Source of the DNA: Sphingomonas sp. IC081
Lineage (GTDB): Bacteria > Pseudomonadota > Alphaproteobacteria > Sphingomonadales > Sphingomonadaceae
Reading direction: 5' to 3'
Assembly: GCF_006874585.1 (NCBI RefSeq)
Contig: NZ_CP029762.1
Coordinates: 465,922 to 529,921 of the forward strand
Length of the DNA: 64,000 nt
Position numbers and translations under genes: made by a program. Position 1 is the stretch's first letter. Every line of letters begins with the position of its first letter. Positions 1-64,000 of this stretch are shown here, piece by piece. Under the pieces are notes generated by a model that was given only the letters and a program-made list of their open reading frames with translations, was not told where the DNA came from and did no database searches.

Positions 1-207
1 TTCGACTTTGCCGATGCCCAGGCCTCGCTCCCGGACGAGGCGGACATGCTGTTCCTGCTGCGCAAGGACGGCAAGATCCGCTTCTTCACCCATGCCTCGC
101 GGCCGACGCCGCAGCCGGGTGATACCATCGTTTCCTACGGCCCCTCGCGCCATGGCGAGGTTCCGGAAAGCCCCGAGAGTTCCAACAAGAAGGAGGCAGC
201 GACATGA
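1..207 (+). CDS. C-terminal end of a probable Na+/H+ (CPA1-type) antiporter, partial
   Basis: Only the last 68 codons are inside the window; the reading frame is open from base 1 and stops with TGA at 205-207. The residues form a short hydrophilic beta-rich tail (FLLRKDGKIRFFTHASRPTP, then QPGDTIVSYGP). This resembles the TrkA-C-like regulatory domain that ends many sodium/proton antiporters of sphingomonads, where the PGD turn is typical. No membrane part is visible, so the identification is by resemblance only. Its stop overlaps the start of the next gene (ATGA), which suggests translational coupling with the lipoprotein behind it. Other proteins with a TrkA-C tail, such as potassium channels or other permeases, remain possible. 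Confidence 0.5.
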   Translation, partial: FDFADAQASLPDEADMLFLLRKDGKIRFFTHASRPTPQPGDTIVSYGPSRHGEVPESPESSNKKEAAT

Positions 208-848
208 AGAACGCGCCCGTCATCGCCGGATCGCTGTTGGTTGCGGTGCTAGCCGGATGCCAGCAGGGCCCGGGCAAGGGAGAAGCCGGTGCCGGGAGCG
301 GATCGCCCGCCGCACAGAACAGCATCATGGACGATGGCGATGCCAGCGAGGCGGCTGTGGATGAGCCGAAGAAGTCCATCATCCGCCCGGAAATCGACAC
401 CGCGCCGCCGCCGGCACCGATGATCGAGGCGGTCGACCTGACCGTGCCTTATCCCGCGCGCGGCAGCAGCCCCGACGCGGCGGGGCGTGCCCTGCTCGAC
501 GGGTTGCTCGACGAGCCGGTGGTCAAGGCAGGCGGCAAGGTGACGATCTGGGGCCACAGCGACTCCCGCGGGTCCGATGCCGAAAACCTGGCGGCATCGC
601 GCCGCCGGGCGGACGCGGCGCGCAGCTACCTCGAAGGCAAGGGCATCGCCAGGTCGCGCATCACCGTCATTCCATTGGGCGAGGCGCGGCCGATCGCACC
701 CAACCGCAAGCTGGACGGCAGCGACGATCCCGAAGGACGGGCGCGGAACCGCCGTGTCGAGATCCGGGTCGATATTCCGGTGGCTGGGCCGGATCCTGCA
801 GCTGCTCCGGCTCCTGCACCATCATCGAAGGCGCCGGGCGGAACCTGA
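204..848 (+). CDS. OmpA-family peptidoglycan-associated lipoprotein
   Basis: 214 residues. The N-terminus is a lipoprotein signal with lipobox LAGC and acylated Cys19, so the protein should be anchored in the outer membrane facing the periplasm. A linker rich in Gly, Ala and Pro (about 20-70) leads to an OmpA C-like peptidoglycan-binding domain (about 75-195), recognised by GHSDSRGS, the helix with LAASRRRADAARSYL and the closing motif RARNRRVEIRV. It probably ties the outer membrane to peptidoglycan, as Pal-like proteins do, though it lacks the Pal/Tol neighbourhood. It overlaps the upstream antiporter-like gene by four bases and ends in an Ala/Pro-rich tail. The gene converges on the efflux operon. 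Confidence 0.85.
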   Translation: MKNAPVIAGSLLVAVLAGCQQGPGKGEAGAGSGSPAAQNSIMDDGDASEAAVDEPKKSIIRPEIDTAPPPAPMIEAVDLTVPYPARGSSPDAAGRALLDGLLDEPVVKAGGKVTIWGHSDSRGSDAENLAASRRRADAARSYLEGKGIARSRITVIPLGEARPIAPNRKLDGSDDPEGRARNRRVEIRVDIPVAGPDPAAAPAPAPSSKAPGGT

Positions 849-859
849 GCGCGTCAGGC

Positions 860-896
860 AAAAAATACCGGGTCGGGCAGTGACGCCCAACCCGGT
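860..896 (-). terminator. Rho-independent terminator of the RND efflux operon
   Basis: Arms at 867-878 and 885-896 pair over 12 positions with one mismatch, around a six-base loop. On the minus strand the hairpin is followed by six T (A run at 860-865 on the plus strand). It lies between two convergent genes and should end minus-strand transcription coming from the efflux operon; it could also act on the OmpA gene. Confidence 0.8.
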
Positions 897-991
897 CCCA
901 CAGCATCATCCAGCCTCTCGGTGGCATGTCGGATGCGCTGGTGGGGTTTTCGGAGGATCGGGGGGACGATCGTTCCGAATTCTCGAAAAGC

Positions 992-2416
992 CTACTTGAG
1001 ACCACCGCCAATCGCGCGGTAGATCTCCACCATGTTGCTGGCGCGGGTCAGGCGCGTGGCAACAAGCGTCTGTTCCGCGTTGTAGAGCGTGCGCTGCGAG
1101 TCAAGCGCGGTCAGGAAGTCGTCCACACCGGCCTTGAAGCGCGCATCGGAAAGCTGGTAGCTCTTGCGCGCCGCATTGCGCAGCGAGGTCTGTGCTTCCA
1201 GCTGTGCCGTCATCGTCGAGCGGCGGGCGAGCGCGTCGGCGACTTCGCGGAAGCCGGTCTGCACGCTCTTCTCGTAGGTCGCGACCATGGCGTCGTACGT
1301 GGCCCGGGCATAGCGCAGGTTGCCCTGGTTCTTGCCGAAATCGAAGATCGGCAGGCTGGCCGAAGGGGCCACCGACCAGTAATCGCTGCCGGACTTGAAC
1401 AGGTTCGACAGCCCCAGGCTCATCGTCCCGAACGCGGCGGTCAGCGAGATGGTCGGGAAGAAGGCCGCGCGCGCCGCGCCGATATTGGCATTGGCGCCGA
1501 TCAACTGGTGCTCGGCGGCGGCAATGTCAGGCCGGCGCAGCAGCAGCGAGGAGGGCAGTTCGGCGGGCAGGTTGGCCAGCGTCACGTCGCTTTCGGGCAG
1601 GGCACCCGGCAGGTCCTCGGCGCCCAGGCTGGTACCAGCCAAGAGGTCGAGCGCGTTCTTGTCCTGCGCGACTTGCGTGGTCGCGGCGGCGATGTCCGAA
1701 CGGGCCTGATCGTAGCTGGTCTGTGCCTGGCGCACTTCCAGTTCCGAGGCCACGCCCTTCGAGAAGCGTGCCTTGGTCAGATCGAGAGTCTGGCCAAAGG
1801 CCTTTTCCAGATTGCGCGCGATCTGGAGGCGCTCCTGGTCGGCGGCCATCGTCAGCCACGCGGTCGCCGTTTCGGCGATCAGCGCGGTCTGCGCCGCGTT
1901 GCGGTTCTCGACCGAGGCGAAGTAGCTTTCCTGTGCTGCCTTGGTGAGATTGCGGACGCGGCCGAACAGGTCGACCTCCCAGGCCGAGACGCCGACCGAG
2001 GCGGTGTAGATGTCGGTCCGACCCGATACGCCGCCGGTTCCGCCCGACGACTGCTGGGCAAAAGGCTGGTCCTGATAGGTGGCGCTGCCGTTCAGGCCGA
2101 CGCCGGGCAGCAGGTCGGCACGCTGCACGCGGTACTGTGCACGGGCCTGTTCGACATTGGCGACCGCGATCCGCAAGTCGCGATTGTTGTCGAGCGCGGT
2201 CTGGATGACCCGCGCCAGACGCGGATCGGTGAAGAAGTCCTTCCAGGCGGTATCGGCCGAAACGGCAGACGCATCGCTCGCGCCGTCGACCGGCCCCGCA
2301 GGGCTGGTCTCGGGAACCGGAAGATCGGGGCGGACATACTTGGGCGCCATGTTGCAGGCCGCCAGCGCGAGCGCCAGCGACGTGGCGGTGAGCGCTTTCA
2401 CATTACGCATTTTCAT
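992..2416 (-). CDS. RND efflux outer membrane factor (OprM/NodT family lipoprotein)
   Basis: 474 residues, the usual length for the family. It is the outer membrane channel of a tripartite pump. A lipoprotein signal ends at Cys21 (LALAACNMAP), followed by the typical KYVRPDLPVPE start of OprM-like proteins. Two repeated outer-membrane-efflux domains follow, with the family landmarks ARAQYRVQRADLLPGV, SWEVDLFGR-like AWEVDLFGRVRN and LPSSLLLRRPDIAAAEHQL. It is the last gene of a three-gene operon (adaptor, pump, channel); its ATG overlaps the stop of the pump gene (2413-2416). Regulation is presumably by the TetR protein encoded divergently upstream of the operon. The transported compound cannot be read from the sequence. 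Confidence 0.93.
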   Translation of the reverse strand: MKMRNVKALTATSLALALAACNMAPKYVRPDLPVPETSPAGPVDGASDASAVSADTAWKDFFTDPRLARVIQTALDNNRDLRIAVANVEQARAQYRVQRADLLPGVGLNGSATYQDQPFAQQSSGGTGGVSGRTDIYTASVGVSAWEVDLFGRVRNLTKAAQESYFASVENRNAAQTALIAETATAWLTMAADQERLQIARNLEKAFGQTLDLTKARFSKGVASELEVRQAQTSYDQARSDIAAATTQVAQDKNALDLLAGTSLGAEDLPGALPESDVTLANLPAELPSSLLLRRPDIAAAEHQLIGANANIGAARAAFFPTISLTAAFGTMSLGLSNLFKSGSDYWSVAPSASLPIFDFGKNQGNLRYARATYDAMVATYEKSVQTGFREVADALARRSTMTAQLEAQTSLRNAARKSYQLSDARFKAGVDDFLTALDSQRTLYNAEQTLVATRLTRASNMVEIYRAIGGGLK

Positions 2417-5400
2417 GCCTCCTGCGGCTCAGCCGAAGCCTTGCCGTCGAGATCGTTGCCCTCGTCGCCATGCTCTTCCTTCCCGTGATGTTCACGGAAC
2501 AGGCGCTTCACCACGGTGAAGAACACGGGGACGAAGAAGATGGCGAGTACGGTCGCGGACAGCATGCCGCCGACCACGGCCCAGCCAATCGCATTCTGGC
2601 CACCGGCACCGGCGCCGGTCGACAGGGCGAGCGGCAGCACGCCGAAGATGAAGGCGAAGCTGGTCATCAGGATCGGCCTGAGGCGCAGCTTGCCGGCTTC
2701 GAGCGCGGCCTGGACCGGGGAGAGACCGTCGCGCATCTTCTCTTCCGCGAACTCGACGATAAGGATCGCGTTCTTGGCCGAGACGCCGATGGTGGTGATA
2801 AGGCCCACCTGCAGGTAGATGTCGTTGCTGAGGCCCACGAGCCTCGCCGCGATCACCGCGCCGAGCACGCCCAGCGGCACCACCAGCATGACCGCGATCG
2901 GTACCGACCAGCTCTCGTAAAGCGCGGCAAGGCACAGGAACACGATCAGCATGGACAGCGCGTAAAGCGCCGGGGCCTGACCGCCCGAGGTCTTTTCCTC
3001 GTAGGAAATGCCGCTCCATTCAAGACCGACACCGGCGGGCAGCTTGGTCGCCATTTCCTCGATCGCGTTCATCGCCTCACCCGTCGAGACGCCGGGCGCG
3101 GGGGCACCCATGATCTGCAGCGAGGACACGCCGTTGAAGCGTTCGAGCTTGGCTGGGCCATAAGTCCACTCCGTCGTCGCGAACGAGGAGATCGGAGCCA
3201 TGACGCCGCTGCTGCCGCGAACATAGAACTGACCGATCGATTCCGGCTTGGTGCGGAACTGGCCGTCGGCCTGCACGAAGACCTTCTTCACGCGGTCGCG
3301 ATCGATGAAGTCGTTGACGTAGGTACTGCCCATCGCGGTGCTGATGGTCGAGTTGATGTCCGCCTGGGCGATGCCGAGGGCACCGGCTGCGGCCTGGTCG
3401 ACGTTCAGCTTGAGCTGGGGCGTATCTTCAAGGCCGTTGGGGCGGACCTGCGCCAGGCGCTTGTCGGCCATGGCCATGCCCAGCAGTTGGTTGCGGGCTT
3501 CCAGCATCTTGTCGTGGCCAAGGCCGCCGTTGTCTACGAGCTGGAATTCGAAGCCGGTGGCATTGCCCAGTTCCTGCACGGCGGGCGGTGCAAAGGCGAT
3601 CGCCATGCCCGACGTGATCTTCTGGAACGCCATGTTGGCACGCAGCGCGATGGCACTGACGGTGTTGTCCTTGCCCTTGCGCTCGGACCAGTCCTTCATG
3701 CGCACGAAGGCAAGGCCCACGTTCTCGCCCTGACCCACGAAGCCGAAGCCCGAGATCGTGAAGACGTCGGCCACGTTGGCCTTCTCGTCCTTGAGATAGT
3801 GATCGCGCACCCGGGCGAGCGTGCGCTCGGTTTCCTCCATCGTCGTGCCGGCGGGCAGCGAGACCTGGTTGATCAGGATGCCCTGGTCCTCGTCCGGCAG
3901 GAAGCCGCCGGGCAGGCGCAGGAAGATGAAGGCCATGCCGGCCACGATCAGGGCGTAGACGAGCATCGTCCGGCCCCAGTTGCGCTCAACCTTGTCGACG
4001 GCCTTGCCGTAGCGTTCCACGCCGCGATCGAAGGTGGTGTTGAACCAGTGGAAGAAGCGGTTGAACACCCCGGCAATGCCGGTCTGCTTCCCACCCGCGA
4101 GGCCGGAGCCATGGCCGTGGCCGTCGGAAGCGCCCTTGAGGATGGTCGAGCACAGCGCCGGGGTCAGCACCAGTGCGACGATCACCGAAAGCACCATCGA
4201 GGAGACGATCGTGATCGAGAACTGGCGGAAGATCACGCCGGTGGAGCCGCCGAAGAACGCCATCGGCAGGAACACCGCCGAAAGCACGAGGCCGATGCCG
4301 ATCAGCGCGCCGCTGATCTCGTCCATCGAGCGGCGGGCCGCTTCCTTGGGGCTGAGCCCCTCGGTCTGGATGAGACGTTCGACGTTTTCGACCACGACGA
4401 TGGCGTCGTCGACCAGCAGGCCGATTGCCAGCACCATGCCGAACAGGGTGAGGGTGTTGATGGTGAACCCGGCGAGGTCGAGGACCGCGAGGGAGCCGAG
4501 CAGGACGACGGGAACCGCGATCGTCGGAATCAGCGTCGCGCGCCAGTTCTGGAGGAACAGGAACATGACGAAGAACACGAGCACGACGGCTTCGACGAGG
4601 GTGTGGATCACCTGCTCGACCGAGAGCTTGACGTAGGTCGAGTTGTCGACCGGGAACTTGTACTTCACCCAGCTCGGGAAGTTTTTCGAGAGCTGGTCGA
4701 TCTTGGTCTTCACGCCGTCCACGGTGTCGAGCGCGTTGGCGCCCGGCGCCAGCTTGATGCCGAAACCGGCGGCCGGATGGCCGTTCAGCTTGGCGCCGAA
4801 GCTGTAGTTTTCCGCGCCCATGTCGACACGGGCAACATCGGCGAGGCGGACAACCGAGCCGTCAGTGTTGTTCCGCAGCATGATCTGGCGGAACTGTTCG
4901 GCGGTGCGCAGGCGCGACTGGGCCGTGATGGTGGCGTTGAGGGCCTGCCCCTTGGGCGAGGGCGATGCGCCGATTTGACCTGCGGAAACCTGCGCATTCT
5001 GGGCCTGGATCGCGGCGGTCACGTCGGTCGCGGTAACGCCGAGGTTGGCCATCTTGAAGGGATCGAGCCAGACCCGCATGGAGTATTGCGCACCCAGAAG
5101 CTGGGTGTCGCCCACGCCGTTCACGCGGCTGATCGGGTCCTGCAGCGAAGAGGCGATGAAGTCACCCGCGTCCTGCTGGTCGTGAATGCCGTCATCGGCA
5201 TAGACGGCCATGACCATGAGAAAGGTCGAGGTCGACTTGGTCACGCGCAGGCCCTGCTGCTGCACTTCCTGCGGAAGCAGCGGCGTTGCCTGCGACAGCT
5301 TGTTCTGCACCTGGACCTGCGCGATGTCGGGGTCGGTGCCCTGCTCGAAGGTCAGGGTGATGGTGAGGTTGCCCGCGCCGTCGCTCGACGAGGCGAAGTA

Positions 5401-5628
5401 GCGCAAGTGGTCGATGCCCTTGAGCTGCTGCTCGATCACCTGGGTGGTCGTCGATTCCAGCGTCTGGGCGTTGGCGCCCGGATAGCTGGTAGCGATCTGC
5501 ACCGCCGGCGCGGCGATTTCGGGGAACTGGGCCACGGCCAGCGAACGGATCGCCAGGGCGCCCGCGAGCATCATGACGATGGCGATGACCCATGCGAAGA
5601 TGGGTCTGTCGATGAAATAGCGGGACAT
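2413..5628 (-). CDS. RND multidrug efflux pump, HAE1 family inner membrane transporter
   Basis: 1071 residues, the normal size for AcrB/MexB relatives. It begins MSRYFIDRPIFAWVIAIVMM, the classical first transmembrane helix of HAE1 pumps, and has 12 predicted helices with two large periplasmic loops. The proton-relay pair is present in GLLVDDAIVVVENVER (TM4), and the FGMVLAIGLLVDDA and GVSAKNAILIVEFAEE motifs of the two halves are intact. It uses the proton gradient to export drugs or other hydrophobic compounds through the adaptor and channel encoded on either side. The adaptor gene ends three bases before its ATG, and its own stop overlaps the channel gene. A long open frame on the opposite strand is a composition artefact. 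Confidence 0.95.
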   Translation of the reverse strand: MSRYFIDRPIFAWVIAIVMMLAGALAIRSLAVAQFPEIAAPAVQIATSYPGANAQTLESTTTQVIEQQLKGIDHLRYFASSSDGAGNLTITLTFEQGTDPDIAQVQVQNKLSQATPLLPQEVQQQGLRVTKSTSTFLMVMAVYADDGIHDQQDAGDFIASSLQDPISRVNGVGDTQLLGAQYSMRVWLDPFKMANLGVTATDVTAAIQAQNAQVSAGQIGASPSPKGQALNATITAQSRLRTAEQFRQIMLRNNTDGSVVRLADVARVDMGAENYSFGAKLNGHPAAGFGIKLAPGANALDTVDGVKTKIDQLSKNFPSWVKYKFPVDNSTYVKLSVEQVIHTLVEAVVLVFFVMFLFLQNWRATLIPTIAVPVVLLGSLAVLDLAGFTINTLTLFGMVLAIGLLVDDAIVVVENVERLIQTEGLSPKEAARRSMDEISGALIGIGLVLSAVFLPMAFFGGSTGVIFRQFSITIVSSMVLSVIVALVLTPALCSTILKGASDGHGHGSGLAGGKQTGIAGVFNRFFHWFNTTFDRGVERYGKAVDKVERNWGRTMLVYALIVAGMAFIFLRLPGGFLPDEDQGILINQVSLPAGTTMEETERTLARVRDHYLKDEKANVADVFTISGFGFVGQGENVGLAFVRMKDWSERKGKDNTVSAIALRANMAFQKITSGMAIAFAPPAVQELGNATGFEFQLVDNGGLGHDKMLEARNQLLGMAMADKRLAQVRPNGLEDTPQLKLNVDQAAAGALGIAQADINSTISTAMGSTYVNDFIDRDRVKKVFVQADGQFRTKPESIGQFYVRGSSGVMAPISSFATTEWTYGPAKLERFNGVSSLQIMGAPAPGVSTGEAMNAIEEMATKLPAGVGLEWSGISYEEKTSGGQAPALYALSMLIVFLCLAALYESWSVPIAVMLVVPLGVLGAVIAARLVGLSNDIYLQVGLITTIGVSAKNAILIVEFAEEKMRDGLSPVQAALEAGKLRLRPILMTSFAFIFGVLPLALSTGAGAGGQNAIGWAVVGGMLSATVLAIFFVPVFFTVVKRLFREHHGKEEHGDEGNDLDGKASAEPQEA

Positions 5629-5631
5629 GGG

Positions 5632-6819
5632 TTACTGGGCCCCGCCGTTTGCCTGCGTGCCTGCCGCGACGGTGACCTGCTGGGGCATGCCGGGCTTGAC
5701 CACGGTGCCCGGGCGCAGGTTCACCAGACCCTCGACGATCAGGCGGTCGCCGATGTTGAGGCCCTTGGTGACGATCCACTTGTCGCCGACCATGCGGTCG
5801 ACCTCGATCTGGCGGACTTCGACCTTGTTGTCCTTGCCCACGACCATTGCAGTCGCACGGCCCCGCGGATCGCGGGTGACGCCCTGCTGCGGGGCGAGCA
5901 CGACGTTCTGGCGCAGGCCTTCGACCAGCCTGGCGCGCACATACATACCGGGCAGCAGCAGGCCATTGGGGTTGGGGAAGGTCGCGCGCAGGATCACCGA
6001 GCCGGAGCTAGGGTCGACGGTGACGTCGGCGAACTGGAGACGCCCCTCGATCGGGTAGATCGAGCCGTTGGGCAGGATCAGCTGGATGCGTGCGCCTTCG
6101 GCCTCGCTGACGCCGCCCGAGGCCATCGCCTGCTTGAGGTCAACGATCTGCGCGGCCGACTGGGTAACGTCGACATAGACCGTGTCGGTACGCGAGATGA
6201 CGGCCAGTGCGTCTGCCTGCGCTGCCGAAACCAGCGCGCCGGGAGTGAACAGCGAACGGCCGATGCGGCCCGAGATGGGGGCGCGGATACGGGTGAAGTT
6301 CTGGTTCACCTGCGCGGCCTGGACAGCACCTTGCTGCGCTGCGACATTGGCGCGGGCCTGCTGCGCGGCGGCAGCCGCATCATCATACTGCTGACGGCTG
6401 ACGGCGTTGATCGCGATCAGGTCCTTGTACCGCTTTGCCTGAAGCGCGGTGGAATTGATCGTGGCGTTGGCGACCGCGAGCGAGCCCTTGGCCTGCGCGA
6501 GCGCGGCGCGATAGGGTGAATCCTCGATCTCGTAGAGCAGCTGGCCGGCCTGGACGTTGCTGCCCTCGGTGAACAGCCGGCGGCGGATCACGCCGGTGAT
6601 CTGCGGGCGGACATCCGCAGTTTCCAGCGCGGCGATGCGGCCGGGAAGCTCGTTGGTGAGCTCGGCCGACTCCTTGGTGAGAGTGACCACGCCGACCGTC
6701 GGGGCCGGGGGTGCCGCCGGTTGCTCCTTGCTGCATGCACTGAGTGCCAGAGCCAGCGCAAGAGCCAGTGTCGGGGCCGAGGTACAGGCGCGAATGCCTG
6801 CAGTTACCGCCTTTTGCAT
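5632..6819 (-). CDS. RND efflux periplasmic adaptor (membrane fusion protein, AcrA/MexA type)
   Basis: 395 residues. The lipoprotein signal ends at Cys29 (LALSACSKEQ), so it should be anchored in the inner membrane from the periplasmic side. The order of parts is typical: first beta-barrel strand with LPGRIAALETADVRPQITG, half a lipoyl domain (RLFTEGSNVQAGQLLYEI), an alpha-helical hairpin with Ala/Gln-rich coils (about 100-160), the second lipoyl half (IRAPISGRIGRSLFTPGALV) and a C-terminal membrane-proximal domain. It is the first gene of the efflux operon. A palindrome likely bound by the divergent TetR regulator lies 41-56 bases upstream. Confidence 0.93.
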   Translation of the reverse strand: MQKAVTAGIRACTSAPTLALALALALSACSKEQPAAPPAPTVGVVTLTKESAELTNELPGRIAALETADVRPQITGVIRRRLFTEGSNVQAGQLLYEIEDSPYRAALAQAKGSLAVANATINSTALQAKRYKDLIAINAVSRQQYDDAAAAAQQARANVAAQQGAVQAAQVNQNFTRIRAPISGRIGRSLFTPGALVSAAQADALAVISRTDTVYVDVTQSAAQIVDLKQAMASGGVSEAEGARIQLILPNGSIYPIEGRLQFADVTVDPSSGSVILRATFPNPNGLLLPGMYVRARLVEGLRQNVVLAPQQGVTRDPRGRATAMVVGKDNKVEVRQIEVDRMVGDKWIVTKGLNIGDRLIVEGLVNLRPGTVVKPGMPQQVTVAAGTQANGGAQ

Positions 6820-6859
6820 GATGGGTCTTTCATCGCGATCGTTGGGGGGGATTTTGAGA

Positions 6860-6875
6860 GTGAACGATCATTCAC
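6860..6875. promoter_or_regulatory. Palindromic operator between the efflux operon and its TetR regulator
   Basis: The 16-base sequence GTGAACGATCATTCAC has seven of eight base pairs symmetrical. It sits in the 81-base gap between the divergent adaptor and TetR genes. TetR/AcrR repressors of RND pumps normally bind such a palindrome and control both transcripts. The size, symmetry and position fit; binding is inferred. Confidence 0.65.
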
Positions 6876-6900
6876 ATTGCATTGCCACTAGAAATCGGCC

Positions 6901-7524
6901 ATGGAGAATTCAAGCGAAAAATACATATCGAGACAGAAAATGGGTGCAGTGCAGCAAAAACTGCCCAGCGCAGATCGCATTCGCATCGCGGCCAGAGAGC
7001 TGTTTGCGACCAACGGCTTCCATCAGACCTCCATGGCTGAGCTGGCAGCGGCTGCCGAAATGTCGGTCGGCCTGATCTACCGCTCGTTCAAGAGCAAGGC
7101 GGACATCATCGAGGCTATCGTTCGCACCGATTTCGACGAAAAACTGCTCGAAATCGGTGCATTGCGACAGCAACTCGCAGACGGCGAACTTACTGTTCTG
7201 GAGACCTTCCGGCAACTGTTCCTTCAGGTGATGGACGAAGGGGACGAGGCGCTGTCGTTCGACATTCTCGCCGAAGGGTTCCGCAACGAGCGCGTGGGCC
7301 AGACCATCGGCGAGATGTGCGAACGGTTTCGCGGTTATCTGCGGGAATTTGCAAGGGCGGCCAACGCGCGGCTCGACGGCGAGGACCTGGAAGGGGCGAC
7401 CGAGTTGCTGCTGGGCTGCCTGTTCGGCCTGGGTCACCGAAGCATTTCGCGTCCGAGTCTGGACAGCGCGCATATCGCCGAACAGAGCGCGCGAATGATC
7501 GTAGCCGCCTTCAGGGACATGTGA
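6901..7524 (+). CDS. TetR/AcrR family repressor, probable regulator of the RND efflux operon
   Basis: 207 residues. The N-terminal TetR DNA-binding domain is clear: IRIAARELFATNGFHQTSMA followed by the recognition helix region AAAEMSVGLIYRSFKSKADI (about 24-75). The rest is the all-helical ligand domain, which has no recognisable specificity. It is transcribed away from the efflux operon across a short region with one palindrome, the standard arrangement for a local pump repressor that also represses itself. The start is uncertain: the first ATG has no clear ribosome site, and Met14 is an alternative that keeps the whole domain. Confidence 0.88.
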   Translation: MENSSEKYISRQKMGAVQQKLPSADRIRIAARELFATNGFHQTSMAELAAAAEMSVGLIYRSFKSKADIIEAIVRTDFDEKLLEIGALRQQLADGELTVLETFRQLFLQVMDEGDEALSFDILAEGFRNERVGQTIGEMCERFRGYLREFARAANARLDGEDLEGATELLLGCLFGLGHRSISRPSLDSAHIAEQSARMIVAAFRDM

Positions 7525-7562
7525 AAGCCGCGCCGGCGGGACCTGTGCCTGACATGCTCATG

Positions 7563-7589
7563 CCGCGCGGGCCTGACGGCCCCGCGCGG
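7563..7589. terminator. Hairpin between convergent genes
   Basis: CCGCGCGGGCC (7563-7573) and GGCCCCGCGCGG (7578-7589) form an 11-12 bp GC-only stem with a single bulge and a four-base loop. It lies between the TetR gene and a convergent small gene, so it probably stops transcription from both sides. There is no T run. Confidence 0.55.
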
Positions 7590-7630
7590 TAGGATAGCTC
7601 AGGGCAGTTCCCAGCCGATTGGGAAATGCC

Positions 7631-7897
7631 TTAGTGGCTCTTGCGGTGCTTTCCGCCGTAGCGCTTGCCGCAGAACTGTTCGAGGCTGGCCATTTCGCGC
7701 GCGGCAGCGGCGGCGGTGGCGACATCGCAAGGCATGGCTTTTTCCGCCGCGGAAATGCGCGCGTCGACCCGGTCCTTGAGCTGTTCGATATCGGCCCTGC
7801 TCAGCACGTTCTTTTCGCGCAGGTAGCAAATCAGGCTCTGCAGGATGATGATGGCCTTTTCACCGGAATCGACTTCCATGATATCCATGCCTTCCAT
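7631..7897 (-). CDS. Small hypothetical protein, 88 residues
   Basis: I do not recognise a family. The start at 7897 is chosen because an AGGGAC-type ribosome site lies just upstream; an open frame runs further 5' but loses protein-like composition there. The product is helical and charged: MEGMDIMEVDSGEKAIIILQ opens it, a middle helix has ADIEQLKDRVDARISAAE, and the end is basic (GKRYGGKHRKSH). No signal peptide or membrane segment is seen, so it is probably cytoplasmic. Two cysteines (in LICYL and QFCGK) and one in MPCDV show no metal-site spacing. The middle part is compatible with a short coiled coil. Confidence 0.6.
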   Translation of the reverse strand: MEGMDIMEVDSGEKAIIILQSLICYLREKNVLSRADIEQLKDRVDARISAAEKAMPCDVATAAAAAREMASLEQFCGKRYGGKHRKSH

Positions 7898-8333
7898 TGA
7901 CGTCCCTATCCTTCCCAGGCTTCGGATTATGTTCCGAATGCCGCGTGCCGAGGGCGATGATTCTGCCCTTCTGGAGTAACAGCGTTGCGTGAAGCCGGGG
8001 TAAACGCAAGGGAAAGTTGCGGGGTGGTCGCGATGACTATGTCGGCAGGGGCCGATCAGCCCTGCAGTGGGGCCACCGGAAGGCTGCATCGATAGCGACC
8101 AATATCTTGAGCCGATTGATGAATTTGGCGCTCGACGGGCCATGGGTGTCAGGCCGCGATCCTGACCCGATTGATGACCACGACCGAACGGCCATGTGGC
8201 TCACCGGATCGCCGAGGTTACGGATTCTTCAGGTTCCGGCGAACTCGGCGCAATGTTCGATGGCGCAGCAGGGGGCTAGCGGCCCTCGCTCGGCCGTCGT
8301 TGCCAAGGCAACGGAACGTGATGAGACCCTCCC
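7898..8333. other. 436-base intergenic region without a supported gene
   Basis: No frame here has convincing protein features. Seen structures: an imperfect inverted repeat at about 7920-7938 (TTCGGATTATGTTCCGAA), arms TTGCGT and ACGCAA around 7984-8008, and a perfect short hairpin GTTGCC-AA-GGCAAC near 8299-8312, close to the start of the next gene. The region should contain the divergent promoters of the small gene and of the TPR protein, but no confident -35/-10 pair was found. Confidence 0.4.
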
Positions 8334-9149
8334 ATGCGCCAAGCCCGCTTGCTGATAGCCGCCCTGTTGTTCGTGCCGCTGCTTCCCGTTGGCGCATTTG
8401 CCGCCGAATCCGTCCCTGACAAGGCTGGCGGTTCGGCCGGAACCGACCCGACGATCGACCAGATCCATGCGCTGGCCGCCAGCGGGCATGTCGATCAGGC
8501 GCTGATCCGCATGGACCGGGTGCTCAAGGACCATCCCTCCAGCGCCAAGGCCCACTATGTCGAGGCGGAACTCTATGCGCGCGAAGACCACGCGGCACAG
8601 GGCCGACGGGAGCTGGCCAGGGCCGAGCAACTTTCTCCGGGGCTGCCGTTTGCGGATGTCTATTCGGTCGCGCAGCTGAACCGTCAGCTCGCGCTGGGCA
8701 CGGAATCGGCGGAGGGCATCTCCGTCGCGGCGAAACCGGCGCCACCGGCCGCGCCCCACGTTCCATGGGCAATGATCGCGGGGATCGGTGCAGCTCTGTT
8801 CGGCCTGTTCCTCTGGCTGCGCCGCCGACCGTCGTCGCTGGATACGCAGCAAACGCAGTCCGCATGGCACCCATCGGCCTATGGCGGTGCGGGTTTCGGA
8901 GTGTCCGGAGGCATGGGGTCGGGCCTGCTCGGCAACCTGGTTTCGGGCGCGGCGATGGGGGCGGGTTTTGCGGCGGGCGAGGAAGCGATCGACCACCTGT
9001 TCGCAGGAGAACGGCGCGAAAACCGAAGCGAACTGGGGATGCATGACAGTGATGTCGGGGGCTCCAATACCGACATGGGCGGCAGCGATTTCGGCATCGC
9101 CGATGACGGTTCCTGGGACGACAGCGCGGCGAAGAACGACGGCTGGTAA
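8334..9149 (+). CDS. TPR-containing membrane protein with signal peptide
   Basis: 271 residues. A signal peptide (about 1-24, ending AFAAES) is followed by a periplasmic region with one or two tetratricopeptide repeats (about 40-110: ALAASGHVDQALIRMDRVLK, then a second helix pair with EDHAAQGRRELARAEQLSPG). A single membrane helix (MIAGIGAALFGLFLWLRRR, about 145-165) comes next, with arginines on the C-terminal side. The C-terminal third is Gly/Ala-rich with a second weakly hydrophobic stretch and ends in an acidic, Asp/Gly/Ser-rich tail. This layout suggests a membrane-anchored adaptor; no specific role can be assigned. Confidence 0.7.
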   Translation: MRQARLLIAALLFVPLLPVGAFAAESVPDKAGGSAGTDPTIDQIHALAASGHVDQALIRMDRVLKDHPSSAKAHYVEAELYAREDHAAQGRRELARAEQLSPGLPFADVYSVAQLNRQLALGTESAEGISVAAKPAPPAAPHVPWAMIAGIGAALFGLFLWLRRRPSSLDTQQTQSAWHPSAYGGAGFGVSGGMGSGLLGNLVSGAAMGAGFAAGEEAIDHLFAGERRENRSELGMHDSDVGGSNTDMGGSDFGIADDGSWDDSAAKNDGW

Positions 9150-9211
9150 GCGCCGGGCGCGATAGGCGGCTTCTATGCCGACGCCTGGCGGGGCGAACAA
9201 AGGATCAGGAC

Positions 9212-10135
9212 GTGCAAGGAATGACATCCATCCGGCCGACCCGGTGCGGGGCCGGGAAATGGGGCGCGATTGGCCGCGTCCGCAATACGGCAATTCTGCC
9301 GGCCATTCTGGTCGCGTTGGTCGCTGCACCGGCCATGGCGCAGGACGTGTCCGGCCGGCCGGATGACCTCAAGATCGGGGGCGACCGCATTTCGGTGGGC
9401 ATCGGCATGGCGTCGACACCGGACTACATCGGCGCCGACAGTTCGAGCATTACCCCGACCGCCGCCATCCAGGGGCAGGTCTCCGGCATCAGCTTCAACA
9501 CCCAGGGCACTGCCATTTACATCGATGCGGTTCCTTCCAGCGGCCAGCCGGGATGGAAGCTGGAGCTTGGGCCGCTGGCCGCGCTGCGCCTCGACCGGAC
9601 CGGCAAGCTGGACAATCCTGCCGTGCGGGCGCTGGGCCGCCTCGACAAGGCCGTGGAACTGGGCGGCTCGATCGGGGTTCAGCGCACCGGGGTCGTAACC
9701 AGCCCATTCGACACCCTTTCGCTCAGCCTTTCCTACCAGCATGACATCGCCGGTGCGCATGGCAGCTACGTGGCGAGCCCCGAGGTCGACTACGACACGC
9801 CGCTGTCCGAACATGCCTTCGTGTCGTTCTCGGCCTCGGCCGATTACGTCGGCGCCGGCTTCGGTCGCTATTATTACGCCATCGACCGGGCAGGCAGCCT
9901 CGCCAGCGGCCTGCCGGTCTACCTCGGCGCCGACCGGGCCGGGTGGAAGGACTGCAATTTCAGCACGATGGCCGTTCATTCGCTGACCGGCAACCTGCTG
10001 CATGGATTGGGCGTGTTTGCCACTGGCGGCTACCAGCGGCTGCTTGGTACCTACCGCCGCTCGCCGATCGTGGCCGACGTCGGCAACGCCAACCAGTGGA
10101 GCGGTGCGCTCGGGGTGGAGTACAGCTTTCGATGA
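9212..10135 (+). CDS. MipA/OmpV-family outer membrane beta-barrel protein
   Basis: 307 residues. A GTG start at 9212 is placed behind AAGGATCAGGAC; an ATG at 9221 is an in-frame alternative. A signal peptide with cleavage near APAMAQ leads to alternating beta strands. MipA/OmpV features include VGIGMASTPDYIGADSSSIT near the start of the barrel, SPEVDYDTPLSEHAFVSFSA, a GRYYYAID-like turn and the closing aromatic strand GALGVEYSFR, typical of outer membrane barrels. MipA was described as a scaffold protein for murein enzymes in E. coli, but most family members have no known function. The stop overlaps the start of the next gene by four bases. Confidence 0.85.
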   Translation: MQGMTSIRPTRCGAGKWGAIGRVRNTAILPAILVALVAAPAMAQDVSGRPDDLKIGGDRISVGIGMASTPDYIGADSSSITPTAAIQGQVSGISFNTQGTAIYIDAVPSSGQPGWKLELGPLAALRLDRTGKLDNPAVRALGRLDKAVELGGSIGVQRTGVVTSPFDTLSLSLSYQHDIAGAHGSYVASPEVDYDTPLSEHAFVSFSASADYVGAGFGRYYYAIDRAGSLASGLPVYLGADRAGWKDCNFSTMAVHSLTGNLLHGLGVFATGGYQRLLGTYRRSPIVADVGNANQWSGALGVEYSFR

Positions 10136-11235
10136 GACGCCGTGGTTTCCTGCTGTCTCTGGCAGCAGTCGCCGCACTGGCGGCATCCTTTCCGCTGACG
10201 GGCTGCCTTGATCGCAATCGCACGCCGCTCTCGCGCATCTATTATCACGGCCCCCGGTCCGATCATTTCGATGGGGAGCACTTCTTCAATCCGGAAGGCG
10301 AGGAAGGCACCGGCGGTGCCCAGCGCGACGGCATCGGCACGTTCCTGCGCATCGCCGAGGGGCGCGCCGGGCATCATGGCTGGCCGGCCTCGGTGCCGGT
10401 CGTCCAGAGCGTGCCGCCGCGCCGGGTGGCAGGACAGCGCATGCTGGTCACCTGGATCGGCCATGCCACCACGCTGGTGCAGACCCAGGGCATCAACATC
10501 CTCATCGATCCGGTCTGGGCGAGGCGAGATTCCCCCGTGCAACTGGTCGGACCGGAGCGGGTCCGCAAGCCCGGCGTGAAGCTGCGCGACCTGCCGCCGA
10601 TCGATCTCGTGCTGATCAGCCACAATCACTACGATCATCTCGACATGCACGCGCTGGAGAAGATCGCGGCGCGGGACCATCCCACGATCATCACCGGGCT
10701 CGGCAACGATACCCTGCTGGCACAGTACGGCATCCCGGCCAAGGCGGGTGACTGGGGGCAGACCATTGCCTTTCGGCCCGGCATCGACGTGGAGATCACC
10801 CGCGCCCATCACTGGAGCGAGCGCTGGTACGACGACCGGGATCGTTCCTTGTGGTGCGGGTTCCGGGTCAGGCTGCCCTCGGGCGGGGACCTCTACTATT
10901 CCGGCGACACAGGTGACGGTCAGATGATCTGGGCACATCAGGCGGTCGAGCCGGGACGGCCGATCCGTCTCGCGATCCTGCCGATCGCACCCTACAAGCT
11001 GACCCAGGCGAAGACCGGCAATCACATCGACCCGGGCGGTGCGGTGACGGCTTTCGGGATCCTGCATCCCGCGTGGGCGCTCGGCGTCCATTGGGGGACG
11101 TTCGAACTGGGCGAGGAAGGGGTGAACGACGCGCCCAAGCGGCTGGCGGCCTCGCTGGCCGACCATGCCATCGCGCCGGAGCGGTTCCGCACGCTGGAGG
11201 CGGGGCGGGCCTGGGATGTGCCGGCCGATCGATGA
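10132..11235 (+). CDS. Metallo-beta-lactamase-fold hydrolase, lipoprotein-like (NAPE-PLD/UlaG-type)
   Basis: 367 residues, starting with the ATG of the ATGA overlap. It has a signal with a possible lipobox (PLTGC). The metal site motif HNHYDHLD is intact, preceded by the family strand VTWIGHATTLVQ and ILIDPVW. A second metal region is seen at YYSGDTGDG, and the final His lies in LGVHWGTFEL. Presence of the GHATTL strand and NHYDHLD places it with the N-acyl-phosphatidylethanolamine phospholipase D-like or UlaG-like branch. Substrate is unknown; periplasmic or membrane-bound location is inferred from the signal. It is co-transcribed with the MipA gene. Confidence 0.85.
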   Translation: MRRRGFLLSLAAVAALAASFPLTGCLDRNRTPLSRIYYHGPRSDHFDGEHFFNPEGEEGTGGAQRDGIGTFLRIAEGRAGHHGWPASVPVVQSVPPRRVAGQRMLVTWIGHATTLVQTQGINILIDPVWARRDSPVQLVGPERVRKPGVKLRDLPPIDLVLISHNHYDHLDMHALEKIAARDHPTIITGLGNDTLLAQYGIPAKAGDWGQTIAFRPGIDVEITRAHHWSERWYDDRDRSLWCGFRVRLPSGGDLYYSGDTGDGQMIWAHQAVEPGRPIRLAILPIAPYKLTQAKTGNHIDPGGAVTAFGILHPAWALGVHWGTFELGEEGVNDAPKRLAASLADHAIAPERFRTLEAGRAWDVPADR

Positions 11236-11311
11236 AGCGGCGAGCCAGCTGCTATAAGGAACCTTGAGCTGCCGCGCGGATTTCCCGGTGGTCAGCGATG
11301 GGGTCCCGAAC

Positions 11312-12109
11312 ATGAGAATTGCGGCAATCGTTCTTTCGGCAACGGCGCTGCTGCCGGCCGCGGCGGCAGCGCAGGAGCGAAGCTATTGTCCCGACCGTCC
11401 CGGCATCGGCACGCCAGCCTGCACGATGGCACCGGGGCAGTTCTCGCTGGAACTCGGCCTCGGTGACTGGACGCTGGAGCGCGGCGAGGGGCAGCGGCAG
11501 GACAGCTTCACGCTGGGCGATGCGCTGCTGCGCTATGGCATTGCCGATCACGCCGAAGTGCAAGTGGGCTGGACCATGCTCGGCTTCGCGCGCACCCGCG
11601 ACAGCGTCGGCCACACCGTCGATCATCGCAGCGGCACCGGCGACATGACGCTGGCGCTGCGCCGCAACCTGGTCAATCCCGACGGGTCGGGGTTCTCGCT
11701 GGCGCTCATGCCGTATGTTTCGCTGCCGGTGGGGCGAAGCCCGCTGGGCGCCGGGGACTGGGGGGCAGGCATGCTGGTGCCGGTGTCCTATCAGCTCAGC
11801 GACACCTGGAGCCTGTCCAGCACGAGCGAGGTCGATGCGGCCGTGGACGAGGACGGCCATGGCCGCCACTTCGCGGTGGCCGAGACGGTCGGCGCGACGG
11901 CGGCTGTCAGTGATGCAGTCTCGGCGACGGCGGAATATCAGATCCTCGGCGACAAGGATCCCCAAGGCCATAGCGTCCAGCATCTCGCCGGGCTGTCGCT
12001 GGGCTGGCAGCCGCAGGACGATCTGCAGCTGGATCTCGGCGTAAATGCCGGGCTGGATCGCGACGCGGCGGATGTCGAAGTCTATTTCGGCATCGCGCGG
12101 CGGTTCTGA
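11312..12109 (+). CDS. Outer membrane beta-barrel protein of the MetA-pathway/transporter type
   Basis: 265 residues from the ATG at 11312, chosen because it gives a clean signal peptide (MRIAAIVLSATALLPAAAAA). The mature part begins QERSYCPDRPGIGTPACTMA, where DRPG followed by a short pattern is characteristic of the putative phenol-degradation MetA-pathway family (PF13557). The rest is a series of amphipathic strands ending in a C-terminal aromatic (FGIARRF), the outer membrane insertion signal. It probably forms a small outer membrane pore. The gene is followed by a strong hairpin and converges on the autotransporter gene. Confidence 0.72.
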   Translation: MRIAAIVLSATALLPAAAAAQERSYCPDRPGIGTPACTMAPGQFSLELGLGDWTLERGEGQRQDSFTLGDALLRYGIADHAEVQVGWTMLGFARTRDSVGHTVDHRSGTGDMTLALRRNLVNPDGSGFSLALMPYVSLPVGRSPLGAGDWGAGMLVPVSYQLSDTWSLSSTSEVDAAVDEDGHGRHFAVAETVGATAAVSDAVSATAEYQILGDKDPQGHSVQHLAGLSLGWQPQDDLQLDLGVNAGLDRDAADVEVYFGIARRF

Positions 12110-12118
12110 GGCAGCGCT

Positions 12119-12143
12119 CGGGGAGCGGACCGGCCGCTCCCCG
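12119..12143. terminator. Perfect 10-bp hairpin between convergent genes
   Basis: CGGGGAGCGG (12119-12128) and CCGCTCCCCG (12134-12143) pair perfectly around a five-base loop. It lies between the stop codons of two convergent genes and could terminate both. A strong T run is absent on either strand. Confidence 0.6.
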
Positions 12144-12160
12144 AAACGTTCATTCTGCGA

Positions 12161-15100
12161 TCAGAAGCGGACCGTCGCCGAAGCGCGGATACCGTGGTCT
12201 TCGCCGCGGCTGCCGATCGAGCCGGTATAGCCCGCACCCAGCGAGAAGGCCGAAGTCGCGGGCCATTCGATGGCGGCGTCGAGGTTCACGCTATCGCGCG
12301 AGAGCGGTGCGCCCTCGACGATGAAGCTCGAACCGCCCTGCTGGAAGGCCACGCGCGAGCCGACGTCGACATCGCTGGTGGCATGTTCCCAGGCGATCTT
12401 CGTGCGCACCGCGACCGGCGCGGTGGCCGAGCCGAGGGTCATGCGCAGACCGGCCGAAGTCCAGCCATAGCCCTGCGTGCGCTGGCTGCCCTTGAGCGCG
12501 GCGGTGCCGCCGGTCTCGCGGAAACGGTCACCCGTGAGCCACAGGGCATTGAAGCCGGCGAAGGGTTCGATCGAACCGGCGCCGAGCGGCAGTACGTAGC
12601 CCGCCTCGCCAAACACCTGCTTGACCGAGCCGCCGCCCTTGCCATCGAGCGATTCCTCAAGCGAACGGTAATCGATGGTCCGCTTGGTCTCGGTGTCGAG
12701 GTCGGTATAGCTGGCGCCTGCACGCAGGGTCAGCGGACCGAAACCGGCGGCAGCGTAGATCGCGCCGTAGACCTCGTCGAGATCCGCCGTCGAGGCGCGG
12801 CGAGCGACCGTCACGTCCTGATGCGCGGTGCCACCGGCAAGGCCCAGCTTCACGCTGTCGCTGGGGCTCAGCTCCACACCGCCGACGAAGCGGTAACCCG
12901 AGGCGCTGACCTTGGCGGCATTGGCGTTGCCGTCCTTGTCGTTCCAGTTGCCGCCGACATCGGCCCAGAGCGCGATCTTGCCGCCGGTCACCGACGAAGG
13001 TGCGGCGCTGCGGGCACGCTCCAGCAGGGTGCGGCGCAGGTTCGCGGCATCGTCCGCCGCCACCGACAGCGTCGAGGCGTGAATTTCGCCCGAAAGCGCG
13101 TCGAGGCCCGAGCCGATCTCGCTCGTCGAGGAGCCCACCAGTGCGTCATAGATCGGGGTGCCGATCACGAACGTGCCGTCGATGGCGGTGCCCACGGCAA
13201 TCTGGTTGGCGGTCGTGCCGGCCCCGGCGAACGTCACGTCGTTGCGTGTGAGCGTCAGCAGCACGCCATTGGCGGAGTAGCTGAGCGTCGGCACGAGGAA
13301 CGCGAAGTTGCTGGTCACCTCGTCGAAGGTGCCGCTCACGCCGCCATCGGCGGAGAGGATCACGTAGCTGCCCTGGGGCTTGTAGTCGCCGGCTTCTGCC
13401 AGGACTTCGACCGTGCCGCCCTCGATGGTGGCGACGCCCGTGGTCGAGATGCGGTCACCCGCACCGGCAGCGTTGACTTCGACGGCATAGGTCGAGCCGA
13501 CCTCGAACGTCAGGTCGCTGGCGACGTGAAGGTGGCCGATCGAGTTGCCCGGAGCCGCCGTGGCGCCGGTGCGGACGATGAGACCGCCGACCGTGCCGTT
13601 ACCGCCCACGATGCCGCCGCTGTTCACGGTGACGATCGAGCCGGCGATCGAACCGTTCACCGCAAGGCGGCCTTCGTCGATGGTGGTGGCGCCGGTATAG
13701 TCGCTGGTGTCGGTGAGGTTGAGCGAACCCGCGCCGGTCTTGGTGAGGGTGCCGGTGCCGCTGATGCTGCCTGAATAGACGCCCGCGGCAGCCTGGTCGA
13801 ATTCGACGTTGGCGGTATTGAGGATCGGGCCTTGCAGGCTCGACGTGTCACCCGCCAGCGTGCCGTCGGTCACCACGGTGCCGCCGGTGTAGGTATTGGC
13901 GCCGGTCAACGTCAGGGTGCCGGAACCGGTCTTGGCGAACATGCCGCTGCCCGAAACCGCGCCGCTGTAGGTGCCGTCGGTGGTCTGGTCGAACACCACG
14001 GTGCCGCTGTTGGCAACGTCGCCCTGAAGGCTGGCGGTCGTGCCGACCAATGATCCGTCCAGCACGGTGGTGCCACCGGTGTAGCTGTTGGCGCCGGTCA
14101 GGACGACGGTGCCGGTGCCGTCCTTGGTGAACGAGCCGGAACCGGACATGTCGCTGCCCAGGGTGCCGTCGCTGTCCTGATCGATGATCAGTGCGGCATT
14201 GTTGGTCACCGCGCCCTGGATGCTGGTGGTGTTGCCGACCAGCGTACCGTCGGTGATGGTGGTGCCGCCGGTGTAGGTGTTGGCGCCGGTCAGCACCAGC
14301 GTGCCCGCGCCGGTCTTGGTGATGCCGCCGTCGCCGCTGATCACGCCGGTCAGCGCCGCGTCGAAGCCGTTGGTGTCGATCGTGCCGTTGTTCGAGGTGA
14401 CGCCGATGTCGCTCGAATAGCTGCCGGCAGCGTCAACCGTCAGGGTGCCGCCATCGATGACCGGCAGCACCGCGCCGTTGAGCAGATCGCTGGTGGTGTT
14501 GTCGCCGGTGATGTTGCCCACGCCGCCGACGGCTGCGGCGATGTCGGTGCCGAAGATGTAGGAATAGTCGAAGCTCAGCGACGCCCCGTTCAGCAGGTCG
14601 CCGAGCGAGAAGCCGAGGCCGATGGTGTTGTCGCCGTTGCCGACATTGGTGCCGGCGAGATAGGATGCGGTGTCGCGCGACCATCCGGTGACGGCGGCAT
14701 TATGTTCATAGGTGGTGTCGGTATAGAGGCCGATCACGTACTTGGAGACGAGCGCCTCGGCATAGACCAGGTCGGTTGCCGGAATCGAGCCGTTGCCCAG
14801 GTAGTTGTTGGTGACGCTGGAATCGCCGGCAGCCGCAACCGCGTCGGGATCCAGTTCGCGCGAGAACGAGAGCCCGGTAAGGTCGCTCAGCGCAGTGATG
14901 CTGGTGGTGATGTTGACCTGCTGGTCGGTCACGTTGAAGTAGTAGTCGTTGGTGATCGTGAACAGGTCCGCCACCGTAGCGGTCCACACGGCGCGCAGGT
15001 CATAGGTGGTGCCGTTGTATTCGACGCCGTTGTAGTTGGTCAGCGTACCGCCGGTGATGGTGGCGGTGAAGGCATTGTTGTTGCTGATGCTGAACGCCGA

Positions 15101-15382
15101 ACCGCCGCCAGTGCCTGCAACTACGAATCCTTCGAACGGTGAGCCCGGGGTCAGATAGTCGTAGCTGGGGTTGAAGGCTCCGGTCCCGGTGCCGTCGTAG
15201 AGAATGCCGGGCGATACGCCGCCATTGTAGCCCAGCGTGCCCTTTTCGTTGAGGCCGATGGTGATGTAGTTGCCTGCGAGCACTTGCGAATCCGCAAAGG
15301 CGGGCGCGGCAGCCAGCAGCCCGATGGCCGCGCTGGAACAGAGCGCAGCCTTAAATGCGGCGGCGCGGTATGCTAACTTCAT
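12161..15382 (-). CDS. Large autotransporter with passenger beta-strand repeats
   Basis: 1073 residues. The start at 15382 has a GGGGGA ribosome site seven bases upstream and opens a signal peptide ending AAPAFADS. Residues about 35-310 form an Asn/Thr/Gly/Tyr-rich domain I do not recognise. Then come tandem passenger repeats of the autotransporter-associated type (KTGAGTLVLTGANTYTGGTT and variants), a transition region with GTVGGLIVRTGATAAPGNSI, the usual beta-helix cap, and a C-terminal beta-barrel (about 800-1073) ending RASATVRF, with final Phe. The barrel should carry the passenger to the cell surface. The passenger is almost free of Cys. A role in adhesion or aggregation is a guess from the family. 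Transcription is divergent from the iron gene set. Confidence 0.88.
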   Translation of the reverse strand: MKLAYRAAAFKAALCSSAAIGLLAAAPAFADSQVLAGNYITIGLNEKGTLGYNGGVSPGILYDGTGTGAFNPSYDYLTPGSPFEGFVVAGTGGGSAFSISNNNAFTATITGGTLTNYNGVEYNGTTYDLRAVWTATVADLFTITNDYYFNVTDQQVNITTSITALSDLTGLSFSRELDPDAVAAAGDSSVTNNYLGNGSIPATDLVYAEALVSKYVIGLYTDTTYEHNAAVTGWSRDTASYLAGTNVGNGDNTIGLGFSLGDLLNGASLSFDYSYIFGTDIAAAVGGVGNITGDNTTSDLLNGAVLPVIDGGTLTVDAAGSYSSDIGVTSNNGTIDTNGFDAALTGVISGDGGITKTGAGTLVLTGANTYTGGTTITDGTLVGNTTSIQGAVTNNAALIIDQDSDGTLGSDMSGSGSFTKDGTGTVVLTGANSYTGGTTVLDGSLVGTTASLQGDVANSGTVVFDQTTDGTYSGAVSGSGMFAKTGSGTLTLTGANTYTGGTVVTDGTLAGDTSSLQGPILNTANVEFDQAAAGVYSGSISGTGTLTKTGAGSLNLTDTSDYTGATTIDEGRLAVNGSIAGSIVTVNSGGIVGGNGTVGGLIVRTGATAAPGNSIGHLHVASDLTFEVGSTYAVEVNAAGAGDRISTTGVATIEGGTVEVLAEAGDYKPQGSYVILSADGGVSGTFDEVTSNFAFLVPTLSYSANGVLLTLTRNDVTFAGAGTTANQIAVGTAIDGTFVIGTPIYDALVGSSTSEIGSGLDALSGEIHASTLSVAADDAANLRRTLLERARSAAPSSVTGGKIALWADVGGNWNDKDGNANAAKVSASGYRFVGGVELSPSDSVKLGLAGGTAHQDVTVARRASTADLDEVYGAIYAAAGFGPLTLRAGASYTDLDTETKRTIDYRSLEESLDGKGGGSVKQVFGEAGYVLPLGAGSIEPFAGFNALWLTGDRFRETGGTAALKGSQRTQGYGWTSAGLRMTLGSATAPVAVRTKIAWEHATSDVDVGSRVAFQQGGSSFIVEGAPLSRDSVNLDAAIEWPATSAFSLGAGYTGSIGSRGEDHGIRASATVRF
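13760..14335 (-). repeat. Three tandem 192-bp repeats inside the autotransporter gene
   Basis: Three consecutive 64-residue units (192 bp each, minus strand, starting near 14335, 14143 and 13951) share the pattern G-x-G-x(2)-K-x-G-x-G-T-x-V-L-T-G-A-N, then YTGGT, LQG and FDQ. A fourth, shortened and more divergent unit follows (about 13759-13640). They code for successive beta-helix rungs. Unequal crossing-over here could change the passenger length. Confidence 0.8.
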
Positions 15383-15573
15383 GAATTTCCCCCTGATATC
15401 GGTGTGCACTTCACCGCGAAATTCGTATTATAGGACCGCCCCCGCGTGATCCGGGCCCGAGACAGGGATAAAAGCCGGCGACTAACGGGATATTCACCAT
15501 GGCCCCTGTCAAAGGTCCGGAAGGGGTGTTTCCGGGGGGGCGGGGGGGTGATGCGCGCCAGGCGCGGCAGCCA

Positions 15574-15626
15574 TTGACAACCCCGCGCCCGGGCCTATAG
15601 CACGCAATCAATGCGAATAATTCGCA
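15574..15626 (+). promoter_or_regulatory. Sigma-70-type promoter with a Fur-type box at the transcription start
   Basis: TTGACA (15574-15579), 16 bases, TATAGC (15596-15601) gives a start of transcription near 15608. Directly over and behind it lies TGCGAATAATTCGCA (15612-15626), a perfect 7-1-7 palindrome with the AAT-N-ATT core of Fur boxes. The genes behind it belong to iron/siderophore-associated families, which supports iron-dependent repression. Binding is inferred. Confidence 0.7.
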
Positions 15627-15670
15627 ATAGCGTTCTCTGGGCCAGATCGGGAGTGTCTCCAAATGCCGCC

Positions 15671-16108
15671 ATGCGTCCCGACCGCTTCGGCTCGCGCCCA
15701 CCGGCACCTCCTGCCGATCCCGTCGGTAGCCCGGCCGCGCGCTTGGCGATGACCCGCGCCGAGATGGCCCGCTCCGACAGGACCAGTCCCTTGCCAAGGC
15801 AGAAGGCTGCAAAAGGTATCAGCCGCGGCAATCTCGCCGCGCGGCTGCTGGCAGCCATTCCCGCCAATTACCTGCTGACCTCGCTGGCGACGGCAGCACT
15901 GGCGCGCCTGCTGGCGCAAGGACTGGGCGTGCCGCCGGTCGAGGCCAGCGAATCCGCCACGCTGCTGTCCTTCGCGGTGTTTGCGGTGCTGGCGATCGTG
16001 GTGTTCTCGGTCCGCTCCATCGCCCGGCTGTGGATCGGGTTCGTGCTGGCGGCTGCCGTCATGGGGGGCTGGTTGTGGCTCTCGCTGGAGACGGGGGGGC
16101 GACTGTGA
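15671..16108 (+). CDS. DUF3649-type small membrane protein of an iron-uptake gene set
   Basis: The reading frame is open from 15611, but the predicted transcription start makes that first ATG unlikely. I give the ATG at 15671; 15749 and 15764 are in-frame alternatives and none has a good ribosome site. The product has three hydrophobic helices (LLAAIPANYLLTSLATAALA, then LLSFAVFAVLAIVVFSVR, then LWIGFVLAAAVMGGWLWLS). The last part matches my memory of DUF3649 proteins, which usually precede a PepSY membrane protein and a DUF3325 protein next to TonB siderophore receptors; exactly that order is present here. It probably takes part in handling iron at the inner membrane. The stop overlaps the next GTG start. 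Confidence 0.72.
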   Translation: MRPDRFGSRPPAPPADPVGSPAARLAMTRAEMARSDRTSPLPRQKAAKGISRGNLAARLLAAIPANYLLTSLATAALARLLAQGLGVPPVEASESATLLSFAVFAVLAIVVFSVRSIARLWIGFVLAAAVMGGWLWLSLETGGRL

Positions 16109-17664
16109 GGGAAAGCCTGCGGCAATCGATGGCGCTGGTCCATACCTGGACCGGACTGGTGCTGGGCTGGCTGCTGTTCGCCATGTTCGCGACCGGCACC
16201 TCCGCCTATTTCCAGGACGAGATCACCCGCTGGATGCAGCCCGAGATTACCGGGGCGGCCGATCCGGTGGCGTCGGCGCAAGGCGCGGCGCGCTATCTCG
16301 AAAGGAACGCCGCCGGGGCGGGCTACTGGTACATGACGCTGCCCAACGGGCGCAGTGCCACCACCCAGTTGTTCTGGCAGCCTGCCGACGGCAGCGGTTA
16401 CCGCGAGGCGGTGGTCGACGAGCAGGGCAGGGAAGTGACCGTGCGCGAGACCCGCGGCGGCTATTTCCTCTACCGCTTCCACTTCGACCTCCATTACCTG
16501 CCGGTGATCTGGGCGCGCTATCTTGTCGGCATCGCGGCAATGCTGATGCTGGTGGCGATCATCTCGGGCGTCATCACCCACAAGAAGATCTTCGCGGACT
16601 TCTTCATGCTGCGCTTCGGCAAGGGCCAGCGTTCATGGCTCGATGCGCACAATGTCAGCGCCGTGCTGGCCCTGCCGTTCCATGCGATGATCACCTTCAC
16701 CGGCCTCGTCACGCTGGCCTCGATGTACATGCCCTGGGGTGTGCTGGCGAACTATGCCGCGCCCGCGACGTTCCAGGAGGCGGTCTTCGGTACCTCGCAC
16801 GACGGTGTCGCCGCCGGAAAGCCCGCGTCCCTCCCCGAACTGGCGCCGCTGATGCACCGCGCCGCGGCGGCATGGGGCGGACGCGAGGTGGGGATCGTGC
16901 GCGTCACCAATCCCGGCGACGCGGCCGCGACCATCGAACTCACCCGCGCCTCGAAGGATGCACTTGGCTCGCGCGGGGAAGTGCTGGTGTTCGACGTGCA
17001 GGGGCGGCAGATCGGCGGCAGCCCGGCTCCGGGCCCTGCGGTGCGGACCGAAAGCGTGATGATCGGTCTGCACGCGGGACGTTTTGCGCAGCTTGGCCTG
17101 CGCTGGCTCTATTTCCTGAGCGGCATTGCCGGCACGATCATGGTGGGCAGCGGCCTTGTGCTGTGGACGGTGAAGCGCCGCCAGCGGCTGCCCGATCCCG
17201 AGCATCCGCATTTCGGCTTCCGCCTCGTCGAGCGTCTGAATGTCGCCGCAATTGCCGGACTTGGTTCCGGCATCGCCGCCTATTTCCTCGCCAACCGGCT
17301 GCTTCCGACCGGACTCGCGGCGCGGGCGGACTGGGAAGTGCACACGATGTTCCTCGTCTGGCTCGGCGTGCTGCTCTGGGCCGTGGTTCGCCCGCCCCGC
17401 CGGGCCTGGATCGAGGGGCTGTGGCTGGCGGCCGGGCTCTTCGGGGCGGTGCCTGTGGTGAACGCGCTGACGACTTCGCGTGGTTTCCCTTTCAACGTCC
17501 TGCACGGTGACTGGCTGTTTGTCGGTTTCGATCTGGTCATGGCCGCGCTGGCGTTTGCCTTTGGCGCTGCCGCCCTGAAACTCACCCGGCGCTGGAGCGC
17601 AAGCGCGCAGGCAGAAGCGGCCCCGCGGCGCAAGACGGCAAGCAGCAAGGCCGTAGAGGCATGA
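16105..17664 (+). CDS. PepSY-associated transmembrane protein (probable ferric-siderophore reductase type)
   Basis: 519 residues from a GTG start (16105) that overlaps the preceding stop; the ribosome region is within the upstream gene. The family landmark is at the N-terminus: SLRQSMALVHTWTGLVLGWL, the first of about four to five main membrane helices. A periplasmic loop (about 40-140) follows, then the helix pair with LVGIAAMLMLVAIISGVITH and KKIFADFF, and the histidines of LDAHNVSAVLALPFHAMITF, spaced as in proteins suspected to bind haem. PepSY-TM proteins next to siderophore receptors act in reductive release of iron at the inner membrane; some, such as FoxB/PiuB relatives, have been linked to siderophore use. 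The receptor itself is not in this window. Confidence 0.85.
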   Translation: MRESLRQSMALVHTWTGLVLGWLLFAMFATGTSAYFQDEITRWMQPEITGAADPVASAQGAARYLERNAAGAGYWYMTLPNGRSATTQLFWQPADGSGYREAVVDEQGREVTVRETRGGYFLYRFHFDLHYLPVIWARYLVGIAAMLMLVAIISGVITHKKIFADFFMLRFGKGQRSWLDAHNVSAVLALPFHAMITFTGLVTLASMYMPWGVLANYAAPATFQEAVFGTSHDGVAAGKPASLPELAPLMHRAAAAWGGREVGIVRVTNPGDAAATIELTRASKDALGSRGEVLVFDVQGRQIGGSPAPGPAVRTESVMIGLHAGRFAQLGLRWLYFLSGIAGTIMVGSGLVLWTVKRRQRLPDPEHPHFGFRLVERLNVAAIAGLGSGIAAYFLANRLLPTGLAARADWEVHTMFLVWLGVLLWAVVRPPRRAWIEGLWLAAGLFGAVPVVNALTTSRGFPFNVLHGDWLFVGFDLVMAALAFAFGAAALKLTRRWSASAQAEAAPRRKTASSKAVEA

Positions 17665-17930
17665 TCCATTTTACGGCAATCCTGCTGGCGCTCGGCGGCT
17701 TCTCCGCGCTTGCCCTCTCGATGACGCGGCATCAGCGCGATCTGGTCGGGCGGACGCTGGCGGCGCGGCAGGCGACTGCGGCGCGGATTTCGGGATGGGT
17801 GCTGCTTGTTTCAGCGTTCGCGGTCGATGTTACCGCTCTGGGGGGAGGATACGGATCGGTCGCCTGTTTCGCGCATCTTTCCGTCGGGGCGTGGCTGACC
17901 ATCGCGGTGCTTCACTGGCGCCGCCGGTAA
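17661..17930 (+). CDS. DUF3325 small membrane protein
   Basis: 89 residues with an ATGA overlap to the PepSY gene. It has three hydrophobic segments and the family pattern: LALSMTRHQRDLVGR after the first helix, then a central helix with GWVLLVSAFAVD and a last helix SVGAWLTIAVLHWRRR. DUF3325 proteins almost always occur as the last member of the DUF3649-PepSY-DUF3325 set linked to iron uptake. Its molecular role is not established. Confidence 0.85.
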   Translation: MIHFTAILLALGGFSALALSMTRHQRDLVGRTLAARQATAARISGWVLLVSAFAVDVTALGGGYGSVACFAHLSVGAWLTIAVLHWRRR

Positions 17931-17989
17931 GGACGCAGGCGTCCTCTCCGGCGCATCGAGAGCCCTCGCTCGCCTGTGAGGGCAGCCGA

Positions 17990-18049
17990 TGACACTTATG
18001 TCACTTTACCAGCCTCCACCGGCAAAGTGACATGAGGGTAAAGTGACAT
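17990..18049. repeat. Cluster of TAAAGTGACAT-like repeats upstream of a winged-helix gene
   Basis: Three copies of one element lie within 60 bases: ATGTCACTTTA (17998-18008, inverted), AAAGTGACAT (18024-18033) and TAAAGTGACAT (18039-18049). The first copy overlaps a short palindrome TGACACTTATGTCA (17990-18003). The arrangement resembles iterons or a multi-site operator and ends 81 bases before the start of a DNA-binding protein gene, which may bind it. Confidence 0.65.
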
Positions 18050-18130
18050 AGATGGAAAAGTTCACCCACAATTCGCGCAAGATGCCGATTGTGGATTCAC
18101 AGCGATTCGCATCTGTGCTTGATTCGTTCC

Positions 18131-18667
18131 ATGTTGGAATTGCCGTTCACGCAGCCATTGCCGGTCGACCGCGGACTGGACCTGCCCGGGATCATGCGCA
18201 CGATCGCCGATCACTCCGCCCGCCCGCGCTACACCTTCATGGTGCTCGACCTCATCACGCGGGTCGCGGGCAGGGGCGGGGCTGCGGGCCCGCTGGTTCG
18301 GGACGGCGAACAACTTGTGCCTATCCGAGAATGGCTTTCCGCTGCCATCGCGCCCAGTGCGGCCCGTCACCATTACCGCAAGGCGACCATCGAAGCGGTC
18401 CGGCGCGACCTTGCATCGCGAGGCATGCTGCCTGCCGATATGCAGGAAGCCGAGCGCATGGTGGAATGCGAGGTGGCCGACCGGGTGCGCATTTCGGGCA
18501 TGACGGCGGTCAGCCGCGCGGTATCGGAACTGGTCAAGGCGGGGCTGGTGAAGCGCCATTACCAGGGATACCGGGTGGACCATTGCAACCGCGGCGCGCA
18601 GCGCCAGGCGGTCTATACCGTGCCGGGCCACGTGCTGGCCGCATTAACGCGCGGAGCCGCCACCTGA
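18131..18667 (+). CDS. Winged-helix DNA-binding protein of unknown family
   Basis: 178 residues from the ATG at 18131; an in-frame ATG at 18089 would add 14 residues. I do not recognise the family. The C-terminal third looks like a winged helix: a recognition-helix-like segment ISGMTAVSRAVSELVKAGLV, then a wing KRHYQGYRVDHCNRGAQRQA and strand VYTVPGH. An N-terminal helical part contains RYTFMVLDLITRVAGRGG and a segment REWLSAAIAPSAARHHYRKA. Size and layout would suit either an autorepressor or a small replication-initiator-like protein. The repeat cluster just upstream is the obvious candidate target. No partition, mobilisation or phage genes are near, so a plasmid origin is not supported. 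Transcription converges on the aldolase gene. Confidence 0.55.
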   Translation: MLELPFTQPLPVDRGLDLPGIMRTIADHSARPRYTFMVLDLITRVAGRGGAAGPLVRDGEQLVPIREWLSAAIAPSAARHHYRKATIEAVRRDLASRGMLPADMQEAERMVECEVADRVRISGMTAVSRAVSELVKAGLVKRHYQGYRVDHCNRGAQRQAVYTVPGHVLAALTRGAAT

Positions 18668-18697
18668 AGCAGCGACGGCTCCGCGCACCATTCCGGC

Positions 18698-19750
18698 TCA
18701 GGCGGCGCGCCGACCTGCAAGTGCGCTGGCGGCACGAATGTCGGCGGCAAGGTCGTTCACCACATCCGGCATCGCATCCCATGCGAACATGAACCGCGCG
18801 CCGCCGCCGATGAAGGTGTAGAAGCGCCAGCCACGCGCGCGCAGTTCGGCGAGGACTGCCTCGGGCGCGCTGAGGAACACGGCGTTGGCCTCGGCCGGGA
18901 AGATCAGGTCGATGTCGGGCAGATCGGCCACTTGCGCGGCAAGCGAGGCGGCGCAGGCATTGCCATGCGCGGCATTGCGCAACCAGGCTCCGCTTTCCAG
19001 CATGCCGACCCAGGGCGCCGAAAGGTAACGCATTTTCGAGGCGAGCTGGCCGGCCTGCTTGCAGCGATAAGAAAAGTCCTCGGCCAGCGCGCGGTCAAAG
19101 AAGATCACGGCATCGCCTACCGCCATGCCATTCTTGGTGCCGCCAAAGCACAGCACATCGACGCCTGCCTGCCAGGTGATCTCGGCGGGCGAGCAGCCGA
19201 GGCTGGCGCAGGCATGGGCAAACCGCGCTCCGTCCATGTGCAGCTTGAGGCCCAGTTCGCGGCAGACCGCGGAAATCGCGCGCACTTCCTCGATCGAATA
19301 GACAAGGCCGGTTTCGGTGGGCTGCGTGATCGTCACCACCCGGGCCTTGGGAAAGTGGATGTCCGATCGGCCGGTCGCCAGCGCGCGGATCGCCTCGGGC
19401 GTGATCTTTCCGTTGTCCGACGGCGCCAGCAGCAGCTTGGAGCCGTTCGAGAAGAACTCCGGCGCGCCGCATTCGTCGGTCTCGACGTGGGCCGAGGAAG
19501 AGCAGATCACGCCGTGGTAGGACTGGCAGAGCGAGGCGAGCGCGAGCGAGTTGGCGGCGGTGCCGTTGAACACGAAATAGACGTCGCAATCGCTGGCGAA
19601 CAGCGTGCGGAAGGCATCGGCGGCCTTCTGGGTCCACTCGTCCTCGCCATAGGCCGTCGCCGAACCGGCATTGGCGAGCGTCATGGCCTCCAGCGCCTCG
19701 GGGCAGATCCCGGCGTAATTGTCACTGGCGAATTGCTGTACTCGGTTCAC
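18698..19750 (-). CDS. ltaE: Low-specificity L-threonine aldolase (PLP-dependent beta-eliminating lyase family)
   Basis: 350 residues from a GTG start at 19750 with a GGGAAG ribosome site; it opens VNRVQQFASDNYAGICPEAL, where FASDN-x-AG is the hallmark start of the family. The enzyme splits L-threonine and allo-threonine to glycine and acetaldehyde in the cytoplasm. Active-site landmarks are AYGEDEWT, the substrate/PLP region FNGTAANSLAL, LHMDGARFAHA (Asp contacting the PLP ring) and FGGTKNGMAVG with the PLP-binding lysine. An open frame continues upstream of the GTG but is non-coding leader. A structured leader of about 160 bases precedes the gene, which is unusual and suggests RNA-level control. 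Confidence 0.9.
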   Translation of the reverse strand: MNRVQQFASDNYAGICPEALEAMTLANAGSATAYGEDEWTQKAADAFRTLFASDCDVYFVFNGTAANSLALASLCQSYHGVICSSSAHVETDECGAPEFFSNGSKLLLAPSDNGKITPEAIRALATGRSDIHFPKARVVTITQPTETGLVYSIEEVRAISAVCRELGLKLHMDGARFAHACASLGCSPAEITWQAGVDVLCFGGTKNGMAVGDAVIFFDRALAEDFSYRCKQAGQLASKMRYLSAPWVGMLESGAWLRNAAHGNACAASLAAQVADLPDIDLIFPAEANAVFLSAPEAVLAELRARGWRFYTFIGGGARFMFAWDAMPDVVNDLAADIRAASALAGRRAA

Positions 19751-19912
19751 GTGCGTCTTCCCATGCTCAGGCGGAGCAGGGCGCAAGAACGAACGAAATG
19801 TGGCGCAGGAAACCCGTTTTGTTGCCGGTTCGGCCACATCCCTCCTTGCTGGAGGCACCACCTTGCCCGGTAGGCAGGTTGGTGTCGGACGTCGGCCCGA
19901 CTCTTGATGCTG
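19751..19912 (-). ncRNA. Structured 5' leader of the threonine aldolase gene, candidate cis-regulatory RNA
   Basis: The region between the predicted transcription start (near 19912) and the GTG codon can form three successive stem-loops. The first is an imperfect 12-bp stem (19856-19884). The second is a perfect CCTCC-N5-GGAGG hairpin (19841-19855). The third is a closed stem ATGTGGC/GCCACAT (19798-19804 with 19833-19839). The GGAGG of the second hairpin precedes a 30-codon frame on the minus strand, beginning MWPNRQQNGFPAPHF, whose TGA overlaps the aldolase GTG start. It does not match the consensus of the glycine, TPP or cobalamin riboswitches as I know them. The role is inferred. Confidence 0.45.
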
Positions 19913-19918
19913 AAAGCG

Positions 19919-19947
19919 CCAATAGAAGCCGGCGGCGGGGTGGTCAA
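19919..19947 (-). promoter_or_regulatory. Promoter of the threonine aldolase gene
   Basis: On the minus strand TTGACC (19942-19947) and TATTGG (19919-19924) are separated by 17 bases. The -35 element lies in the loop of the hairpin that should terminate the upstream pncB gene, so read-through or folding of the DNA could link the two genes. Confidence 0.5.
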
Positions 19948-19967
19948 GAACCGATCCCGCCGCCGGC
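19928..19967 (-). terminator. Perfect 12-bp hairpin after pncB
   Basis: GCCGGCGGCGGG (19928-19939) and CCCGCCGCCGGC (19956-19967) are perfectly complementary with a 16-base loop, seven bases past the pncB stop codon. It is probably the pncB transcription terminator, although only a short T-rich stretch follows. Confidence 0.6.
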
Positions 19968-19973
19968 AAAAGG

Positions 19974-21287
19974 TCACACTTCGGGGGTGCGGGCGTTCAT
20001 CCCTTCCTGCCCGAAGATGCGCAGGTAACGAGCGACTTCCGCCGCCGTGCCGGTGGCCTTGGCGGGGTTGTCCGACAGCTTCACGGCGGGCTGTCCATCG
20101 GCCTGCATCACCTTGGCGACCAGCGAGATCGGTTCGAGGCCGGCACCGCCGGCCGGATCGCAGCCGCGGAAATCGTTGGTGAGGTTGGTCCCCCAGCCAA
20201 AGCTCATGCGCACCCGGCCATGGAAGTGGTGATAGGTCCGCTCGATGGTCTCGATGTCCATGCCGTCGGAAAAGATCAGCAGCTTCTCGCGCGGGTCACG
20301 GCCGCGCTCCTGCCACCAGGCGATGATCTGCTCGCCCGCCTCGATCGGCGGCATGCTGTCGGGGCGGAAGCCGGTCCAGTCGGCAACCCAGTCGGGGGCG
20401 TTGCGCAGGAACGACGTGGTACCGAAGGCATCGGGCAGGGCGACCAGCAGGTTTCCGTCGTAATGGGCGCGCCACTCTTCGAGAACCTGGTAAGGCGCCT
20501 CGGCAATGGCCGCGTCGTTCCCGCCGCGCCCGGCGATCGCGGCCAGGACCATGGGCAGTTCATGGGCATTGGTGCCGGTCGCCTCGAGGTCGTTGTCCAT
20601 CGCCAGCAGCACGTTGGAGGTGCCGATGAGCCGGTCGCCAAGCCCTTCCTTGAGCGCCTCCACGCACCAGCGTTGCCACAGGAAGCCATGACGCCGCCGG
20701 GTGCCGAAATCACTGATGGCAAGGTCGGGCAGGGCGCGCAGGCGTTCCACCTTGTCCCATAGCCGGGCCTTGGCGCGGGCGTAGAGCACATCGAGCTCGA
20801 AGCGTCCGCGCCCTTTCAGTACCGCGCGCGAGCGCAGTTCGTTGACGATGGCGAGCGCGGGGATCTCCCACATCGTGGTGTGGGTCCAGGGACCGGGAAA
20901 GCGCAGTTCGAACTGGCCGTCGACCTTACGCAATTCGTATTCAGGCAACTGGAAATCGGCGAGCCAGGCGATGAAGTCCGGCGCGAACATGCGCGCCTTG
21001 CCGTAGAAGCTGTTGCCCGCCAGCCAGATCAGCTCCTTCTTGGAAAAGCGCAGCGTCCGCGCGTGATCGAGCTGGTCACGCAGTTCCTGCTCGTCGATCA
21101 CATCGGCCAGACGCACGGTGCGCGTGCGGTTCACCAGCGAGAAGGTGGCCTGTACGTCATCATGGAGATGACGGATCATCTGCAACATCAGCAGCTTGTA
21201 GAAGTCTGTGTCCAGCAGGCTGCGGACGATCGGATCGAGGCGCCATCCGTGATCGTAGGTACGCTTGGCGATATCGGTGACGTTCAT
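19974..21287 (-). CDS. pncB: Nicotinate phosphoribosyltransferase
   Basis: 437 residues from the ATG at 21287, preceded by AGGAGC at good spacing. The enzyme makes nicotinate mononucleotide from nicotinate and PRPP with ATP, the first step of NAD salvage, in the cytoplasm. Family landmarks: [20 protein letters not shown] at the N-terminus, [32 protein letters not shown] (phosphoribosyl-binding region with the conserved FGTRRR), [20 protein letters not shown] and [17 protein letters not shown] with the later [10 protein letters not shown]. Length and all blocks agree with bacterial PncB. It is transcribed alone; a transporter gene remnant lies upstream on the same strand. Confidence 0.95.
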
Positions 21288-21406
21288 GCAAGCTCCTGAA
21301 GGCTGATCTGCGCGTCTGCCGTCATGAACCCTGCGGCGCAAGGAGAGAGTTCGCCCGCATCGAACGCCATCTCGGTGATCTGATGCCGGGTATCTTTGCC
21401 CCCCGA

Positions 21407-21525
21407 TCAGGTGTTGAGCAGCGAAAGCGTCAGTGCCGCGCAGCCCGCGACGAGCGCGACCAGCGGTGCGCCCATGCGGGCGTAGTCGCTGAAGCGATTG
21501 CCGCCGGCAACCTGCCAGATATTAG
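21407..21525 (-). pseudogene. C-terminal remnant of an SLC13/DASS-like transporter gene
   Basis: On the minus strand a frame reads [20 protein letters not shown] and continues for about 20 hydrophobic residues ([19 protein letters not shown]) to a stop at 21407. The pattern [13 protein letters not shown] resembles the last loop and final membrane helix of SLC13-type anion transporters (GYRFxDYxRxG). Nothing of the first several hundred residues is present: the frame closes upstream and the ACR3 stop codon is 48 bases away. I read it as the leftover 3' end of a transporter gene cut when the arsenic genes arrived. The call rests on a short match. Confidence 0.4.
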
Positions 21526-21573
21526 GCCGTTAGGCGGGATTGAACTGATAATATATCTTATGTTAAATGATGC

Positions 21574-22605
21574 TCACCCTGCGGTGACACCGCGCTCGTA
21601 CCAGGGGCGCGTGCGCTTCACCATGGCGACGATGGACAGCATCACAGGCACTTCCACCAGGACGCCAACCACGGTGGCCAGGGCCGCGCCGGAGCCGAGC
21701 CCGAACAGGCTGATCGCTGCCGCGACGGCCAGTTCGAAGAAGTTCGATGCGCCGATCAGTGCCGATGGCCCAGCGACGCACCAGTCCACACCCAGACGCC
21801 GACTGAGCCCGTAGGCAATTCCGGCATTAAGATAGACCTGAAACAGGATCGGAACCGCGATGAGCACGATGACCAGCGGCTGCCGCACGATCTGCTCTCC
21901 CTGGAAACCGAACAGCAGGACCAGGGTCAGCAGGAGGCTGGCCAGGCTGAACGGTCCGACCGCCGAGAGAAAACGATCCAGGCGGGCACCTCCACCACGC
22001 AGCAGGGCGCGGCGCAGCACCTGCGAAACAAGCACCGGAACCACGATGTAGAGGCCCACGGACAGCATCAGCGTGTTCCAGGGCACCGTTATCGATGCAA
22101 CCCCGAGCAGCAGGCCGACCAGCGGCGCAAAAGCAACGACCATGATGAGGTCGTTCAGCGCGACCTGGCTCAAGGTGTAGTTCGGCTCTCCGTCGACGAG
22201 GTTGGACCAGACAAATACCATCGCCGTGCAGGGTGCCGCGGCCAGCAGGATCAGCCCTGCAATGTAGGACGACGAGGCTCCGGCCGGCAGCAACGGCGCA
22301 AAGAGATAGCCGAGGAAAGCTGTCCCCAGCAGCGCCATCGAGAACGGCTTGATCGCCCAGTTCACCAGCAGTGTCACGCCGATGCCGCGCCAGTGCCGGC
22401 GCACGCTGTGCAGCGCGCCGAAGTCGACCCGCAGGAGCATCGGCACGATCATCAGCCAGATCAGCACGGCAACGACGAGATTGACCCTGGCCACTTCCAT
22501 CGCGGCGATGGCCGCGAATGCCGCTGGCGCCAGATGACCAAGCGTGATCCCGGCAACGATGCACAGTGCCACCCACAGCGAAAGATAGCGTTCGAACAGC
22601 GACAT
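21574..22605 (-). CDS. acr3: ACR3-family arsenite efflux transporter
   Basis: 343 residues with ten predicted membrane helices, the normal ACR3 layout. It exports arsenite (and often antimonite) from the cytoplasm using the proton motive force. Landmarks are FERYLSLWVALCIVAGITLG at the start, the helix region with LLAAAPCTAMVFVWSNLVDG containing the catalytically needed cysteine, the following NDLIMVVAFAP segment and the C-terminal GLSRRLGVDWCVAGPSALIG with ASNFFELAVA. It is the last gene of the arsR-arsC-acetyltransferase-acr3 operon; only four bases separate it from the acetyltransferase gene. Confidence 0.93.
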   Translation of the reverse strand: MSLFERYLSLWVALCIVAGITLGHLAPAAFAAIAAMEVARVNLVVAVLIWLMIVPMLLRVDFGALHSVRRHWRGIGVTLLVNWAIKPFSMALLGTAFLGYLFAPLLPAGASSSYIAGLILLAAAPCTAMVFVWSNLVDGEPNYTLSQVALNDLIMVVAFAPLVGLLLGVASITVPWNTLMLSVGLYIVVPVLVSQVLRRALLRGGGARLDRFLSAVGPFSLASLLLTLVLLFGFQGEQIVRQPLVIVLIAVPILFQVYLNAGIAYGLSRRLGVDWCVAGPSALIGASNFFELAVAAAISLFGLGSGAALATVVGVLVEVPVMLSIVAMVKRTRPWYERGVTAG

Positions 22606-22609
22606 GCGA

Positions 22610-23146
22610 TCATTCCATCGTTGAATTGTCGGGGGCCGAGCCGGTGCCCTCCCCTAGCGCGATTTGCATATAGACCGTGTCGAGCCAGCGCCCGGCCTTC
22701 CAGCCCATGCCGGTCAGCCGCCCGGCGTGCTCGAAACCGCATGCCGCGTGCAGCGCGACCGAAGCAGGCTCGCCGCCGCCGATGACCGCGACCATGCAGC
22801 GAAAGCCGTGGGCCTCGGCCGCCGCCAGCAACCCTGTCAGCAAGGCCTTGCCGATACCGCCGCCACGCCGGTCATGGGCCACGTAGATGCTGTCCTCGCA
22901 GGCATAGGCATAAGCGGGCCGGTCACGGAACTGCGCGGCATAGGCATAGCCGACCAGTTCGGACCCATGGCTGGCGACGAGAAAGGGCCAGCCGCGCGCG
23001 GTGATGGCCAGGATCTTCGCCTCGGTTTCGGCTAGGCCCGGAGGCACCACGTCATACGTCGCAGTGCCATGGCGGACGTGATGGGCGTAAATCTCGGCGA
23101 TCGCCGCAGCGTCGGTGCGCCGGACCGGGCGAAGCGACGGTGTCAT
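22610..23146 (-). CDS. GNAT N-acetyltransferase, PAT/ArsN-like
   Basis: 178 residues; the ATG at 23146 overlaps the arsC stop. The GNAT fold is clear: LRPVRRTDAAAIAEIYAHHV, the strand GYAYAAQFRDRPAYAYACED, the acetyl-CoA pyrophosphate loop DRRGGGIGKALLTGLL (R-x-x-G-x-G/A) and the closing block ASVALHAACGFEHAGRLTGM. It closely resembles phosphinothricin acetyltransferases. Its place between arsC and acr3 points to ArsN1-type enzymes, which acetylate the alpha-amino group of arsinothricin, the arsenical analogue of phosphinothricin; this substrate is inferred from context. Other amino-acid analogues are equally possible. Confidence 0.85.
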   Translation of the reverse strand: MTPSLRPVRRTDAAAIAEIYAHHVRHGTATYDVVPPGLAETEAKILAITARGWPFLVASHGSELVGYAYAAQFRDRPAYAYACEDSIYVAHDRRGGGIGKALLTGLLAAAEAHGFRCMVAVIGGGEPASVALHAACGFEHAGRLTGMGWKAGRWLDTVYMQIALGEGTGSAPDNSTME

Positions 23147-23556
23147 CGCCCTTTGGTTCCCACGACCTCGCCGTCTTCCTTCACGAAAGCGGGTAGCGCC
23201 CCGGCGGGGAGCAGGTCGAGCACCATTTCGGAAGGCCGGCACAGTTTTACCCCAAGCGGAGCGACAACCAGCGGGCGGTTGATCAGGATCGGATGCTCCA
23301 GCATCGCATCGATGAGCGCGTCATCCGCAAGGCTTTCGTCGCCCAGCCCCAACTGCGCGAATGGAGTGCCCTTCTCGCGCAGCAGTGCGCGCGCGGTGAT
23401 GCCGGCCCGCGCGATGAGCTGAACCAGCAGTTCGCGGCTCGGCGGCGTCTTCAGGTACTCGACGACATGCGGTTCGATGCCGGCGCCGCGGATCATGGCG
23501 AGGGTGTTTCGCGAGGTGCCGCAGTCGGGATTATGATAGATCACGATATCGGTCAT
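23143..23556 (-). CDS. arsC: Arsenate reductase, glutaredoxin-dependent ArsC
   Basis: 137 residues, close to the E. coli plasmid ArsC length. It reduces arsenate to arsenite in the cytoplasm with glutathione and glutaredoxin. The catalytic Cys12 is in YHNPDCGTSRNTLAMIRGAG, the standard P-loop-like start, and the two further arginines appear in ARALLREKGTPFAQLGL and ILINRPLVVAPLG. The ATG at 23556 follows arsR closely, with ten bases between the genes, and the stop overlaps the acetyltransferase start. Its product arsenite is then exported by the ACR3 protein of the same operon. Confidence 0.95.
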   Translation of the reverse strand: MTDIVIYHNPDCGTSRNTLAMIRGAGIEPHVVEYLKTPPSRELLVQLIARAGITARALLREKGTPFAQLGLGDESLADDALIDAMLEHPILINRPLVVAPLGVKLCRPSEMVLDLLPAGALPAFVKEDGEVVGTKGR

Positions 23557-23566
23557 GGTCGCCTCG

Positions 23567-23896
23567 TCAGCAGCAGGTGAGTTCGGCCAGCAGCGGTGCG
23601 CAAAGCTCGGTGCGCCCCTCGCAGCAGTCCCGGGCCAGGTAGACCAGCAAGGCCCGCAGCGCATCGATGTCGGCGCGCTGGATCTGTTGGCGCCCCTGCT
23701 TGCGTGATTGCACGAGACCGGCTTTCGCCAGGATCGCGAGATGGCTGGAAAAGGTGCTCTGGCTCAGCTGCGAGGCGTCGACCAGCGCGCCGGTCGCAAG
23801 GCCATCCGGCTCGTTGCGGACCAGCAGGCGAAAGGCGTCGAGCCGGGTCGGGTGAGCCAGCGCGGCAAGCATGGAGAGCGCGGATTCGGTATCCAT
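23567..23896 (-). CDS. arsR: ArsR-family arsenite-responsive repressor
   Basis: 109 residues. The winged-helix DNA-binding part is standard: LAALAHPTRLDAFRLLVR, then SQLSQSTFSSHLAILAKAGL as recognition region and the wing SRKQGRQQIQ. The metal site is not the ELCVCDL type of plasmid R773. Instead cysteines lie at the C-terminus (C91, C92, C99, C108, C109), as in the Acidithiobacillus ferrooxidans repressor, where C95, C96 and C102 bind As(III). It should repress its own operon until arsenite binds. The start codon lies inside one operator and seven bases after the -10 element, so the messenger is predicted to be leaderless. Confidence 0.92.
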   Translation of the reverse strand: MDTESALSMLAALAHPTRLDAFRLLVRNEPDGLATGALVDASQLSQSTFSSHLAILAKAGLVQSRKQGRQQIQRADIDALRALLVYLARDCCEGRTELCAPLLAELTCC

Positions 23897-23954
23897 GCAT
23901 CGATATTATTCGATGCATGAGGTGCGGTCAACAACCCATCGATTAATCTCGATG
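23895..23954 (-). promoter_or_regulatory. ars promoter with two matching operators and a leaderless start
   Basis: On the minus strand TTGACC (23926-23931), 17 bases, TAATAT (23903-23908) form a near-consensus promoter. The seventh base after the -10 is the A of the arsR ATG. One operator, ATGCATCGA-N6-TCGATGCAT (23895-23918), covers the -10 and the start codon. A second, CATCGA-N6-TCGATG (23937-23954), lies just upstream of the -35. Both share the same core and spacing, as expected for two ArsR dimers. Confidence 0.75.
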
Positions 23955-23971
23955 CCTCTTCCTTCCGCCGG

Positions 23972-24964
23972 TCACCTTGCCGGAGCTGGACCGGTACTTT
24001 CGCGCCGCACGAGTTCGAAGCGGAACTCCGGCGCCTCGTCGACGTCGCCGACCAGCGCATCGACCAGCGCCCTGCCCATCTCCTCCAGCGGCTGGCGCAC
24101 CGTGGTGAGCGGCGGCCAGGTGGTGGCGCTGGCCGACGTATCGTCAAAGCCGACGATCGAGAGATCCGCCGGCACTCTAAGCCCGCGCCGATGGGCGCAG
24201 GTCATCACCCCGAGCGCCATCGCATCGTTGGTGGCGAAGATCGCCGTGGGCGGCGGATCCTGGGCGAGCAGTTGTCCCGCCGCCTGCTCGCCCGAGGCAA
24301 AGTCAAAATCACCGGCAACAAACGTCGGGTCTAGCGCAAGCCCCGTCGCGGCGCTCAGCCCGTCGCGAAAACCCTCGACGCGGGCCTGTGCCGCCCGGTG
24401 ACCGGCAGGCGGCGTGATCACGCCGATGCGCCGGTGGCCAAGTTCGATCAGATGGTCGGCGATCATGCGCCCTGCCGCCCGTTCCGGCGTCGGGATGTTG
24501 AAGCTTTCCGCCATGATCGAGCCGGCGAGCCGCGCACAGGACAGATTGAGTTCGGACAAATGCTGGAGCAGCGCCTTGTCGTCCGACAGCGGCGGGGCCA
24601 GAAACACGCCGTCAGGCCGCAGCGCGGCGACGAGGCGGTCGAGAATCTCGAAGCGTTCCGGCCCGTCCAGCGGCATCGGCTCGACGACGAGGTGATAGCC
24701 AAGCTCGCGGCACCGGTTGGCCGCACCGACCTGGAGGGCCGACGTATAGCCGGGGGTCGGATTGTTGTAGAGAAACGCCAGCATGAAGGAGCGGCCTCCC
24801 GCCAGGCGCCGCGCCGACTGATTGGGCCGATAGCCGAGACGTTCGATCGCCCCGCTCACACGGCTGCGCAGGTCCTCGCTGACGTTCGGCGCCTTGTTGA
24901 CAACGCGGGACACGGTCTTGATGGAAACGCCGGCTGCGGCGGCAACGTCACGAATACTGGCCAT
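23972..24964 (-). CDS. LacI-family transcriptional regulator
   Basis: 330 residues. The LacI helix-turn-helix is at the extreme N-terminus (SIRDVAAAAGVSIKTVSRVV with hinge YRPNQSARRLAGG). The periplasmic-binding-protein-like ligand domain follows, with AFLYNNPTPGYTSALQVGAA, the GFRDGL segment and the late block AIFATNDAMALGVM and VPADLSIVGFDDTSASATTW. It probably controls the divergent sugar transporter gene, since 365 bases between them hold an ACAACGTTGT palindrome of LacI type. The inducing sugar cannot be read from the sequence. It ends 75 bases before arsR on the same strand; the ars genes have their own promoter in that gap. Confidence 0.9.
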   Translation of the reverse strand: MASIRDVAAAAGVSIKTVSRVVNKAPNVSEDLRSRVSGAIERLGYRPNQSARRLAGGRSFMLAFLYNNPTPGYTSALQVGAANRCRELGYHLVVEPMPLDGPERFEILDRLVAALRPDGVFLAPPLSDDKALLQHLSELNLSCARLAGSIMAESFNIPTPERAAGRMIADHLIELGHRRIGVITPPAGHRAAQARVEGFRDGLSAATGLALDPTFVAGDFDFASGEQAAGQLLAQDPPPTAIFATNDAMALGVMTCAHRRGLRVPADLSIVGFDDTSASATTWPPLTTVRQPLEEMGRALVDALVGDVDEAPEFRFELVRRESTGPAPAR

Positions 24965-25058
24965 CCGTCACGTGTGGCACACTCGCGTCGTCCTGAGAAT
25001 GGCTTGTGGTCATCAAGACGGACTTGATCCCCGTGCCGATGCAGGCTAGACGCTCGGT

Positions 25059-25068
25059 ACAACGTTGT
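25059..25068. promoter_or_regulatory. LacI-type operator ACAACGTTGT
   Basis: A perfect 10-base palindrome with central CG, extended to TGACAACGTTGTAC on the minus strand, 95 bases upstream of the LacI gene and about 260 bases upstream of the transporter. Central-CpG palindromes of this form are the usual targets of LacI-family proteins, so autoregulation and control of the transporter are likely. Confidence 0.6.
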
Positions 25069-25098
25069 CATCTCCTCCAAAACCGACAGCGTTGGCAC

Positions 25099-25136
25099 CC
25101 GGGTGCAGGTCTTGCGCAAGCGATGCCTGCACCCGG
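25099..25136. repeat. Nested inverted repeat in the LacI-transporter intergenic region
   Basis: CCGGGTGCAGG (25099-25109) is perfectly repeated inverted as CCTGCACCCGG (25126-25136). The 16-base loop itself contains the perfect palindrome CTTGCGCAAG (25111-25120), and the left arm overlaps CACCCGGGTG. No gene ends here and no T run follows, so it is not an ordinary terminator; a regulator-binding site or a leader hairpin are possible. The rest of the 365-base gap (24965-25329) shows no gene. Confidence 0.6.
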
Positions 25137-25329
25137 ATGACAACAACAAGAACGATATGGGAGAATAAAGCCGGACGCCGGCACGGTACCGCCAGGAGGG
25201 GCTTCCACGCAGCGGCTCATCCGGGGGGCATCCAGCGGCGACGCAGGCCATCGGACATTCCCATAAGTTCCTGAAACGTAGTCCTGAAACGCGCGTCCCA
25301 CGCGCCCGCCAGCAACAGGTCGAGCCCTC

Positions 25330-26625
25330 ATGGCCCTTACATCCGCTATCCCGCAGAGCGAATCGAACGACGAAGTGCCAGGTGGCTACGTCGACGCGCC
25401 TGAACTGCGCTATTTTGTCATGGCGCTGTTCTTCATCTTCGGCGGCATCACCAGCCTGAACGACGTGATCATCCCCAAGCTCAAGGAACTGTTCACGCTG
25501 GGCTACACGCAGGCGATGCTGGTGCAGTTCTGCTTTTTCACCGCCTATGCGGTAATCGGCATTCCCGGCGCGATGCTGGTGCGCAAGGTCGGCTACATGC
25601 GCGGCGCGGTTGCCGGGCTGGCGATCATGATCCTGGGCTGCCTCGCCTTCATTCCGGCTTCGCAGACGGCTACCTACTGGCTGTTTTTGGCTGCCTATTT
25701 CGTGCTGGCGGCGGGCGTGGTCATCGTCCAGGTTGTCGCCAATCCGCTGATCAGCCTGCTGGGCAAGCCGGAAACGACCAGTTCGCGGCTGACTTTCGCG
25801 CAGGCCTTCAACTCGCTCGGGACGACGCTGTTCCCGTTCGCCGGTTCGGTGCTGATCCTCGGCAGCCTTGCCAAGGTCTCCGCCCATGACCTCACGGGCG
25901 AAGCGCTGGATGCCTACCGCCGCGCGGAAAGCCAGGCGATCGTCCATGGCTACCTCGGCATTGCCCTCGCCCTCGCGCTCGTCGCCCTCGCGGTCTGGAC
26001 CTTCCGCAATCGCCTGCCGCCCGAACAGCACGGCGATCATAACGGCTTTGCCGGTTTCGACCTGCTGAAGCGCCCGCGCTTTTCCTATGGCGCGCTTTGC
26101 ATCTTCCTCTACGTCGGCGCCGAAGTCTCGATCGGTTCGCTGATCGTCAGCTATCTCATGCAGCCCCACGTCATGGCGCTGCCCGAACAGTCCGCCGGCA
26201 AGCTGATCGGCCTCTACTGGGGCGGCGCGATGGTCGGGCGCTTTGTCGGCTCTGCGGTGCTGCGGGTGCTCAACCCGGCGCTGGTCCTCACCTTCAACGC
26301 GGCTATGGCGATCGCCCTGCTGGCGCTTTCGGTAACGACGGCGGGCAATGTCTCGGGTTACGCGCTGCTGGCGGTCGGCCTGATGAATTCGATCATGTTC
26401 CCGACGATCTTCAGCCTGGCCTGCGAAAAGCTCGGCGCCCGCGCGGCGGATGGGTCGGGCATCATCAATGTCGCGATCTGCGGCGGCGCGCTGGTGCCGC
26501 TGGCGACCGGCGCCATTGCCGACCTGACCGGCGGCGACCTCGGCATCGCGCTGCTGCTGCCCGCGCTCTGCTATGCGGTGATTGCCGGTTTCGGCATCGT
26601 GGCCCGGCGCCCTGCCTCCGCCTGA
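25330..26625 (+). CDS. Sugar MFS transporter of the FucP/GluP type
   Basis: 431 residues with 12 predicted membrane helices. It belongs to the FHS sugar:proton symporter branch: FVMALFFIFGGITSLNDVII in helix 1, GYTQAMLVQFCFFTAYAVIG in helix 2, and the block VQVVANPLISLLGKPETTSS with RLTFAQAFNSLGTTLFPF, all typical of FucP, NagP and GluP proteins. It brings a free sugar through the inner membrane together with protons. The second half has FLYVGAEVSIGSLIVSYL. It is divergent from a LacI regulator. The nearest catabolic gene (26682) is a secreted amidohydrolase on the other strand, so the sugar is not identified. Confidence 0.9.
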   Translation: MALTSAIPQSESNDEVPGGYVDAPELRYFVMALFFIFGGITSLNDVIIPKLKELFTLGYTQAMLVQFCFFTAYAVIGIPGAMLVRKVGYMRGAVAGLAIMILGCLAFIPASQTATYWLFLAAYFVLAAGVVIVQVVANPLISLLGKPETTSSRLTFAQAFNSLGTTLFPFAGSVLILGSLAKVSAHDLTGEALDAYRRAESQAIVHGYLGIALALALVALAVWTFRNRLPPEQHGDHNGFAGFDLLKRPRFSYGALCIFLYVGAEVSIGSLIVSYLMQPHVMALPEQSAGKLIGLYWGGAMVGRFVGSAVLRVLNPALVLTFNAAMAIALLALSVTTAGNVSGYALLAVGLMNSIMFPTIFSLACEKLGARAADGSGIINVAICGGALVPLATGAIADLTGGDLGIALLLPALCYAVIAGFGIVARRPASA

Positions 26626-26646
26626 TCCGGCCGCCTGTGCATCGAT

Positions 26647-26672
26647 CCCCGGCCGCCGTGCGGCGACCGGGG
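26647..26672. terminator. Hairpin between convergent transporter and amidohydrolase genes
   Basis: CCCCGGCCGCC (26647-26657) pairs with GGCGACCGGGG (26662-26672) with one mismatch and a four-base loop. It lies within the 56-base gap between two convergent stop codons and probably acts in both directions. Confidence 0.6.
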
Positions 26673-26681
26673 TTCGTGCGA

Positions 26682-28013
26682 TCAGATCTGCGGCTGTCCG
26701 GCGGACTTGACGATCGCGCCGCCCTTCATGACGAAACCGACGTGCTCCAGTACCTTCACATCGCTGAGCGGATCGCCGTCCACCGCGATGACGTCGGCAT
26801 AACGCCTCGCCTGAAGGGTGCCGACATCCGCGCTGCCCAGCAGGTCCGCGGCATTGCCGGTCGCGGTCTTGATCGCATCCATCGGTGTCATCCCGGCCGC
26901 GACCAGCAGCGCGAATTCCTGGGCATTCTCGCCGTGGCTCGAAAGACCGAAGGTATCCGTCCCGAACGCGATCTTCACACCGGCGGCATATGCATCGTGC
27001 AGGTTACGGCGCAGCAGCGGCGCGATGGCGAGCGCCTTTTCCGCCGTTGACGGGTTGAGCTGCTCGGGGTGCTCCCTGGCCCGCTGGTAGACCCGCTCGC
27101 CGACCAGCATCGTCGGCACCAGATAGGCCCCGTGCTGCTTGAACAGCTTGTAGCTGGCCGCGTCCGCATAAGAACCGTGCTCGATGGAATCGACGCCCAG
27201 CGCGATGGTGTGATCGATGGCGTCCTTGCCGTGGGCATGGGCCGCGACCTTCATGCCCAGCGCATGGGCGGTGTCGATCACCGCCTTGATCTCGTCGTCG
27301 GTCATCAACTGATGACGCGGATCGTCGCCGATCGACATGACGCCGCCCGAGGGCATGATCTTGATCAGGTCCGCCCCTTCCCGCTTCAGGCGGCGCACGG
27401 CGAGGCGCGCGGCATCGGGACTGTCGATCACGTTGTCGCTGACATGCGGGATGTCGGCAAATTCGGGCCGCAAGCCGTTGACCGCGTCGCCGTGGCCGCC
27501 GGTCGGGCCGAGCGGGGTTCCGGCCACCCACATGCGCGGCCCCGGCACCACGCCATCCTCGATCGACTTCTTGAGCGCGACGACAACCTGCGTGTCGGCC
27601 CCGCAATCGCGAACCGAGGTGAACCCGGCCAGCAACGTGTTGCGGGTGAACACGGTGGCCTCGATGGCATCCTGGTAGTTGGTCCGGGTCACGCTGTTGC
27701 GGATCGGGTCGCCGGCATGCCAGCCGGCCGTGATGTGATCGTGGGTGTCGATCAGGCCGGGCAGGACGGTCTTGTCCGAAAGGTCGACCACCTCCGCGCC
27801 TGCAGGCGTCACGAATCCGGGCTGGATCGCGGTGATGCGCTGGTCGGTGATGAGGATCGACACGTTCTGCCGGGGCGCCGCGCCGGTGCCGTCGATCAGC
27901 CGCCCGGCGTGGATCACCACGTCGCGGGCATCGGCCGTACCGATCGCGCTGGCCAGCGCCAGCAAGCTGCACGAGAGTTTCGTCACGCGGCGTGAGAGTG
28001 TTTTCCGGTTCAT
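26682..28013 (-). CDS. Secreted amidohydrolase (prolidase/imidazolonepropionase-like)
   Basis: 443 residues. A signal peptide (about 1-29, ASAIGTADARD) directs it to the periplasm. The amidohydrolase fold has its metal ligands: LPGLIDTHDHITAGW (first His pair as HDH), the bridging Lys in LIKIMPSGGVMSIGDDPRHQ, His in VAAHAHGKDAIDHTIALGVD, His in SIEHGSYAD and the catalytic Asp in IAFGTDTFGLSSHGENAQEF. This set is typical of metal-dependent peptidase-like members that cleave Xaa-Pro or Xaa-Arg/Lys dipeptides or N-acyl amino acids. The actual substrate is unknown. The gene stands alone between the transporter and the cyclic di-GMP enzyme. Confidence 0.87.
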   Translation of the reverse strand: MNRKTLSRRVTKLSCSLLALASAIGTADARDVVIHAGRLIDGTGAAPRQNVSILITDQRITAIQPGFVTPAGAEVVDLSDKTVLPGLIDTHDHITAGWHAGDPIRNSVTRTNYQDAIEATVFTRNTLLAGFTSVRDCGADTQVVVALKKSIEDGVVPGPRMWVAGTPLGPTGGHGDAVNGLRPEFADIPHVSDNVIDSPDAARLAVRRLKREGADLIKIMPSGGVMSIGDDPRHQLMTDDEIKAVIDTAHALGMKVAAHAHGKDAIDHTIALGVDSIEHGSYADAASYKLFKQHGAYLVPTMLVGERVYQRAREHPEQLNPSTAEKALAIAPLLRRNLHDAYAAGVKIAFGTDTFGLSSHGENAQEFALLVAAGMTPMDAIKTATGNAADLLGSADVGTLQARRYADVIAVDGDPLSDVKVLEHVGFVMKGGAIVKSAGQPQI

Positions 28014-28118
28014 TGCACAGCCCCCTGAAATAGTGTGAAAACACGGTTGCCCGGCGCTTTGCCGCAGTCAATGTGTTTTCAGGCAGCCGCCGTCGGTCGT
28101 CCCCGCCTTGCGTGTTGC

Positions 28119-30020
28119 TCAGGCGATCCGTGCGCCGATTTCGGCCAGTGCGGCGGGACGTGCCAGGCAATAGCCCTGCCCGTAGCGGAACCCCAGTTCG
28201 CGCGCCGCTTCCAGCTGACCCTCGGTTTCCAGCCCCTCGATCACGCATTTCAGCGACATCGAGTGCGCCAGCGACAGGATCCCCCGGATGACCCGGCGCC
28301 CTGCCGGATCCTCGATCCGTCCGGTAAAGGTCTTGTCGATCTTCAGGATGTCGAGCGGCAGTTCCTGCAGCGAATTGAAACTGGAAAAACCCGTGCCGAA
28401 ATCATCCAGCGCGATCTTGGCGCCGGACGCGCGCAGGCGCTCGATCTCGCGCACCGCCGTTGCGAAGCTCGAGATCAGGGCGGTTTCGGTGATCTCGAAG
28501 ATGAACCGCCTGCCCGGTTGCCCGCTGCGGGTCATGGCATCGAGGATCGCGTCGACCGTCTCCGGATTGGCAAGGTCTCCCGCGGAAAGGTTGAACGAAA
28601 CCCTGAGGTGCGCGGGCAATTGCGCACAGGCGGCAATCGCGCGGTCGAACAGCGCGAGCGTGACGACGCGCAGGATGCCGAGCTTCTCGGCCGCCGAGAC
28701 CAGGGTTTCCGGCGGAACCGGCCCGGCGACCGGAGAGGTCCAGCGGGCAAGCGCCTCGACGCAGACCGCCGCCTTGCTCTGGATGTCGTAGATCGGCTGG
28801 AAGACCAGCGCGATCTCCTGGGCGAGATCGGCCGTTTGCAACGCGGATTCGACCAGTTGATCGGCGCGGATGATCTGCTCGAACAGGTGGGAGAATTTCA
28901 CGCAGTGGCCGCGCTGGTGCCGTTTGGCGTGATAAAGCGCAAAGTCGGCGCGGTCGAACAGCTTGTTGGCATCGGTGCCCGAAAGCGGATAGGCGGCGAC
29001 ACCGCCGGAGGCGCCGACCGCGATCTGCATGCCGTCCAGCGGCACCGGCTCCTGCACCACCCGGCAGACCCCTTGCATGAAGTCGCAGGCCTCGTCGATT
29101 TCGGCCTGGATGATGAAGCCGAATTCATCGCCCCCCAGTCTTGCGACACTGACGCCCGGTTCGTGCGCCTTGCACACGGCGGCCAGACGGTCCCCGATCA
29201 TCGCCAGCAGCCGGTCACCCTGGGCATGGCCGTGCGTATCGTTGACCGGCTTGAAGCCGTCGAGATCCAGCAACCCGATCGAAAAGCGGGTCTCCGTCGT
29301 CGCCCCGCTCAGCAATGCCTCGAGTTCCTCGAAGAATCGCCGCCGGTTCGGCAATTGGGTCAGCGCGTCGGTACGTGCCAGGCGCGCACTGTCGGCTTCG
29401 AGGCGCTCCGCCCGGCGCTGGCCGACGATCAGGGCGCTGCGCGATTCCTCCAGACTGACGAACGAGGCGAAGCAGTCGCGCACGACAAACAGGATGAGGA
29501 TGGTGATCAGGCCGGTTGAGCAGGCGATCGACAACCGCTCCTCACTGCCCTGCTGCACGCAATAGAGCGTGAACAGGCCGATCGCGATCATCGAGATCGC
29601 CACCGCAGCTGTGGGCAGATAAGTGAGGCAGAAGATGCATCCCAGCAAAGTGGCGGCAATGAACAGCATCACGTGCCCCTGCTGGGCCGGCGTGCCGTAC
29701 TGATCGAGCGCCAGCGCCCAGATCAGGAATCCCAGCGTCATCGTGATGCCGAGCACAGTCGTGCGGCGCATGATGGCGCGCGCCTGGTCGCCGGTGATCG
29801 CAGCAGGATCGATAGGGCGGGTCCAGGCGTAGATGCGCTGAAGACAGGCAAGCACAAGCAGTCCGGCAACCGCCACCGTCAGGTAGGGCGGTGCAACGTG
29901 ACGGTGCGTATAAGCGAGCGCTGCCGCGTTGACCGCCAGCACGCCGTACAGCGGCGGGATATGCCGCCGAAGGCGCAGGAATTGCGCCACCGGCAGGTCG
30001 GGCAGGCCTTCCTTGTCCAC
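28119..30020 (-). CDS. Membrane GGDEF-EAL protein (cyclic di-GMP synthase/phosphodiesterase)
   Basis: 633 residues from a GTG at 30020, chosen for the AGAGGA ribosome site seven bases upstream. An ATG at 30179 would add 53 residues but lacks a ribosome site and lies in AT-rich sequence. About five to six membrane helices (20-190) are followed by a GGDEF domain with intact LARTDALTQLPNRRRFFEEL and SVARLGGDEFGF (about 295). An EAL domain follows with VEALARWTSP (about 418), DDFGTGFSSFNSLQELPLDI and the final EGLETEGQLEAARELGFRYG. Both active sites look complete, so it could make or degrade cyclic di-GMP. It is divergent from the cellulose operon, whose BcsA has a PilZ domain activated by this messenger, which suggests local control of cellulose synthesis. 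Confidence 0.9.
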   Translation of the reverse strand: MDKEGLPDLPVAQFLRLRRHIPPLYGVLAVNAAALAYTHRHVAPPYLTVAVAGLLVLACLQRIYAWTRPIDPAAITGDQARAIMRRTTVLGITMTLGFLIWALALDQYGTPAQQGHVMLFIAATLLGCIFCLTYLPTAAVAISMIAIGLFTLYCVQQGSEERLSIACSTGLITILILFVVRDCFASFVSLEESRSALIVGQRRAERLEADSARLARTDALTQLPNRRRFFEELEALLSGATTETRFSIGLLDLDGFKPVNDTHGHAQGDRLLAMIGDRLAAVCKAHEPGVSVARLGGDEFGFIIQAEIDEACDFMQGVCRVVQEPVPLDGMQIAVGASGGVAAYPLSGTDANKLFDRADFALYHAKRHQRGHCVKFSHLFEQIIRADQLVESALQTADLAQEIALVFQPIYDIQSKAAVCVEALARWTSPVAGPVPPETLVSAAEKLGILRVVTLALFDRAIAACAQLPAHLRVSFNLSAGDLANPETVDAILDAMTRSGQPGRRFIFEITETALISSFATAVREIERLRASGAKIALDDFGTGFSSFNSLQELPLDILKIDKTFTGRIEDPAGRRVIRGILSLAHSMSLKCVIEGLETEGQLEAARELGFRYGQGYCLARPAALAEIGARIA

Positions 30021-30390
30021 GTCTTGATCCTCTGACGTCAAATCTTCGTTATAGGCAGATTGTTCCCGATTGCGGACGCGACGCTCAATTTGATGCGCCC
30101 TTTCATAAAAATAAGATAACAGTCGTAATCTCTGGGCAGGCAACGTGAGCAGGTCCAACAAGTCTTTAAAAATTGCCATGTATTTACTTGGAAATATGGG
30201 AATAAATCACCGCAGCCCAATCGAATTGGAGCGCTTGATTGACCGCTCCCGCGCACACCGCGACCGGCGGTGGGATGCCGCAATGCACAACGAAATGCGC
30301 GGATTTTGTCGAAATCGCTTTGCAGCGTGATTTTACAGTATATTAACCACTTTTAATCAGTATGGCGGAAGAGACTGGGGACCTGGCACC
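30021..30390. other. AT-rich intergenic region between the GGDEF-EAL gene and the cellulose operon
   Basis: This 370-base gap is clearly more AT-rich than the rest and should hold both divergent promoters. It includes the possible 53-codon extension of the GGDEF-EAL gene (30021-30179). The sequence TTAACCACTTTTAA (30343-30356) recalls a CtrA site, but its spacer is six instead of seven bases. TATATT (30340-30345) could be a -10 element for the cellulose operon, with no good -35. No other gene is visible. Confidence 0.4.
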
Positions 30391-30807
30391 ATGCGGATTG
30401 ATGCAAGAAACCTTCTGGACCGGTTGGGCCGAAGCGATTTCAGTTACAAGGAATTCGAGGATCGGTTTACCGATCTGGAGCTCTGGCCGATCCTGGAGGC
30501 CTTGCTGCGCGATCCGCGCCTGCAGGCGCTGGATCAGGCCGCTCCGCAGGTTTCCAAGTCCGCCTCGCGCGGCACTGGCGAAGTTCCTGCCCCGGACGAG
30601 CGGGTGCCCGAAGCCCCCAAGGAACAGATCCAGGTCCTTTTCAGCCGCTACGAACACGGCTCCGAACCGGCTGCGAGAGCCTCTGCCCCCGCGCCGCGCC
30701 CCGCCGATTCGTCGGGAGACGTCCGGGCGCTGCTGCGCCGTCTTTCGGCCGCCGTCGAGACGGAAGGTGCCGCCACCGGCACTGCTCCGCGCGAAGGAGA
30801 CGCCTGA
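30391..30807 (+). CDS. BcsR/BcsP-like small protein at the head of the cellulose operon
   Basis: 138 residues. The first 45 residues are ordered (MRIDARNLLDRLGRSDFSYK, then FTDLELWPILEALLRDPRL). The pattern Y-x(n)-W-P-x-L recalls the short BcsR proteins, which carry a D-Y...RWPLL segment. The rest is Pro/Ala/Glu-rich and probably disordered, with another short helix GDVRALLRRLSAAVE, which fits the proline-rich BcsP variants of other proteobacteria. BcsR helps BcsQ and sits at the inner-membrane complex in E. coli; a similar support role is inferred from its place directly before bcsQ, with stop and start overlapping (TGATG). Confidence 0.65.
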   Translation: MRIDARNLLDRLGRSDFSYKEFEDRFTDLELWPILEALLRDPRLQALDQAAPQVSKSASRGTGEVPAPDERVPEAPKEQIQVLFSRYEHGSEPAARASAPAPRPADSSGDVRALLRRLSAAVETEGAATGTAPREGDA

Positions 30808-31544
30808 TGCCCGTCATTCTCTGCCACGGACCCAAGGGCGGCACCGGCACGACCTTTGTCGCCGCGCATCTCGCGATGGGGCTGTCCGCCGAAGGCGCCG
30901 ACGTCACCGTGCTGACGTTTGCAGCGCGCGATACCATGCCGCTTCATTTCGGCCTGTCGCAGGCGATCAGCCTTCCTTCGCTGACCGCGCCTGCCGACGA
31001 GGCGGTGCTGGTCGGCGGCATCAACTTGCGCCACTGGACCCGTTCGGCCGACGACGCCGACCTGCTGCCGATGCTGAACGATCTTGGCTATCTATCGCCC
31101 GGCAAGGACCGGGTCATGGTGCTGGACGTTCCGTCAGGCGACTGGCGCGCCGCCCGGCGCATCGCCCAGGCTGCCTGCGCCCACGTCTGCCCCCTGACCG
31201 TGCAGCCCGACAGCCTCGCCCTGCTCCCGCAGATGTTCGACGAAGCCGGGACCGACGGCCTGTCGCGCACGGCCTTTGTCATCAACGCTCTTGACGAGAC
31301 CCGCCGCCTGTCCCGCCACGGCGCCGCCTTCGTGCGCGAGCTGGCCGGCCAGCGGCTGATCGGCCGCATCCGCTCCGACGAAGCGGTGCCCGAGGCCATG
31401 GCGATGCTGCAACCGCTGTCCCGCTACGCCCCGGCCAGCGCCGCGCTCAGCGATGTGCGCGCGATTTCGGCCAAGCTGGTCGACGCGCTTCATTCCACCG
31501 ATCCGGTCTGGATCGCCCCCTCCGCGGCGAGCCGCGCTGCATGA
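30807..31544 (+). CDS. bcsQ: Cellulose biosynthesis protein BcsQ, MinD/ParA-like ATPase
   Basis: 245 residues, the normal BcsQ length. The P-loop reads CHGPKGGTGTTFVAAHLAMG. The usual invariant Lys of GKT is Thr here, but the E. coli BcsQ also has GGVGTT as I recall, so this looks like a family feature and not a defect. Further blocks are VMVLDVPSGDWRAAR (Walker B-like) and AFVINALDETRRLSRHGAAF. It helps localise or assemble the cellulose secretion complex at the inner membrane. Overlaps on both sides (TGATG upstream, ATGA downstream) bind it into the operon. Confidence 0.82.
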   Translation: MPVILCHGPKGGTGTTFVAAHLAMGLSAEGADVTVLTFAARDTMPLHFGLSQAISLPSLTAPADEAVLVGGINLRHWTRSADDADLLPMLNDLGYLSPGKDRVMVLDVPSGDWRAARRIAQAACAHVCPLTVQPDSLALLPQMFDEAGTDGLSRTAFVINALDETRRLSRHGAAFVRELAGQRLIGRIRSDEAVPEAMAMLQPLSRYAPASAALSDVRAISAKLVDALHSTDPVWIAPSAASRAA

Positions 31545-34500
31545 CGGGTAAGGTTCTGCAGCGGGGAATACTGCGTTATCTCGTGATCGCGCTGGTCGTG
31601 GTGATCGCGGCGCTGGTCGTGAGCGTGCCGCTCGACAACAACGCGCAGTGGATCTTCGCAGCCGTCGCGGTTGGCGGAACCTTGCTCATGCGGCGCTGGC
31701 CGGGCCGGAAGGGCGCGCTGGCGCTTGGCCTGCTGGCGCTGCTGATGTCGACCCGCTACATGTTCTGGCGCACGACCCAGACCCTGGCCTTCGGCACTTT
31801 GCCCGAATTCCTGCTGGGCGGCGGGCTCTATCTCGCCGAACTCTACGCCTGGGTGATCCTGGCGCTTGGCTTCCTGCAGACCAGCTGGCCGCTCGACCGT
31901 CCGGTGATCGAGCCCAACGGCCCTTCCGAGGAATGGCCCACGGTCGATATCTACATCCCGACCTACAACGAAAGCCTCGACATCGTGCGCAACACGGTGT
32001 TCGCGGCGATGGACCTGGACTATCCGGCCGACCGCTACCGCGTCTTTATCCTCGACGACGGCAAGCGCGCGGAATTCCGCGCCTTTGCGCGTGAGGCAGG
32101 CTGCGGCTACATCACCCGCGACAACAACCTGCACGCCAAGGCGGGCAATCTCAACGCGGCGATGACAAAGACCGACGGCGAGCTCATCGCCATCTTCGAC
32201 TGCGACCACGTGCCGACCCGCGCCTTCCTCCAGCTCACAGTCGGCTGGTTCCAGAAGGATCCGCGCCTCGCCCTGCTGCAGACGCCGCACCACATGTATT
32301 CGCCCGATCCGGTCCAGCGCAACCTCGCCGGCGTGATCGACGACATGGCGGGCGAAGGCGACTTGTTCTACGGCCCGGTGCAGGGCGGCAACGACTTGTG
32401 GAACGCGGCCTTCTTCTGCGGCTCCTGCGCGATCATCCGCCGCGAAGCGCTGATGGAAACCAATGGCTTCGCCGGTGAAACGGTGACCGAGGACGCCCAC
32501 ACCGCGCTCAAGCTGCAGCGCACCGGCTGGAACACCGCCTACATCAGCGCGCGGCTTTCCGCCGGGCTCGCCACCGAGCGGCTCGTGCTGCACGTCGGCC
32601 AGCGCATCCGCTGGGCGCGCGGGATGACGCAGATCCTGCGCATCGACAATCCGCTGTTCGGCCCCGGCCTCACCTGGCAGCAGCGCCTCTGCTACCTCAA
32701 CGCGATGCTGCACTTCCAGTATCCGCTGCCGCGCATCGCCTTCCTGACCAGTCCGCTCGCCTACCTGATCTTTGGCCTCAACATCATCCAGGCCTCGGCC
32801 TCGCTGATCTTCGCCTATGCCCTGCCGCACCTGTTCTGCGCCTCGGCCTCGAACTTGCGCGCGCAAGGGGCGGACCGGCGGCCGTTCTGGGGCGAGGTCT
32901 ACGAGACCATTCTGGCCTTCCACCTCGTCAAGCCGACCTTGATGACATGGTTCCAGCCCCGCAAGGGCAAGTTCAACGTCACCGACAAGGGCAGCCTGCT
33001 CGATCGCACCTATTTCGACTGGGCGATCGTCAAGCCTCACCTCATCACCATCGGCCTGCTGCTGGCCGGGATCGCGCTGGCCGTGATCAAATGGGCGTTT
33101 TTCCCCTACATGTTCAACGTCCAGACCGACACGCTGGTGCTGAACATCTCGTGGGCCGTGTTCAGTCTCGTGATCCTGATCGCCGCCGTTTCGGTGGCGC
33201 GCGAAACCCGCCAGGCCCGCAAGGACATCCGCATTCCCGTGGAGCTGCCGGTAACGGCCTATCTCGCATCGGGGCACGTGCTGGAAACGCGCACCCTCGA
33301 CATCTCGATGGGCGGCGCCGCCCTTGCCCTGCCGCAAGGACGACCGGCGGGAGACAATGCCGTGCGGCACATCACCATGGCGATGGGCGACGAAGTCCTG
33401 TCGATCCCGGTGGAAACCCTGCGCACGACCGGCGACCGCGCCTTCGTGCGCTTCGAACAGCTTGACGTCCTGGCCGGACGCCACCTCGTGCGCGCCGTGA
33501 TGGGCCGTGCGGATGCCTGGCAACCGGCCTCGCCGCACGTCCAGGTGACCGGCCTGCGTTCGCTGGCCGACATCATCATCGTCGACATGGTGACCATTAA
33601 ACGTATGCTTCGCCTCAATTTTGCCGAACGCCGCGCCATGCGCCGGGAAGCCGAGCTAGCCGCACTCATCGCGCCTTCGGCCCCTGTCGCGGCCACGCCG
33701 TCCGCCCCTGCCTCTGTTTCGCCCTCGCCGACCCGCAAGACACGGGGCATCAGCCTCGGCAAGGCAGCCGCGCTGGCCTGCGCACTCGCGCTCGGTCTGG
33801 CGACGATCGTGCTCGGCTCGCGCGAGGTGCACGCCGCGCCCGTTCCGGCAAAGCCCGCCGCCGCTGCGGCCGACGGTGAAGCCGGGGCCGGAGCCGCGCC
33901 CGCGGCCGGCACCATTGCGGAGCGGCTGACGCTCAAGGACATGCGCATCACCACCCCGATTCGCCTCCAGGGCACCCAGGGGGAAATCGGCATACCGTTC
34001 GGCATGCGTCAGGACCGTGTGGTGACTTCGGCGGTCATGACCCTGCAGATGGCCTGGTCGCCGATGATGCTCGACAGCATGAGCCACCTGGTAGTGATCC
34101 TCAACGGCGAGGCGGTGCAGACGATCCCGCTCTCCCGTGCCGATGCCGGCGGCCGCGCGCTGCGCATCGCGATCAACCCCGCGCTGTTCCTGCCGGGCGA
34201 CAACCAGCTCAACTTGCGCCTGGTCGGCCACTACGCGACCGACTGCGAGGATCCGTTCAACTCGGTACTCTGGGCGAATATCAGCAACGTGCGCTCGTGG
34301 ATCGATTTCCAGTATCAGCCACTGCCCTTTGCGCCTGACCTTGCGCGCATGCCGCTGCCCTTCTTCGACAAGGGGCAGAACCTGCCGCTGACGGTGCCCT
34401 TCGTGTTTGCCGGCCAGCCCCGCAAGGGCGAGCTGGAAGCGGCAGCGGCCACCGCCTCCTGGCTGGGGTCGCTCGCCAGCTACCGGGGCTTCTCGTTCAA

Positions 34501-36031
34501 GCCGGTCTTCGGCGCCTTGCCCAAGGGCAATGCGGTGGTCTTCCTCAAGCAGGGCCAATCGATCCCCGGCCTCGCCATCGCGCCGCCCAGCGGCGCTTCG
34601 GCCGCCGTCATGCGCAACCCGGCCGATCCTTCGGGTACCCTGCTGGTGCTGATGGGCCGCAGCGACGGCGAACTGCGCCTCGCCGCCGGAGCCGTGGCGC
34701 TGGGGCGCGGCGTGTTCGGCGGCCAGCGCATGAACTTCGACGACGTCCGCATCCCGGCCTGGAAGCGATACGGCGCGCTGCGCTGGGTCTCGACAGACCG
34801 GCCGGTAAAGCTGGGCGAGATCATGCCCGCCTACGCGCTTCAGGGCATGGGCTTCCGCCCCGGCCCGTTGACCACCAGCTTCCGCGTCGCGCCCGATTTG
34901 TTCTTCTGGCCGCGTGAAGGCGGCAAGCTGAGCCTCGGCTATCGCTATCCGGTCGCCCAGTGGCTCGACAAGCGCGCCTCGCGCCTCGACGTCTCGCTCA
35001 ACGGCCAGTACCTCAAGTCGCTGCCGATGGGCTCCACCTGGTGGAGCGCACTGTTCGGTGCGAACGGCGTGCGCAGCCAGGATTCCACGGCGTCGCTGCC
35101 GCTGCCGCGCTACAACCTGTTCGGCCAGAACGAACTGACGTTCGACTACAACATGGTCATTGCCGACAAGATGAAATGTACCGGCACCCTGCCCGAAAAC
35201 GTGCGCACGTCGCTTGATCCGGACAGCACGATCGACTTCTCCAGCGCCTACCACGCGATCATGATGCCCGATCTCGCCACGTTCGCGGGTGCCGGTTTCC
35301 CCTTCACGGTGGCGCCCGACCTTGCCGAGACGACCGTCGTGATGGCCGATGCCCCCTCGGCGGCGACGGTCGAGGCGTTCCTCGGGCTGATGGGCCGCTT
35401 CGGCGATTCCACCGGCGTGCCGGTAACGGCGATCACGATCACCTCCAGCGTCGATCCCTCGCGGCTCGACAGCCAGGACCTGCTGGTGATCGGCGGCTCG
35501 CAGCTCGCCGGCGGCACCCTGTTCGACAGCGCCCCGGTGCGTTTCGTGAACGGCCATCTCCAGGTTTCGGAACGCTCGCCGCTGCAATACGTCACGTCGC
35601 TCTTCGGCGGCACGCGCAGTGACGATCCCGCCGACGCGGCACCGATGGTCTACAACGCCCGGGGCTTTTCCGGCATCGTCAGCTTCCGCTCGCCTTACGC
35701 CTCGGACCGCACGGTCGTTGCCGTCCTGGCCGACGATCCCTCGGCCCTTCCCGGCCTCGTCGACGGCATGGCCGACGTGAAGTTCAACGCCTCGATCCAG
35801 GGTGATCTCGCGGTCACCAAGGGCGACGGCATGGCCAGCTTCGCGATCGGCGACCGTTACTGGACCGGCTCGCTGCCGGTCTGGATGAAGCTGGCCTACT
35901 GGTTCAGCCAGCGGCCGATGCTGATGGCGATCTTCGCGCTTGCCCTTGCCGTGCTGCTGGCAGGGCCTGCCTATCTCTACTTCCGCGGCCAGGCTGCCCG
36001 CCGCCTCGGCAATACGGACGATACCGCATGA
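31541..36031 (+). CDS. bcsAB: Fused cellulose synthase BcsA-BcsB
   Basis: 1496 residues. The BcsA part (about 1-700) has N-terminal membrane helices and a family 2 glycosyltransferase domain: VDIYIPTYNESLDIVRNTVF, the DDG of FILDDGKR (about 171), FDCDHVPTRAF (about 219), the catalytic TED of VTEDAHTALKLQRTGWNTAY (about 316) and QRIRWARGMTQ (about 353). Further helices follow, then a PilZ domain with RKDIR (about 555) and DISMGGAAL (about 586), the cyclic di-GMP receptor. After a Pro/Ala linker a new membrane-passing segment (about 745-765) opens the BcsB part, a periplasmic beta-rich carbohydrate-binding protein (MRITTPIRLQGTQGEIGIPF onward) with a C-terminal anchor helix (about 1460-1485). 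Fusion into one polypeptide is known from Komagataeibacter. The enzyme polymerises UDP-glucose to beta-1,4-glucan and exports it. Confidence 0.95.
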   Translation: MTGKVLQRGILRYLVIALVVVIAALVVSVPLDNNAQWIFAAVAVGGTLLMRRWPGRKGALALGLLALLMSTRYMFWRTTQTLAFGTLPEFLLGGGLYLAELYAWVILALGFLQTSWPLDRPVIEPNGPSEEWPTVDIYIPTYNESLDIVRNTVFAAMDLDYPADRYRVFILDDGKRAEFRAFAREAGCGYITRDNNLHAKAGNLNAAMTKTDGELIAIFDCDHVPTRAFLQLTVGWFQKDPRLALLQTPHHMYSPDPVQRNLAGVIDDMAGEGDLFYGPVQGGNDLWNAAFFCGSCAIIRREALMETNGFAGETVTEDAHTALKLQRTGWNTAYISARLSAGLATERLVLHVGQRIRWARGMTQILRIDNPLFGPGLTWQQRLCYLNAMLHFQYPLPRIAFLTSPLAYLIFGLNIIQASASLIFAYALPHLFCASASNLRAQGADRRPFWGEVYETILAFHLVKPTLMTWFQPRKGKFNVTDKGSLLDRTYFDWAIVKPHLITIGLLLAGIALAVIKWAFFPYMFNVQTDTLVLNISWAVFSLVILIAAVSVARETRQARKDIRIPVELPVTAYLASGHVLETRTLDISMGGAALALPQGRPAGDNAVRHITMAMGDEVLSIPVETLRTTGDRAFVRFEQLDVLAGRHLVRAVMGRADAWQPASPHVQVTGLRSLADIIIVDMVTIKRMLRLNFAERRAMRREAELAALIAPSAPVAATPSAPASVSPSPTRKTRGISLGKAAALACALALGLATIVLGSREVHAAPVPAKPAAAAADGEAGAGAAPAAGTIAERLTLKDMRITTPIRLQGTQGEIGIPFGMRQDRVVTSAVMTLQMAWSPMMLDSMSHLVVILNGEAVQTIPLSRADAGGRALRIAINPALFLPGDNQLNLRLVGHYATDCEDPFNSVLWANISNVRSWIDFQYQPLPFAPDLARMPLPFFDKGQNLPLTVPFVFAGQPRKGELEAAAATASWLGSLASYRGFSFKPVFGALPKGNAVVFLKQGQSIPGLAIAPPSGASAAVMRNPADPSGTLLVLMGRSDGELRLAAGAVALGRGVFGGQRMNFDDVRIPAWKRYGALRWVSTDRPVKLGEIMPAYALQGMGFRPGPLTTSFRVAPDLFFWPREGGKLSLGYRYPVAQWLDKRASRLDVSLNGQYLKSLPMGSTWWSALFGANGVRSQDSTASLPLPRYNLFGQNELTFDYNMVIADKMKCTGTLPENVRTSLDPDSTIDFSSAYHAIMMPDLATFAGAGFPFTVAPDLAETTVVMADAPSAATVEAFLGLMGRFGDSTGVPVTAITITSSVDPSRLDSQDLLVIGGSQLAGGTLFDSAPVRFVNGHLQVSERSPLQYVTSLFGGTRSDDPADAAPMVYNARGFSGIVSFRSPYASDRTVVAVLADDPSALPGLVDGMADVKFNASIQGDLAVTKGDGMASFAIGDRYWTGSLPVWMKLAYWFSQRPMLMAIFALALAVLLAGPAYLYFRGQAARRLGNTDDTA

Positions 36032-39000
36032 CCGTAGCCCGCAAACCCCTGCGCCTGGCCTGCCTGGCGCTGCTGCTCGCCTCGACCGGGGCGGAAGTGG
36101 TGAGCGTGGGTGTCGCCTCGGCGCAGGATAGCGGCGTCGCCGCGCTGCTGCAGCAGGCCCGCTACTGGCGCTCCAAGGGGCGCGAGGATCTGGCCCAGCA
36201 GGCCTTGCGCCGTGCCCGCGCGCTCGATCCCAACAATCCGGCCGTGGCCCAGGCCATGAACGGCGGTGGCAAGGCGGCTCCCACGCCCGCCGCTCCGGCT
36301 GCGGCGAAACCCGCCGCCACTGCATCTGCCAAACCCGCTCAGCCGCGCCAGACCGGCAATGCGGCCTCGGCATCGCGGCCCGGCCCAACCCCGGCCAAAC
36401 CTGTACAGACCAAACCCGCACAGGCCAAACCCGCCCCCTCCTCCGCCAGCAACCGCGCCGGGCAGGCCCGCGTGGCCGGTTTCGCGGCTATTGAAAAGGG
36501 CGACCTCGACGGCGCGGCCAGCCAGTTCCAGCGCGCGCTCGCGGTCAATCCGCGCGATGCCGATGCGCTTGGCGGACTTGGCATCGTGCGCCTGCGCCAG
36601 AGCCGCTTTGCGGAATCGGCCGATCTGCTGGGGCAGGCCTCGCGCCTCGGCCGCGCCGAGCAATGGAGCAGCGGCCTTGCCGCAGCGCGCTTCTTTGCCG
36701 GCCTTGGCGAGGCCCGCGATGCCCTGGCGCGCGGCGATCTGACGGCGGCGCAGACCACCGCCGAAGCGCTGGTCCACTCCGGTTATCCGCAGTCCGGCCC
36801 GGCGGTCGAACTGCTCGCCAACATCTACGAGCAGCAGGGCCGCCATGCCGATGCCGCCGAACTCTATCGGCAGGCAGGGCAAACCGGAAACGCCAGCAGC
36901 GCCGACGACCGGCGCCTGCAGGTCAGCGCGGCACGCAGCCGCGCGCTTGCCGCCGCCGCTGCCGGGGACGACCTGGGCGCCACGCGCGAGTTCCAGAACG
37001 GCCTTGTCGCCGATCCCGAGGATCCGTGGATCCGCTACGAATTTGCCGAGTTCAACATCAAGCGCGGCCGCGTCCCGGAAGCCGAGGCCTTGCTGCGTTC
37101 CCTGGTATCCAAGGGCAAGCCCGACGCGCTTTATGCCGCCGCGCTGCTCAACGCCGACCTCGACCGCCCGGCCGAGGCCAGCCGCCTCATCGACATGATC
37201 CCGGAAACCCAGCGCACCGCCCAGATGCGCAGTTTCGCGGTGGGCGTGAAGACCGACGAGGCAATCGCCCGTGCCAAGGCCATGGGCGCTTCGGGCCAGA
37301 GCGCGCAGGCCCTCGCCTCCCTGCGCCAGCTCGGCTCGATGAGCGGCATTCCGGTGGGCAAGCAGGCCGCGATCGCCAATGCGCTCTATGACCTCGGCGA
37401 TACGGCCGGTGCCGCTGCCGTCGCGGAAAATGCGACGCACGGCAATGCCACCGGCATCGAGGACTATGAAGGGCTGATCGGCACGCTGGCCCGCGTCGGC
37501 CGCGACGATCTTGCCCGCGACATGCTGCAACGCGCCGGATCGCTGGCCGGCGGCTCGGCGGACAGCCAGCGCGCCTATGCCCGGATGAACGGGGCGCTGA
37601 TGGTCTCGCAGGCCGACCGCGCCCGGCTCGAGGGGCGTTTTGCCGAATCCTTCGATATCCTGCAATCCGCCTGGAGCGCCGCACCCGACAACATGGACGT
37701 GCTGGCCGGGCTTGCCCGCCTCTACCAGAGCGGCCGGATGCCGGCACGCGCGGCGCAGGCCTGGCAGCTGGTGCTCGCCCGCAAGCCGGGGGACCGCGAC
37801 GCCCTGCTCGGACTGGCCGATACCGCGCAGGCGGCCGGCGACGACGACCTTTCACGCAAGGCGCAGAACGATGTGCTGCGGGCCTTCCCGCAGGACTACG
37901 AAGTGCGCATGACCATCGCGCGCATCGAACAGTCACGGGGGAACAACCGTGCCGCGGCGCGCTACCTCAAGGAAGCGCGTGCGCTCTACACCGCCCGCCA
38001 GGGCGGCACCTCGATCGACGGGCTGGCAGGCGGCAATCCCTTTGCAGCGATGAGCCCGGCCGGCGGCGCCAATCCGTTCCGCAACCAGGCCGTAGCGGCG
38101 CCGCAGGCGGTCAATCCGTTTGCCCTGGGTTCCGGCACCCGGCTGCCCTCGGCCGCTGCGCCAGCCTATGCGCCTGCCCAGGCCTATGCCGCCGCGCCCT
38201 ATCAGGCCCCGTTGGCAAGCGGCGCAGGAGCCAGCCCGGCAGGCGGAGCGATCGCCTATTCCTCGCCTTACATGTCCGAGCCGGTCCCGGCAGACGCGGC
38301 GAGCGCCTATCCCGCCGATCCGGTCATGGCCCAGATCCAGTCCCAGCTCGCCAACCTGACGCAGGAAACCGGACCGCGTGTCGATGTCGATACCGGCTAC
38401 CGCCAGCGCTCGGGCGAAAAGGGACTGAGCCGCCTCGACGAGATCAAGGGCTCGGTCCGCTTCTCCACCGACGTGCCGACCGGCCGCGTCTATGCCAAGG
38501 CCGAGGCGACCGTGCTCGACGCCGGTTCGCCCAGCAAGTCCGGGCAGGCGCGGTTCGGCCAGAACGCCACGATCGAGGCCGACAACATCGTCGCCCAGAC
38601 GGAGGCGCAGTTCGACGGTCCCGGCAGCGTCAATGCCTCTGGCGTGGCCTTCTCGGCCGGCTACGAAAGCGATTTTGCCCAGGCCGAAGCGGGCACCACG
38701 CCGATCGGCATGGGCAAGACCAAGGTCACCTTCCGCGGCGCCGTCACTCCAGAAGTGAGCCCCGGCTTCCGGGTGAGCGCGGTGGCCGAACGCAAGCCGG
38801 TGACCGACAGCGTGCTGTCCTATGCCGGCGTCGTCGATCCCGTCAGCAAGGAGCGTTGGGGCCAGGTCATGCGCACCGGCTTCGGCGGCGGCCTGTCCTA
38901 CGACCGCGATGGCAGCGGCGTCTATGGCGAGGGGCGCTACTACCGGTTCAACGGGACCAGGGTCGTGCGCAATGACGGCTTCGAGGCCAACGTCGGCGGT

Positions 39001-39483
39001 TACCTGCGGGCCTATGCCAGCCCGCATTCGGCACTCACAGTCGGGCTCAACGTCAATTACCAGGACTACGACAAGAGCCAGAACTACTTCACCTGGGGCA
39101 ACGGCGGCTACTTCAGCCCGCAAAGCTTCATCTCGGTGGGCTTCCCGGTCAACTACACCCTGAATAACGACCGGTTCGACATGCGCGCCTCGTTCACCCC
39201 CGGCTTCCAGAGCTACAGCCAGGATGCCAGCCCGCTCTATCCCACGGATGCGGACCTGCAGGGGCACCTCGACGATGCCAAGGCGGACGATAACGACGTC
39301 CGCTCCTTCTACGACGAGAGCAGCAAGACCGGCTTCGCGCTCTCCGCGCTGCTGTCGCTTTATTACAAGATATCGCCAACAACACGGATCGGGGGCGAAA
39401 CAAGCTATAATACCTTCGGAACCTATAACGAGTTCCGTAGCTTGTTCAGCGTCAGGCAGAACTTCGGGAACACGGGCAGATGA
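36028..39483 (+). CDS. bcsC: Cellulose synthase outer membrane protein BcsC
   Basis: 1151 residues. A signal peptide (ending GVASAQD) leads to a periplasmic superhelix of tetratricopeptide repeats, e.g. QQARYWRSKGREDLAQQALR and the segment AGFAAIEKGDLDGAASQFQR. A low-complexity linker of Pro, Ala, Lys and Gln (about 85-150) separates the first TPR from the others. A second Ala/Pro/Tyr-rich linker (about 690-760) leads to the C-terminal BCSC_C barrel, starting DTGYRQRSGEKGLSRLDEIK and ending SVRQNFGNTGR. The barrel exports the glucan chain across the outer membrane. Start and stop overlap the neighbouring genes (ATGA on both sides). Confidence 0.93.
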   Translation: MTVARKPLRLACLALLLASTGAEVVSVGVASAQDSGVAALLQQARYWRSKGREDLAQQALRRARALDPNNPAVAQAMNGGGKAAPTPAAPAAAKPAATASAKPAQPRQTGNAASASRPGPTPAKPVQTKPAQAKPAPSSASNRAGQARVAGFAAIEKGDLDGAASQFQRALAVNPRDADALGGLGIVRLRQSRFAESADLLGQASRLGRAEQWSSGLAAARFFAGLGEARDALARGDLTAAQTTAEALVHSGYPQSGPAVELLANIYEQQGRHADAAELYRQAGQTGNASSADDRRLQVSAARSRALAAAAAGDDLGATREFQNGLVADPEDPWIRYEFAEFNIKRGRVPEAEALLRSLVSKGKPDALYAAALLNADLDRPAEASRLIDMIPETQRTAQMRSFAVGVKTDEAIARAKAMGASGQSAQALASLRQLGSMSGIPVGKQAAIANALYDLGDTAGAAAVAENATHGNATGIEDYEGLIGTLARVGRDDLARDMLQRAGSLAGGSADSQRAYARMNGALMVSQADRARLEGRFAESFDILQSAWSAAPDNMDVLAGLARLYQSGRMPARAAQAWQLVLARKPGDRDALLGLADTAQAAGDDDLSRKAQNDVLRAFPQDYEVRMTIARIEQSRGNNRAAARYLKEARALYTARQGGTSIDGLAGGNPFAAMSPAGGANPFRNQAVAAPQAVNPFALGSGTRLPSAAAPAYAPAQAYAAAPYQAPLASGAGASPAGGAIAYSSPYMSEPVPADAASAYPADPVMAQIQSQLANLTQETGPRVDVDTGYRQRSGEKGLSRLDEIKGSVRFSTDVPTGRVYAKAEATVLDAGSPSKSGQARFGQNATIEADNIVAQTEAQFDGPGSVNASGVAFSAGYESDFAQAEAGTTPIGMGKTKVTFRGAVTPEVSPGFRVSAVAERKPVTDSVLSYAGVVDPVSKERWGQVMRTGFGGGLSYDRDGSGVYGEGRYYRFNGTRVVRNDGFEANVGGYLRAYASPHSALTVGLNVNYQDYDKSQNYFTWGNGGYFSPQSFISVGFPVNYTLNNDRFDMRASFTPGFQSYSQDASPLYPTDADLQGHLDDAKADDNDVRSFYDESSKTGFALSALLSLYYKISPTTRIGGETSYNTFGTYNEFRSLFSVRQNFGNTGR

Positions 39484-39941
39484 AGTTCCAGTCATTTCCA
39501 CCACCCAGGCACGATACCGACGTTTCCGGCATCGGCGGCGTCGCCTTGCTGGCAACCCTTACCGCCGCGGAGATCGGCGAGCGCGCGCCGCCGGCGCAGG
39601 CGCGGGCGTTCTTTTCCTCGGTGGGCAGGCGCGTCGCCGCGCTGGTCCCGCTGGATGACGTCAGCGACGTCGGCGTGCTCGAAACCCGGATCAACGCCTA
39701 TTGGCGCGATCTGGACTGGGGCCAGATCGAACTCGTCGTGGGTGAGGATGCGATCGTCGTGCGCCATGCCCGCTTGCCGGAACCGGTGGTGCCCGACCTG
39801 CGTCATGCCTGGCAGGCGATGCTTCTGGGCATTCTCGAAGGCGCCTACGACGCCTGGTTCCGCGCGCTGGGCAGCGGCGCCGCGCTGACGACCAAGGCGC
39901 TTTGGAAGGATGACATCATGGAAGTGCGTCACGGTCGGTAA
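39480..39941 (+). CDS. bcsD: Cellulose synthase subunit BcsD (AcsD)
   Basis: 153 residues, the usual BcsD length (about 155). It begins with a Pro-rich segment and then helices GVALLATLTAAEIGERAPPA and QARAFFSSVGRRVAALVPLD, continues with the central ETRINAYWRDLDWGQIELVV and ends with GILEGAYDAWFRALGSG and LTTKALWKDDIMEVRHG. In Komagataeibacter BcsD forms a periplasmic octamer that helps align glucan chains into ordered fibrils. Its presence suggests crystalline cellulose and not an amorphous biofilm matrix. No signal peptide is seen, as in known BcsD. It overlaps bcsC by four bases. Confidence 0.9.
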   Translation: MKFQSFPPPRHDTDVSGIGGVALLATLTAAEIGERAPPAQARAFFSSVGRRVAALVPLDDVSDVGVLETRINAYWRDLDWGQIELVVGEDAIVVRHARLPEPVVPDLRHAWQAMLLGILEGAYDAWFRALGSGAALTTKALWKDDIMEVRHGR

Positions 39942-40019
39942 ATCTTTTGGCGGTTATGGGTTTACGGCCCAGGCAAACGACGCCGAATTCGTGACAGTCG
40001 CAAGGATTTGAAGACCAGA

Positions 40020-41084
40020 ATGACACGCCATACCCGGACCGAACCGTTTGCGGCCTTCCCCGCCCTCGATCGCCGGAAATTCACGCTCGGCGCGATGCTG
40101 GCGCTGACCGCTGCCTGCAACGGCGGCGCGCAGAGCCGCGATCCGGCGCGGGGGGGCTCGCGTATGCTGACCTGGACCGCCTATCGCGACAAGTACATGA
40201 TGGCCGACGGCCGCATCGTCGATACCGGCAACAAGGGGGTCAGCCATAGCGAAGGCCAGAGCTATGGCCTGATCTTTGCCTACAACGCCAATGATCGCGA
40301 CAGTTTCGAGCGGATCGCCCGCTGGACGCAGGAGCAGTTGTCGCGCAAGGACATCGCCCTCCATTGCTGGCGCTACGATCCCGCCGCCGCCGACCCGGTG
40401 GCGGACAAGAACAACGCCACCGACGGCGACCTTGTCATCGCCTGGGCGCTGCACCTGGCCGGAAAACGATGGGACCGGCCGGACTACATTGCACGCTCTG
40501 CGGCGATCCGCGCCGCCATTCGCAGCCACTGCGTGATCGAACGCTACGGGCGCCATCTGCTGCTGCCGGGCCTCCAGGGCTTTGTCACCGGCGGCGGCGT
40601 CACGCTTAACCCGTCCTACTTCGTGTGGCCTGCGCTCGACGCTTTTGCGCGCATCGACGGCGCCGGCATATGGGGACCGGTGATCGATGACTGCGCCCAG
40701 TTGCTGGGCCTTGCCCGCTTCGGCGCGCGCCATCTTCCCTGTGACTGGATGACCATCAGCGGCCCAGCACAGCTTGCCCCGGCAAGCGACAAGCCGCCCC
40801 GCTTCGGATACGATGCGATCCGCGTGCCGCTTTACGCCGCTTTGGGCAATCGCAAGGTGCTGGCAGCCGACGTCGCGGCCTATTGGCGCACCTGCCTTGC
40901 CGGGGGCAAGCCGATCCCGGCATGGGTCGACGTGGTCACCGGCGAGGAAGCGAACTACGCGCTTTCGAACGGCGGCGCGGCAGTGGCCGGGCTGCTGCTC
41001 GGCATGGCGCAGCCCGCCGCGCTCGACGACGACTACTATGCCGCCTCCCTGCAGCTGCTGGCAAAATTGCCGACTGGCCTGTAG
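40020..41084 (+). CDS. bcsZ: BcsZ endo-beta-1,4-glucanase, glycoside hydrolase family 8
   Basis: 354 residues from the ATG at 40020; a TTG at 40008 is in frame but sits too close to AAGGA. The N-terminus has RRKFTLGAMLALTAACNGG, resembling a Tat signal with a possible lipid-attachment Cys. GH8 landmarks: GVSHSEGQSYGLIFAYNAND with the proton-donor Glu, NNATDGDLVIAWALHLAGKR with the Asp region, the NPSYFVWPALDAFARIDGAG block and PPRFGYDAIRVPLYAAL. BcsZ trims or edits nascent glucan in the periplasm and is needed for proper fibres. It closes the operon, 78 bases after bcsD. Confidence 0.9.
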   Translation: MTRHTRTEPFAAFPALDRRKFTLGAMLALTAACNGGAQSRDPARGGSRMLTWTAYRDKYMMADGRIVDTGNKGVSHSEGQSYGLIFAYNANDRDSFERIARWTQEQLSRKDIALHCWRYDPAAADPVADKNNATDGDLVIAWALHLAGKRWDRPDYIARSAAIRAAIRSHCVIERYGRHLLLPGLQGFVTGGGVTLNPSYFVWPALDAFARIDGAGIWGPVIDDCAQLLGLARFGARHLPCDWMTISGPAQLAPASDKPPRFGYDAIRVPLYAALGNRKVLAADVAAYWRTCLAGGKPIPAWVDVVTGEEANYALSNGGAAVAGLLLGMAQPAALDDDYYAASLQLLAKLPTGL

Positions 41085-41136
41085 CCACCCCGGCTGCCTG
41101 TTACGGGGTTCGGCCCTGGGGGCAATTGCCGAAGAT

Positions 41137-41160
41137 GGAGCCGCCACGGCGGGCGGCTCC
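41137..41160. terminator. Perfect 9-bp hairpin after bcsZ
   Basis: GGAGCCGCC (41137-41145) and GGCGGCTCC (41152-41160) pair perfectly around six bases in the 87-base gap between convergent bcsZ and a small secreted-protein gene. A terminator for both is likely. Confidence 0.6.
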
Positions 41161-41171
41161 CGTGAACGCGC

Positions 41172-41492
41172 TTACTTGGGCGCGGGGACCTTCGCCAGAT
41201 CGGCATCGATCTTGGCCAGGACCTCGTCGGTGACGGTGTCGGCCGAATAGGACTGGATCTGCTTCAGGGTCATGCCCCGCGCCATTTCGATCTGCGGGTT
41301 GCTGACGAGATCGGGAAGATACTTCTGGAGGATCGCCTTCGTGGCCGGATTGTCGAGCAGGGTGCCGATCGAACTGTCCGACGTCGAAAAGGCGGGGGCC
41401 ACCGCGGCGGCCGCTGCGGTCCCGGCGCAGACCACCGAAAGCGGCGGGGCGACGAGGGCCATGGTTCCGGCGATCAGAATTTGACGAAGCAT
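41172..41492 (-). CDS. Small secreted protein carrying a module shared with the P450 C-terminus
   Basis: 106 residues from the ATG at 41492, which opens a signal peptide (MLRQILIAGTMALVAPPLSV, cleavage near residue 30). The mature part is one helical module (about 41-104: GTLLDNPATKAILQKYLPDL, then MARGMTLKQIQSYSADTVTD). Aligned without gaps to the last 64 residues of the P450 gene product at 45727, about 24 positions are identical by my count, so the two are homologous. No function is known to me; the pattern looks like a small helical domain of sphingomonad catabolic proteins. The gene is divergent from a TetR regulator, and two strong hairpins lie in the gap between them. Confidence 0.72.
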   Translation of the reverse strand: MLRQILIAGTMALVAPPLSVVCAGTAAAAAVAPAFSTSDSSIGTLLDNPATKAILQKYLPDLVSNPQIEMARGMTLKQIQSYSADTVTDEVLAKIDADLAKVPAPK

Positions 41493-41518
41493 AGTTGCAA
41501 TCCTCTCTTCAATGGTAC

Positions 41519-41544
41519 CGGCCTGATCGCCTGCGATCAGGCCG
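41519..41544. repeat. Perfect 12-bp inverted repeat upstream of the small secreted-protein gene
   Basis: CGGCCTGATCGC (41519-41530) and GCGATCAGGCCG (41533-41544) are exact inverted copies separated by two bases. The element begins 27 bases upstream of the minus-strand start codon, so it would fall in the leader of that messenger or serve as a protein site. Confidence 0.6.
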
Positions 41545-41590
41545 CCTGTTCTTGTGCGGCCCTGAACGTTGACCGGCCAGTTTGCTGGCT

Positions 41591-41623
41591 CAGTCCGGCC
41601 GGTCAGGGCGACCGGCTGGACTG
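41591..41623. repeat. 14-bp inverted repeat between the small secreted-protein gene and TetR
   Basis: CAGTCCGGCCGGTC (41591-41604) and GACCGGCTGGACTG (41610-41623) pair at 13 of 14 positions around AGGGC. Further copies of ACCGGC flank it on both sides (around 41572 and 41625). It differs in sequence from the GCGAYAC palindrome. Confidence 0.55.
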
Positions 41624-41673
41624 GACCGGCTAGCGCTTGCGCAAACCGGCCTTTTTGCGTCACACACGACCCG

Positions 41674-42297
41674 ATGGCCGAAAACAAAAAACCGAATCGC
41701 GCTTTAGGCGATACCGTATCGCATAAATCCGAGCCACTGGCATCATCGAGATCGACCCATGCCCGCGCCTTGCGGTCCGGCAAGGCGCTGCAGGAAGCCA
41801 TGCTGCAACTCCTCCAGCGCAAGCCCTTCGACCAGATCACCGTGCGCGATATCTGCGCCGAGGCAAAGGTCCATTACGCCACCTTCTTCCGTCACCACGA
41901 AACCAAGGAATCGCTGCTCGACGCCATTGCCAAGGACGAGATCGCCCGCCTCAACCAGTTGACGCTGTCGATCCGCGATGCCGAAAGCTACGAAGCCGGT
42001 TTCGAGGGCCTCTGCGCCTATGTGGCAGAACACCGCGAACTCTGGGCGATCCTGCTCAACGGCGGCGCCGGCGGCGCCATGCGGGAGGAATGGCTGCGGG
42101 TCTCGATGGAAGTGGCCAAGGGCGAACAGCCGATCAACGCCTGGCTGCCCACCGAACTGGGAACGATCTGCGCCGCCTCGCTGATCGCGGAGACACTGGC
42201 CTGGTGGGTCGGCCAGCCGGAAGGCACCTACAGCGTCTCGCAAATCGCGCGCATCCTTTACCGGCTGCTGTCCACCTCGATCATGGCGCCGGATTGA
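41674..42297 (+). CDS. TetR-family regulator, candidate master regulator of the catabolic island
   Basis: 207 residues from the ATG at 41674. The DNA-binding domain is ALQEAMLQLLQRKPFDQITV followed by RDICAEAKVHYATFFRHHET, a divergent TetR pattern in which YATFFRHHE replaces the usual YYHFxSKE. The ligand part has no known specificity. The first about 32 residues are unlike a TetR start, and they contain, at DNA level, the palindrome GCGATACCGTATCGC found at four other places in the island. The true start may be further downstream, e.g. TTG at 41770, leaving the palindrome as an operator in front of the gene. The 3' end overlaps the convergent second TetR gene by 17 bases. Confidence 0.82.
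   Translation: MAENKKPNRALGDTVSHKSEPLASSRSTHARALRSGKALQEAMLQLLQRKPFDQITVRDICAEAKVHYATFFRHHETKESLLDAIAKDEIARLNQLTLSIRDAESYEAGFEGLCAYVAEHRELWAILLNGGAGGAMREEWLRVSMEVAKGEQPINAWLPTELGTICAASLIAETLAWWVGQPEGTYSVSQIARILYRLLSTSIMAPD
41708..41722. promoter_or_regulatory. Island palindrome, copy A (at the 5' end of the TetR gene)
   Basis: GCGATACCGTATCGC is a perfect 7-1-7 palindrome and the most symmetrical of five related copies in the island (others at 45585, 47776, 48095 and 57781). It lies inside or just upstream of the TetR coding region, depending on the start codon, which suggests autoregulation. Confidence 0.65.
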
Positions 42298-42991
42298 GGG
42301 GACTTCGCCCGGACGAAAGATCGCAGTCGCGATCCTGTGCGAGATCGAGCGTCAGCAGGCGCTCGATCGGCCTCAGCACCCGGGCGAGCGGGTCATGCTG
42401 CGGCGCGTCCGCTGCCAGATCGATCACCGGCGCCATGTACTGCGCCGCAAAGATCATGCTGAGGATCGAAAATGCGGCAAATTTCGGGACGCCGAGATCG
42501 GAATTGCCGAAACGCTCGGCGTCGTGGATGATCGGCAGCAGCGAGGCGAGAAACGGGCTCCAGACTTTGTCGAGAAGGTAGTCCTGTCGCTCTCCCGGCT
42601 CCGACATTTCACCGATGAACAGCGGCGCCAGTTCCGGAATCTCGATAGTGAGCCGCACGAAGGGGCGAAGCGCGGCGCTGGCCCTGTCCGGAAACGGCTG
42701 CGCCGCCGCGAACGCGCTGTCCATTGCCGCGCAGGCCTGATCGACCCGCAGGCCAAGTTCATCCACGAGCGCCTTCCACAGGCCGAGTTTCGAACCGTAG
42801 CGATAGAGGATCAGGGTCGGCGCGATACCGATCGAGGCTGCCAGTTCGCGAAGCCCCACGGCCGCGAACCCCCGCCGTGAAAAGGCCGCAAGCGCACTGC
42901 GTTCCAGACGGTCCAGGTCGGGGCCCTGCCCTTTCTTCGGGCGGGCCCGTTCCCGTCTGGCGACAGCGCCATCGTCTTGCTTCGTCATCAT
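42281..42991 (-). CDS. TetR-family transcriptional regulator
   Basis: 236 residues. After a charged leader (KQDDGAVARRERARPKKGQG), the DNA-binding domain reads LERSALAAFSRRGFAAVGLR and ELAASIGIAPTLILYRYGSK, a normal TetR helix-turn-helix. The C-terminal part resembles the CerR/YbiH type of ligand domain (FIGEMSEPGERQDYLLDKVW, which in other TetR members follows RPFVRLTIEIPELAPL). The effector is unknown. It is oriented toward the first TetR gene and overlaps its 3' end, and it is upstream of nothing on its own strand. Its targets are not evident. Confidence 0.85.
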   Translation of the reverse strand: MMTKQDDGAVARRERARPKKGQGPDLDRLERSALAAFSRRGFAAVGLRELAASIGIAPTLILYRYGSKLGLWKALVDELGLRVDQACAAMDSAFAAAQPFPDRASAALRPFVRLTIEIPELAPLFIGEMSEPGERQDYLLDKVWSPFLASLLPIIHDAERFGNSDLGVPKFAAFSILSMIFAAQYMAPVIDLAADAPQHDPLARVLRPIERLLTLDLAQDRDCDLSSGRSPLNPAP

Positions 42992-43027
42992 CAGGGACGC
43001 CCCTTGGCCCTCCCTTTCGCAGGAACC

Positions 43028-45544
43028 TTAGCGCGAGCCGAACGCAACGCGGAACGTCACGCCGAATTCACGCGGTGCGGTCACCGCCACACCGGCATAG
43101 CGGCTGCTGTAGACCGTCGATCCGATGCCCGAGACGCTGTAGGTCGGCGGGCTGAGATAGACGTCGGTCACCGAGGTGAACTGCGCGAGATCGTCCTGGC
43201 TCAGCAGCTTGGTCGTATCGAAGATGTTCTTCGCGTAGACCGAGACTTCCCATCCGCCATCCTGGGCCCTGAGGCCGCCGAACAGGTTCAGCAATCCATA
43301 GGCCTTGACGTTGTCATAGGGATTGTTCGAGTCGGTCCGGGACTTGCCCTTCCAGCTGAACAGCCCGCGCAGGTAACCATCGACATCGTTGTTCAGGGGC
43401 AGCGTGTATTCGGCCCTGAACACGCCCGACCATTCCGGCTGGAAGGTCGCCGACTGTCCGCCGCCCGCGCATTGCGCCACGCGCTCGCCGCCATAGGCCT
43501 GCTGCATCTGCGCCAGCGTCGGCGTGACCGTATCGGGAATGCCGTCGGAGCCGACCGCGCCGCTCTGGTTGTTCAGCGCGTCGGTGCAAGCCAGCAGCGC
43601 GTTGCCGATACGGCTGCGTGCGAAGTTGACCGTTGCCCCGAGATTCCAGCGCGGCGTCGGCGTGAAGGCGAGTTCGGCCTCGACGCCGTTGACCTTGATC
43701 GGCACCGCGCTGACGAAGTTGAAGTTGCCGATCGTCGGCGCGCCGGCCGAGTTGATGTTGATATAGGCGATCCCTGCCCCGCCGGAGCGGTAGGGGTAGT
43801 TCTTGTAGTCCTGATGGTACGCGGTCAGGTTGAACTGCACCTTCCGGTCAAACCAATCGGACTTCAAGCCGATCTCGTAGGACTTCGAACTTTCCGAAGG
43901 CAGCGAGATATGGGCGATCTCGTTCGCGGTGTAGTCCGCATGGGTGAAATTGCCGATCGCCACGACCGGGGGACGCCAGGAACTCCCCGTGGAGGCGTAG
44001 ACCATGAGGTCCGGCGTGAAGCGATGCTTGATGCTGGCGCTGTAGATCGTGGCGTTCTCGTTGACGTCCGACTGGGTGCCGTTCTGGCGCGTGCAGTTGC
44101 CCGCCGCGTACATTTCGGGCGTACAACTGATGAACAGGCCATCGCGGTTGTCGGTAAAGTGGATGCGCCGCAATCCGCCCGACAGTTCCGTCGCTTCGGT
44201 GAGGTGGAAGGTCACGTTGCCGAAGAAGGAATCTTCCGTCGGCGTACCCTTGGCAACGTAGATCGGGGTGTCCGTCACGCTCGGCGCGGCGATCGGGAAG
44301 CCGAGTCCGGCAAGGCGCAACTGGGTTATGCTGAGGTCGTCGAGGTTGGTCTGCGACGGCACCGCATAGTGGAAGTACCCGGCGACATAGTCGAACAGCC
44401 CGGCAACCCGGTCGAGGTTCTGCAGACGCACTTCATGGCTGCTGGTCGTGCCCTTGGTGTCCGCGATCTGCGCGACGGCGAGATCCGGGAAGAAGTTCGC
44501 GAGGTCGCGCACGCCGTAGCTATGGTACTTCTGCGAAGTCGCCGAACCCACGTAGATCAGGCGCTGGCCGAGGACATCGACTTCGGCATTCCAGTTGTAG
44601 AACTGGAACTTCTGCGAGGTCGTGCTCGGGCGCGTTTGCACCGAGAGGCGGTCGCTGAGGCCGATCTCGCCGTAATCCGGCGCGCCCGCGGAGGGCACAT
44701 AGTCGGGATCGTACTGGCTGACGGAACGCACCTGGTCGAACCGCGTGCCGGTGTTCTGCATGCCTTCGTAGAGGAAGCCGAGACGCAGCCACTGCGTCGG
44801 TTCGAAACGAACCGCGGCGCGGATGGCGTTGGTCTCGCTGCTCGGCTTCACGTCGCTGTTGACGCTGGTGACGCGGTTGCCGCGATCGAAGCTGTGGAGG
44901 CCGGCCACGCGGATGCCAAGCACATCGGAAATGATCGGAATGTTGAGCGCGCCGTTGATGTTGGCGGCCGAAGCCGAGGCCAGCGTGCCGGCCATGTAGC
45001 CGCCCGCTTCCACCAGATCCGGCTGGCGCGTGGTCGCCGTGATCGAACCCGACGGCGTCGAGCGCCCGCGCAAGGTGCCCTGCGGACCGCGCAGCACTTC
45101 GATCTGGCCAACGTCATACATCGTCTGCATGACGAAGTTCGAGGGAACCGGTGCGTCGTTGCGATAGTACTGGATCGTGCCGTTTTCGGCGCTGACGTTG
45201 ACGTCGTGGTTGACGCCGCGGATCGAGGACGAGGTGCCGATGCCGTTCGCGTTGGGCGTGAGCTGGAGACCCGGCACCACCGCGTTGATCTCGGTGAAGT
45301 TGCGGATGTTCAGCTTGGTGATCGAATCCGCCGTCACCGCGTTCACGACCAGCGGCACATCCTGAAGGCTCTCGTCGCGGCGGCGCGCCTGGACGATGAT
45401 CTCGGTCACAACCGAAGCATCGCTGGTGGCGCCGGCATGGGCGCCCACGGCGGCGGTGGTGCTTTCCGCCTCCTGCGCCCGCGCGGGACTGACCATGGCC
45501 AGCGCGCTCACGCCAGCAAGTATGAACGCGTCTTGTCTACGCAT
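43028..45544 (-). CDS. TonB-dependent outer membrane receptor
   Basis: 838 residues from the ATG at 45544 behind GGAGAGGA. A signal peptide ends VSPARAQE. The TonB box region and plug follow: SVVTEIIVQARRRDESLQDV, PLVVNAVTADSITKLNIRNF, and the plug core GTSSSIRGVNHDVNVSAENG with IEVLRGPQGTLRGRSTPSGS. The 22-strand barrel ends with FGVTFRVAFGSR. Receptors with this QDVP plug are very common in sphingomonads and take up plant-derived or aromatic compounds and not only siderophores. Its neighbours (P450, ferredoxin, glycosidases) suggest the same here. A promoter with the island palindrome lies directly upstream. Confidence 0.93.
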   Translation of the reverse strand: MRRQDAFILAGVSALAMVSPARAQEAESTTAAVGAHAGATSDASVVTEIIVQARRRDESLQDVPLVVNAVTADSITKLNIRNFTEINAVVPGLQLTPNANGIGTSSSIRGVNHDVNVSAENGTIQYYRNDAPVPSNFVMQTMYDVGQIEVLRGPQGTLRGRSTPSGSITATTRQPDLVEAGGYMAGTLASASAANINGALNIPIISDVLGIRVAGLHSFDRGNRVTSVNSDVKPSSETNAIRAAVRFEPTQWLRLGFLYEGMQNTGTRFDQVRSVSQYDPDYVPSAGAPDYGEIGLSDRLSVQTRPSTTSQKFQFYNWNAEVDVLGQRLIYVGSATSQKYHSYGVRDLANFFPDLAVAQIADTKGTTSSHEVRLQNLDRVAGLFDYVAGYFHYAVPSQTNLDDLSITQLRLAGLGFPIAAPSVTDTPIYVAKGTPTEDSFFGNVTFHLTEATELSGGLRRIHFTDNRDGLFISCTPEMYAAGNCTRQNGTQSDVNENATIYSASIKHRFTPDLMVYASTGSSWRPPVVAIGNFTHADYTANEIAHISLPSESSKSYEIGLKSDWFDRKVQFNLTAYHQDYKNYPYRSGGAGIAYININSAGAPTIGNFNFVSAVPIKVNGVEAELAFTPTPRWNLGATVNFARSRIGNALLACTDALNNQSGAVGSDGIPDTVTPTLAQMQQAYGGERVAQCAGGGQSATFQPEWSGVFRAEYTLPLNNDVDGYLRGLFSWKGKSRTDSNNPYDNVKAYGLLNLFGGLRAQDGGWEVSVYAKNIFDTTKLLSQDDLAQFTSVTDVYLSPPTYSVSGIGSTVYSSRYAGVAVTAPREFGVTFRVAFGSR

Positions 45545-45584
45545 CGAATCCTCTCCCGATATGATTTTTCTTGTCGAATTTTGT

Positions 45585-45608
45585 GCGCCACTGTGTCGCA
45601 TCGGTCAA
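45585..45608 (-). promoter_or_regulatory. Receptor promoter with island palindrome, copy B
   Basis: On the minus strand TTGACC (45603-45608) is a -35 element. The palindrome GCGCCACTGTGTCGC (45585-45599, plus strand) falls in the spacer right after it. A protein bound here would block the receptor gene, whose start codon lies about 40 bases further on. Confidence 0.65.
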
Positions 45609-45726
45609 TCCATCAGGCTGGATTGGCTTGCCCGTTTCGCCGGGGCGAAGTTTTCGCGCCGCCTACGGCATGGGGCCGGTGGAAACCATGCAGGAACCCA
45701 CCGGCCCGGATTGGTGGGCGGCCGGC

Positions 45727-47331
45727 TCAGGCCGCCGGCAGCACGGCGAGGTCGCGGTCGACGGCTTCGAGCGTTTCGTTGGTGAACTGGCCCGGCGCGA
45801 ACTTCTGGATCGCACGCAGCGTCATCGACTTGGCCATGCCGATGCGCTTGTCGGTGGTGATGCCGGGGAAGTGCTGTTCAAGCACGGCCTTGGCGCCGGG
45901 ATCGGCAAGGAGCACGGCAAGCTTGGTCACGCCGGTCGAGTAACCGGACGTCGCGACCGCCGCCGATGCCGGTGCCGGTGTCTCAGGCGCGACCGGCACT
46001 TCGGCTTCCGCGGTCTTCTGGATCACCGAGGGGCGTGTCGACGAGAGGTCAACGCCTTCGGCCGGGGTCAGCTTGAGGTGCAGTTCCGAAAGGCCGCGGA
46101 TGATGAAGCTCGGCTCGAAGTTGAGCTTGCGGGCACCGCGCGGGCCATGCACCGCAGGATCGAGATCGATGTCGGACGTGTATTGCAGCAGCTTTTCCAG
46201 AATGATGCGCACCTCCACGCGGGCGAGCGGCGCCCCCGCGCAAGTGTGCGCGCTGCGGCCGAACGCGACGTGTTCGCGAATTTTCGGACGGTCGAGCCTG
46301 AACGCCTGCGGGTCTTCCCAGCGCGCCGGATCGCGGTTGGCAGCGGCGATCGAAAGCATGATCTTCGTACCGGCCGGAACCGCCAGATCGCCGATCCTGG
46401 TATCGCGCCGCGCCAGGCGGGCGGTCTGCTTGGTCGAACCTTCGAGGCGCAGGACTTCCTCGATCAGTGCCGGAATGAGCTTGGGATCGGCGCGCAGCCG
46501 GTCCTGCAGCCCCGGCTGATCGACGATGTAGCGCATCGCATTGCCCAGCAGCTTGGCGCTGGTGTCCTGCCCCGCCCCGAACATGAACATGCCCAGCTTG
46601 ATGATCGCCATCTCGTCAGGAAGCGTGCCGTCGGGATAGAGCGCGTTGGACAGTTCGGAGAGGATGTCCTCGCGCGGATTGGCGCGGCGATCGGCCACAT
46701 ATTGCGCGAAGTACCCGCCCATGATCACGAACGGGTGGTCTTCGGCATTGAGGTCGAGTTCGCCGTCGAGATTGCCGGGAGGCGGCGCGTTCTCGATGAG
46801 GTCCATGAACTTCTGGCGATCCTCGGCGGGAATGCCGAGGAGATCGGCGATAACCAGCGTGACGAACGGCGTCGCGATCGTCCTGACCAATTCCACGCCG
46901 CCATTGGCCACTGCGTCCCGCACCAGTTCGTCCGAGAAGGCCTGGATGAACTCCTCGTTGGCCTTGAGGCGCGAGGGCGTGAACAGGCGGTTGACAAGCG
47001 ATCGCAGCTGCAGGTGCGGATTGTCATCGAGATTGACCAGCAGGTCGCCGCCGTGAAACGCGTCGCGGTGCGCCTCGATCTGGGCGGTGATGTCGGATCC
47101 GTGCGGCGTGAACGGCAGCGGGGCGGAAGCGCCTTGCAGGCCGATAATCGCCGAGAAGTCTTCCGAATTGCGCATGATCTCGAGGGTTTCCTCGAAACCC
47201 ATGACCATCAGATAATCCTTGCCCTGGGGCTGGTAGACCTGGCCCTTGCTCCGTACCGCCTCGAAATAGGCATAAGGATCGACAAGGATCTCGTGGTCGG
47301 TGAAATAGTCCCGATCGGCCAGTTCCGTCAT
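45727..47331 (-). CDS. Cytochrome P450 with an extra C-terminal module
   Basis: 534 residues, about 120 longer than soluble bacterial P450s. The start at 47331 is preceded by GGGA. The P450 part (about 1-415) has all key motifs: the I-helix oxygen-activation site FGAGQDTSAK (about 254), the ExxR of EEVLRLEGSTKQTARLARRD (about 292) and the haem loop FGRSAHTCAGAPLARVEVRI with the axial Cys at about 364. A Pro/Ala/Thr-rich linker (about 425-460) leads to a helical module (about 466-533: LAVLLADPGAKAVLEQHFPG, MAKSMTLRAIQKFAPGQFTN) homologous to the secreted protein at 41172. The ferredoxin gene directly upstream should supply electrons. The substrate is probably the aglycone of an imported glycoside; this is inference. 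Confidence 0.92.
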   Translation of the reverse strand: MTELADRDYFTDHEILVDPYAYFEAVRSKGQVYQPQGKDYLMVMGFEETLEIMRNSEDFSAIIGLQGASAPLPFTPHGSDITAQIEAHRDAFHGGDLLVNLDDNPHLQLRSLVNRLFTPSRLKANEEFIQAFSDELVRDAVANGGVELVRTIATPFVTLVIADLLGIPAEDRQKFMDLIENAPPPGNLDGELDLNAEDHPFVIMGGYFAQYVADRRANPREDILSELSNALYPDGTLPDEMAIIKLGMFMFGAGQDTSAKLLGNAMRYIVDQPGLQDRLRADPKLIPALIEEVLRLEGSTKQTARLARRDTRIGDLAVPAGTKIMLSIAAANRDPARWEDPQAFRLDRPKIREHVAFGRSAHTCAGAPLARVEVRIILEKLLQYTSDIDLDPAVHGPRGARKLNFEPSFIIRGLSELHLKLTPAEGVDLSSTRPSVIQKTAEAEVPVAPETPAPASAAVATSGYSTGVTKLAVLLADPGAKAVLEQHFPGITTDKRIGMAKSMTLRAIQKFAPGQFTNETLEAVDRDLAVLPAA

Positions 47332-47386
47332 TTTTCCCACTCCTGCTGCCTGGCCGCTCTGTCGGCGGGCAAGCGATATGTCTGGT

Positions 47387-47704
47387 TCAGTCTTCGGGCG
47401 CGATCCGCACGCGCAGTCCGTCAAGCGCCTCGGTGATCGGCAACTGGCATGAAAGTCGCGATTGGCCGCCACGCTGGCTCGACGAATCGAGAAGGTCGTT
47501 CTCGTCCTCGCTCATCGCCGCCAGTGCCTCGGCCGGACCGCCTTCGACGTGCACGTGGCAGGTCGCGCACGAGCAGCAGCCGCCGCACAGCGCCAGCAAC
47601 TCGTCAAAGCCCGCGTCGCGGATCACTTCCATGACCGTCTGTCCGGTCCTGGCCTCGAGCAGCCTTTCCTCGCCGGACACGCCTATTACGGTAATCGATG
47701 CCAT
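47387..47704 (-). CDS. 2Fe-2S ferredoxin, probable electron donor of the P450
   Basis: 105 residues, the length of adrenodoxin/putidaredoxin-type ferredoxins. The cluster ligands are in ELLALCGGCCSCATCHVHVE, where the first Cys, the one five positions later and the third two positions on form C-x5-C-x2-C, and the fourth Cys is in SRLSCQLPITEAL. It begins MASITVIGVSGEERLLEART. It passes electrons from a ferredoxin reductase to the P450, one electron at a time; no reductase gene is in the window, so one elsewhere must serve. It is the first gene of a two-gene operon with the P450, 55 bases apart, under an island palindrome. Confidence 0.92.
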   Translation of the reverse strand: MASITVIGVSGEERLLEARTGQTVMEVIRDAGFDELLALCGGCCSCATCHVHVEGGPAEALAAMSEDENDLLDSSSQRGGQSRLSCQLPITEALDGLRVRIAPED

Positions 47705-47775
47705 TTCTCGCCCTCTTCCAGGTTCCGGCCTCTTGCGGGCCTGCTGCGCCGCGCAAAGGCCGCAGCGAATTTTAT

Positions 47776-47817
47776 GCGATACAGTGTCGCATACCGTGGC
47801 GGGACGGATAACGTCAA
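47776..47817 (-). promoter_or_regulatory. Ferredoxin-P450 promoter with island palindrome, copy C
   Basis: On the minus strand TTGACG (47812-47817) precedes a -10 candidate TATGCG at 18 bases. The palindrome GCGATACAGTGTCGC (47776-47790) covers the region from the -10 to the expected start, 72 bases before the ferredoxin ATG. The 479-base gap 47705-48183 between ferredoxin and GH106 holds this site, copy D and no supported gene. Confidence 0.65.
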
Positions 47818-48068
47818 CCGCGAAGAGGCCGATGCCATCGCGCCCCGCCCGACGCGAATGCTCGGACGAGACGGTCCAATGGCGCGATTCTCCGCGTCCG
47901 GGCGGAGCGCAGGGAACCGCCATGCCGCTGCGGCACCTCGCGGATGGCCGGTTGATCGCTGCGGCGTTATCCGCAGCCGTGCCTTCCGCTCCGGGGACGT
48001 TGCAGGCGCAATGCGGCATGACCTGGCTTATTGCATTGACCGCGATGGCCGGGATTGGCCTGACCGAC

Positions 48069-48109
48069 TTGACAGCGCATATCGGCAACAATAGGCGACA
48101 GTGTGTCGC
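48069..48109 (+). promoter_or_regulatory. GH operon promoter with island palindrome, copy D
   Basis: A consensus -35 TTGACA (48069-48074) is followed after about 17-20 bases by the palindrome GCGACAGTGTGTCGC (48095-48109), placed over the -10/+1 zone. The GH106 start codon used here is at 48184. Confidence 0.65.
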
Positions 48110-48183
48110 ACAAAGAGGCGATTTCGGGAGAATGGCCAGCAGCGCCTCGAGCAGGTGCGGCTGCGGATGCAATTGGCAGGCAG

Positions 48184-51100
48184 ATGACATCCATGGCGAA
48201 GAACGGGCAATTTCGGACAAGGTCGGCGCTGGTCAGGCTGGCGCTGTCGCTATCGGTTGCCGCTGTTTCGGGGCCGGTCTCCGCCCAGTCAGGGTCCCCG
48301 GCCGCGCCCGATCAGGCTGACCCGCTTGCAGGACAGTTCAGCGACCCGCCGATGGAGGCGCGTCCGCGGGTCTGGTGGCACTGGATCAACGGCAACATCA
48401 CCGTGGACGGGCTGCTCAAGGACCTCGCCTGGATGAAGCGGATCGGCATCGGCGGCGCGCAGGCATTCGACGTCAATCTCCAGAGCCCGCAAATCGTCGA
48501 CCAGCGACTGGTCTACATGACGCCCGCCTGGCGGTCTGCCTTCAGGGCCGCAGCGCGCGAGGCGGATCGCCTTGGCATCGAATTGGCGATTGCCTCATCG
48601 CCGGGCTGGTCCGAGACCGGCGGCCCCTGGGTGACGCCCGCCGACGGCATGAAAAAGCTGGTGTGGAGCGAAGTGACCGTGAGCGGCGGCAAGCGCCTCG
48701 CCCGCCCGCTCCCCATGCCGCCCTCGGTGACCGGCCCGTACCAGTCGATCGCGGCGACTTCGGGCACCAACTCGACGATCAACGAAAAGGCACCCGACGT
48801 TCCCGCGCCGTTCTACCGCGATGCCGTGGTTGTCGCGGTGCCCGCAGAACCGGCCCTTGCGGATGGCGCCGCAGCCACGTTTACGAGCGGCGAAGGACAG
48901 CCGGCCGATGCCGCAGCACTGACGGACGGCGACCTCGAAACCGGTGCCGACCTGCCGAAAGTCGCCAGGCAGCCGACACTCCTTACAGCCCGCTATCCGG
49001 CGGCCCGGACGATCCGTGCGCTCACCCTGTTCGTGCCCGGCGGCGCGGGCAAGTTCATCGGCGCCAACCTCAAGGCCAGCCTGGAAGCGCAAACCGCTGC
49101 CGGGCAGTGGACAACCGTAACCGACATTCCGCTCGGACGCGTACCGACGACCCGCAGCTTCGCGCCGGTGACGGCACGGGCCTTCCGCATCGTGTTCCAG
49201 GACGCCAGCAGCCTGCCGAACTTTGCCCCGCCGCCTGCGGGCGTCGACCTTTCGGCGCTTGCAGCCGGCTTTTCCGGCGGCAAGCCGGCGGCCTCGATCC
49301 GGGTCGCAGAATTCGCGCTGTCCGCCGAAGAGCGCGTCAACCGCGCCGAGGCCAAGGCCGGCTTCGACATCGTGCCGGACTATTACGCGCTCGACGCCGG
49401 TCTTGCCAATTCCGCCGGCGTGGCGCCGGACCGGATCATCGACCTGACCCCGCGCCTCCACGCCGACGGCACGCTCGACTGGACCGCGCCACCGGGGCGC
49501 TGGCGCATCATCCGCTTCGGCTATTCGCTTGTGGGCACGATGAACCATCCTGCTCCGCTGGAGGCAACCGGCCTCGAAGTGGACAAGTACGATGGCGAAG
49601 CCGTGCGCCGCTACATGGATCACTATCTGGCGACCTATCGCCAGACGGTGGGCGCGGACCTCATCGGCGCCAAGGGCGTGCGCGCCATCCTCACTGACAG
49701 CATCGAGGTGGGCGCGGCGAACTGGACGCCGCGGATGGTCGCGCAGTTCAAGCGGCTGCGCGGTTATGATCCGGTCCCCTGGATGGCCGCGCTGACCGGG
49801 ACGATCGTCGGCTCGCGGCAGGACAGCGAGCGCTTCCTGCATGATTTCCGGCGGACCCTGGCCGATCTGCTGGCCAGCGAGCACTACGGCACGGTTGCCA
49901 GCGCAGCGCACGACAACGGGCTGGTCGTCTACGGCGAGGCGCTGGAAGATCACCGCCCGCAGCTTGGCGACGACATGGCCATGCGCCGCTGGACCGACGT
50001 GCCGATGGCGGCGATGTGGGCGTTCCAGCGTGACCGAGGGCCCAAGCCGACCTACCTTGCCGACATGAAGGGCGCGGCATCGGTCGCCCACCTTTACGGG
50101 CAGCGAACCGTCGCGGCGGAATCGCTGACCTCGATGCTGGCGCCCTGGGCCTTTGCGCCGGGCGATCTCAAGCGGATGATCGATCTCGCGTTCGCCTCCG
50201 GCATCAATCGCCCGGTCATCCATACCTCCGTCCATGTGCCGGTGGACGACCGGAAGCCGGGTCTGCGGCTGTCGATCTTCGGTCAGGATTTCAACCGCAA
50301 CGAAGCCTGGGGCGAACTGGCGCGGCCGTGGATGGACTATGTCGCGCGCAATTCGCTGATGCTCCAGCAGGGCGTCAACCGGGCCGACCTTGCCTATTTC
50401 TACGGCGAGGAAGCCCCGCTGACCGCGCTGTTCGGCGACAAGCCGGTCAGCGAGGTTCCGGCCGGGACCGCGTTCGACTTCGTGAACGCCGATGCCCTGA
50501 TCGATGCGCTGGCCAATGACGGCGGCGATCTGGTGACGGCGGGCGGGGCACGATACCGCGCGCTGTACCTCGGCGGCACCGCCGGGAGGATGAGCCTTCG
50601 TGTGCTGGCGCGCATCGCCGACCTTGTGGAGGCGGGCGCGACCGTCATCGGCGCGCCGCCGGTGGGCGATCCCGGCCTTGGCGCCGACCCTGCCCGCTAC
50701 CGGTCGCTGGTGCAGAAACTGTGGCCGGGCGCGGCGGTCAATCCGGTCGGCCGGGGCCGGGTGATCGCGACCGGCGACCTGGCCGCAGGTCTTGCGCAGG
50801 CGGGTATCGCGCCCGATTTCACCTTCTCGGGCGGAGCGCCGGGGGCCGTGCTTCCCTTTGTCCACCGCAAGCTGGCGGACGGGGACAGCTACTTCATCTC
50901 CAATCAGTCGAACCGGGCCGAGACGATCACCGCGCATTTCCGGGTCCCCGGCAAGGAAGCCGAACTCTGGCATGCCGAAACCGGCCGCTCGGAGCCGGTG
51001 AGCTTCACGGCCGCGCAAGGGGTGACCTCGGTTCCGCTCACGCTCGGCCCGGACGAGGCGGTGCACGTGGTGTTCCGCAAGGACAGTGCGGCTACCTCCC

Positions 51101-51612
51101 GCACCGTCGCGCCGGTCGAGCTGCGCGAAGCGGCGGTCCTTGGCGGGGCCTGGGACGTCACGTTCGAGCCGGGGCGCGGCGCGCCGCCGCAAGTCCGGCT
51201 GGCCGAACTGGCCCCGCTCGGCGCGAACGCCGACCCCGCGATCCGCTATTTCTCGGGGATTGCCACGTATACCAAGGCATTCACGGCGCCGCGCGGGTGG
51301 AAAAAGGGCATGCCGCTGCTGCTCGATCTCGGCGAGGCGCGCGAAATCGCCGAAGTCCGCGTCAACGGACAGCTGGCCGGATACGGCTGGCACCAGCCTT
51401 ACCGCATCGACATCGGCGCGCAGGCCCGCCCCGGCGGGAACCGCCTGACGATCCGCGTCGCGAACCTGTGGGTCAACCGGCTGATCGGCGACGCCCAGCC
51501 CGGCGCCGCAAAAGTGACCTGGACCGCCACGGCGACCTACCGGAAGGACGCGCCGCTGCGCCCGTCCGGTCTGCTGGGCCCCGTGCGCCTGCTGGAACAA
51601 CGCCGGGACTGA
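48184..51612 (+). CDS. Secreted glycoside hydrolase family 106 (alpha-L-rhamnosidase-like)
   Basis: 1142 residues from the ATG at 48184; ATG 48193 and a GTG at 48103, lying inside the operator, are alternatives. A signal peptide ends GPVSAQSGS. The N-terminal GH106 signature is very clear: FSDPPMEARPRVWWHWINGN, ITVDGLLKDLAWMKRIGIGG, then YMTPAWRSAFRAAAREADRL and ASSPGWSETGGPWVTPADGM. The central part has GAKGVRAILTDSIEVGAANW and VASAAHDNGLVVYGEALEDH, which contain conserved acidic residues. The C-terminal part is a jelly-roll carbohydrate-binding-like domain (PLLLDLGEAREIAEVRVNGQ). The known members release terminal alpha-L-rhamnose from pectins, flavonoids or saponins. It leads a four-gene co-directional group. 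Confidence 0.87.
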   Translation: MTSMAKNGQFRTRSALVRLALSLSVAAVSGPVSAQSGSPAAPDQADPLAGQFSDPPMEARPRVWWHWINGNITVDGLLKDLAWMKRIGIGGAQAFDVNLQSPQIVDQRLVYMTPAWRSAFRAAAREADRLGIELAIASSPGWSETGGPWVTPADGMKKLVWSEVTVSGGKRLARPLPMPPSVTGPYQSIAATSGTNSTINEKAPDVPAPFYRDAVVVAVPAEPALADGAAATFTSGEGQPADAAALTDGDLETGADLPKVARQPTLLTARYPAARTIRALTLFVPGGAGKFIGANLKASLEAQTAAGQWTTVTDIPLGRVPTTRSFAPVTARAFRIVFQDASSLPNFAPPPAGVDLSALAAGFSGGKPAASIRVAEFALSAEERVNRAEAKAGFDIVPDYYALDAGLANSAGVAPDRIIDLTPRLHADGTLDWTAPPGRWRIIRFGYSLVGTMNHPAPLEATGLEVDKYDGEAVRRYMDHYLATYRQTVGADLIGAKGVRAILTDSIEVGAANWTPRMVAQFKRLRGYDPVPWMAALTGTIVGSRQDSERFLHDFRRTLADLLASEHYGTVASAAHDNGLVVYGEALEDHRPQLGDDMAMRRWTDVPMAAMWAFQRDRGPKPTYLADMKGAASVAHLYGQRTVAAESLTSMLAPWAFAPGDLKRMIDLAFASGINRPVIHTSVHVPVDDRKPGLRLSIFGQDFNRNEAWGELARPWMDYVARNSLMLQQGVNRADLAYFYGEEAPLTALFGDKPVSEVPAGTAFDFVNADALIDALANDGGDLVTAGGARYRALYLGGTAGRMSLRVLARIADLVEAGATVIGAPPVGDPGLGADPARYRSLVQKLWPGAAVNPVGRGRVIATGDLAAGLAQAGIAPDFTFSGGAPGAVLPFVHRKLADGDSYFISNQSNRAETITAHFRVPGKEAELWHAETGRSEPVSFTAAQGVTSVPLTLGPDEAVHVVFRKDSAATSRTVAPVELREAAVLGGAWDVTFEPGRGAPPQVRLAELAPLGANADPAIRYFSGIATYTKAFTAPRGWKKGMPLLLDLGEAREIAEVRVNGQLAGYGWHQPYRIDIGAQARPGGNRLTIRVANLWVNRLIGDAQPGAAKVTWTATATYRKDAPLRPSGLLGPVRLLEQRRD

Positions 51613-51642
51613 ACCGGAAACCGACAACAGGGAGAGTGGAAA

Positions 51643-54375
51643 GTGGGCGATTTCAAGCGGGTACTGACAGGCCTGATGCTGGGTTCGGCAATCGCCGCCA
51701 CAGCCATATCCCCCGCGGCCGTGGCGGCGGACCGCACTGCGTCGCAGGCAGGCACGCAGGCAGCCAGGCAGCCAGGAACCGGGCGAGCGGCAATCGACCT
51801 GTCGCATGGCTGGCGCTTCCACTTCGGCGATGCTCCGGCGGCGGTCACCGCCACCGGCTTCGACGATCGGGACTGGGAGCAGGTCTCGGTCCCGCACAGC
51901 TGGAACCGCATCGGGGCCTATGCCCAGAAGCGCGGCGCCGAGACCGACAACCGGCAGGGCCTGGGCTGGTACCGCCTGCAGGTCGATGCGCCAAAGGCGA
52001 AGCCGGGCGACCGCCAGTATCTGGACTTTGCAGCGGTCGGCAAGCTGGCCGAAGTCTGGGTAAACGGCCACCATGTCGGCACCCACAAGGGCGCTTTCGC
52101 CCGCTTCCGCCTCGACGTTACCGATGCCTGGAAGCCGGGCCAGCGCAATCTGGTCGTGGTCAGCGCCGACAACAGCAAGGTGGAGCCCGGCAGCTCCACC
52201 TCCGAAGTCATTCCGCTCTCCGGCGATTTCTTCGTGCATGGAGGCATTTACCGCGAGGTTGCACTGCTCCAGCTTCCCGCCGCGTCCATCGATCCGCTCG
52301 ATTACGGCGGACCGGGCGTCTACGCGCATGCGACGAGGATTTCCGCCGAAAGCGCGACCGTCGAGGTGCGCACCCGCTTGCGCAATGCCGGCCCGGCCCC
52401 GCGCAGCCTCACCCTCGCGACCGAGATCCGCGACGCGCGCGGCAAGGTCGTCGCCCGCACCGTCCAGCCGGTCACCCTGGCGAGCGGAACCGGCGAGCAG
52501 CGCACGGCGCTCGATCTGGCCCGTCCCCATCGCTGGGACGGACGGGCCGATCCCTACCTCTATTCGGTCACCGCCACCCTTTCGGACGGCAAGGCCGTGC
52601 TGGACCGGGTGTCGCAGCCGCTGGGCCTTCGCACCTTCCGGTTTGATGCCGACAAGGGCTTTTTCCTGAACGGGCGGCATGTGAAGCTGCGCGGTGTCTC
52701 GCGCCATCAGGACGCGCTCGGCTCGGGCTGGGCACTGACGCCCGCGCAGCACGCGCAGGACATGGCGCTGGTCGAGGAACTCGGGGCCAACACCATCCGC
52801 CAGGCCCATTACCAGCACGCCGATGCCTGGTCCGATCTCGCCGACAAGGCCGGCATGGTGGTCTGGGCCGAGCTGCCTTACGTCACCACCCCCAGCATTA
52901 CCGGCGGCAAGGGCTCGGATGCGCTCTGGGCCAATGCCGAGCAGCAATTGCGCGAGCAGATCCGGCAGAACTACAACCACCCCGCGATCCTGATGTGGTC
53001 GGTCGGCAACGAAGTGGATTCGGCCAAGGGTTTCGGCCAGAAAGGCGCGCCGCCGCAGCCGCAGGCCCTGCTCGCCCACCTCAATGCCATCGCCCGGCAG
53101 GAAGACCCCGATCGCCCGACCACTTTTGCCGATTGCTGCGAAGGGCTGACGCTGGTCCAGACCGCCGGAGAGACGCTGGCCGGAACCACCGACCTGATCG
53201 GCTACAACCGCTACTACGGCTGGTATTATCCAAAGCCCCTGGAGGTCCGTCAGGACCTTGGCGACACGCTCGACAAGCTCCACCGCGAGCATCCGGGGCT
53301 GCCGCTTTCGCTCAGCGAATACGGCGCGGGCGGCGCGATCAGCCAGCACAGCGACGACGTGCGCAGCGGTTATGTCAATTTTGTCGGCCGTCCCCATCCC
53401 GAAGAGTACCAGGCATGGGTCCACGAGCAGTCCTGGCCGAGCATCGCCGCCCGCGATTTCGTGTTTGCCAGCTGGGTCTGGGCGATGTTCGACTTTGCCA
53501 GCGACCTGCGTGACGAAGGCGACGCGGTCGACCTCAACGACAAGGGGCTGATCACGGCGGACCGCAAGACCCGCAAGGATGCCTTCTGGTTCTACAAGGT
53601 GGCCTGGAGCGACAGCCCTGCCCTGCACTTTGCCGGAACGCGCTATCTGGACCGCGCCTATCCGGTGATGGACGTCAAGGCCTACGCCACCGCCCCGTCC
53701 GCGCGCCTGACGATCAACGGCAGGCCGGTCGGCGAAGTGCCCTGCCGGGACTTTGTCTGCGAATGGAAAGACGTGGCGCTGCGGCCCGGCGCCAATGCCG
53801 CCGTGGTGACGACCACGCAGGGCGGCAAGACCCTGACCGACCGCGCCACCTGGAACGGGCCCGACGTGGAGCGCGGCGGACTGCGCATCAATGCGGGTAG
53901 CCCAGCCGGTCTTGAACTGCCCGGTCTTGAACTGGCCGGCGGGCATCTCGGCAGCCGCCACTTCGGTTCGGACACGTTCGTGACAGGCGGCAAGCCGGTC
54001 GTGCTCAACCTTGTCGGTTTCGGCGGGCGCTCGATGGCGCCGATCCGCACGGTCGATGCAGCCGACCCGGCGTTGTTCGACTACTGGCGCGACGGGGATG
54101 CCTATAGCTACGACATTCCCCTGCCGAACGGCAGCTGGACGGTGACGCTGCACCTCTTCGAACCGCGCAAGACCGCCTCGTCCGATCAGGCCCTCACCGT
54201 CACCGCGAACGGAGAGGCGGTCATCCAGGGACTTAACATCGCCAGGGCGGCCGGGGCGCCGCTCAAGGAACTGCTCCGCAGCTTCCCGGTCACTGTCCGC
54301 AACGGCCGCCTCAAGCTCGATTTCACCAGCGTGTCGGGCAACGCCGCGCTGGCCGGAATCGAGATCGCGCATTGA
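51643..54375 (+). CDS. Secreted GH2 beta-galactosidase/glucuronidase-like enzyme with malectin domain
   Basis: 910 residues from a GTG at 51643 behind GGGAGAG. A signal peptide is followed by the GH2 sugar-binding domain (WRFHFGDAPAAVTATGFDDR, VSVPHSWNRIGAYAQKRGAE), an immunoglobulin-like domain and a TIM barrel starting VKLRGVSRHQDALGSGWALT. The acid/base Glu457 is in MWSVGNEVDSAKGF and the nucleophile Glu559 in SLSEYGAGGAIS. A DUF4982-like region follows and the last about 170 residues (GLRINAGSPAGLELPGLELA onward) form a malectin-type carbohydrate-binding domain. It acts outside the cytoplasm on beta-linked galactose, glucuronic acid or similar sugars. The stop overlaps a TTG of the next frame, so the genes are tightly linked. 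Confidence 0.9.
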   Translation: MGDFKRVLTGLMLGSAIAATAISPAAVAADRTASQAGTQAARQPGTGRAAIDLSHGWRFHFGDAPAAVTATGFDDRDWEQVSVPHSWNRIGAYAQKRGAETDNRQGLGWYRLQVDAPKAKPGDRQYLDFAAVGKLAEVWVNGHHVGTHKGAFARFRLDVTDAWKPGQRNLVVVSADNSKVEPGSSTSEVIPLSGDFFVHGGIYREVALLQLPAASIDPLDYGGPGVYAHATRISAESATVEVRTRLRNAGPAPRSLTLATEIRDARGKVVARTVQPVTLASGTGEQRTALDLARPHRWDGRADPYLYSVTATLSDGKAVLDRVSQPLGLRTFRFDADKGFFLNGRHVKLRGVSRHQDALGSGWALTPAQHAQDMALVEELGANTIRQAHYQHADAWSDLADKAGMVVWAELPYVTTPSITGGKGSDALWANAEQQLREQIRQNYNHPAILMWSVGNEVDSAKGFGQKGAPPQPQALLAHLNAIARQEDPDRPTTFADCCEGLTLVQTAGETLAGTTDLIGYNRYYGWYYPKPLEVRQDLGDTLDKLHREHPGLPLSLSEYGAGGAISQHSDDVRSGYVNFVGRPHPEEYQAWVHEQSWPSIAARDFVFASWVWAMFDFASDLRDEGDAVDLNDKGLITADRKTRKDAFWFYKVAWSDSPALHFAGTRYLDRAYPVMDVKAYATAPSARLTINGRPVGEVPCRDFVCEWKDVALRPGANAAVVTTTQGGKTLTDRATWNGPDVERGGLRINAGSPAGLELPGLELAGGHLGSRHFGSDTFVTGGKPVVLNLVGFGGRSMAPIRTVDAADPALFDYWRDGDAYSYDIPLPNGSWTVTLHLFEPRKTASSDQALTVTANGEAVIQGLNIARAAGAPLKELLRSFPVTVRNGRLKLDFTSVSGNAALAGIEIAH

Positions 54376-54410
54376 ATCCCGCCCATCAGCAAATACCGGA
54401 GAGACTGGCC

Positions 54411-55943
54411 ATGTTGGATCGCCGCATGTTTCTGGCATCAGGCGCCGCCGCCGCGGCCTTGTCGGCCAGCGGGGCTCGGGCTGCCCGCGGGGCCGCCGCC
54501 CTTGCTGGCGAAACGGTGCGGGTCGATACCCGCACGGTTGCGGGCGCCCTGCCCCACGTCTGGGAGGAATGTGTCGGATCGGACCGCGCGGCGATCACCA
54601 TGCGCGAGGAGTGGCGGCAGGACATGCGGCTCGCCGTGGCGGAGGCGGGCATCAAGCGCGCACGCTTCCACGGCATCTTCAACGACGAACTGGGGGTGTT
54701 CGGCAAGAGCATCCTCGAGATGCGCCGCAACGGCGGACCGAACTGGCTGAACGTCTACCGCGTCTACGACGGCCTGCTCGACCTTGGCGTGTCGCCCTAT
54801 GTGGAACTGAGCTTCATGCCCGGCAAGCTCGCTTCCGGGAAAACCCAGTTCGGCTTCTACGGCGGCAATATCACGCCGCCGACCTCGGACGCCGAATTTG
54901 CCGGATTCGTCAGGTCTTTCACCACCGCGATGGTCGATCGCTACGGGCTGGAGGCCGTGCGCAGCTGGCCCTTCGAGGTGTGGAACGAACCCAACCTCTC
55001 GTTCTTCTGGACCGCCGACAAGCAGCGCTATTTCGACATGTACAAGGCCGTCGCGGTCGCGATCAAGTCGGTCGACCCGCAGATCAAGGTCGGCGGCCCC
55101 GCCACCTCGAAAACGGCATGGATCGGCGATTTTGCCGAGTGGTGCGCGGCCAACAACGCCCCCGTCGACTTCTTCGCCACCCATGTCTACGCCGGTGACA
55201 ACCAGGACGAGGTCTTCGGCAAGGGCAGCCCGCGCCGCAGCGTCAATGCCGTCATCCCCGACGCGCTTGCCGATGCCCGGCGCACGATCGATGCCGGGCC
55301 GTTCGCCGGCAAGCCGATGTGGCTGTCCGAATGGTCGTCCGACAGCCCGGCGATGATCGCCCACGTCATCGCCGGCGGCATGGCGCACTGCGCGGGCATG
55401 TCGCAATGGACGCTGAGCGGCATGTACGAGGAACTGGGCGTCGACGACTACATGCTGAAGGAAGGCTCGATGGGCTGGAGCATGATGATCGACGGCATCG
55501 CCAAACCTTCGTTCAATACCTACCGGCTGCTGCACCGGCTCGGCACCGAGCGGCTCGCCGCGCAGGGCCCGGCGCTGGCCGCGAAGGACAAGCGAGGCAG
55601 GATCTGCGCACTCGTGTGGAATCTCGCCGAAGTCGATCAGCCCGGCGGCATTCCCGGCATGACCTCCGAACGCAAGATCGTCGGCGGTGCCAGGCGCCTG
55701 ACCGTGCAGTTCGACGGGCTGAAGGGCGGACGGACCGCGCAGGTACACTATGTCGACTGGGAGCGCGGCTCGCCGATGCCGGCCTGGCGGGCGATGGGCT
55801 CGCCCCGGTACCCCTCGCGCGCGCAGATCGCGCAGTTGCGGCAGGTCTCGCGGCCGGTGGTGGAAACGCGCCGCCTCGGCGCCGACGCCTCGCTCACGCT
55901 CGACCTGCCCGCCGAAGGGCTCGCCCTGGTCGAGATCGCCTGA
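54411..55943 (+). CDS. Secreted GH39-type glycosidase (beta-xylosidase/arabinosidase-like)
   Basis: 510 residues from the ATG at 54411, with GGAGAG upstream; a TTG at 54372 overlapping the previous stop is the other option. The N-terminus (LDRRMFLASGAAAAALSASG) is Tat-like. The mature enzyme is a TIM barrel with the Clan A pattern: acid/base Glu193 in FEVWNEPNLSFFW and nucleophile Glu307 in WLSEWSSDSP. Other GH39 blocks are RFHGIFNDELGVFGKSILEM and PVDFFATHVYAGDNQDEVFG. A small beta-sandwich closes the protein. It could remove xylose, arabinose, fucose or a related sugar; together with GH106 and GH2 it suits stepwise trimming of a mixed glycoside. Confidence 0.87.
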   Translation: MLDRRMFLASGAAAAALSASGARAARGAAALAGETVRVDTRTVAGALPHVWEECVGSDRAAITMREEWRQDMRLAVAEAGIKRARFHGIFNDELGVFGKSILEMRRNGGPNWLNVYRVYDGLLDLGVSPYVELSFMPGKLASGKTQFGFYGGNITPPTSDAEFAGFVRSFTTAMVDRYGLEAVRSWPFEVWNEPNLSFFWTADKQRYFDMYKAVAVAIKSVDPQIKVGGPATSKTAWIGDFAEWCAANNAPVDFFATHVYAGDNQDEVFGKGSPRRSVNAVIPDALADARRTIDAGPFAGKPMWLSEWSSDSPAMIAHVIAGGMAHCAGMSQWTLSGMYEELGVDDYMLKEGSMGWSMMIDGIAKPSFNTYRLLHRLGTERLAAQGPALAAKDKRGRICALVWNLAEVDQPGGIPGMTSERKIVGGARRLTVQFDGLKGGRTAQVHYVDWERGSPMPAWRAMGSPRYPSRAQIAQLRQVSRPVVETRRLGADASLTLDLPAEGLALVEIA

Positions 55944-56001
55944 TCGCATGGCGGGGCGTCCAGGGAAAATTGGTCCGACCATAACGGCAAGGCGGGAAGC
56001 T

Positions 56002-56802
56002 ATGGCAGGTATCGCGGGTGCAAAGCCGCTCATCGGGCTGGATCCGGCAGGCGGGAGCGAGGGCAGGCTCTACCGCCGGGTGGTGAAGGCGCTGATCGCC
56101 GAACTCCAGTCCGGCATGTACGCGGTGGGCGAGCGCATGCCCGCGGAACGCGACATCGCGACCGCCATGGGCGTGAGCAGGCCGGTCGTGCGCGAGGCGA
56201 TGCTGGCGATGGAGGTGCTGGGCCTGGTCGAGGCGCGCCTGGGGGCGGGCACTTTCGTGATCCGCCTGCCCGGTGACATCGACCGGGAACCCGAATTCAC
56301 CGTCAGCCCCTTCGAACTCATCGAGGCACGGCTGCTGATCGAAGGCGAGGCCGCGGCGCTCGCCGCCCGCCACATCACCGACGAGGAACTCCACCGGCTG
56401 GAGCACCTCGTTGCCGCGATCGCGCTGGAGAACGCCGATGCGCGCGGCGAAGAGAACGCCGACGAGGCCTTCCACATGACGATCGCCCGCGCCGGCAGGA
56501 ACAGCGCCATCGTCCGGACCGTCGAACAGCTCTGGACCTTGCGCTCCACTTCGCCGGAATGCCGCCTGCTGCTCGAACAGGCGCGCACCGCCAACGTCAA
56601 GCCGGTGGTGGCGGAGCACCGCGCCATCCTCGCCGCGCTGCAGCGGCGCGATCCCGCCGCCGCCCGCGCGGCCATGCACGCGCACCTCGACGCGGTACTC
56701 CAGCACCTGCTCTTCGCGGTGGAGGAGCAGGCCGTCGCCGCCGCGCGCCGGTCGGTTGCCGCCACGCGGGCCCGTTTCCTGCGGCCGGGCGCGGGCGAAT
56801 AG
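56002..56802 (+). CDS. FadR-subfamily GntR transcriptional regulator
   Basis: 266 residues from the ATG at 56002, which has GGGAAG upstream; an ATG at 55948 is in frame without such a site. The winged helix is typical: RVVKALIAELQSGMYAVGER, MPAERDIATAMGVSRPVVRE and the wing LEARLGAGTFV-like VEARLGAGTFVI. The all-helical FCD domain follows with the metal/ligand histidines in EAFHMTIARAGRN and HRAILAALQRRDP. Members of this branch usually respond to sugar acids or organic acids. It is the last gene of the co-directional GH group and may control part of the sugar-acid metabolism; no matching operator was recognised. Confidence 0.9.
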   Translation: MAGIAGAKPLIGLDPAGGSEGRLYRRVVKALIAELQSGMYAVGERMPAERDIATAMGVSRPVVREAMLAMEVLGLVEARLGAGTFVIRLPGDIDREPEFTVSPFELIEARLLIEGEAAALAARHITDEELHRLEHLVAAIALENADARGEENADEAFHMTIARAGRNSAIVRTVEQLWTLRSTSPECRLLLEQARTANVKPVVAEHRAILAALQRRDPAAARAAMHAHLDAVLQHLLFAVEEQAVAAARRSVAATRARFLRPGAGE

Positions 56803-56803
56803 A

Positions 56804-56833
56804 GGCGGCCCCGGAGCATTGCCCCGGGCCGCC
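56804..56833. terminator. Hairpin between convergent FadR and SDR genes
   Basis: GGCGGCCC (56804-56811) and GGGCCGCC (56826-56833) are perfectly complementary, with an inner loop of 14 bases that can pair partly. It starts two bases after the FadR stop and converges on the SDR stop at 56857. Confidence 0.5.
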
Positions 56834-56856
56834 CAAGTGCCCCCGCCCGCCAACCG

Positions 56857-57669
56857 TCAGGCCGCCATTCCGCCTTCGAGCAGCAAAGTGCTGCCGGTCA
56901 TGAACATGGCCATGTCCGAGGCGCAGAACAGGATCGCCCGGGCAATGTCGTCGGCCACGCCGACCCGTCCGAGGCGGCTGCCGCCGATGCCGGGGATCGG
57001 GCAGTTCCTGATGGTTTCCTCGTCCCATTCGGCGATGAACATGGTCTTCTCGGTCAGCGAGAATCCCGGTGCCACCCCCAGCACGCGGATGCCGTGCCCG
57101 CCCAGTTCGATCGCCAGTTGCCTGGTCAGGCCGACAACGCCGTGCTTCGAACTGCAATAGGCAGCCTGCCCTTCGGAAATGCCGCGCACGCCGGCCAGCG
57201 AGGCGACGTTGACGATCACCCCGCCGCGCCCCCGCGCGATCATCCGCCGCGCCGCTTCCCTGGCGCCGACAAAGGTGCCGCGCAGATTGATCGCCAGGAC
57301 GTTATCGAACTCCTCGACGTCGAGGTCGAGCAGCGGCTGAAACGACGGGATACCGGCATTGTTGACCCAGATGTCGAGCGTGCCGAAGCGGCTCTCGGCA
57401 AGGTCGGCAGCCGCCACGATCGACGCCGGATCACCCGCGTCGAGGCGGATCGAGACGACATCGACGCCGAACCGTCCGGCCAGTTCGCGGGCAGTTGCGG
57501 CGGCGGCCTCTTCATCGATATCGGCGATCAGCACCGACGCGCCGGCTTCGGCAAGCCGCCGCGCCGCGGCCTTGCCCAGCCCCCACGCCGCCCCCGTGAC
57601 AACCGCGCCCCGGCCCTTCAGCGAGGTCAGCTGATCGAGCGAGCGATCCGAAACGTCTGGCACTGGCAT
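56857..57669 (-). CDS. Short-chain dehydrogenase/reductase
   Basis: 270 residues from the ATG at 57669, eight bases after AGGAG; the ATG at 57675 is closer to that site than usual. Classical SDR features: cofactor loop TGAAWGLGKAAARRLAEAGA, VLIADIDEEAA (an Asp after the second strand, favouring NAD), NNAGIPS, catalytic Ser in VNVASLAGVRG and the YxxxK pair in AAYCSSKHGVVGLTRQLAIE. It oxidises or reduces a secondary alcohol/ketone. Its place opposite another SDR, across an island palindrome, links it to aglycone or sugar oxidation; the substrate is not identifiable. Confidence 0.88.
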   Translation of the reverse strand: MPVPDVSDRSLDQLTSLKGRGAVVTGAAWGLGKAAARRLAEAGASVLIADIDEEAAAATARELAGRFGVDVVSIRLDAGDPASIVAAADLAESRFGTLDIWVNNAGIPSFQPLLDLDVEEFDNVLAINLRGTFVGAREAARRMIARGRGGVIVNVASLAGVRGISEGQAAYCSSKHGVVGLTRQLAIELGGHGIRVLGVAPGFSLTEKTMFIAEWDEETIRNCPIPGIGGSRLGRVGVADDIARAILFCASDMAMFMTGSTLLLEGGMAA

Positions 57670-57780
57670 CCCCATTTCTCCTGTTGTTTTCGGGCCCCGG
57701 CAATGGCCGCAACGTCGAATCGCGGCGCCGGATCCCCTCGCCGGATTGCCTATATCGAGGCTGGACAGCTGGCAAGTTGT

Positions 57781-57795
57781 GCGCCACATTATCGC
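57781..57795. promoter_or_regulatory. Island palindrome, copy E, between divergent SDR genes
   Basis: GCGCCACATTATCGC with flanks forms TTGTGCG-N9-CGCACAA, a perfect outer inverted repeat. It contains GATAAT on the minus strand, a good -10 element for the SDR gene at 56857. Its position between divergent promoters would allow one protein to control both SDR genes. It is the least symmetrical copy in its core. Confidence 0.55.
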
Positions 57796-57877
57796 ACAAA
57801 CAGGCGTAACCGGACAGGACGCCACACATGAAAAGGCGCCGGCCCCATCCTGCCGAGCGCCCAACGGGAGAGAAGAT

Positions 57878-58630
57878 ATGGTTGCCAATCGTGTCGTCGT
57901 CGTCACCGGCGGGGCATCGGGCATCGGGCTGGGCGTGTCGCGGCTGTTTGCCGCCAAGGGCCATCCGGTCGCCATGCTCGACGTTCAGGACGAAGCGCTG
58001 GAACGCGAAAGCGCGGCGCTGCGGGCGCAAGGAGCGCGCATCCTTGCCCGCAAGGTCGACGTCGCCGACCGCGCCAGCGTGGAGGCAGCTTATGCCGCCA
58101 TCCGCGAAGAACTCGGCCCGATCGCGATCGTGGTCGCCAATGCCGGGATTTCCGAGGGCATCGGCTTCCTCGACGTCACCGCGCAGACCTGGCAGCGCAT
58201 GATCGACATCAACCTGACCGGCGTGTTCAACACGGTGCAGGCCGCCCTGCCGGACATGGTCGCGGCAAGCTGGGGACGCATCATCACCATCTCGTCGCAG
58301 GCAGGCCAATCCGGCGCCGCAGACCGCGCCCACTATGCCGCCGCCAAGGCCGGGGTGATCGGCCTGACCCGCTCGCTGGCCCGCGAATTTGCCGCCAGCG
58401 GCATCACCGTGAACACCATCCCCCCCTCGGTGGTGGCGACGCCCATGGCCGAAGCCGGGATCGCGGCCGGGACCTTCCCGCCGCTGGAAGTCATCTCCCA
58501 GCACATCCCGATCCCGCGTCCCGGCACCCCGGACGACATCGCGGCAGCCTGCGAATATCTCGCCTCGGACGGCGCCAGCTATGTCACCGGCCAGGTCCTG
58601 GCCGTCAATGGCGGCATGTTCATCGGATAA
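57878..58630 (+). CDS. Short-chain dehydrogenase/reductase
   Basis: 250 residues from the ATG at 57878 behind GGGAGAG. SDR features: VVVTGGASGIGLGVSRLFAA, VAMLDVQDEALERE (Asp after strand two, again favouring NAD), VVANAGISEGIGFL, catalytic Ser in IITISSQAGQSGA and YAAAKAGVIGLTRSLAREFA with the Tyr/Lys pair. The end (YVTGQVLAVNGGMFIG) is typical of the 3-oxoacyl-ACP reductase-like branch. It is divergent from the other SDR gene. A role in oxidising the released aglycone or sugar is inferred from place only. Confidence 0.88.
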   Translation: MVANRVVVVTGGASGIGLGVSRLFAAKGHPVAMLDVQDEALERESAALRAQGARILARKVDVADRASVEAAYAAIREELGPIAIVVANAGISEGIGFLDVTAQTWQRMIDINLTGVFNTVQAALPDMVAASWGRIITISSQAGQSGAADRAHYAAAKAGVIGLTRSLAREFAASGITVNTIPPSVVATPMAEAGIAAGTFPPLEVISQHIPIPRPGTPDDIAAACEYLASDGASYVTGQVLAVNGGMFIG

Positions 58631-58736
58631 GGAAGGCAGGCCGCCGCGATCTGCGCGGCGCGCCCGGCCCGCCAGCCCCCCCCTTCACCCGTCCGTCGCC
58701 GCGCCGCCGGATGGACCGCTTTCGAGAAGAACCGTC

Positions 58737-60701
58737 ATGTCCCGATCCGCACGCATCCCCCTCGTTCTGGCCAGTCTTGGCACCGCGCTCGCGCCGCTTG
58801 GCGCATTTTCCGCGCCGGCTGCAGGCACGGCGGTGCCAGCCCCCCCAAAACCGGAACGGGTGGAGGTCTCCGCGCTCCCCCTGCCCCCCACCGCGCCGTC
58901 CGAAACGGCGGGCGCCTGTTCGAAGGCGGTCGCCCCGCGCGGGACCGGCTGCATGTCCGCCGCCGACGACGGGATTGTCGAGGGCCCTGCCTACATGGGT
59001 GATGGGCGGCACGTGCTGCTCACCGTCCAGTTCGCGGGCGCTCCCGCCGGGGATCCGACCCACGACGGGCCGCAGGTCATCGCGATCCGGACCGACGGCA
59101 CGGTCTTTTCGAACGGCGATGGCTGGAAATGCATCACCTGCGGGGTTCCGGCAGAGGCGCGCCGCGATGCCAACCCGGCCGGCAGCAACGAGCATGGACG
59201 CACCGTGCCGGCGGGATCGCCCTGGCTGAGCCTCGATCATCCCCAGCCTTTCCCGGGCGGCACCAGGATGATCGCGGGAACCAACGTCGTCGATTGCGGG
59301 CCATACGGGCTTGCCGACGAGCGCTGCACGCCCGATCGCATCCGCATCTATCCGATCCGCTGGAACACCAGCGCGGACGGCTCCGGGCCGGGGGGCTCGA
59401 TGCGCGAGCTGCGGCTCAATCCCGATGGCCGCCATCTGATGTGGAGCCACATGATCGCGACGGGGCCCGACATCGACCAGCACGGGCTGGTCGGCACGCT
59501 GCGCTTCAACCCCGCGCCGCGCCGCGGGCTGCCGCTGGCCCCGCGCTACGAACTCGGCGACGTCCAGGTGCTGACCAATGGCCGCTCCCCTGAGTTTGCC
59601 GCCTTTCGCGAAGATCCGAAAAGACCCGGCGTGCTGATCCACAACCCGGTCAAGGGCGCGATCGGCGAAGCCCGGGGCTGGACCCGCGACGGCCGCAATG
59701 CGGTCGGCATGGGCATTCCCGAATCCGGCAACGTCGACATGTTCATAACCGACCTGCAATCCGGCCATTCGCACCGGCTGACATCGGCACCCGGCTATGC
59801 CGATCCGATCCTGATGTCACCCGACGACAAGTGGCTCGTGGTCTTCGACAACCGCACCGTCGAGCGCCACATGTACTACGGCGCCATGCAGGGCATCCCG
59901 CCGCTGACCGACGAACTGACGCGAATGGTCATGCTCAGCGCGCGCTATGGCTATCGCAACGGCATGCGCCGGTTCTTCCAGCCGATCCTGATCGACCGCT
60001 GGGGCGACCGGGGCACCTATCGCGGGCAGCAGCTCAATGCCGGAAACGGCGCGCCCGGCAGCGCCAGCGATCCCGACTGGAATGCCCGCGCCGATCCGGC
60101 CTGGTCGCCCGACGGGACAAACGTCGTCTATTGGCAGGCGCAAGTGATCTCGCCCGATTGCGGCGGCGCCAATCCGCTGCCCTGCCCGGCTTCCAGCGAA
60201 CCGGGCGGACGGCGGACCCGGCTGATGATCGCGCGGCTGCCGGATCGGACCGCCCTGCCGCCTGGCCGCAAGGTGGCGCCGGGGGCCATTGCGGTGCCCT
60301 GGGGAACCCCCTACCGCGCCGGTGATCCGATGCCCCGGCGCTATCCCTCCGCCCCGGCCGGGCGCTTCACGATGGACGGGTGGAAGGGCGGCAAGGCCGA
60401 AGTGGAGATCCGCAAGACCGCGAGCGGCCGCATTTCCTTCGTGTCGGCCCGCTACGCCGGCTTCACCGACGACGGCGCCCACGTGATCGACGGCACCGAA
60501 AGCGCGGAACTTGTCATGAAGGACGGGCGCGCCCGGATCGTCTGGCACTCGGACCTGCGGGCGAGCGGGGCCCAGACCGGCACCAAAAAGACCACCGAGC
60601 CCGGCGGTTTTGTCATCAGCCCGCTGGGCGAGCCGCTGGACGGCGATCTTGTCACCACCATCGACGGCAAGACATACCGCAAGCCCGCGCCCGGCACCTG
60701 A
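58737..60701 (+). CDS. Secreted beta-propeller-like protein of unknown function
   Basis: 654 residues from the ATG at 58737, which opens a signal peptide (MSRSARIPLVLASLGTALAP). I do not recognise a named family. The mature protein has repeated TolB/WD40-like blades, e.g. DGIVEGPAYMGDGRHVLLTV, MRELRLNPDGRHLMWSHMIA, GWTRDGRNAVGMGIPESGNV and ADPAWSPDGTNVVYWQAQVI. Several Cys pairs (GACSKAVAPRGTGC, CITC, CPAS) suggest disulfides. The C-terminal region is a beta-rich domain. Extracellular or periplasmic binding of a substrate, or a hydrolase-like role, are both possible. It follows the SDR gene by 106 bases on the same strand and is probably part of the island. Confidence 0.7.
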   Translation: MSRSARIPLVLASLGTALAPLGAFSAPAAGTAVPAPPKPERVEVSALPLPPTAPSETAGACSKAVAPRGTGCMSAADDGIVEGPAYMGDGRHVLLTVQFAGAPAGDPTHDGPQVIAIRTDGTVFSNGDGWKCITCGVPAEARRDANPAGSNEHGRTVPAGSPWLSLDHPQPFPGGTRMIAGTNVVDCGPYGLADERCTPDRIRIYPIRWNTSADGSGPGGSMRELRLNPDGRHLMWSHMIATGPDIDQHGLVGTLRFNPAPRRGLPLAPRYELGDVQVLTNGRSPEFAAFREDPKRPGVLIHNPVKGAIGEARGWTRDGRNAVGMGIPESGNVDMFITDLQSGHSHRLTSAPGYADPILMSPDDKWLVVFDNRTVERHMYYGAMQGIPPLTDELTRMVMLSARYGYRNGMRRFFQPILIDRWGDRGTYRGQQLNAGNGAPGSASDPDWNARADPAWSPDGTNVVYWQAQVISPDCGGANPLPCPASSEPGGRRTRLMIARLPDRTALPPGRKVAPGAIAVPWGTPYRAGDPMPRRYPSAPAGRFTMDGWKGGKAEVEIRKTASGRISFVSARYAGFTDDGAHVIDGTESAELVMKDGRARIVWHSDLRASGAQTGTKKTTEPGGFVISPLGEPLDGDLVTTIDGKTYRKPAPGT

Positions 60702-60715
60702 GGTCGCAGCCGACC

Positions 60716-60748
60716 GGAACCGGCGCAGGCGGCCGCCGCGCCGGTTCC
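60716..60748 (+). terminator. Perfect 11-bp hairpin after the propeller gene
   Basis: GGAACCGGCGC (60716-60726) and GCGCCGGTTCC (60738-60748) pair perfectly with an 11-base loop; the next bases are ATTTCAC. It begins 15 bases after the stop codon and probably marks the end of the island's transcript. Confidence 0.65.
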
Positions 60749-60849
60749 ATTTCACACCCTCAGTTGAAAGTCATGAAACATAAAGACGGATTATCCCGGC
60801 AATCGGGCGCGTCTATAGACGGCAGCAACCCGATCACAGGAGCATCCCC

Positions 60850-61467
60850 TTGAAAGCCCTTCCCTTTGCCGCTTCGCTCGCCCTGCTCGTTCCCGCACTG
60901 GCCGCGCCCGCATTCCTGTCCGCCGCAGCCCCCGTCGCCCCCGAAACCATCGAGGCCGGCAGCTACAAGGTCGAAAGCAACCACACGCTGACCCAGTTCG
61001 CGGTGAACCACTTCGGCTTCAACGACTACTTCGGCACGATCCCCGGCGCCACCGGCTCGCTCTCGCTTGATCCCAAGGCGCTGGGCAATGCCAAGCTGGA
61101 CGTCTCGCTGCCGGTCGCGCGCATCTCCACCACCAATGCGACGCTCGATTCCGAACTGGTGAGCGCCGACTGGTTCGACGCCGCCACCTACCCCACCATC
61201 CGCTTCGTCTCGCAGAAGGTCGAGCGCACCGGCGCCCGCACCGCCCGCATCACCGGCACGGTGACGATGCACGGCGTCAGCAAGCCGCTGGTGCTCGATG
61301 CCACCTTCGGCGGCGCCGGCGTCAACCCGATGGACAAGGCCTACACGATCGGCTTTGCCGCCACCGGCACGCTCAAGCGCTCGGACTTCGGCGTGAGCAA
61401 GTACGTGCCCGCCGTCAGCGACGAAGTGCAGATCCGCATCACCGCCGCCTTCGAAAAGGTCGGCTGA
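60850..61467 (+). CDS. YceI-family periplasmic lipocalin-like protein
   Basis: 205 residues from a TTG start, supported by AGGAG nine bases upstream and by the signal peptide that begins immediately (KALPFAASLALLVPALAAPA). The YceI fold is recognised by AGSYKVESNHTLTQFAVNHF, GFNDYFGTIPGATGSLSLDP, SADWFDAATYPTIRFVSQKV and VTMHGVSKPLVLDATFGG, ending with FEKVG. YceI proteins form an elongated barrel that binds isoprenoid or other lipid-like molecules in the periplasm. Here the ligand is unknown. The gene precedes a glutathione-dependent enzyme on the same strand. Confidence 0.92.
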   Translation: MKALPFAASLALLVPALAAPAFLSAAAPVAPETIEAGSYKVESNHTLTQFAVNHFGFNDYFGTIPGATGSLSLDPKALGNAKLDVSLPVARISTTNATLDSELVSADWFDAATYPTIRFVSQKVERTGARTARITGTVTMHGVSKPLVLDATFGGAGVNPMDKAYTIGFAATGTLKRSDFGVSKYVPAVSDEVQIRITAAFEKVG

Positions 61468-61525
61468 TCGCCTGAACCGGGAGGGGCCGCCAAGGCTCCT
61501 CCCGCCTCCATCCGAAGGATCCTCC

Positions 61526-62530
61526 ATGCTGGTCGACGGCAAGTGGACGGCGGACTGGCAGCCGGTCCAGTCCACCGATGAAAAGGGCGGTTTTGTCCGC
61601 CAGGTCTCCGGCTTCCGCAACTGGGTCACCATCGACGGCGCGGCGGGCCCTACCGGCACCGGCGGCTTCCGCGCCGAGGCGGGGCGCTATCACCTCTACG
61701 TCGCGCTGATCTGCCCCTGGGCCTCGCGCACCCTGATCGCCCGCACGCTCAAGGGCCTCGAGGAAGTGGTCAGCGTCAGCGTGGTCGAACCGATGCTGAC
61801 CGAGGAAGGCTGGCGTTTCGGCGACTATCCCGGCAGCGACCGCGACCCGCTCCACGGCGCGCTCTACATGCACGAGATCTACACCCGCGCCGATCCGCGC
61901 TATACCGGCCGCGCGACGGTTCCGGTGCTGTGGGACCGCGAGACCGATACCATCGTCAACAACGAATCCGCCGACATCCTGCGCATGTTCAATTCCGGCT
62001 TCGGCGCCCTCGCCAGTGACCGGTTCGATCTCTACCCGGCGGACCTGCGCGAAGCGATCGACGCCCTCAACGACGAGATCTATCCCCGCCTCAACAACGG
62101 CGTCTACCGCAGCGGGTTCGCGACGACGCAGCTTGCCTACGAGGAGGCCTTTGCCGACGTGTTCGGCGCGCTCGACGATCTCGAACAGCGGCTGGGCGGG
62201 GGTGGTCCCTACCTGTTCGGCAGCCGCGTGACCGAAACCGACCTGCGCCTGTTCGTGACGCTGGTGCGCTTCGATGCGGCCTATCACGGCCTGTTCAAGT
62301 GCAACTTGCGCCGTATCGCCGACTATCCCGCGCTTTCGGCATACCAGACACGCATGCTGGAACTTCCCGGCCTGCGCGAAACCGTCAGCATCGATCACAT
62401 CAAGCGCGGCTACTATTCGATCAAGGCGCTCAATCCCAACGGGATCGTGCCCCTCGGCCCGCAGCTTGCCGACTTCCCCCCGGCCCAGACTGCGCCGATA
62501 GCGACCACCCCGGTGGAGACACCTGCGTGA
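61526..62530 (+). CDS. Glutathionyl-hydroquinone reductase (glutathione S-transferase family)
   Basis: 334 residues, the usual length of this branch. The catalytic Cys63 is in VALICPWASRTLIARTLKGL, and the preceding YHLYVALICPWA motif defines the xi-class/YqjG group. Further landmarks: DYPGSDRDPLHGALYMHEIY, VPVLWDRETDTIVNNESADI and the C-terminal helical domain with VTETDLRLFVTLVRFDAAYH and FKCNLRRI. It reduces glutathionyl-hydroquinones to free hydroquinones, often after dehalogenation or quinone stress. A link to aromatic breakdown is plausible but not shown. The stop overlaps the GTG start of the hydrolase. Confidence 0.92.
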   Translation: MLVDGKWTADWQPVQSTDEKGGFVRQVSGFRNWVTIDGAAGPTGTGGFRAEAGRYHLYVALICPWASRTLIARTLKGLEEVVSVSVVEPMLTEEGWRFGDYPGSDRDPLHGALYMHEIYTRADPRYTGRATVPVLWDRETDTIVNNESADILRMFNSGFGALASDRFDLYPADLREAIDALNDEIYPRLNNGVYRSGFATTQLAYEEAFADVFGALDDLEQRLGGGGPYLFGSRVTETDLRLFVTLVRFDAAYHGLFKCNLRRIADYPALSAYQTRMLELPGLRETVSIDHIKRGYYSIKALNPNGIVPLGPQLADFPPAQTAPIATTPVETPA

Positions 62531-63141
62531 ACACGTCGCTTGTCATCCTGCTCCACGGCGTCGGCAGCAATGGCGCCGACCTTGCCGGGCTCGGCCAGCT
62601 CTGGCGGCAGCAATTGCCCGAAGCGCGGTTCGTGTCCCCCGACGCGCCCTTTGCGTTCGACGGCGGCGGGGCGGGACGGCAATGGTTCAGCCTTGCCGGT
62701 GTCACTGCCGACAACCGCCCGGCCCGTGTCGAGGCCGCCCGCGCCGCCTTCGACGGCGTGATCGCCCCGATCGTTGCCGCGCAGGGCCTCGAGGACCGGC
62801 TGGACCGCGTCGCGCTGGTCGGTTTTTCGCAAGGCACCATCATGGCGCTCGATGCGGTCGTCTCGGGCCGCTGGCCGGTGGCGGCGCTGCTCGGCTATTC
62901 GGGCCGCCTCGTTTCGCCCGGGCCGTTCGCGCCGTCACCGCGCACGCGCGTTGCCCTGATCCACGGCGGCAGCGATCCGGTGATCCCGCCCGCCGAAACC
63001 ACCGATGCCGCCACCCGCCTTGCCGCCCTCGGCATCGCGGCCGGGAGCACGATCCTGCCGGGCCTCGGCCACACCATCAGCCGTGAAGGCGCGGAAATCG
63101 GCGCCGCCTTTCTCGCCGCATCCCTCGCCCCGACCGGCTGA
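62527..63141 (+). CDS. Alpha/beta-hydrolase, phospholipase/carboxylesterase type
   Basis: 204 residues from the GTG at 62527, which forms a GTGA overlap with the preceding gene. The family start is SLVILLHGVGSNGADLAGLG. The catalytic triad can be placed: Ser101 in LVGFSQGTIMALDA, Asp150 in LIHGGSDPVIPP and His182 in LPGLGHTISREG. It lacks a signal peptide, so it should act in the cytoplasm. Short-chain or lysophospholipid esters are the usual substrates of this group. It is the last gene before a convergent channel gene, six bases apart. Confidence 0.92.
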   Translation: MNTSLVILLHGVGSNGADLAGLGQLWRQQLPEARFVSPDAPFAFDGGGAGRQWFSLAGVTADNRPARVEAARAAFDGVIAPIVAAQGLEDRLDRVALVGFSQGTIMALDAVVSGRWPVAALLGYSGRLVSPGPFAPSPRTRVALIHGGSDPVIPPAETTDAATRLAALGIAAGSTILPGLGHTISREGAEIGAAFLAASLAPTG

Positions 63142-63146
63142 CACCG

Positions 63147-64000
63147 TCAGCGCAGGACATCCCCTTCGGGCGCGAGCGGGGGCGGCAGGTCCGCCTCGCC
63201 CAGGATCGCCAGCATCTCGCGCTCGATGGTGCGCGCCATGGCGTCAAGCGGCAGATCGTTGGGTTCGAGGCCGAACGGATCCTCCAGCTGGTCGCCCAGC
63301 GCATCGAGCCCGAAGAACGTGTAGCTGACCAGCAGCACCGGCAGCAGCGTCCACCAGCCCAGCGTGCCCGCCAGCGCAAACGGCAGGGCCAGGCAGAAGA
63401 TATAGGCGGTGCGGTGCAGCAGCAGCGAGTAGCTGAACGGCACCGGGGTCAGCGCGATGCGCTCGCAGCCCGCCTGCACTTGCGCCATGAGGTGCAGCTG
63501 CTCCTCGATCAGCGAATGGTGGATCGGCGCGATACGGCCGTCGCGCATCAGCGTCAGGCAGCGCTGGCCGAGCCCGTGGAGCAGCGCGTCGGTCGGGTTC
63601 ACCGCCGTCACCGGGGCGCCCTCGCAGTGGCGGGCAATGGCGGCCGGTTCATCGCCCCCGCGCAGCCGCGCGGCGAGCCCTGCGGCAAAACCAGCGGCAC
63701 CCGTCAGCACCAGGCGGCGCTCGGCCTCGTCCAGGATCGAGACCCGCCGGGCCAGCGAACGGCAGGCAATCACCAGCGATCCCCAGAGCTTGCGCCCTTC
63801 CCACCAGCGGTCATAGCACGCGTTGTTGCGGAAGCTCATGAAGATCGACAGGGCAATGCCGATCAGCGTGAAGGGAATGGCGCTGATCTGCGCGAACAGG
63901 CCCGGATGCGCCTCGGCCGCAAGCACCGCGGCCACGGCAATCAGCGCGATGACCGCCAGCCGTCCCGCGATCCGGGGCAGGATCGACCCGCTGACCGCGA
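63147..64000 (-). CDS. Bestrophin-family (YneE) ion channel, N-terminus cut by window end
   Basis: The frame is open to the window end; about 284 of roughly 300 residues are present. Features of bacterial bestrophins: RIAGRLAVIALIAVAAVLAA near the edge, FTLIGIALSIFMSFRNNACY with DRWWEGRKLWGSLVIACRSL, and the C-terminal block LLVSYTFFGLDALGDQLEDP with FGLEPNDLPLDAMARTIERE. About four membrane helices are predicted. Family members form pentameric anion or cation channels in the inner membrane. Its role here is not evident, and it converges on the hydrolase gene. Confidence 0.85.
   Translation of the reverse strand, partial: AVSGSILPRIAGRLAVIALIAVAAVLAAEAHPGLFAQISAIPFTLIGIALSIFMSFRNNACYDRWWEGRKLWGSLVIACRSLARRVSILDEAERRLVLTGAAGFAAGLAARLRGGDEPAAIARHCEGAPVTAVNPTDALLHGLGQRCLTLMRDGRIAPIHHSLIEEQLHLMAQVQAGCERIALTPVPFSYSLLLHRTAYIFCLALPFALAGTLGWWTLLPVLLVSYTFFGLDALGDQLEDPFGLEPNDLPLDAMARTIEREMLAILGEADLPPPLAPEGDVLR

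Follow-up and report, generated by a model that had tools for sequence, protein, structure and literature searches.

A gene for a small protein of 106 amino acids (41172..41492, reverse strand) lies in the window, which is the whole 64,000-nucleotide stretch of Sphingomonas sp. IC081 DNA that was analysed. Judged by eye, residues 1-29 of this protein resemble a signal peptide, and residues ~41-104 form a module that is found again at the C-terminus of a cytochrome P450 (45727..47331, reverse strand). This second copy (45730..45936, reverse strand) was delimited by alignment to the free protein. It is joined to the P450 core by a Pro/Ala-rich linker (approximate limits 45937..46062, reverse strand), which was recognised from its sequence; a model of the enzyme, poor overall, gives it low pLDDT values and lacks secondary structure there. 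The P450 was identified with Pfam (p450, 5.5e-24), and comparison with its relatives makes the ATG at 47331 (534 aa), not the GTG at 47472, the most likely start codon. Its nearest solved chain is CYP150A6 (6dcd, 424 aa); the match (E 1.6e-112) covers query residues 6-423 only and ends where the linker begins. On the basis of the family match and this solved relative, the enzyme is labelled CYP150-like.

The reverse strand also encodes a 2Fe-2S ferredoxin, the probable partner of the P450 (47387..47704, start approximate; Pfam Fer2 1.5e-06), as well as a TonB-dependent receptor (43028..45601) and a TetR-type regulator (42281..42991), both recognised with Pfam. Another TetR-type regulator (41674..42297, forward strand; Pfam) adjoins the free module gene, and relatives of it were found near the free gene in loci L027, L038, L039 and L061 and also on L148. 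Further along the forward strand, Pfam identified a GH106 alpha-L-rhamnosidase (48154..51612, start approximate; 4.3e-300), a GH2 enzyme with a signal-like start by eye (51643..54375) and a GH39 enzyme with a Tat-like signal by eye (54411..55943, start approximate). An SDR oxidoreductase (56857..57630, reverse strand) has an 81% identical relative on S. yanoikuyae pKN1 (L027), where GH106, GH2, GH39, TonB receptor, P450, ferredoxin, TetR, SDR and free module genes all lie within 24 kb. Since the GH106, GH2, GH39, TonB receptor, ferredoxin and P450 genes of the window recur on pKN1 as relatives in the company of the module gene, a rhamnose-containing plant glycoside would be a fair guess for the substrate of the pathway. 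On pKN1 the free module gene is followed immediately by a second hypothetical gene (L027 12370-12822). In the window, a stretch of cellulose synthase-like genes recognised by eye (31541-41084) ends in a GH8 gene directly beside the island, and the free module gene is located at this junction.

It had been claimed from the letters alone that residues ~41-104 of the free protein align without gaps to the end of the P450, with about 24 identities. BLASTP returned a single significant alignment, ungapped, between residues 26-104 of the free protein and 502-580 of the P450 as numbered in its 581-aa ORF translation, with 29/79 identical and 49/79 positive residues (E 1e-16 for one pairwise comparison). 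The local score of 144 was reached by none of 20,000 shuffles, the best of which scored 59. The BLASTP similarity begins ~15 residues before the start proposed earlier, in an Ala-rich stretch that was excluded as evidence; in the region originally named, 24 columns are invariant between both copies, and the motifs MTL-x2-IQ and D-x-DLA-x2-PA are both present. The two copies are also placed in two compartments as had been claimed, one with an export signal and the other behind the Pro/Ala linker on a cytoplasmic oxygenase. With the free protein as query, no family was found in Pfam-A and NCBIfam up to E 10 within HMMER's filters, in agreement with the view that the module has no named family. 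A profile built from both copies detected only these two in the window's own genome at E <= 10, and no further match in the window, the GH2 enzyme at 51643..54375 included.

Structure prediction, which had been suggested for both copies, succeeded for the module and not for the whole P450. The AF2 model of the module, a helical domain of 65 residues, was made from 49 window and locus sequences and is confident (pLDDT 89, pTM 0.77). The model of the whole P450, based on four sequences, is poor (pLDDT 42) and no guide to the placement of the module, with pLDDT values of 57-84 for the 10-residue blocks from residue 461 on. Of 25 related P450 cores, 8 carry the tail. The tree requires 4 changes (3-5 in bootstraps, at least 3 being forced by well-supported branches), the tail is missing from cores up to 70% identical, and genome G548 holds tailed and untailed P450 copies on one contig. 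The existence of close cores without the tail, together with 3-5 gains or losses, indicates that the tail is dispensable for the P450 and a removable extra. Several of the untailed P450 matches are listed with an internal stop.

Free, fused and signal-less copies of the module

The original prediction regarded the module as specific to this catabolic system. A profile search of sphingomonad genomes, as proposed with it, recovered the module on seven types of enzyme. With the two-copy profile, matches at E <= 0.001 were found in 22 of 119 genomes of the same family, a count that includes the window's own genome and locus L023. The latter (E 9.8e-4) is a partial match inside a longer protein that appears unrelated by eye; we consider it a probable chance hit, and it was removed before profiles were built. 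At E <= 1e-4, a 23-sequence profile matched 7 of 289 genomes of the class, and four of the seven belong to other families. In addition, a scan of genome contigs yielded 43 loci in Sphingomonadales, in Caulobacter (three loci from two strains) and in one MAG named only as Alphaproteobacteria; this set relies on the single pattern Q[IV]xMAR[GS]MT, so that divergent copies are under-represented. As the module occurs across many sphingomonad genomes and in some Caulobacter, on seven enzyme types and beside differing GH clusters, an island-specific module was rejected. The domain is real and broader than the island, and neither of the libraries searched has a family model for it.

Most copies are stand-alone proteins. 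This applies to 41 of the 43 pattern-scan loci, the other two being tails of carboxylesterases, and 39 of the 41 free loci passed a crude signal-peptide test (L056 and L061 failed). The 37 genomes behind these loci contain 82 module matches. Frame length and, for some of them (part of the 57 included), a reading of the sequence served to class 57 as stand-alone copies, 8 as signal-less paralogs and 17 as fused copies. The 17 fused matches belong to 14 proteins, namely six P450s, two type-B carboxylesterases, three GH5 enzymes with two copies each, and one each of a GST-like protein with a Tat-like signal, an esterase and a ThuA protein. In the ThuA protein the module lies towards the N-terminus, and the match is weak (E ~1e-5) and broken. 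Outside the 37-genome set, the module precedes a PQQ-type propeller in L035, and plasmid loci contain further P450 and GH5 carriers. Tandem C-terminal copies were seen in four GH5-type enzymes (L069 1-1941, L154 2294-4252, L155 729-2714 and L115 6417-8453), the GH5 assignment resting on a Pfam run for L069. At L152 2206-3635, the GST-like protein with a Tat-like signal and a C-terminal module has another, small module protein as its neighbour; export would be unusual for a GST.

These fusions bear on a possible role of the module in carrying small molecules, in which the free protein would bind a hydrophobic aglycone in the periplasm and hand it on, and the fused copy would do the same for the P450. 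Such a role would suit a probable glycoside pathway that includes a TonB receptor and has the module on either side of the membrane, as well as the TetR genes that adjoin the free gene at several loci. The carboxylesterase, ThuA and PQQ fusions, however, share no single obvious ligand, and the fold is a small helical bundle without a demonstrated pocket. We consider a carrier function unlikely.

The signal-less paralogs are eight small proteins, most of which start like M-D-A-P-L-Y-P-P-A. All match profile A2. The E values of seven range from 5e-10 to 2e-5, whereas L026, the eighth, had been built into A2, and its score with that profile is therefore given by construction. For this reason the evidence for the paralogs is quoted from profile A4 and a 67-sequence profile, from which L026 is absent. 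By profile comparison, the seven other paralogs matched the module with a probability of 97% (E 1.6e-11) using A4 and 98% (E 2.5e-12) using the 67-sequence alignment, and the paralog profile matched the GH3 domains described below with 22% only.

All eight paralogs have a GH2 match within 1.5 kb, where 0.03 would be expected, on the same strand and with the paralog upstream. In seven of the eight (L064 8298-8624, L160 10933-11268, L162, L165, L046, L052 and L026) the stop codon of the paralog overlaps the GH2 start (ATG or GTG) by 4 nt, and these seven GH2 enzymes have an N-terminal twin-arginine motif. At L059, an overlapping GH2 start with a twin-arginine motif was not found. The Tat system exports folded proteins, so the paralog could be carried out of the cytoplasm by its GH2. 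The overlap can be read directly from the sequence, and from it we infer that the paralog is possibly a Tat passenger subunit of its GH2.

The same overlap with a Tat-like GH2 in 7 of 8 loci would suggest a stoichiometric complex, and thereby a module that purely docks or oligomerises, assembling partner enzymes or itself with no substrate contact; the signal-less paralog would then be a folding or export companion of its GH2. A generic role of this kind agrees with the very unlike carrier enzymes and the two compartments, and with the four GH5 proteins that hold two copies each. Against it, the P450 copy in the cytoplasm would not be expected to encounter the exported protein, which makes one shared assembly unlikely in the window. 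Together with the mutant data on a gut glucuronidase given below, this leaves pure docking as a possibility on the doubtful side.

Relation to C-terminal domains of glycoside hydrolases

With the AF2 model of the module, all Foldseek matches had E values above 1; among the 20 weak ones are the C-termini of two GH3 chains (7ms2 and 9lql) and two small DUF1858 entries. In VIA-align over 42 chains the highest scores were obtained by 7ms2 (Z 6.5), 9lql (6.3) and 8j9f (6.1), with 66-70 residues aligned at an rmsd of 2.8-5.2, followed by 2k5e (5.8), 2k53 (5.4) and the N-terminus of YtfE (5fnn, 5.0). Values of 6-6.5 are below the tool's caution level of 8, and by its own rule the top four, 2k5e included, are tied. 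The module therefore resembles the GH3-type C-terminal domain modestly and in a non-discriminating way, and because 2k5e ties with the GH3 chains, fold alone does not decide kinship.

The entries 2k5e and 2k53, which we take to be DUF1858 entries, raised the alternative that the module is a distant DUF1858- or ScdA_N-like domain with a role in redox or metal repair. Structural matches to these entries and to the YtfE N-terminus speak for it, and DUF1858 (PF08984) and the YtfE N-terminal domain do have a similar small helical fold (Z 5.0-5.8), but without profile similarity. hhalign against 27 DUF1858 sequences gave a probability of 0.3-0.5% and a score of ~11, after which homology to DUF1858 was dropped. 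Moreover, none of 67 module sequences contains a cysteine, whereas each of the 27 DUF1858 sequences has at least two. This alternative is very improbable.

Comparison of sequence profiles pointed to the glycoside hydrolases. When A2 was searched against PDB sequences, the top match was residues 680-748 of 7ms2, the C-terminus of BglB (E 0.0027 for the whole sequence and 0.022 for the domain), and the C-terminus of the GH2 Rh3 glucuronidase (7kgz 659-733) came fourth at E 0.062. The narrower profile A4 gave E 0.018 for 7kgz, but only 1.9 for 7ms2, and its match to 7kgz spans just the last 35 residues. A2 also matched a GDSL esterase, a coiled-coil and other PDB entries, which were discounted because these matches were partial, short or internal. 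The free protein alone gave no match in phmmer, and the 7ms2 domain as query gave none against the plasmids. In hhalign, A2 aligned to the two GH3 domains with a probability of 94.9% and a score of 41.6 over 56 columns, compared to a mean of 9.1 and a maximum of 15 for 100 column shuffles; A4 and the 67-sequence alignment reached 89% and 93%, respectively. The domain of 8j9f alone was weak, with 7.7 bits against 5.8 for the best shuffle. For the matched fragment of 7kgz, which had been picked as a top hit, 0 of 500 shuffles reached its score.

In our view, these profile comparisons establish that the module is homologous to the C-terminal domain of the GH3 pair headed by 7ms2. Homology is probable for the PSTG1 domain alone, and possible to probable for the C-terminal domain of the GH2 enzyme Rh3. 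In GH3 BglB of C. thermocellum (7ms2) and in PSTG1 of Paenibacillus (8j9f/9lql) the domain is C-terminal, like most of the fusions found here, and the 7ms2 domain differs by a 10-residue insertion. In the Bacillota, whose distribution of the domain is known here from solved structures alone, it is part of the GH3 chain, whereas the sphingomonad module is free or attached to other enzymes. None of the copies that were read lies on a GH3 enzyme, and the seven neighbouring GH3 enzymes checked all lack the module. The likeness to Rh3 is a weak sequence match at the extreme C-terminus of a domain of ~150 residues. This kinship with a domain of Bacillota GH3 enzymes likewise contradicts a module specific to one catabolic system.

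In a 2023 article in J Biochem, the C-terminal domain of PSTG1 was reportedly called a lid for aglycone recognition. PSTG is a Paenibacillus beta-glucosidase that cleaves sesaminol triglucoside, which is resistant to other beta-glucosidases (PMC3622683). 7kgz is the Rh3 GUS of R. hominis, an FMN-binding GH2 beta-glucuronidase, and mutants of Rh3 indicated that its C-terminal domain is critical for processing triclosan-glucuronide; the C-terminal domains of such glucuronidases are described as mobile and structurally unresolved (PMC8748916). The effect in Rh3 concerns substrate processing, and the accessible part of that report notes no structural change for the mutants (PMC8748916), which argues against a module that only docks.

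Glycoside hydrolase genes near the module

The linkage of module genes to catabolic gene clusters, which had also been proposed, was borne out in the 37 genomes. A GH3 gene lies within 8 kb of at least 14 of the 57 free copies (expected 1.25), the lower bound arising because 150 of 187 matches were listed. GH106 was found within this distance of 12 of 57 (expected 0.44) and GH2 of 9 of 57 (expected 0.76). For GH2, 74 of 107 matches were used; the 33 weak or overlapping fragments omitted lie, by inspection, beyond 8 kb of any free copy. At least 29 of the 57 free copies have a GH3, GH106 or GH2 gene within 8 kb, and 28 have none of these among the matches listed. As a control, an aminotransferase family was near 0 of 57 free copies, with 0.9 expected, both among the matches listed. 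The P values (GH3 1e-11, GH106 1e-14, GH2 3e-8) treat related genomes as independent, and since these are not, the ratios matter more. In one further region (G541:C78:52354-55021), a GH106 gene near a module P450 is matched in two separate frames.

Several plasmid copies of the free gene are located in clusters of Sphingobium isolates from tomatine-treated soil. On a plasmid of TomTYG72 the free gene lies directly between GH3 and GH39, and in TomMM15 it has the same position with a regulator gene interposed. In TomTYG65 and TomTYG64 it lies beside a gene in the place of TetR and a pair of GH3 and GH106-like genes. S. herbicidovorans, which is not a tomatine-soil isolate, has the TomTYG65/64 gene order, with TetR and rhamnosidase annotated.

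In Sphingobium RC1, GH3, GH39, GH78 and GH106 enzymes of two clusters deglycosylate steroidal saponins, and by the gene numbers a single gene, 01943, fits between SpGH3-3 and SpGH39-1 (PMC10653915). Judging by the gene order of TomTYG72, gene 01943 probably encodes the module, although the cluster of RC1 is described as chromosomal and that of TomTYG72 lies on a record named plasmid; the number 01943 is absent from the main text of PMC10653915. Recombinant SpGH3, SpGH39 and SpGH106 were active on saponins, and the module protein is unmentioned in the accessible part of the report (PMC10653915), which suggests that it is no absolute requirement. The saponin clusters of RC1 contain GH3, GH39 and GH106, and other isolates of that study have the free module gene among such genes; the window in comparison has GH106, GH2 and GH39 plus a P450.

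A possible accessory role of the module

We tentatively read the module as a detachable accessory domain, lid or docking, of enzymes that degrade plant glycosides, a reading that we consider plausible though still open to doubt. The best-supported mechanism would be that of an accessory lid or docking domain acting in trans or by a tether. In sphingomonads most copies appear to have been separated from the enzymes and exported as small proteins, often with GH3, GH106 or GH2 genes beside theirs. As a signal-less paralog, the module would be made as a small protein in translational coupling with a GH2 that has a Tat-like signal, and it would have been appended to other enzymes as well, the island P450 among them. 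The module may pack next to the opening of its catalytic partner's active site, acting in trans as a free protein and held there by the linker in a fusion, and may thereby help to hold or admit an aglycone that is bulky and hydrophobic. For the window this would mean that the free copy aids the exported GH106, GH2 and GH39 enzymes and that the tethered copy offers the released aglycone to the P450.

A more far-reaching version of this accessory role, which we put forward as doubtful, is that the module is a sphingomonad subunit of glycoside hydrolases that acts in trans. The lid of the Bacillota would have been split off, would be exported alone or with a Tat-exported GH2 and shared among enzymes that strip glycosides such as saponins, and would have been fused again to a P450 attacking the same aglycone. 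One recognition module would then serve both halves of the pathway.

If true, the accessory role would provide a family for a recurrent 'hypothetical protein' in clusters that degrade plant toxins such as saponins and glycoalkaloids, and reconstituted enzymes of such clusters may have been assayed without their natural partner. It would also supply a small stand-alone relative of the mobile, unresolved C-terminal domain in FMN-binding glucuronidases of the gut.
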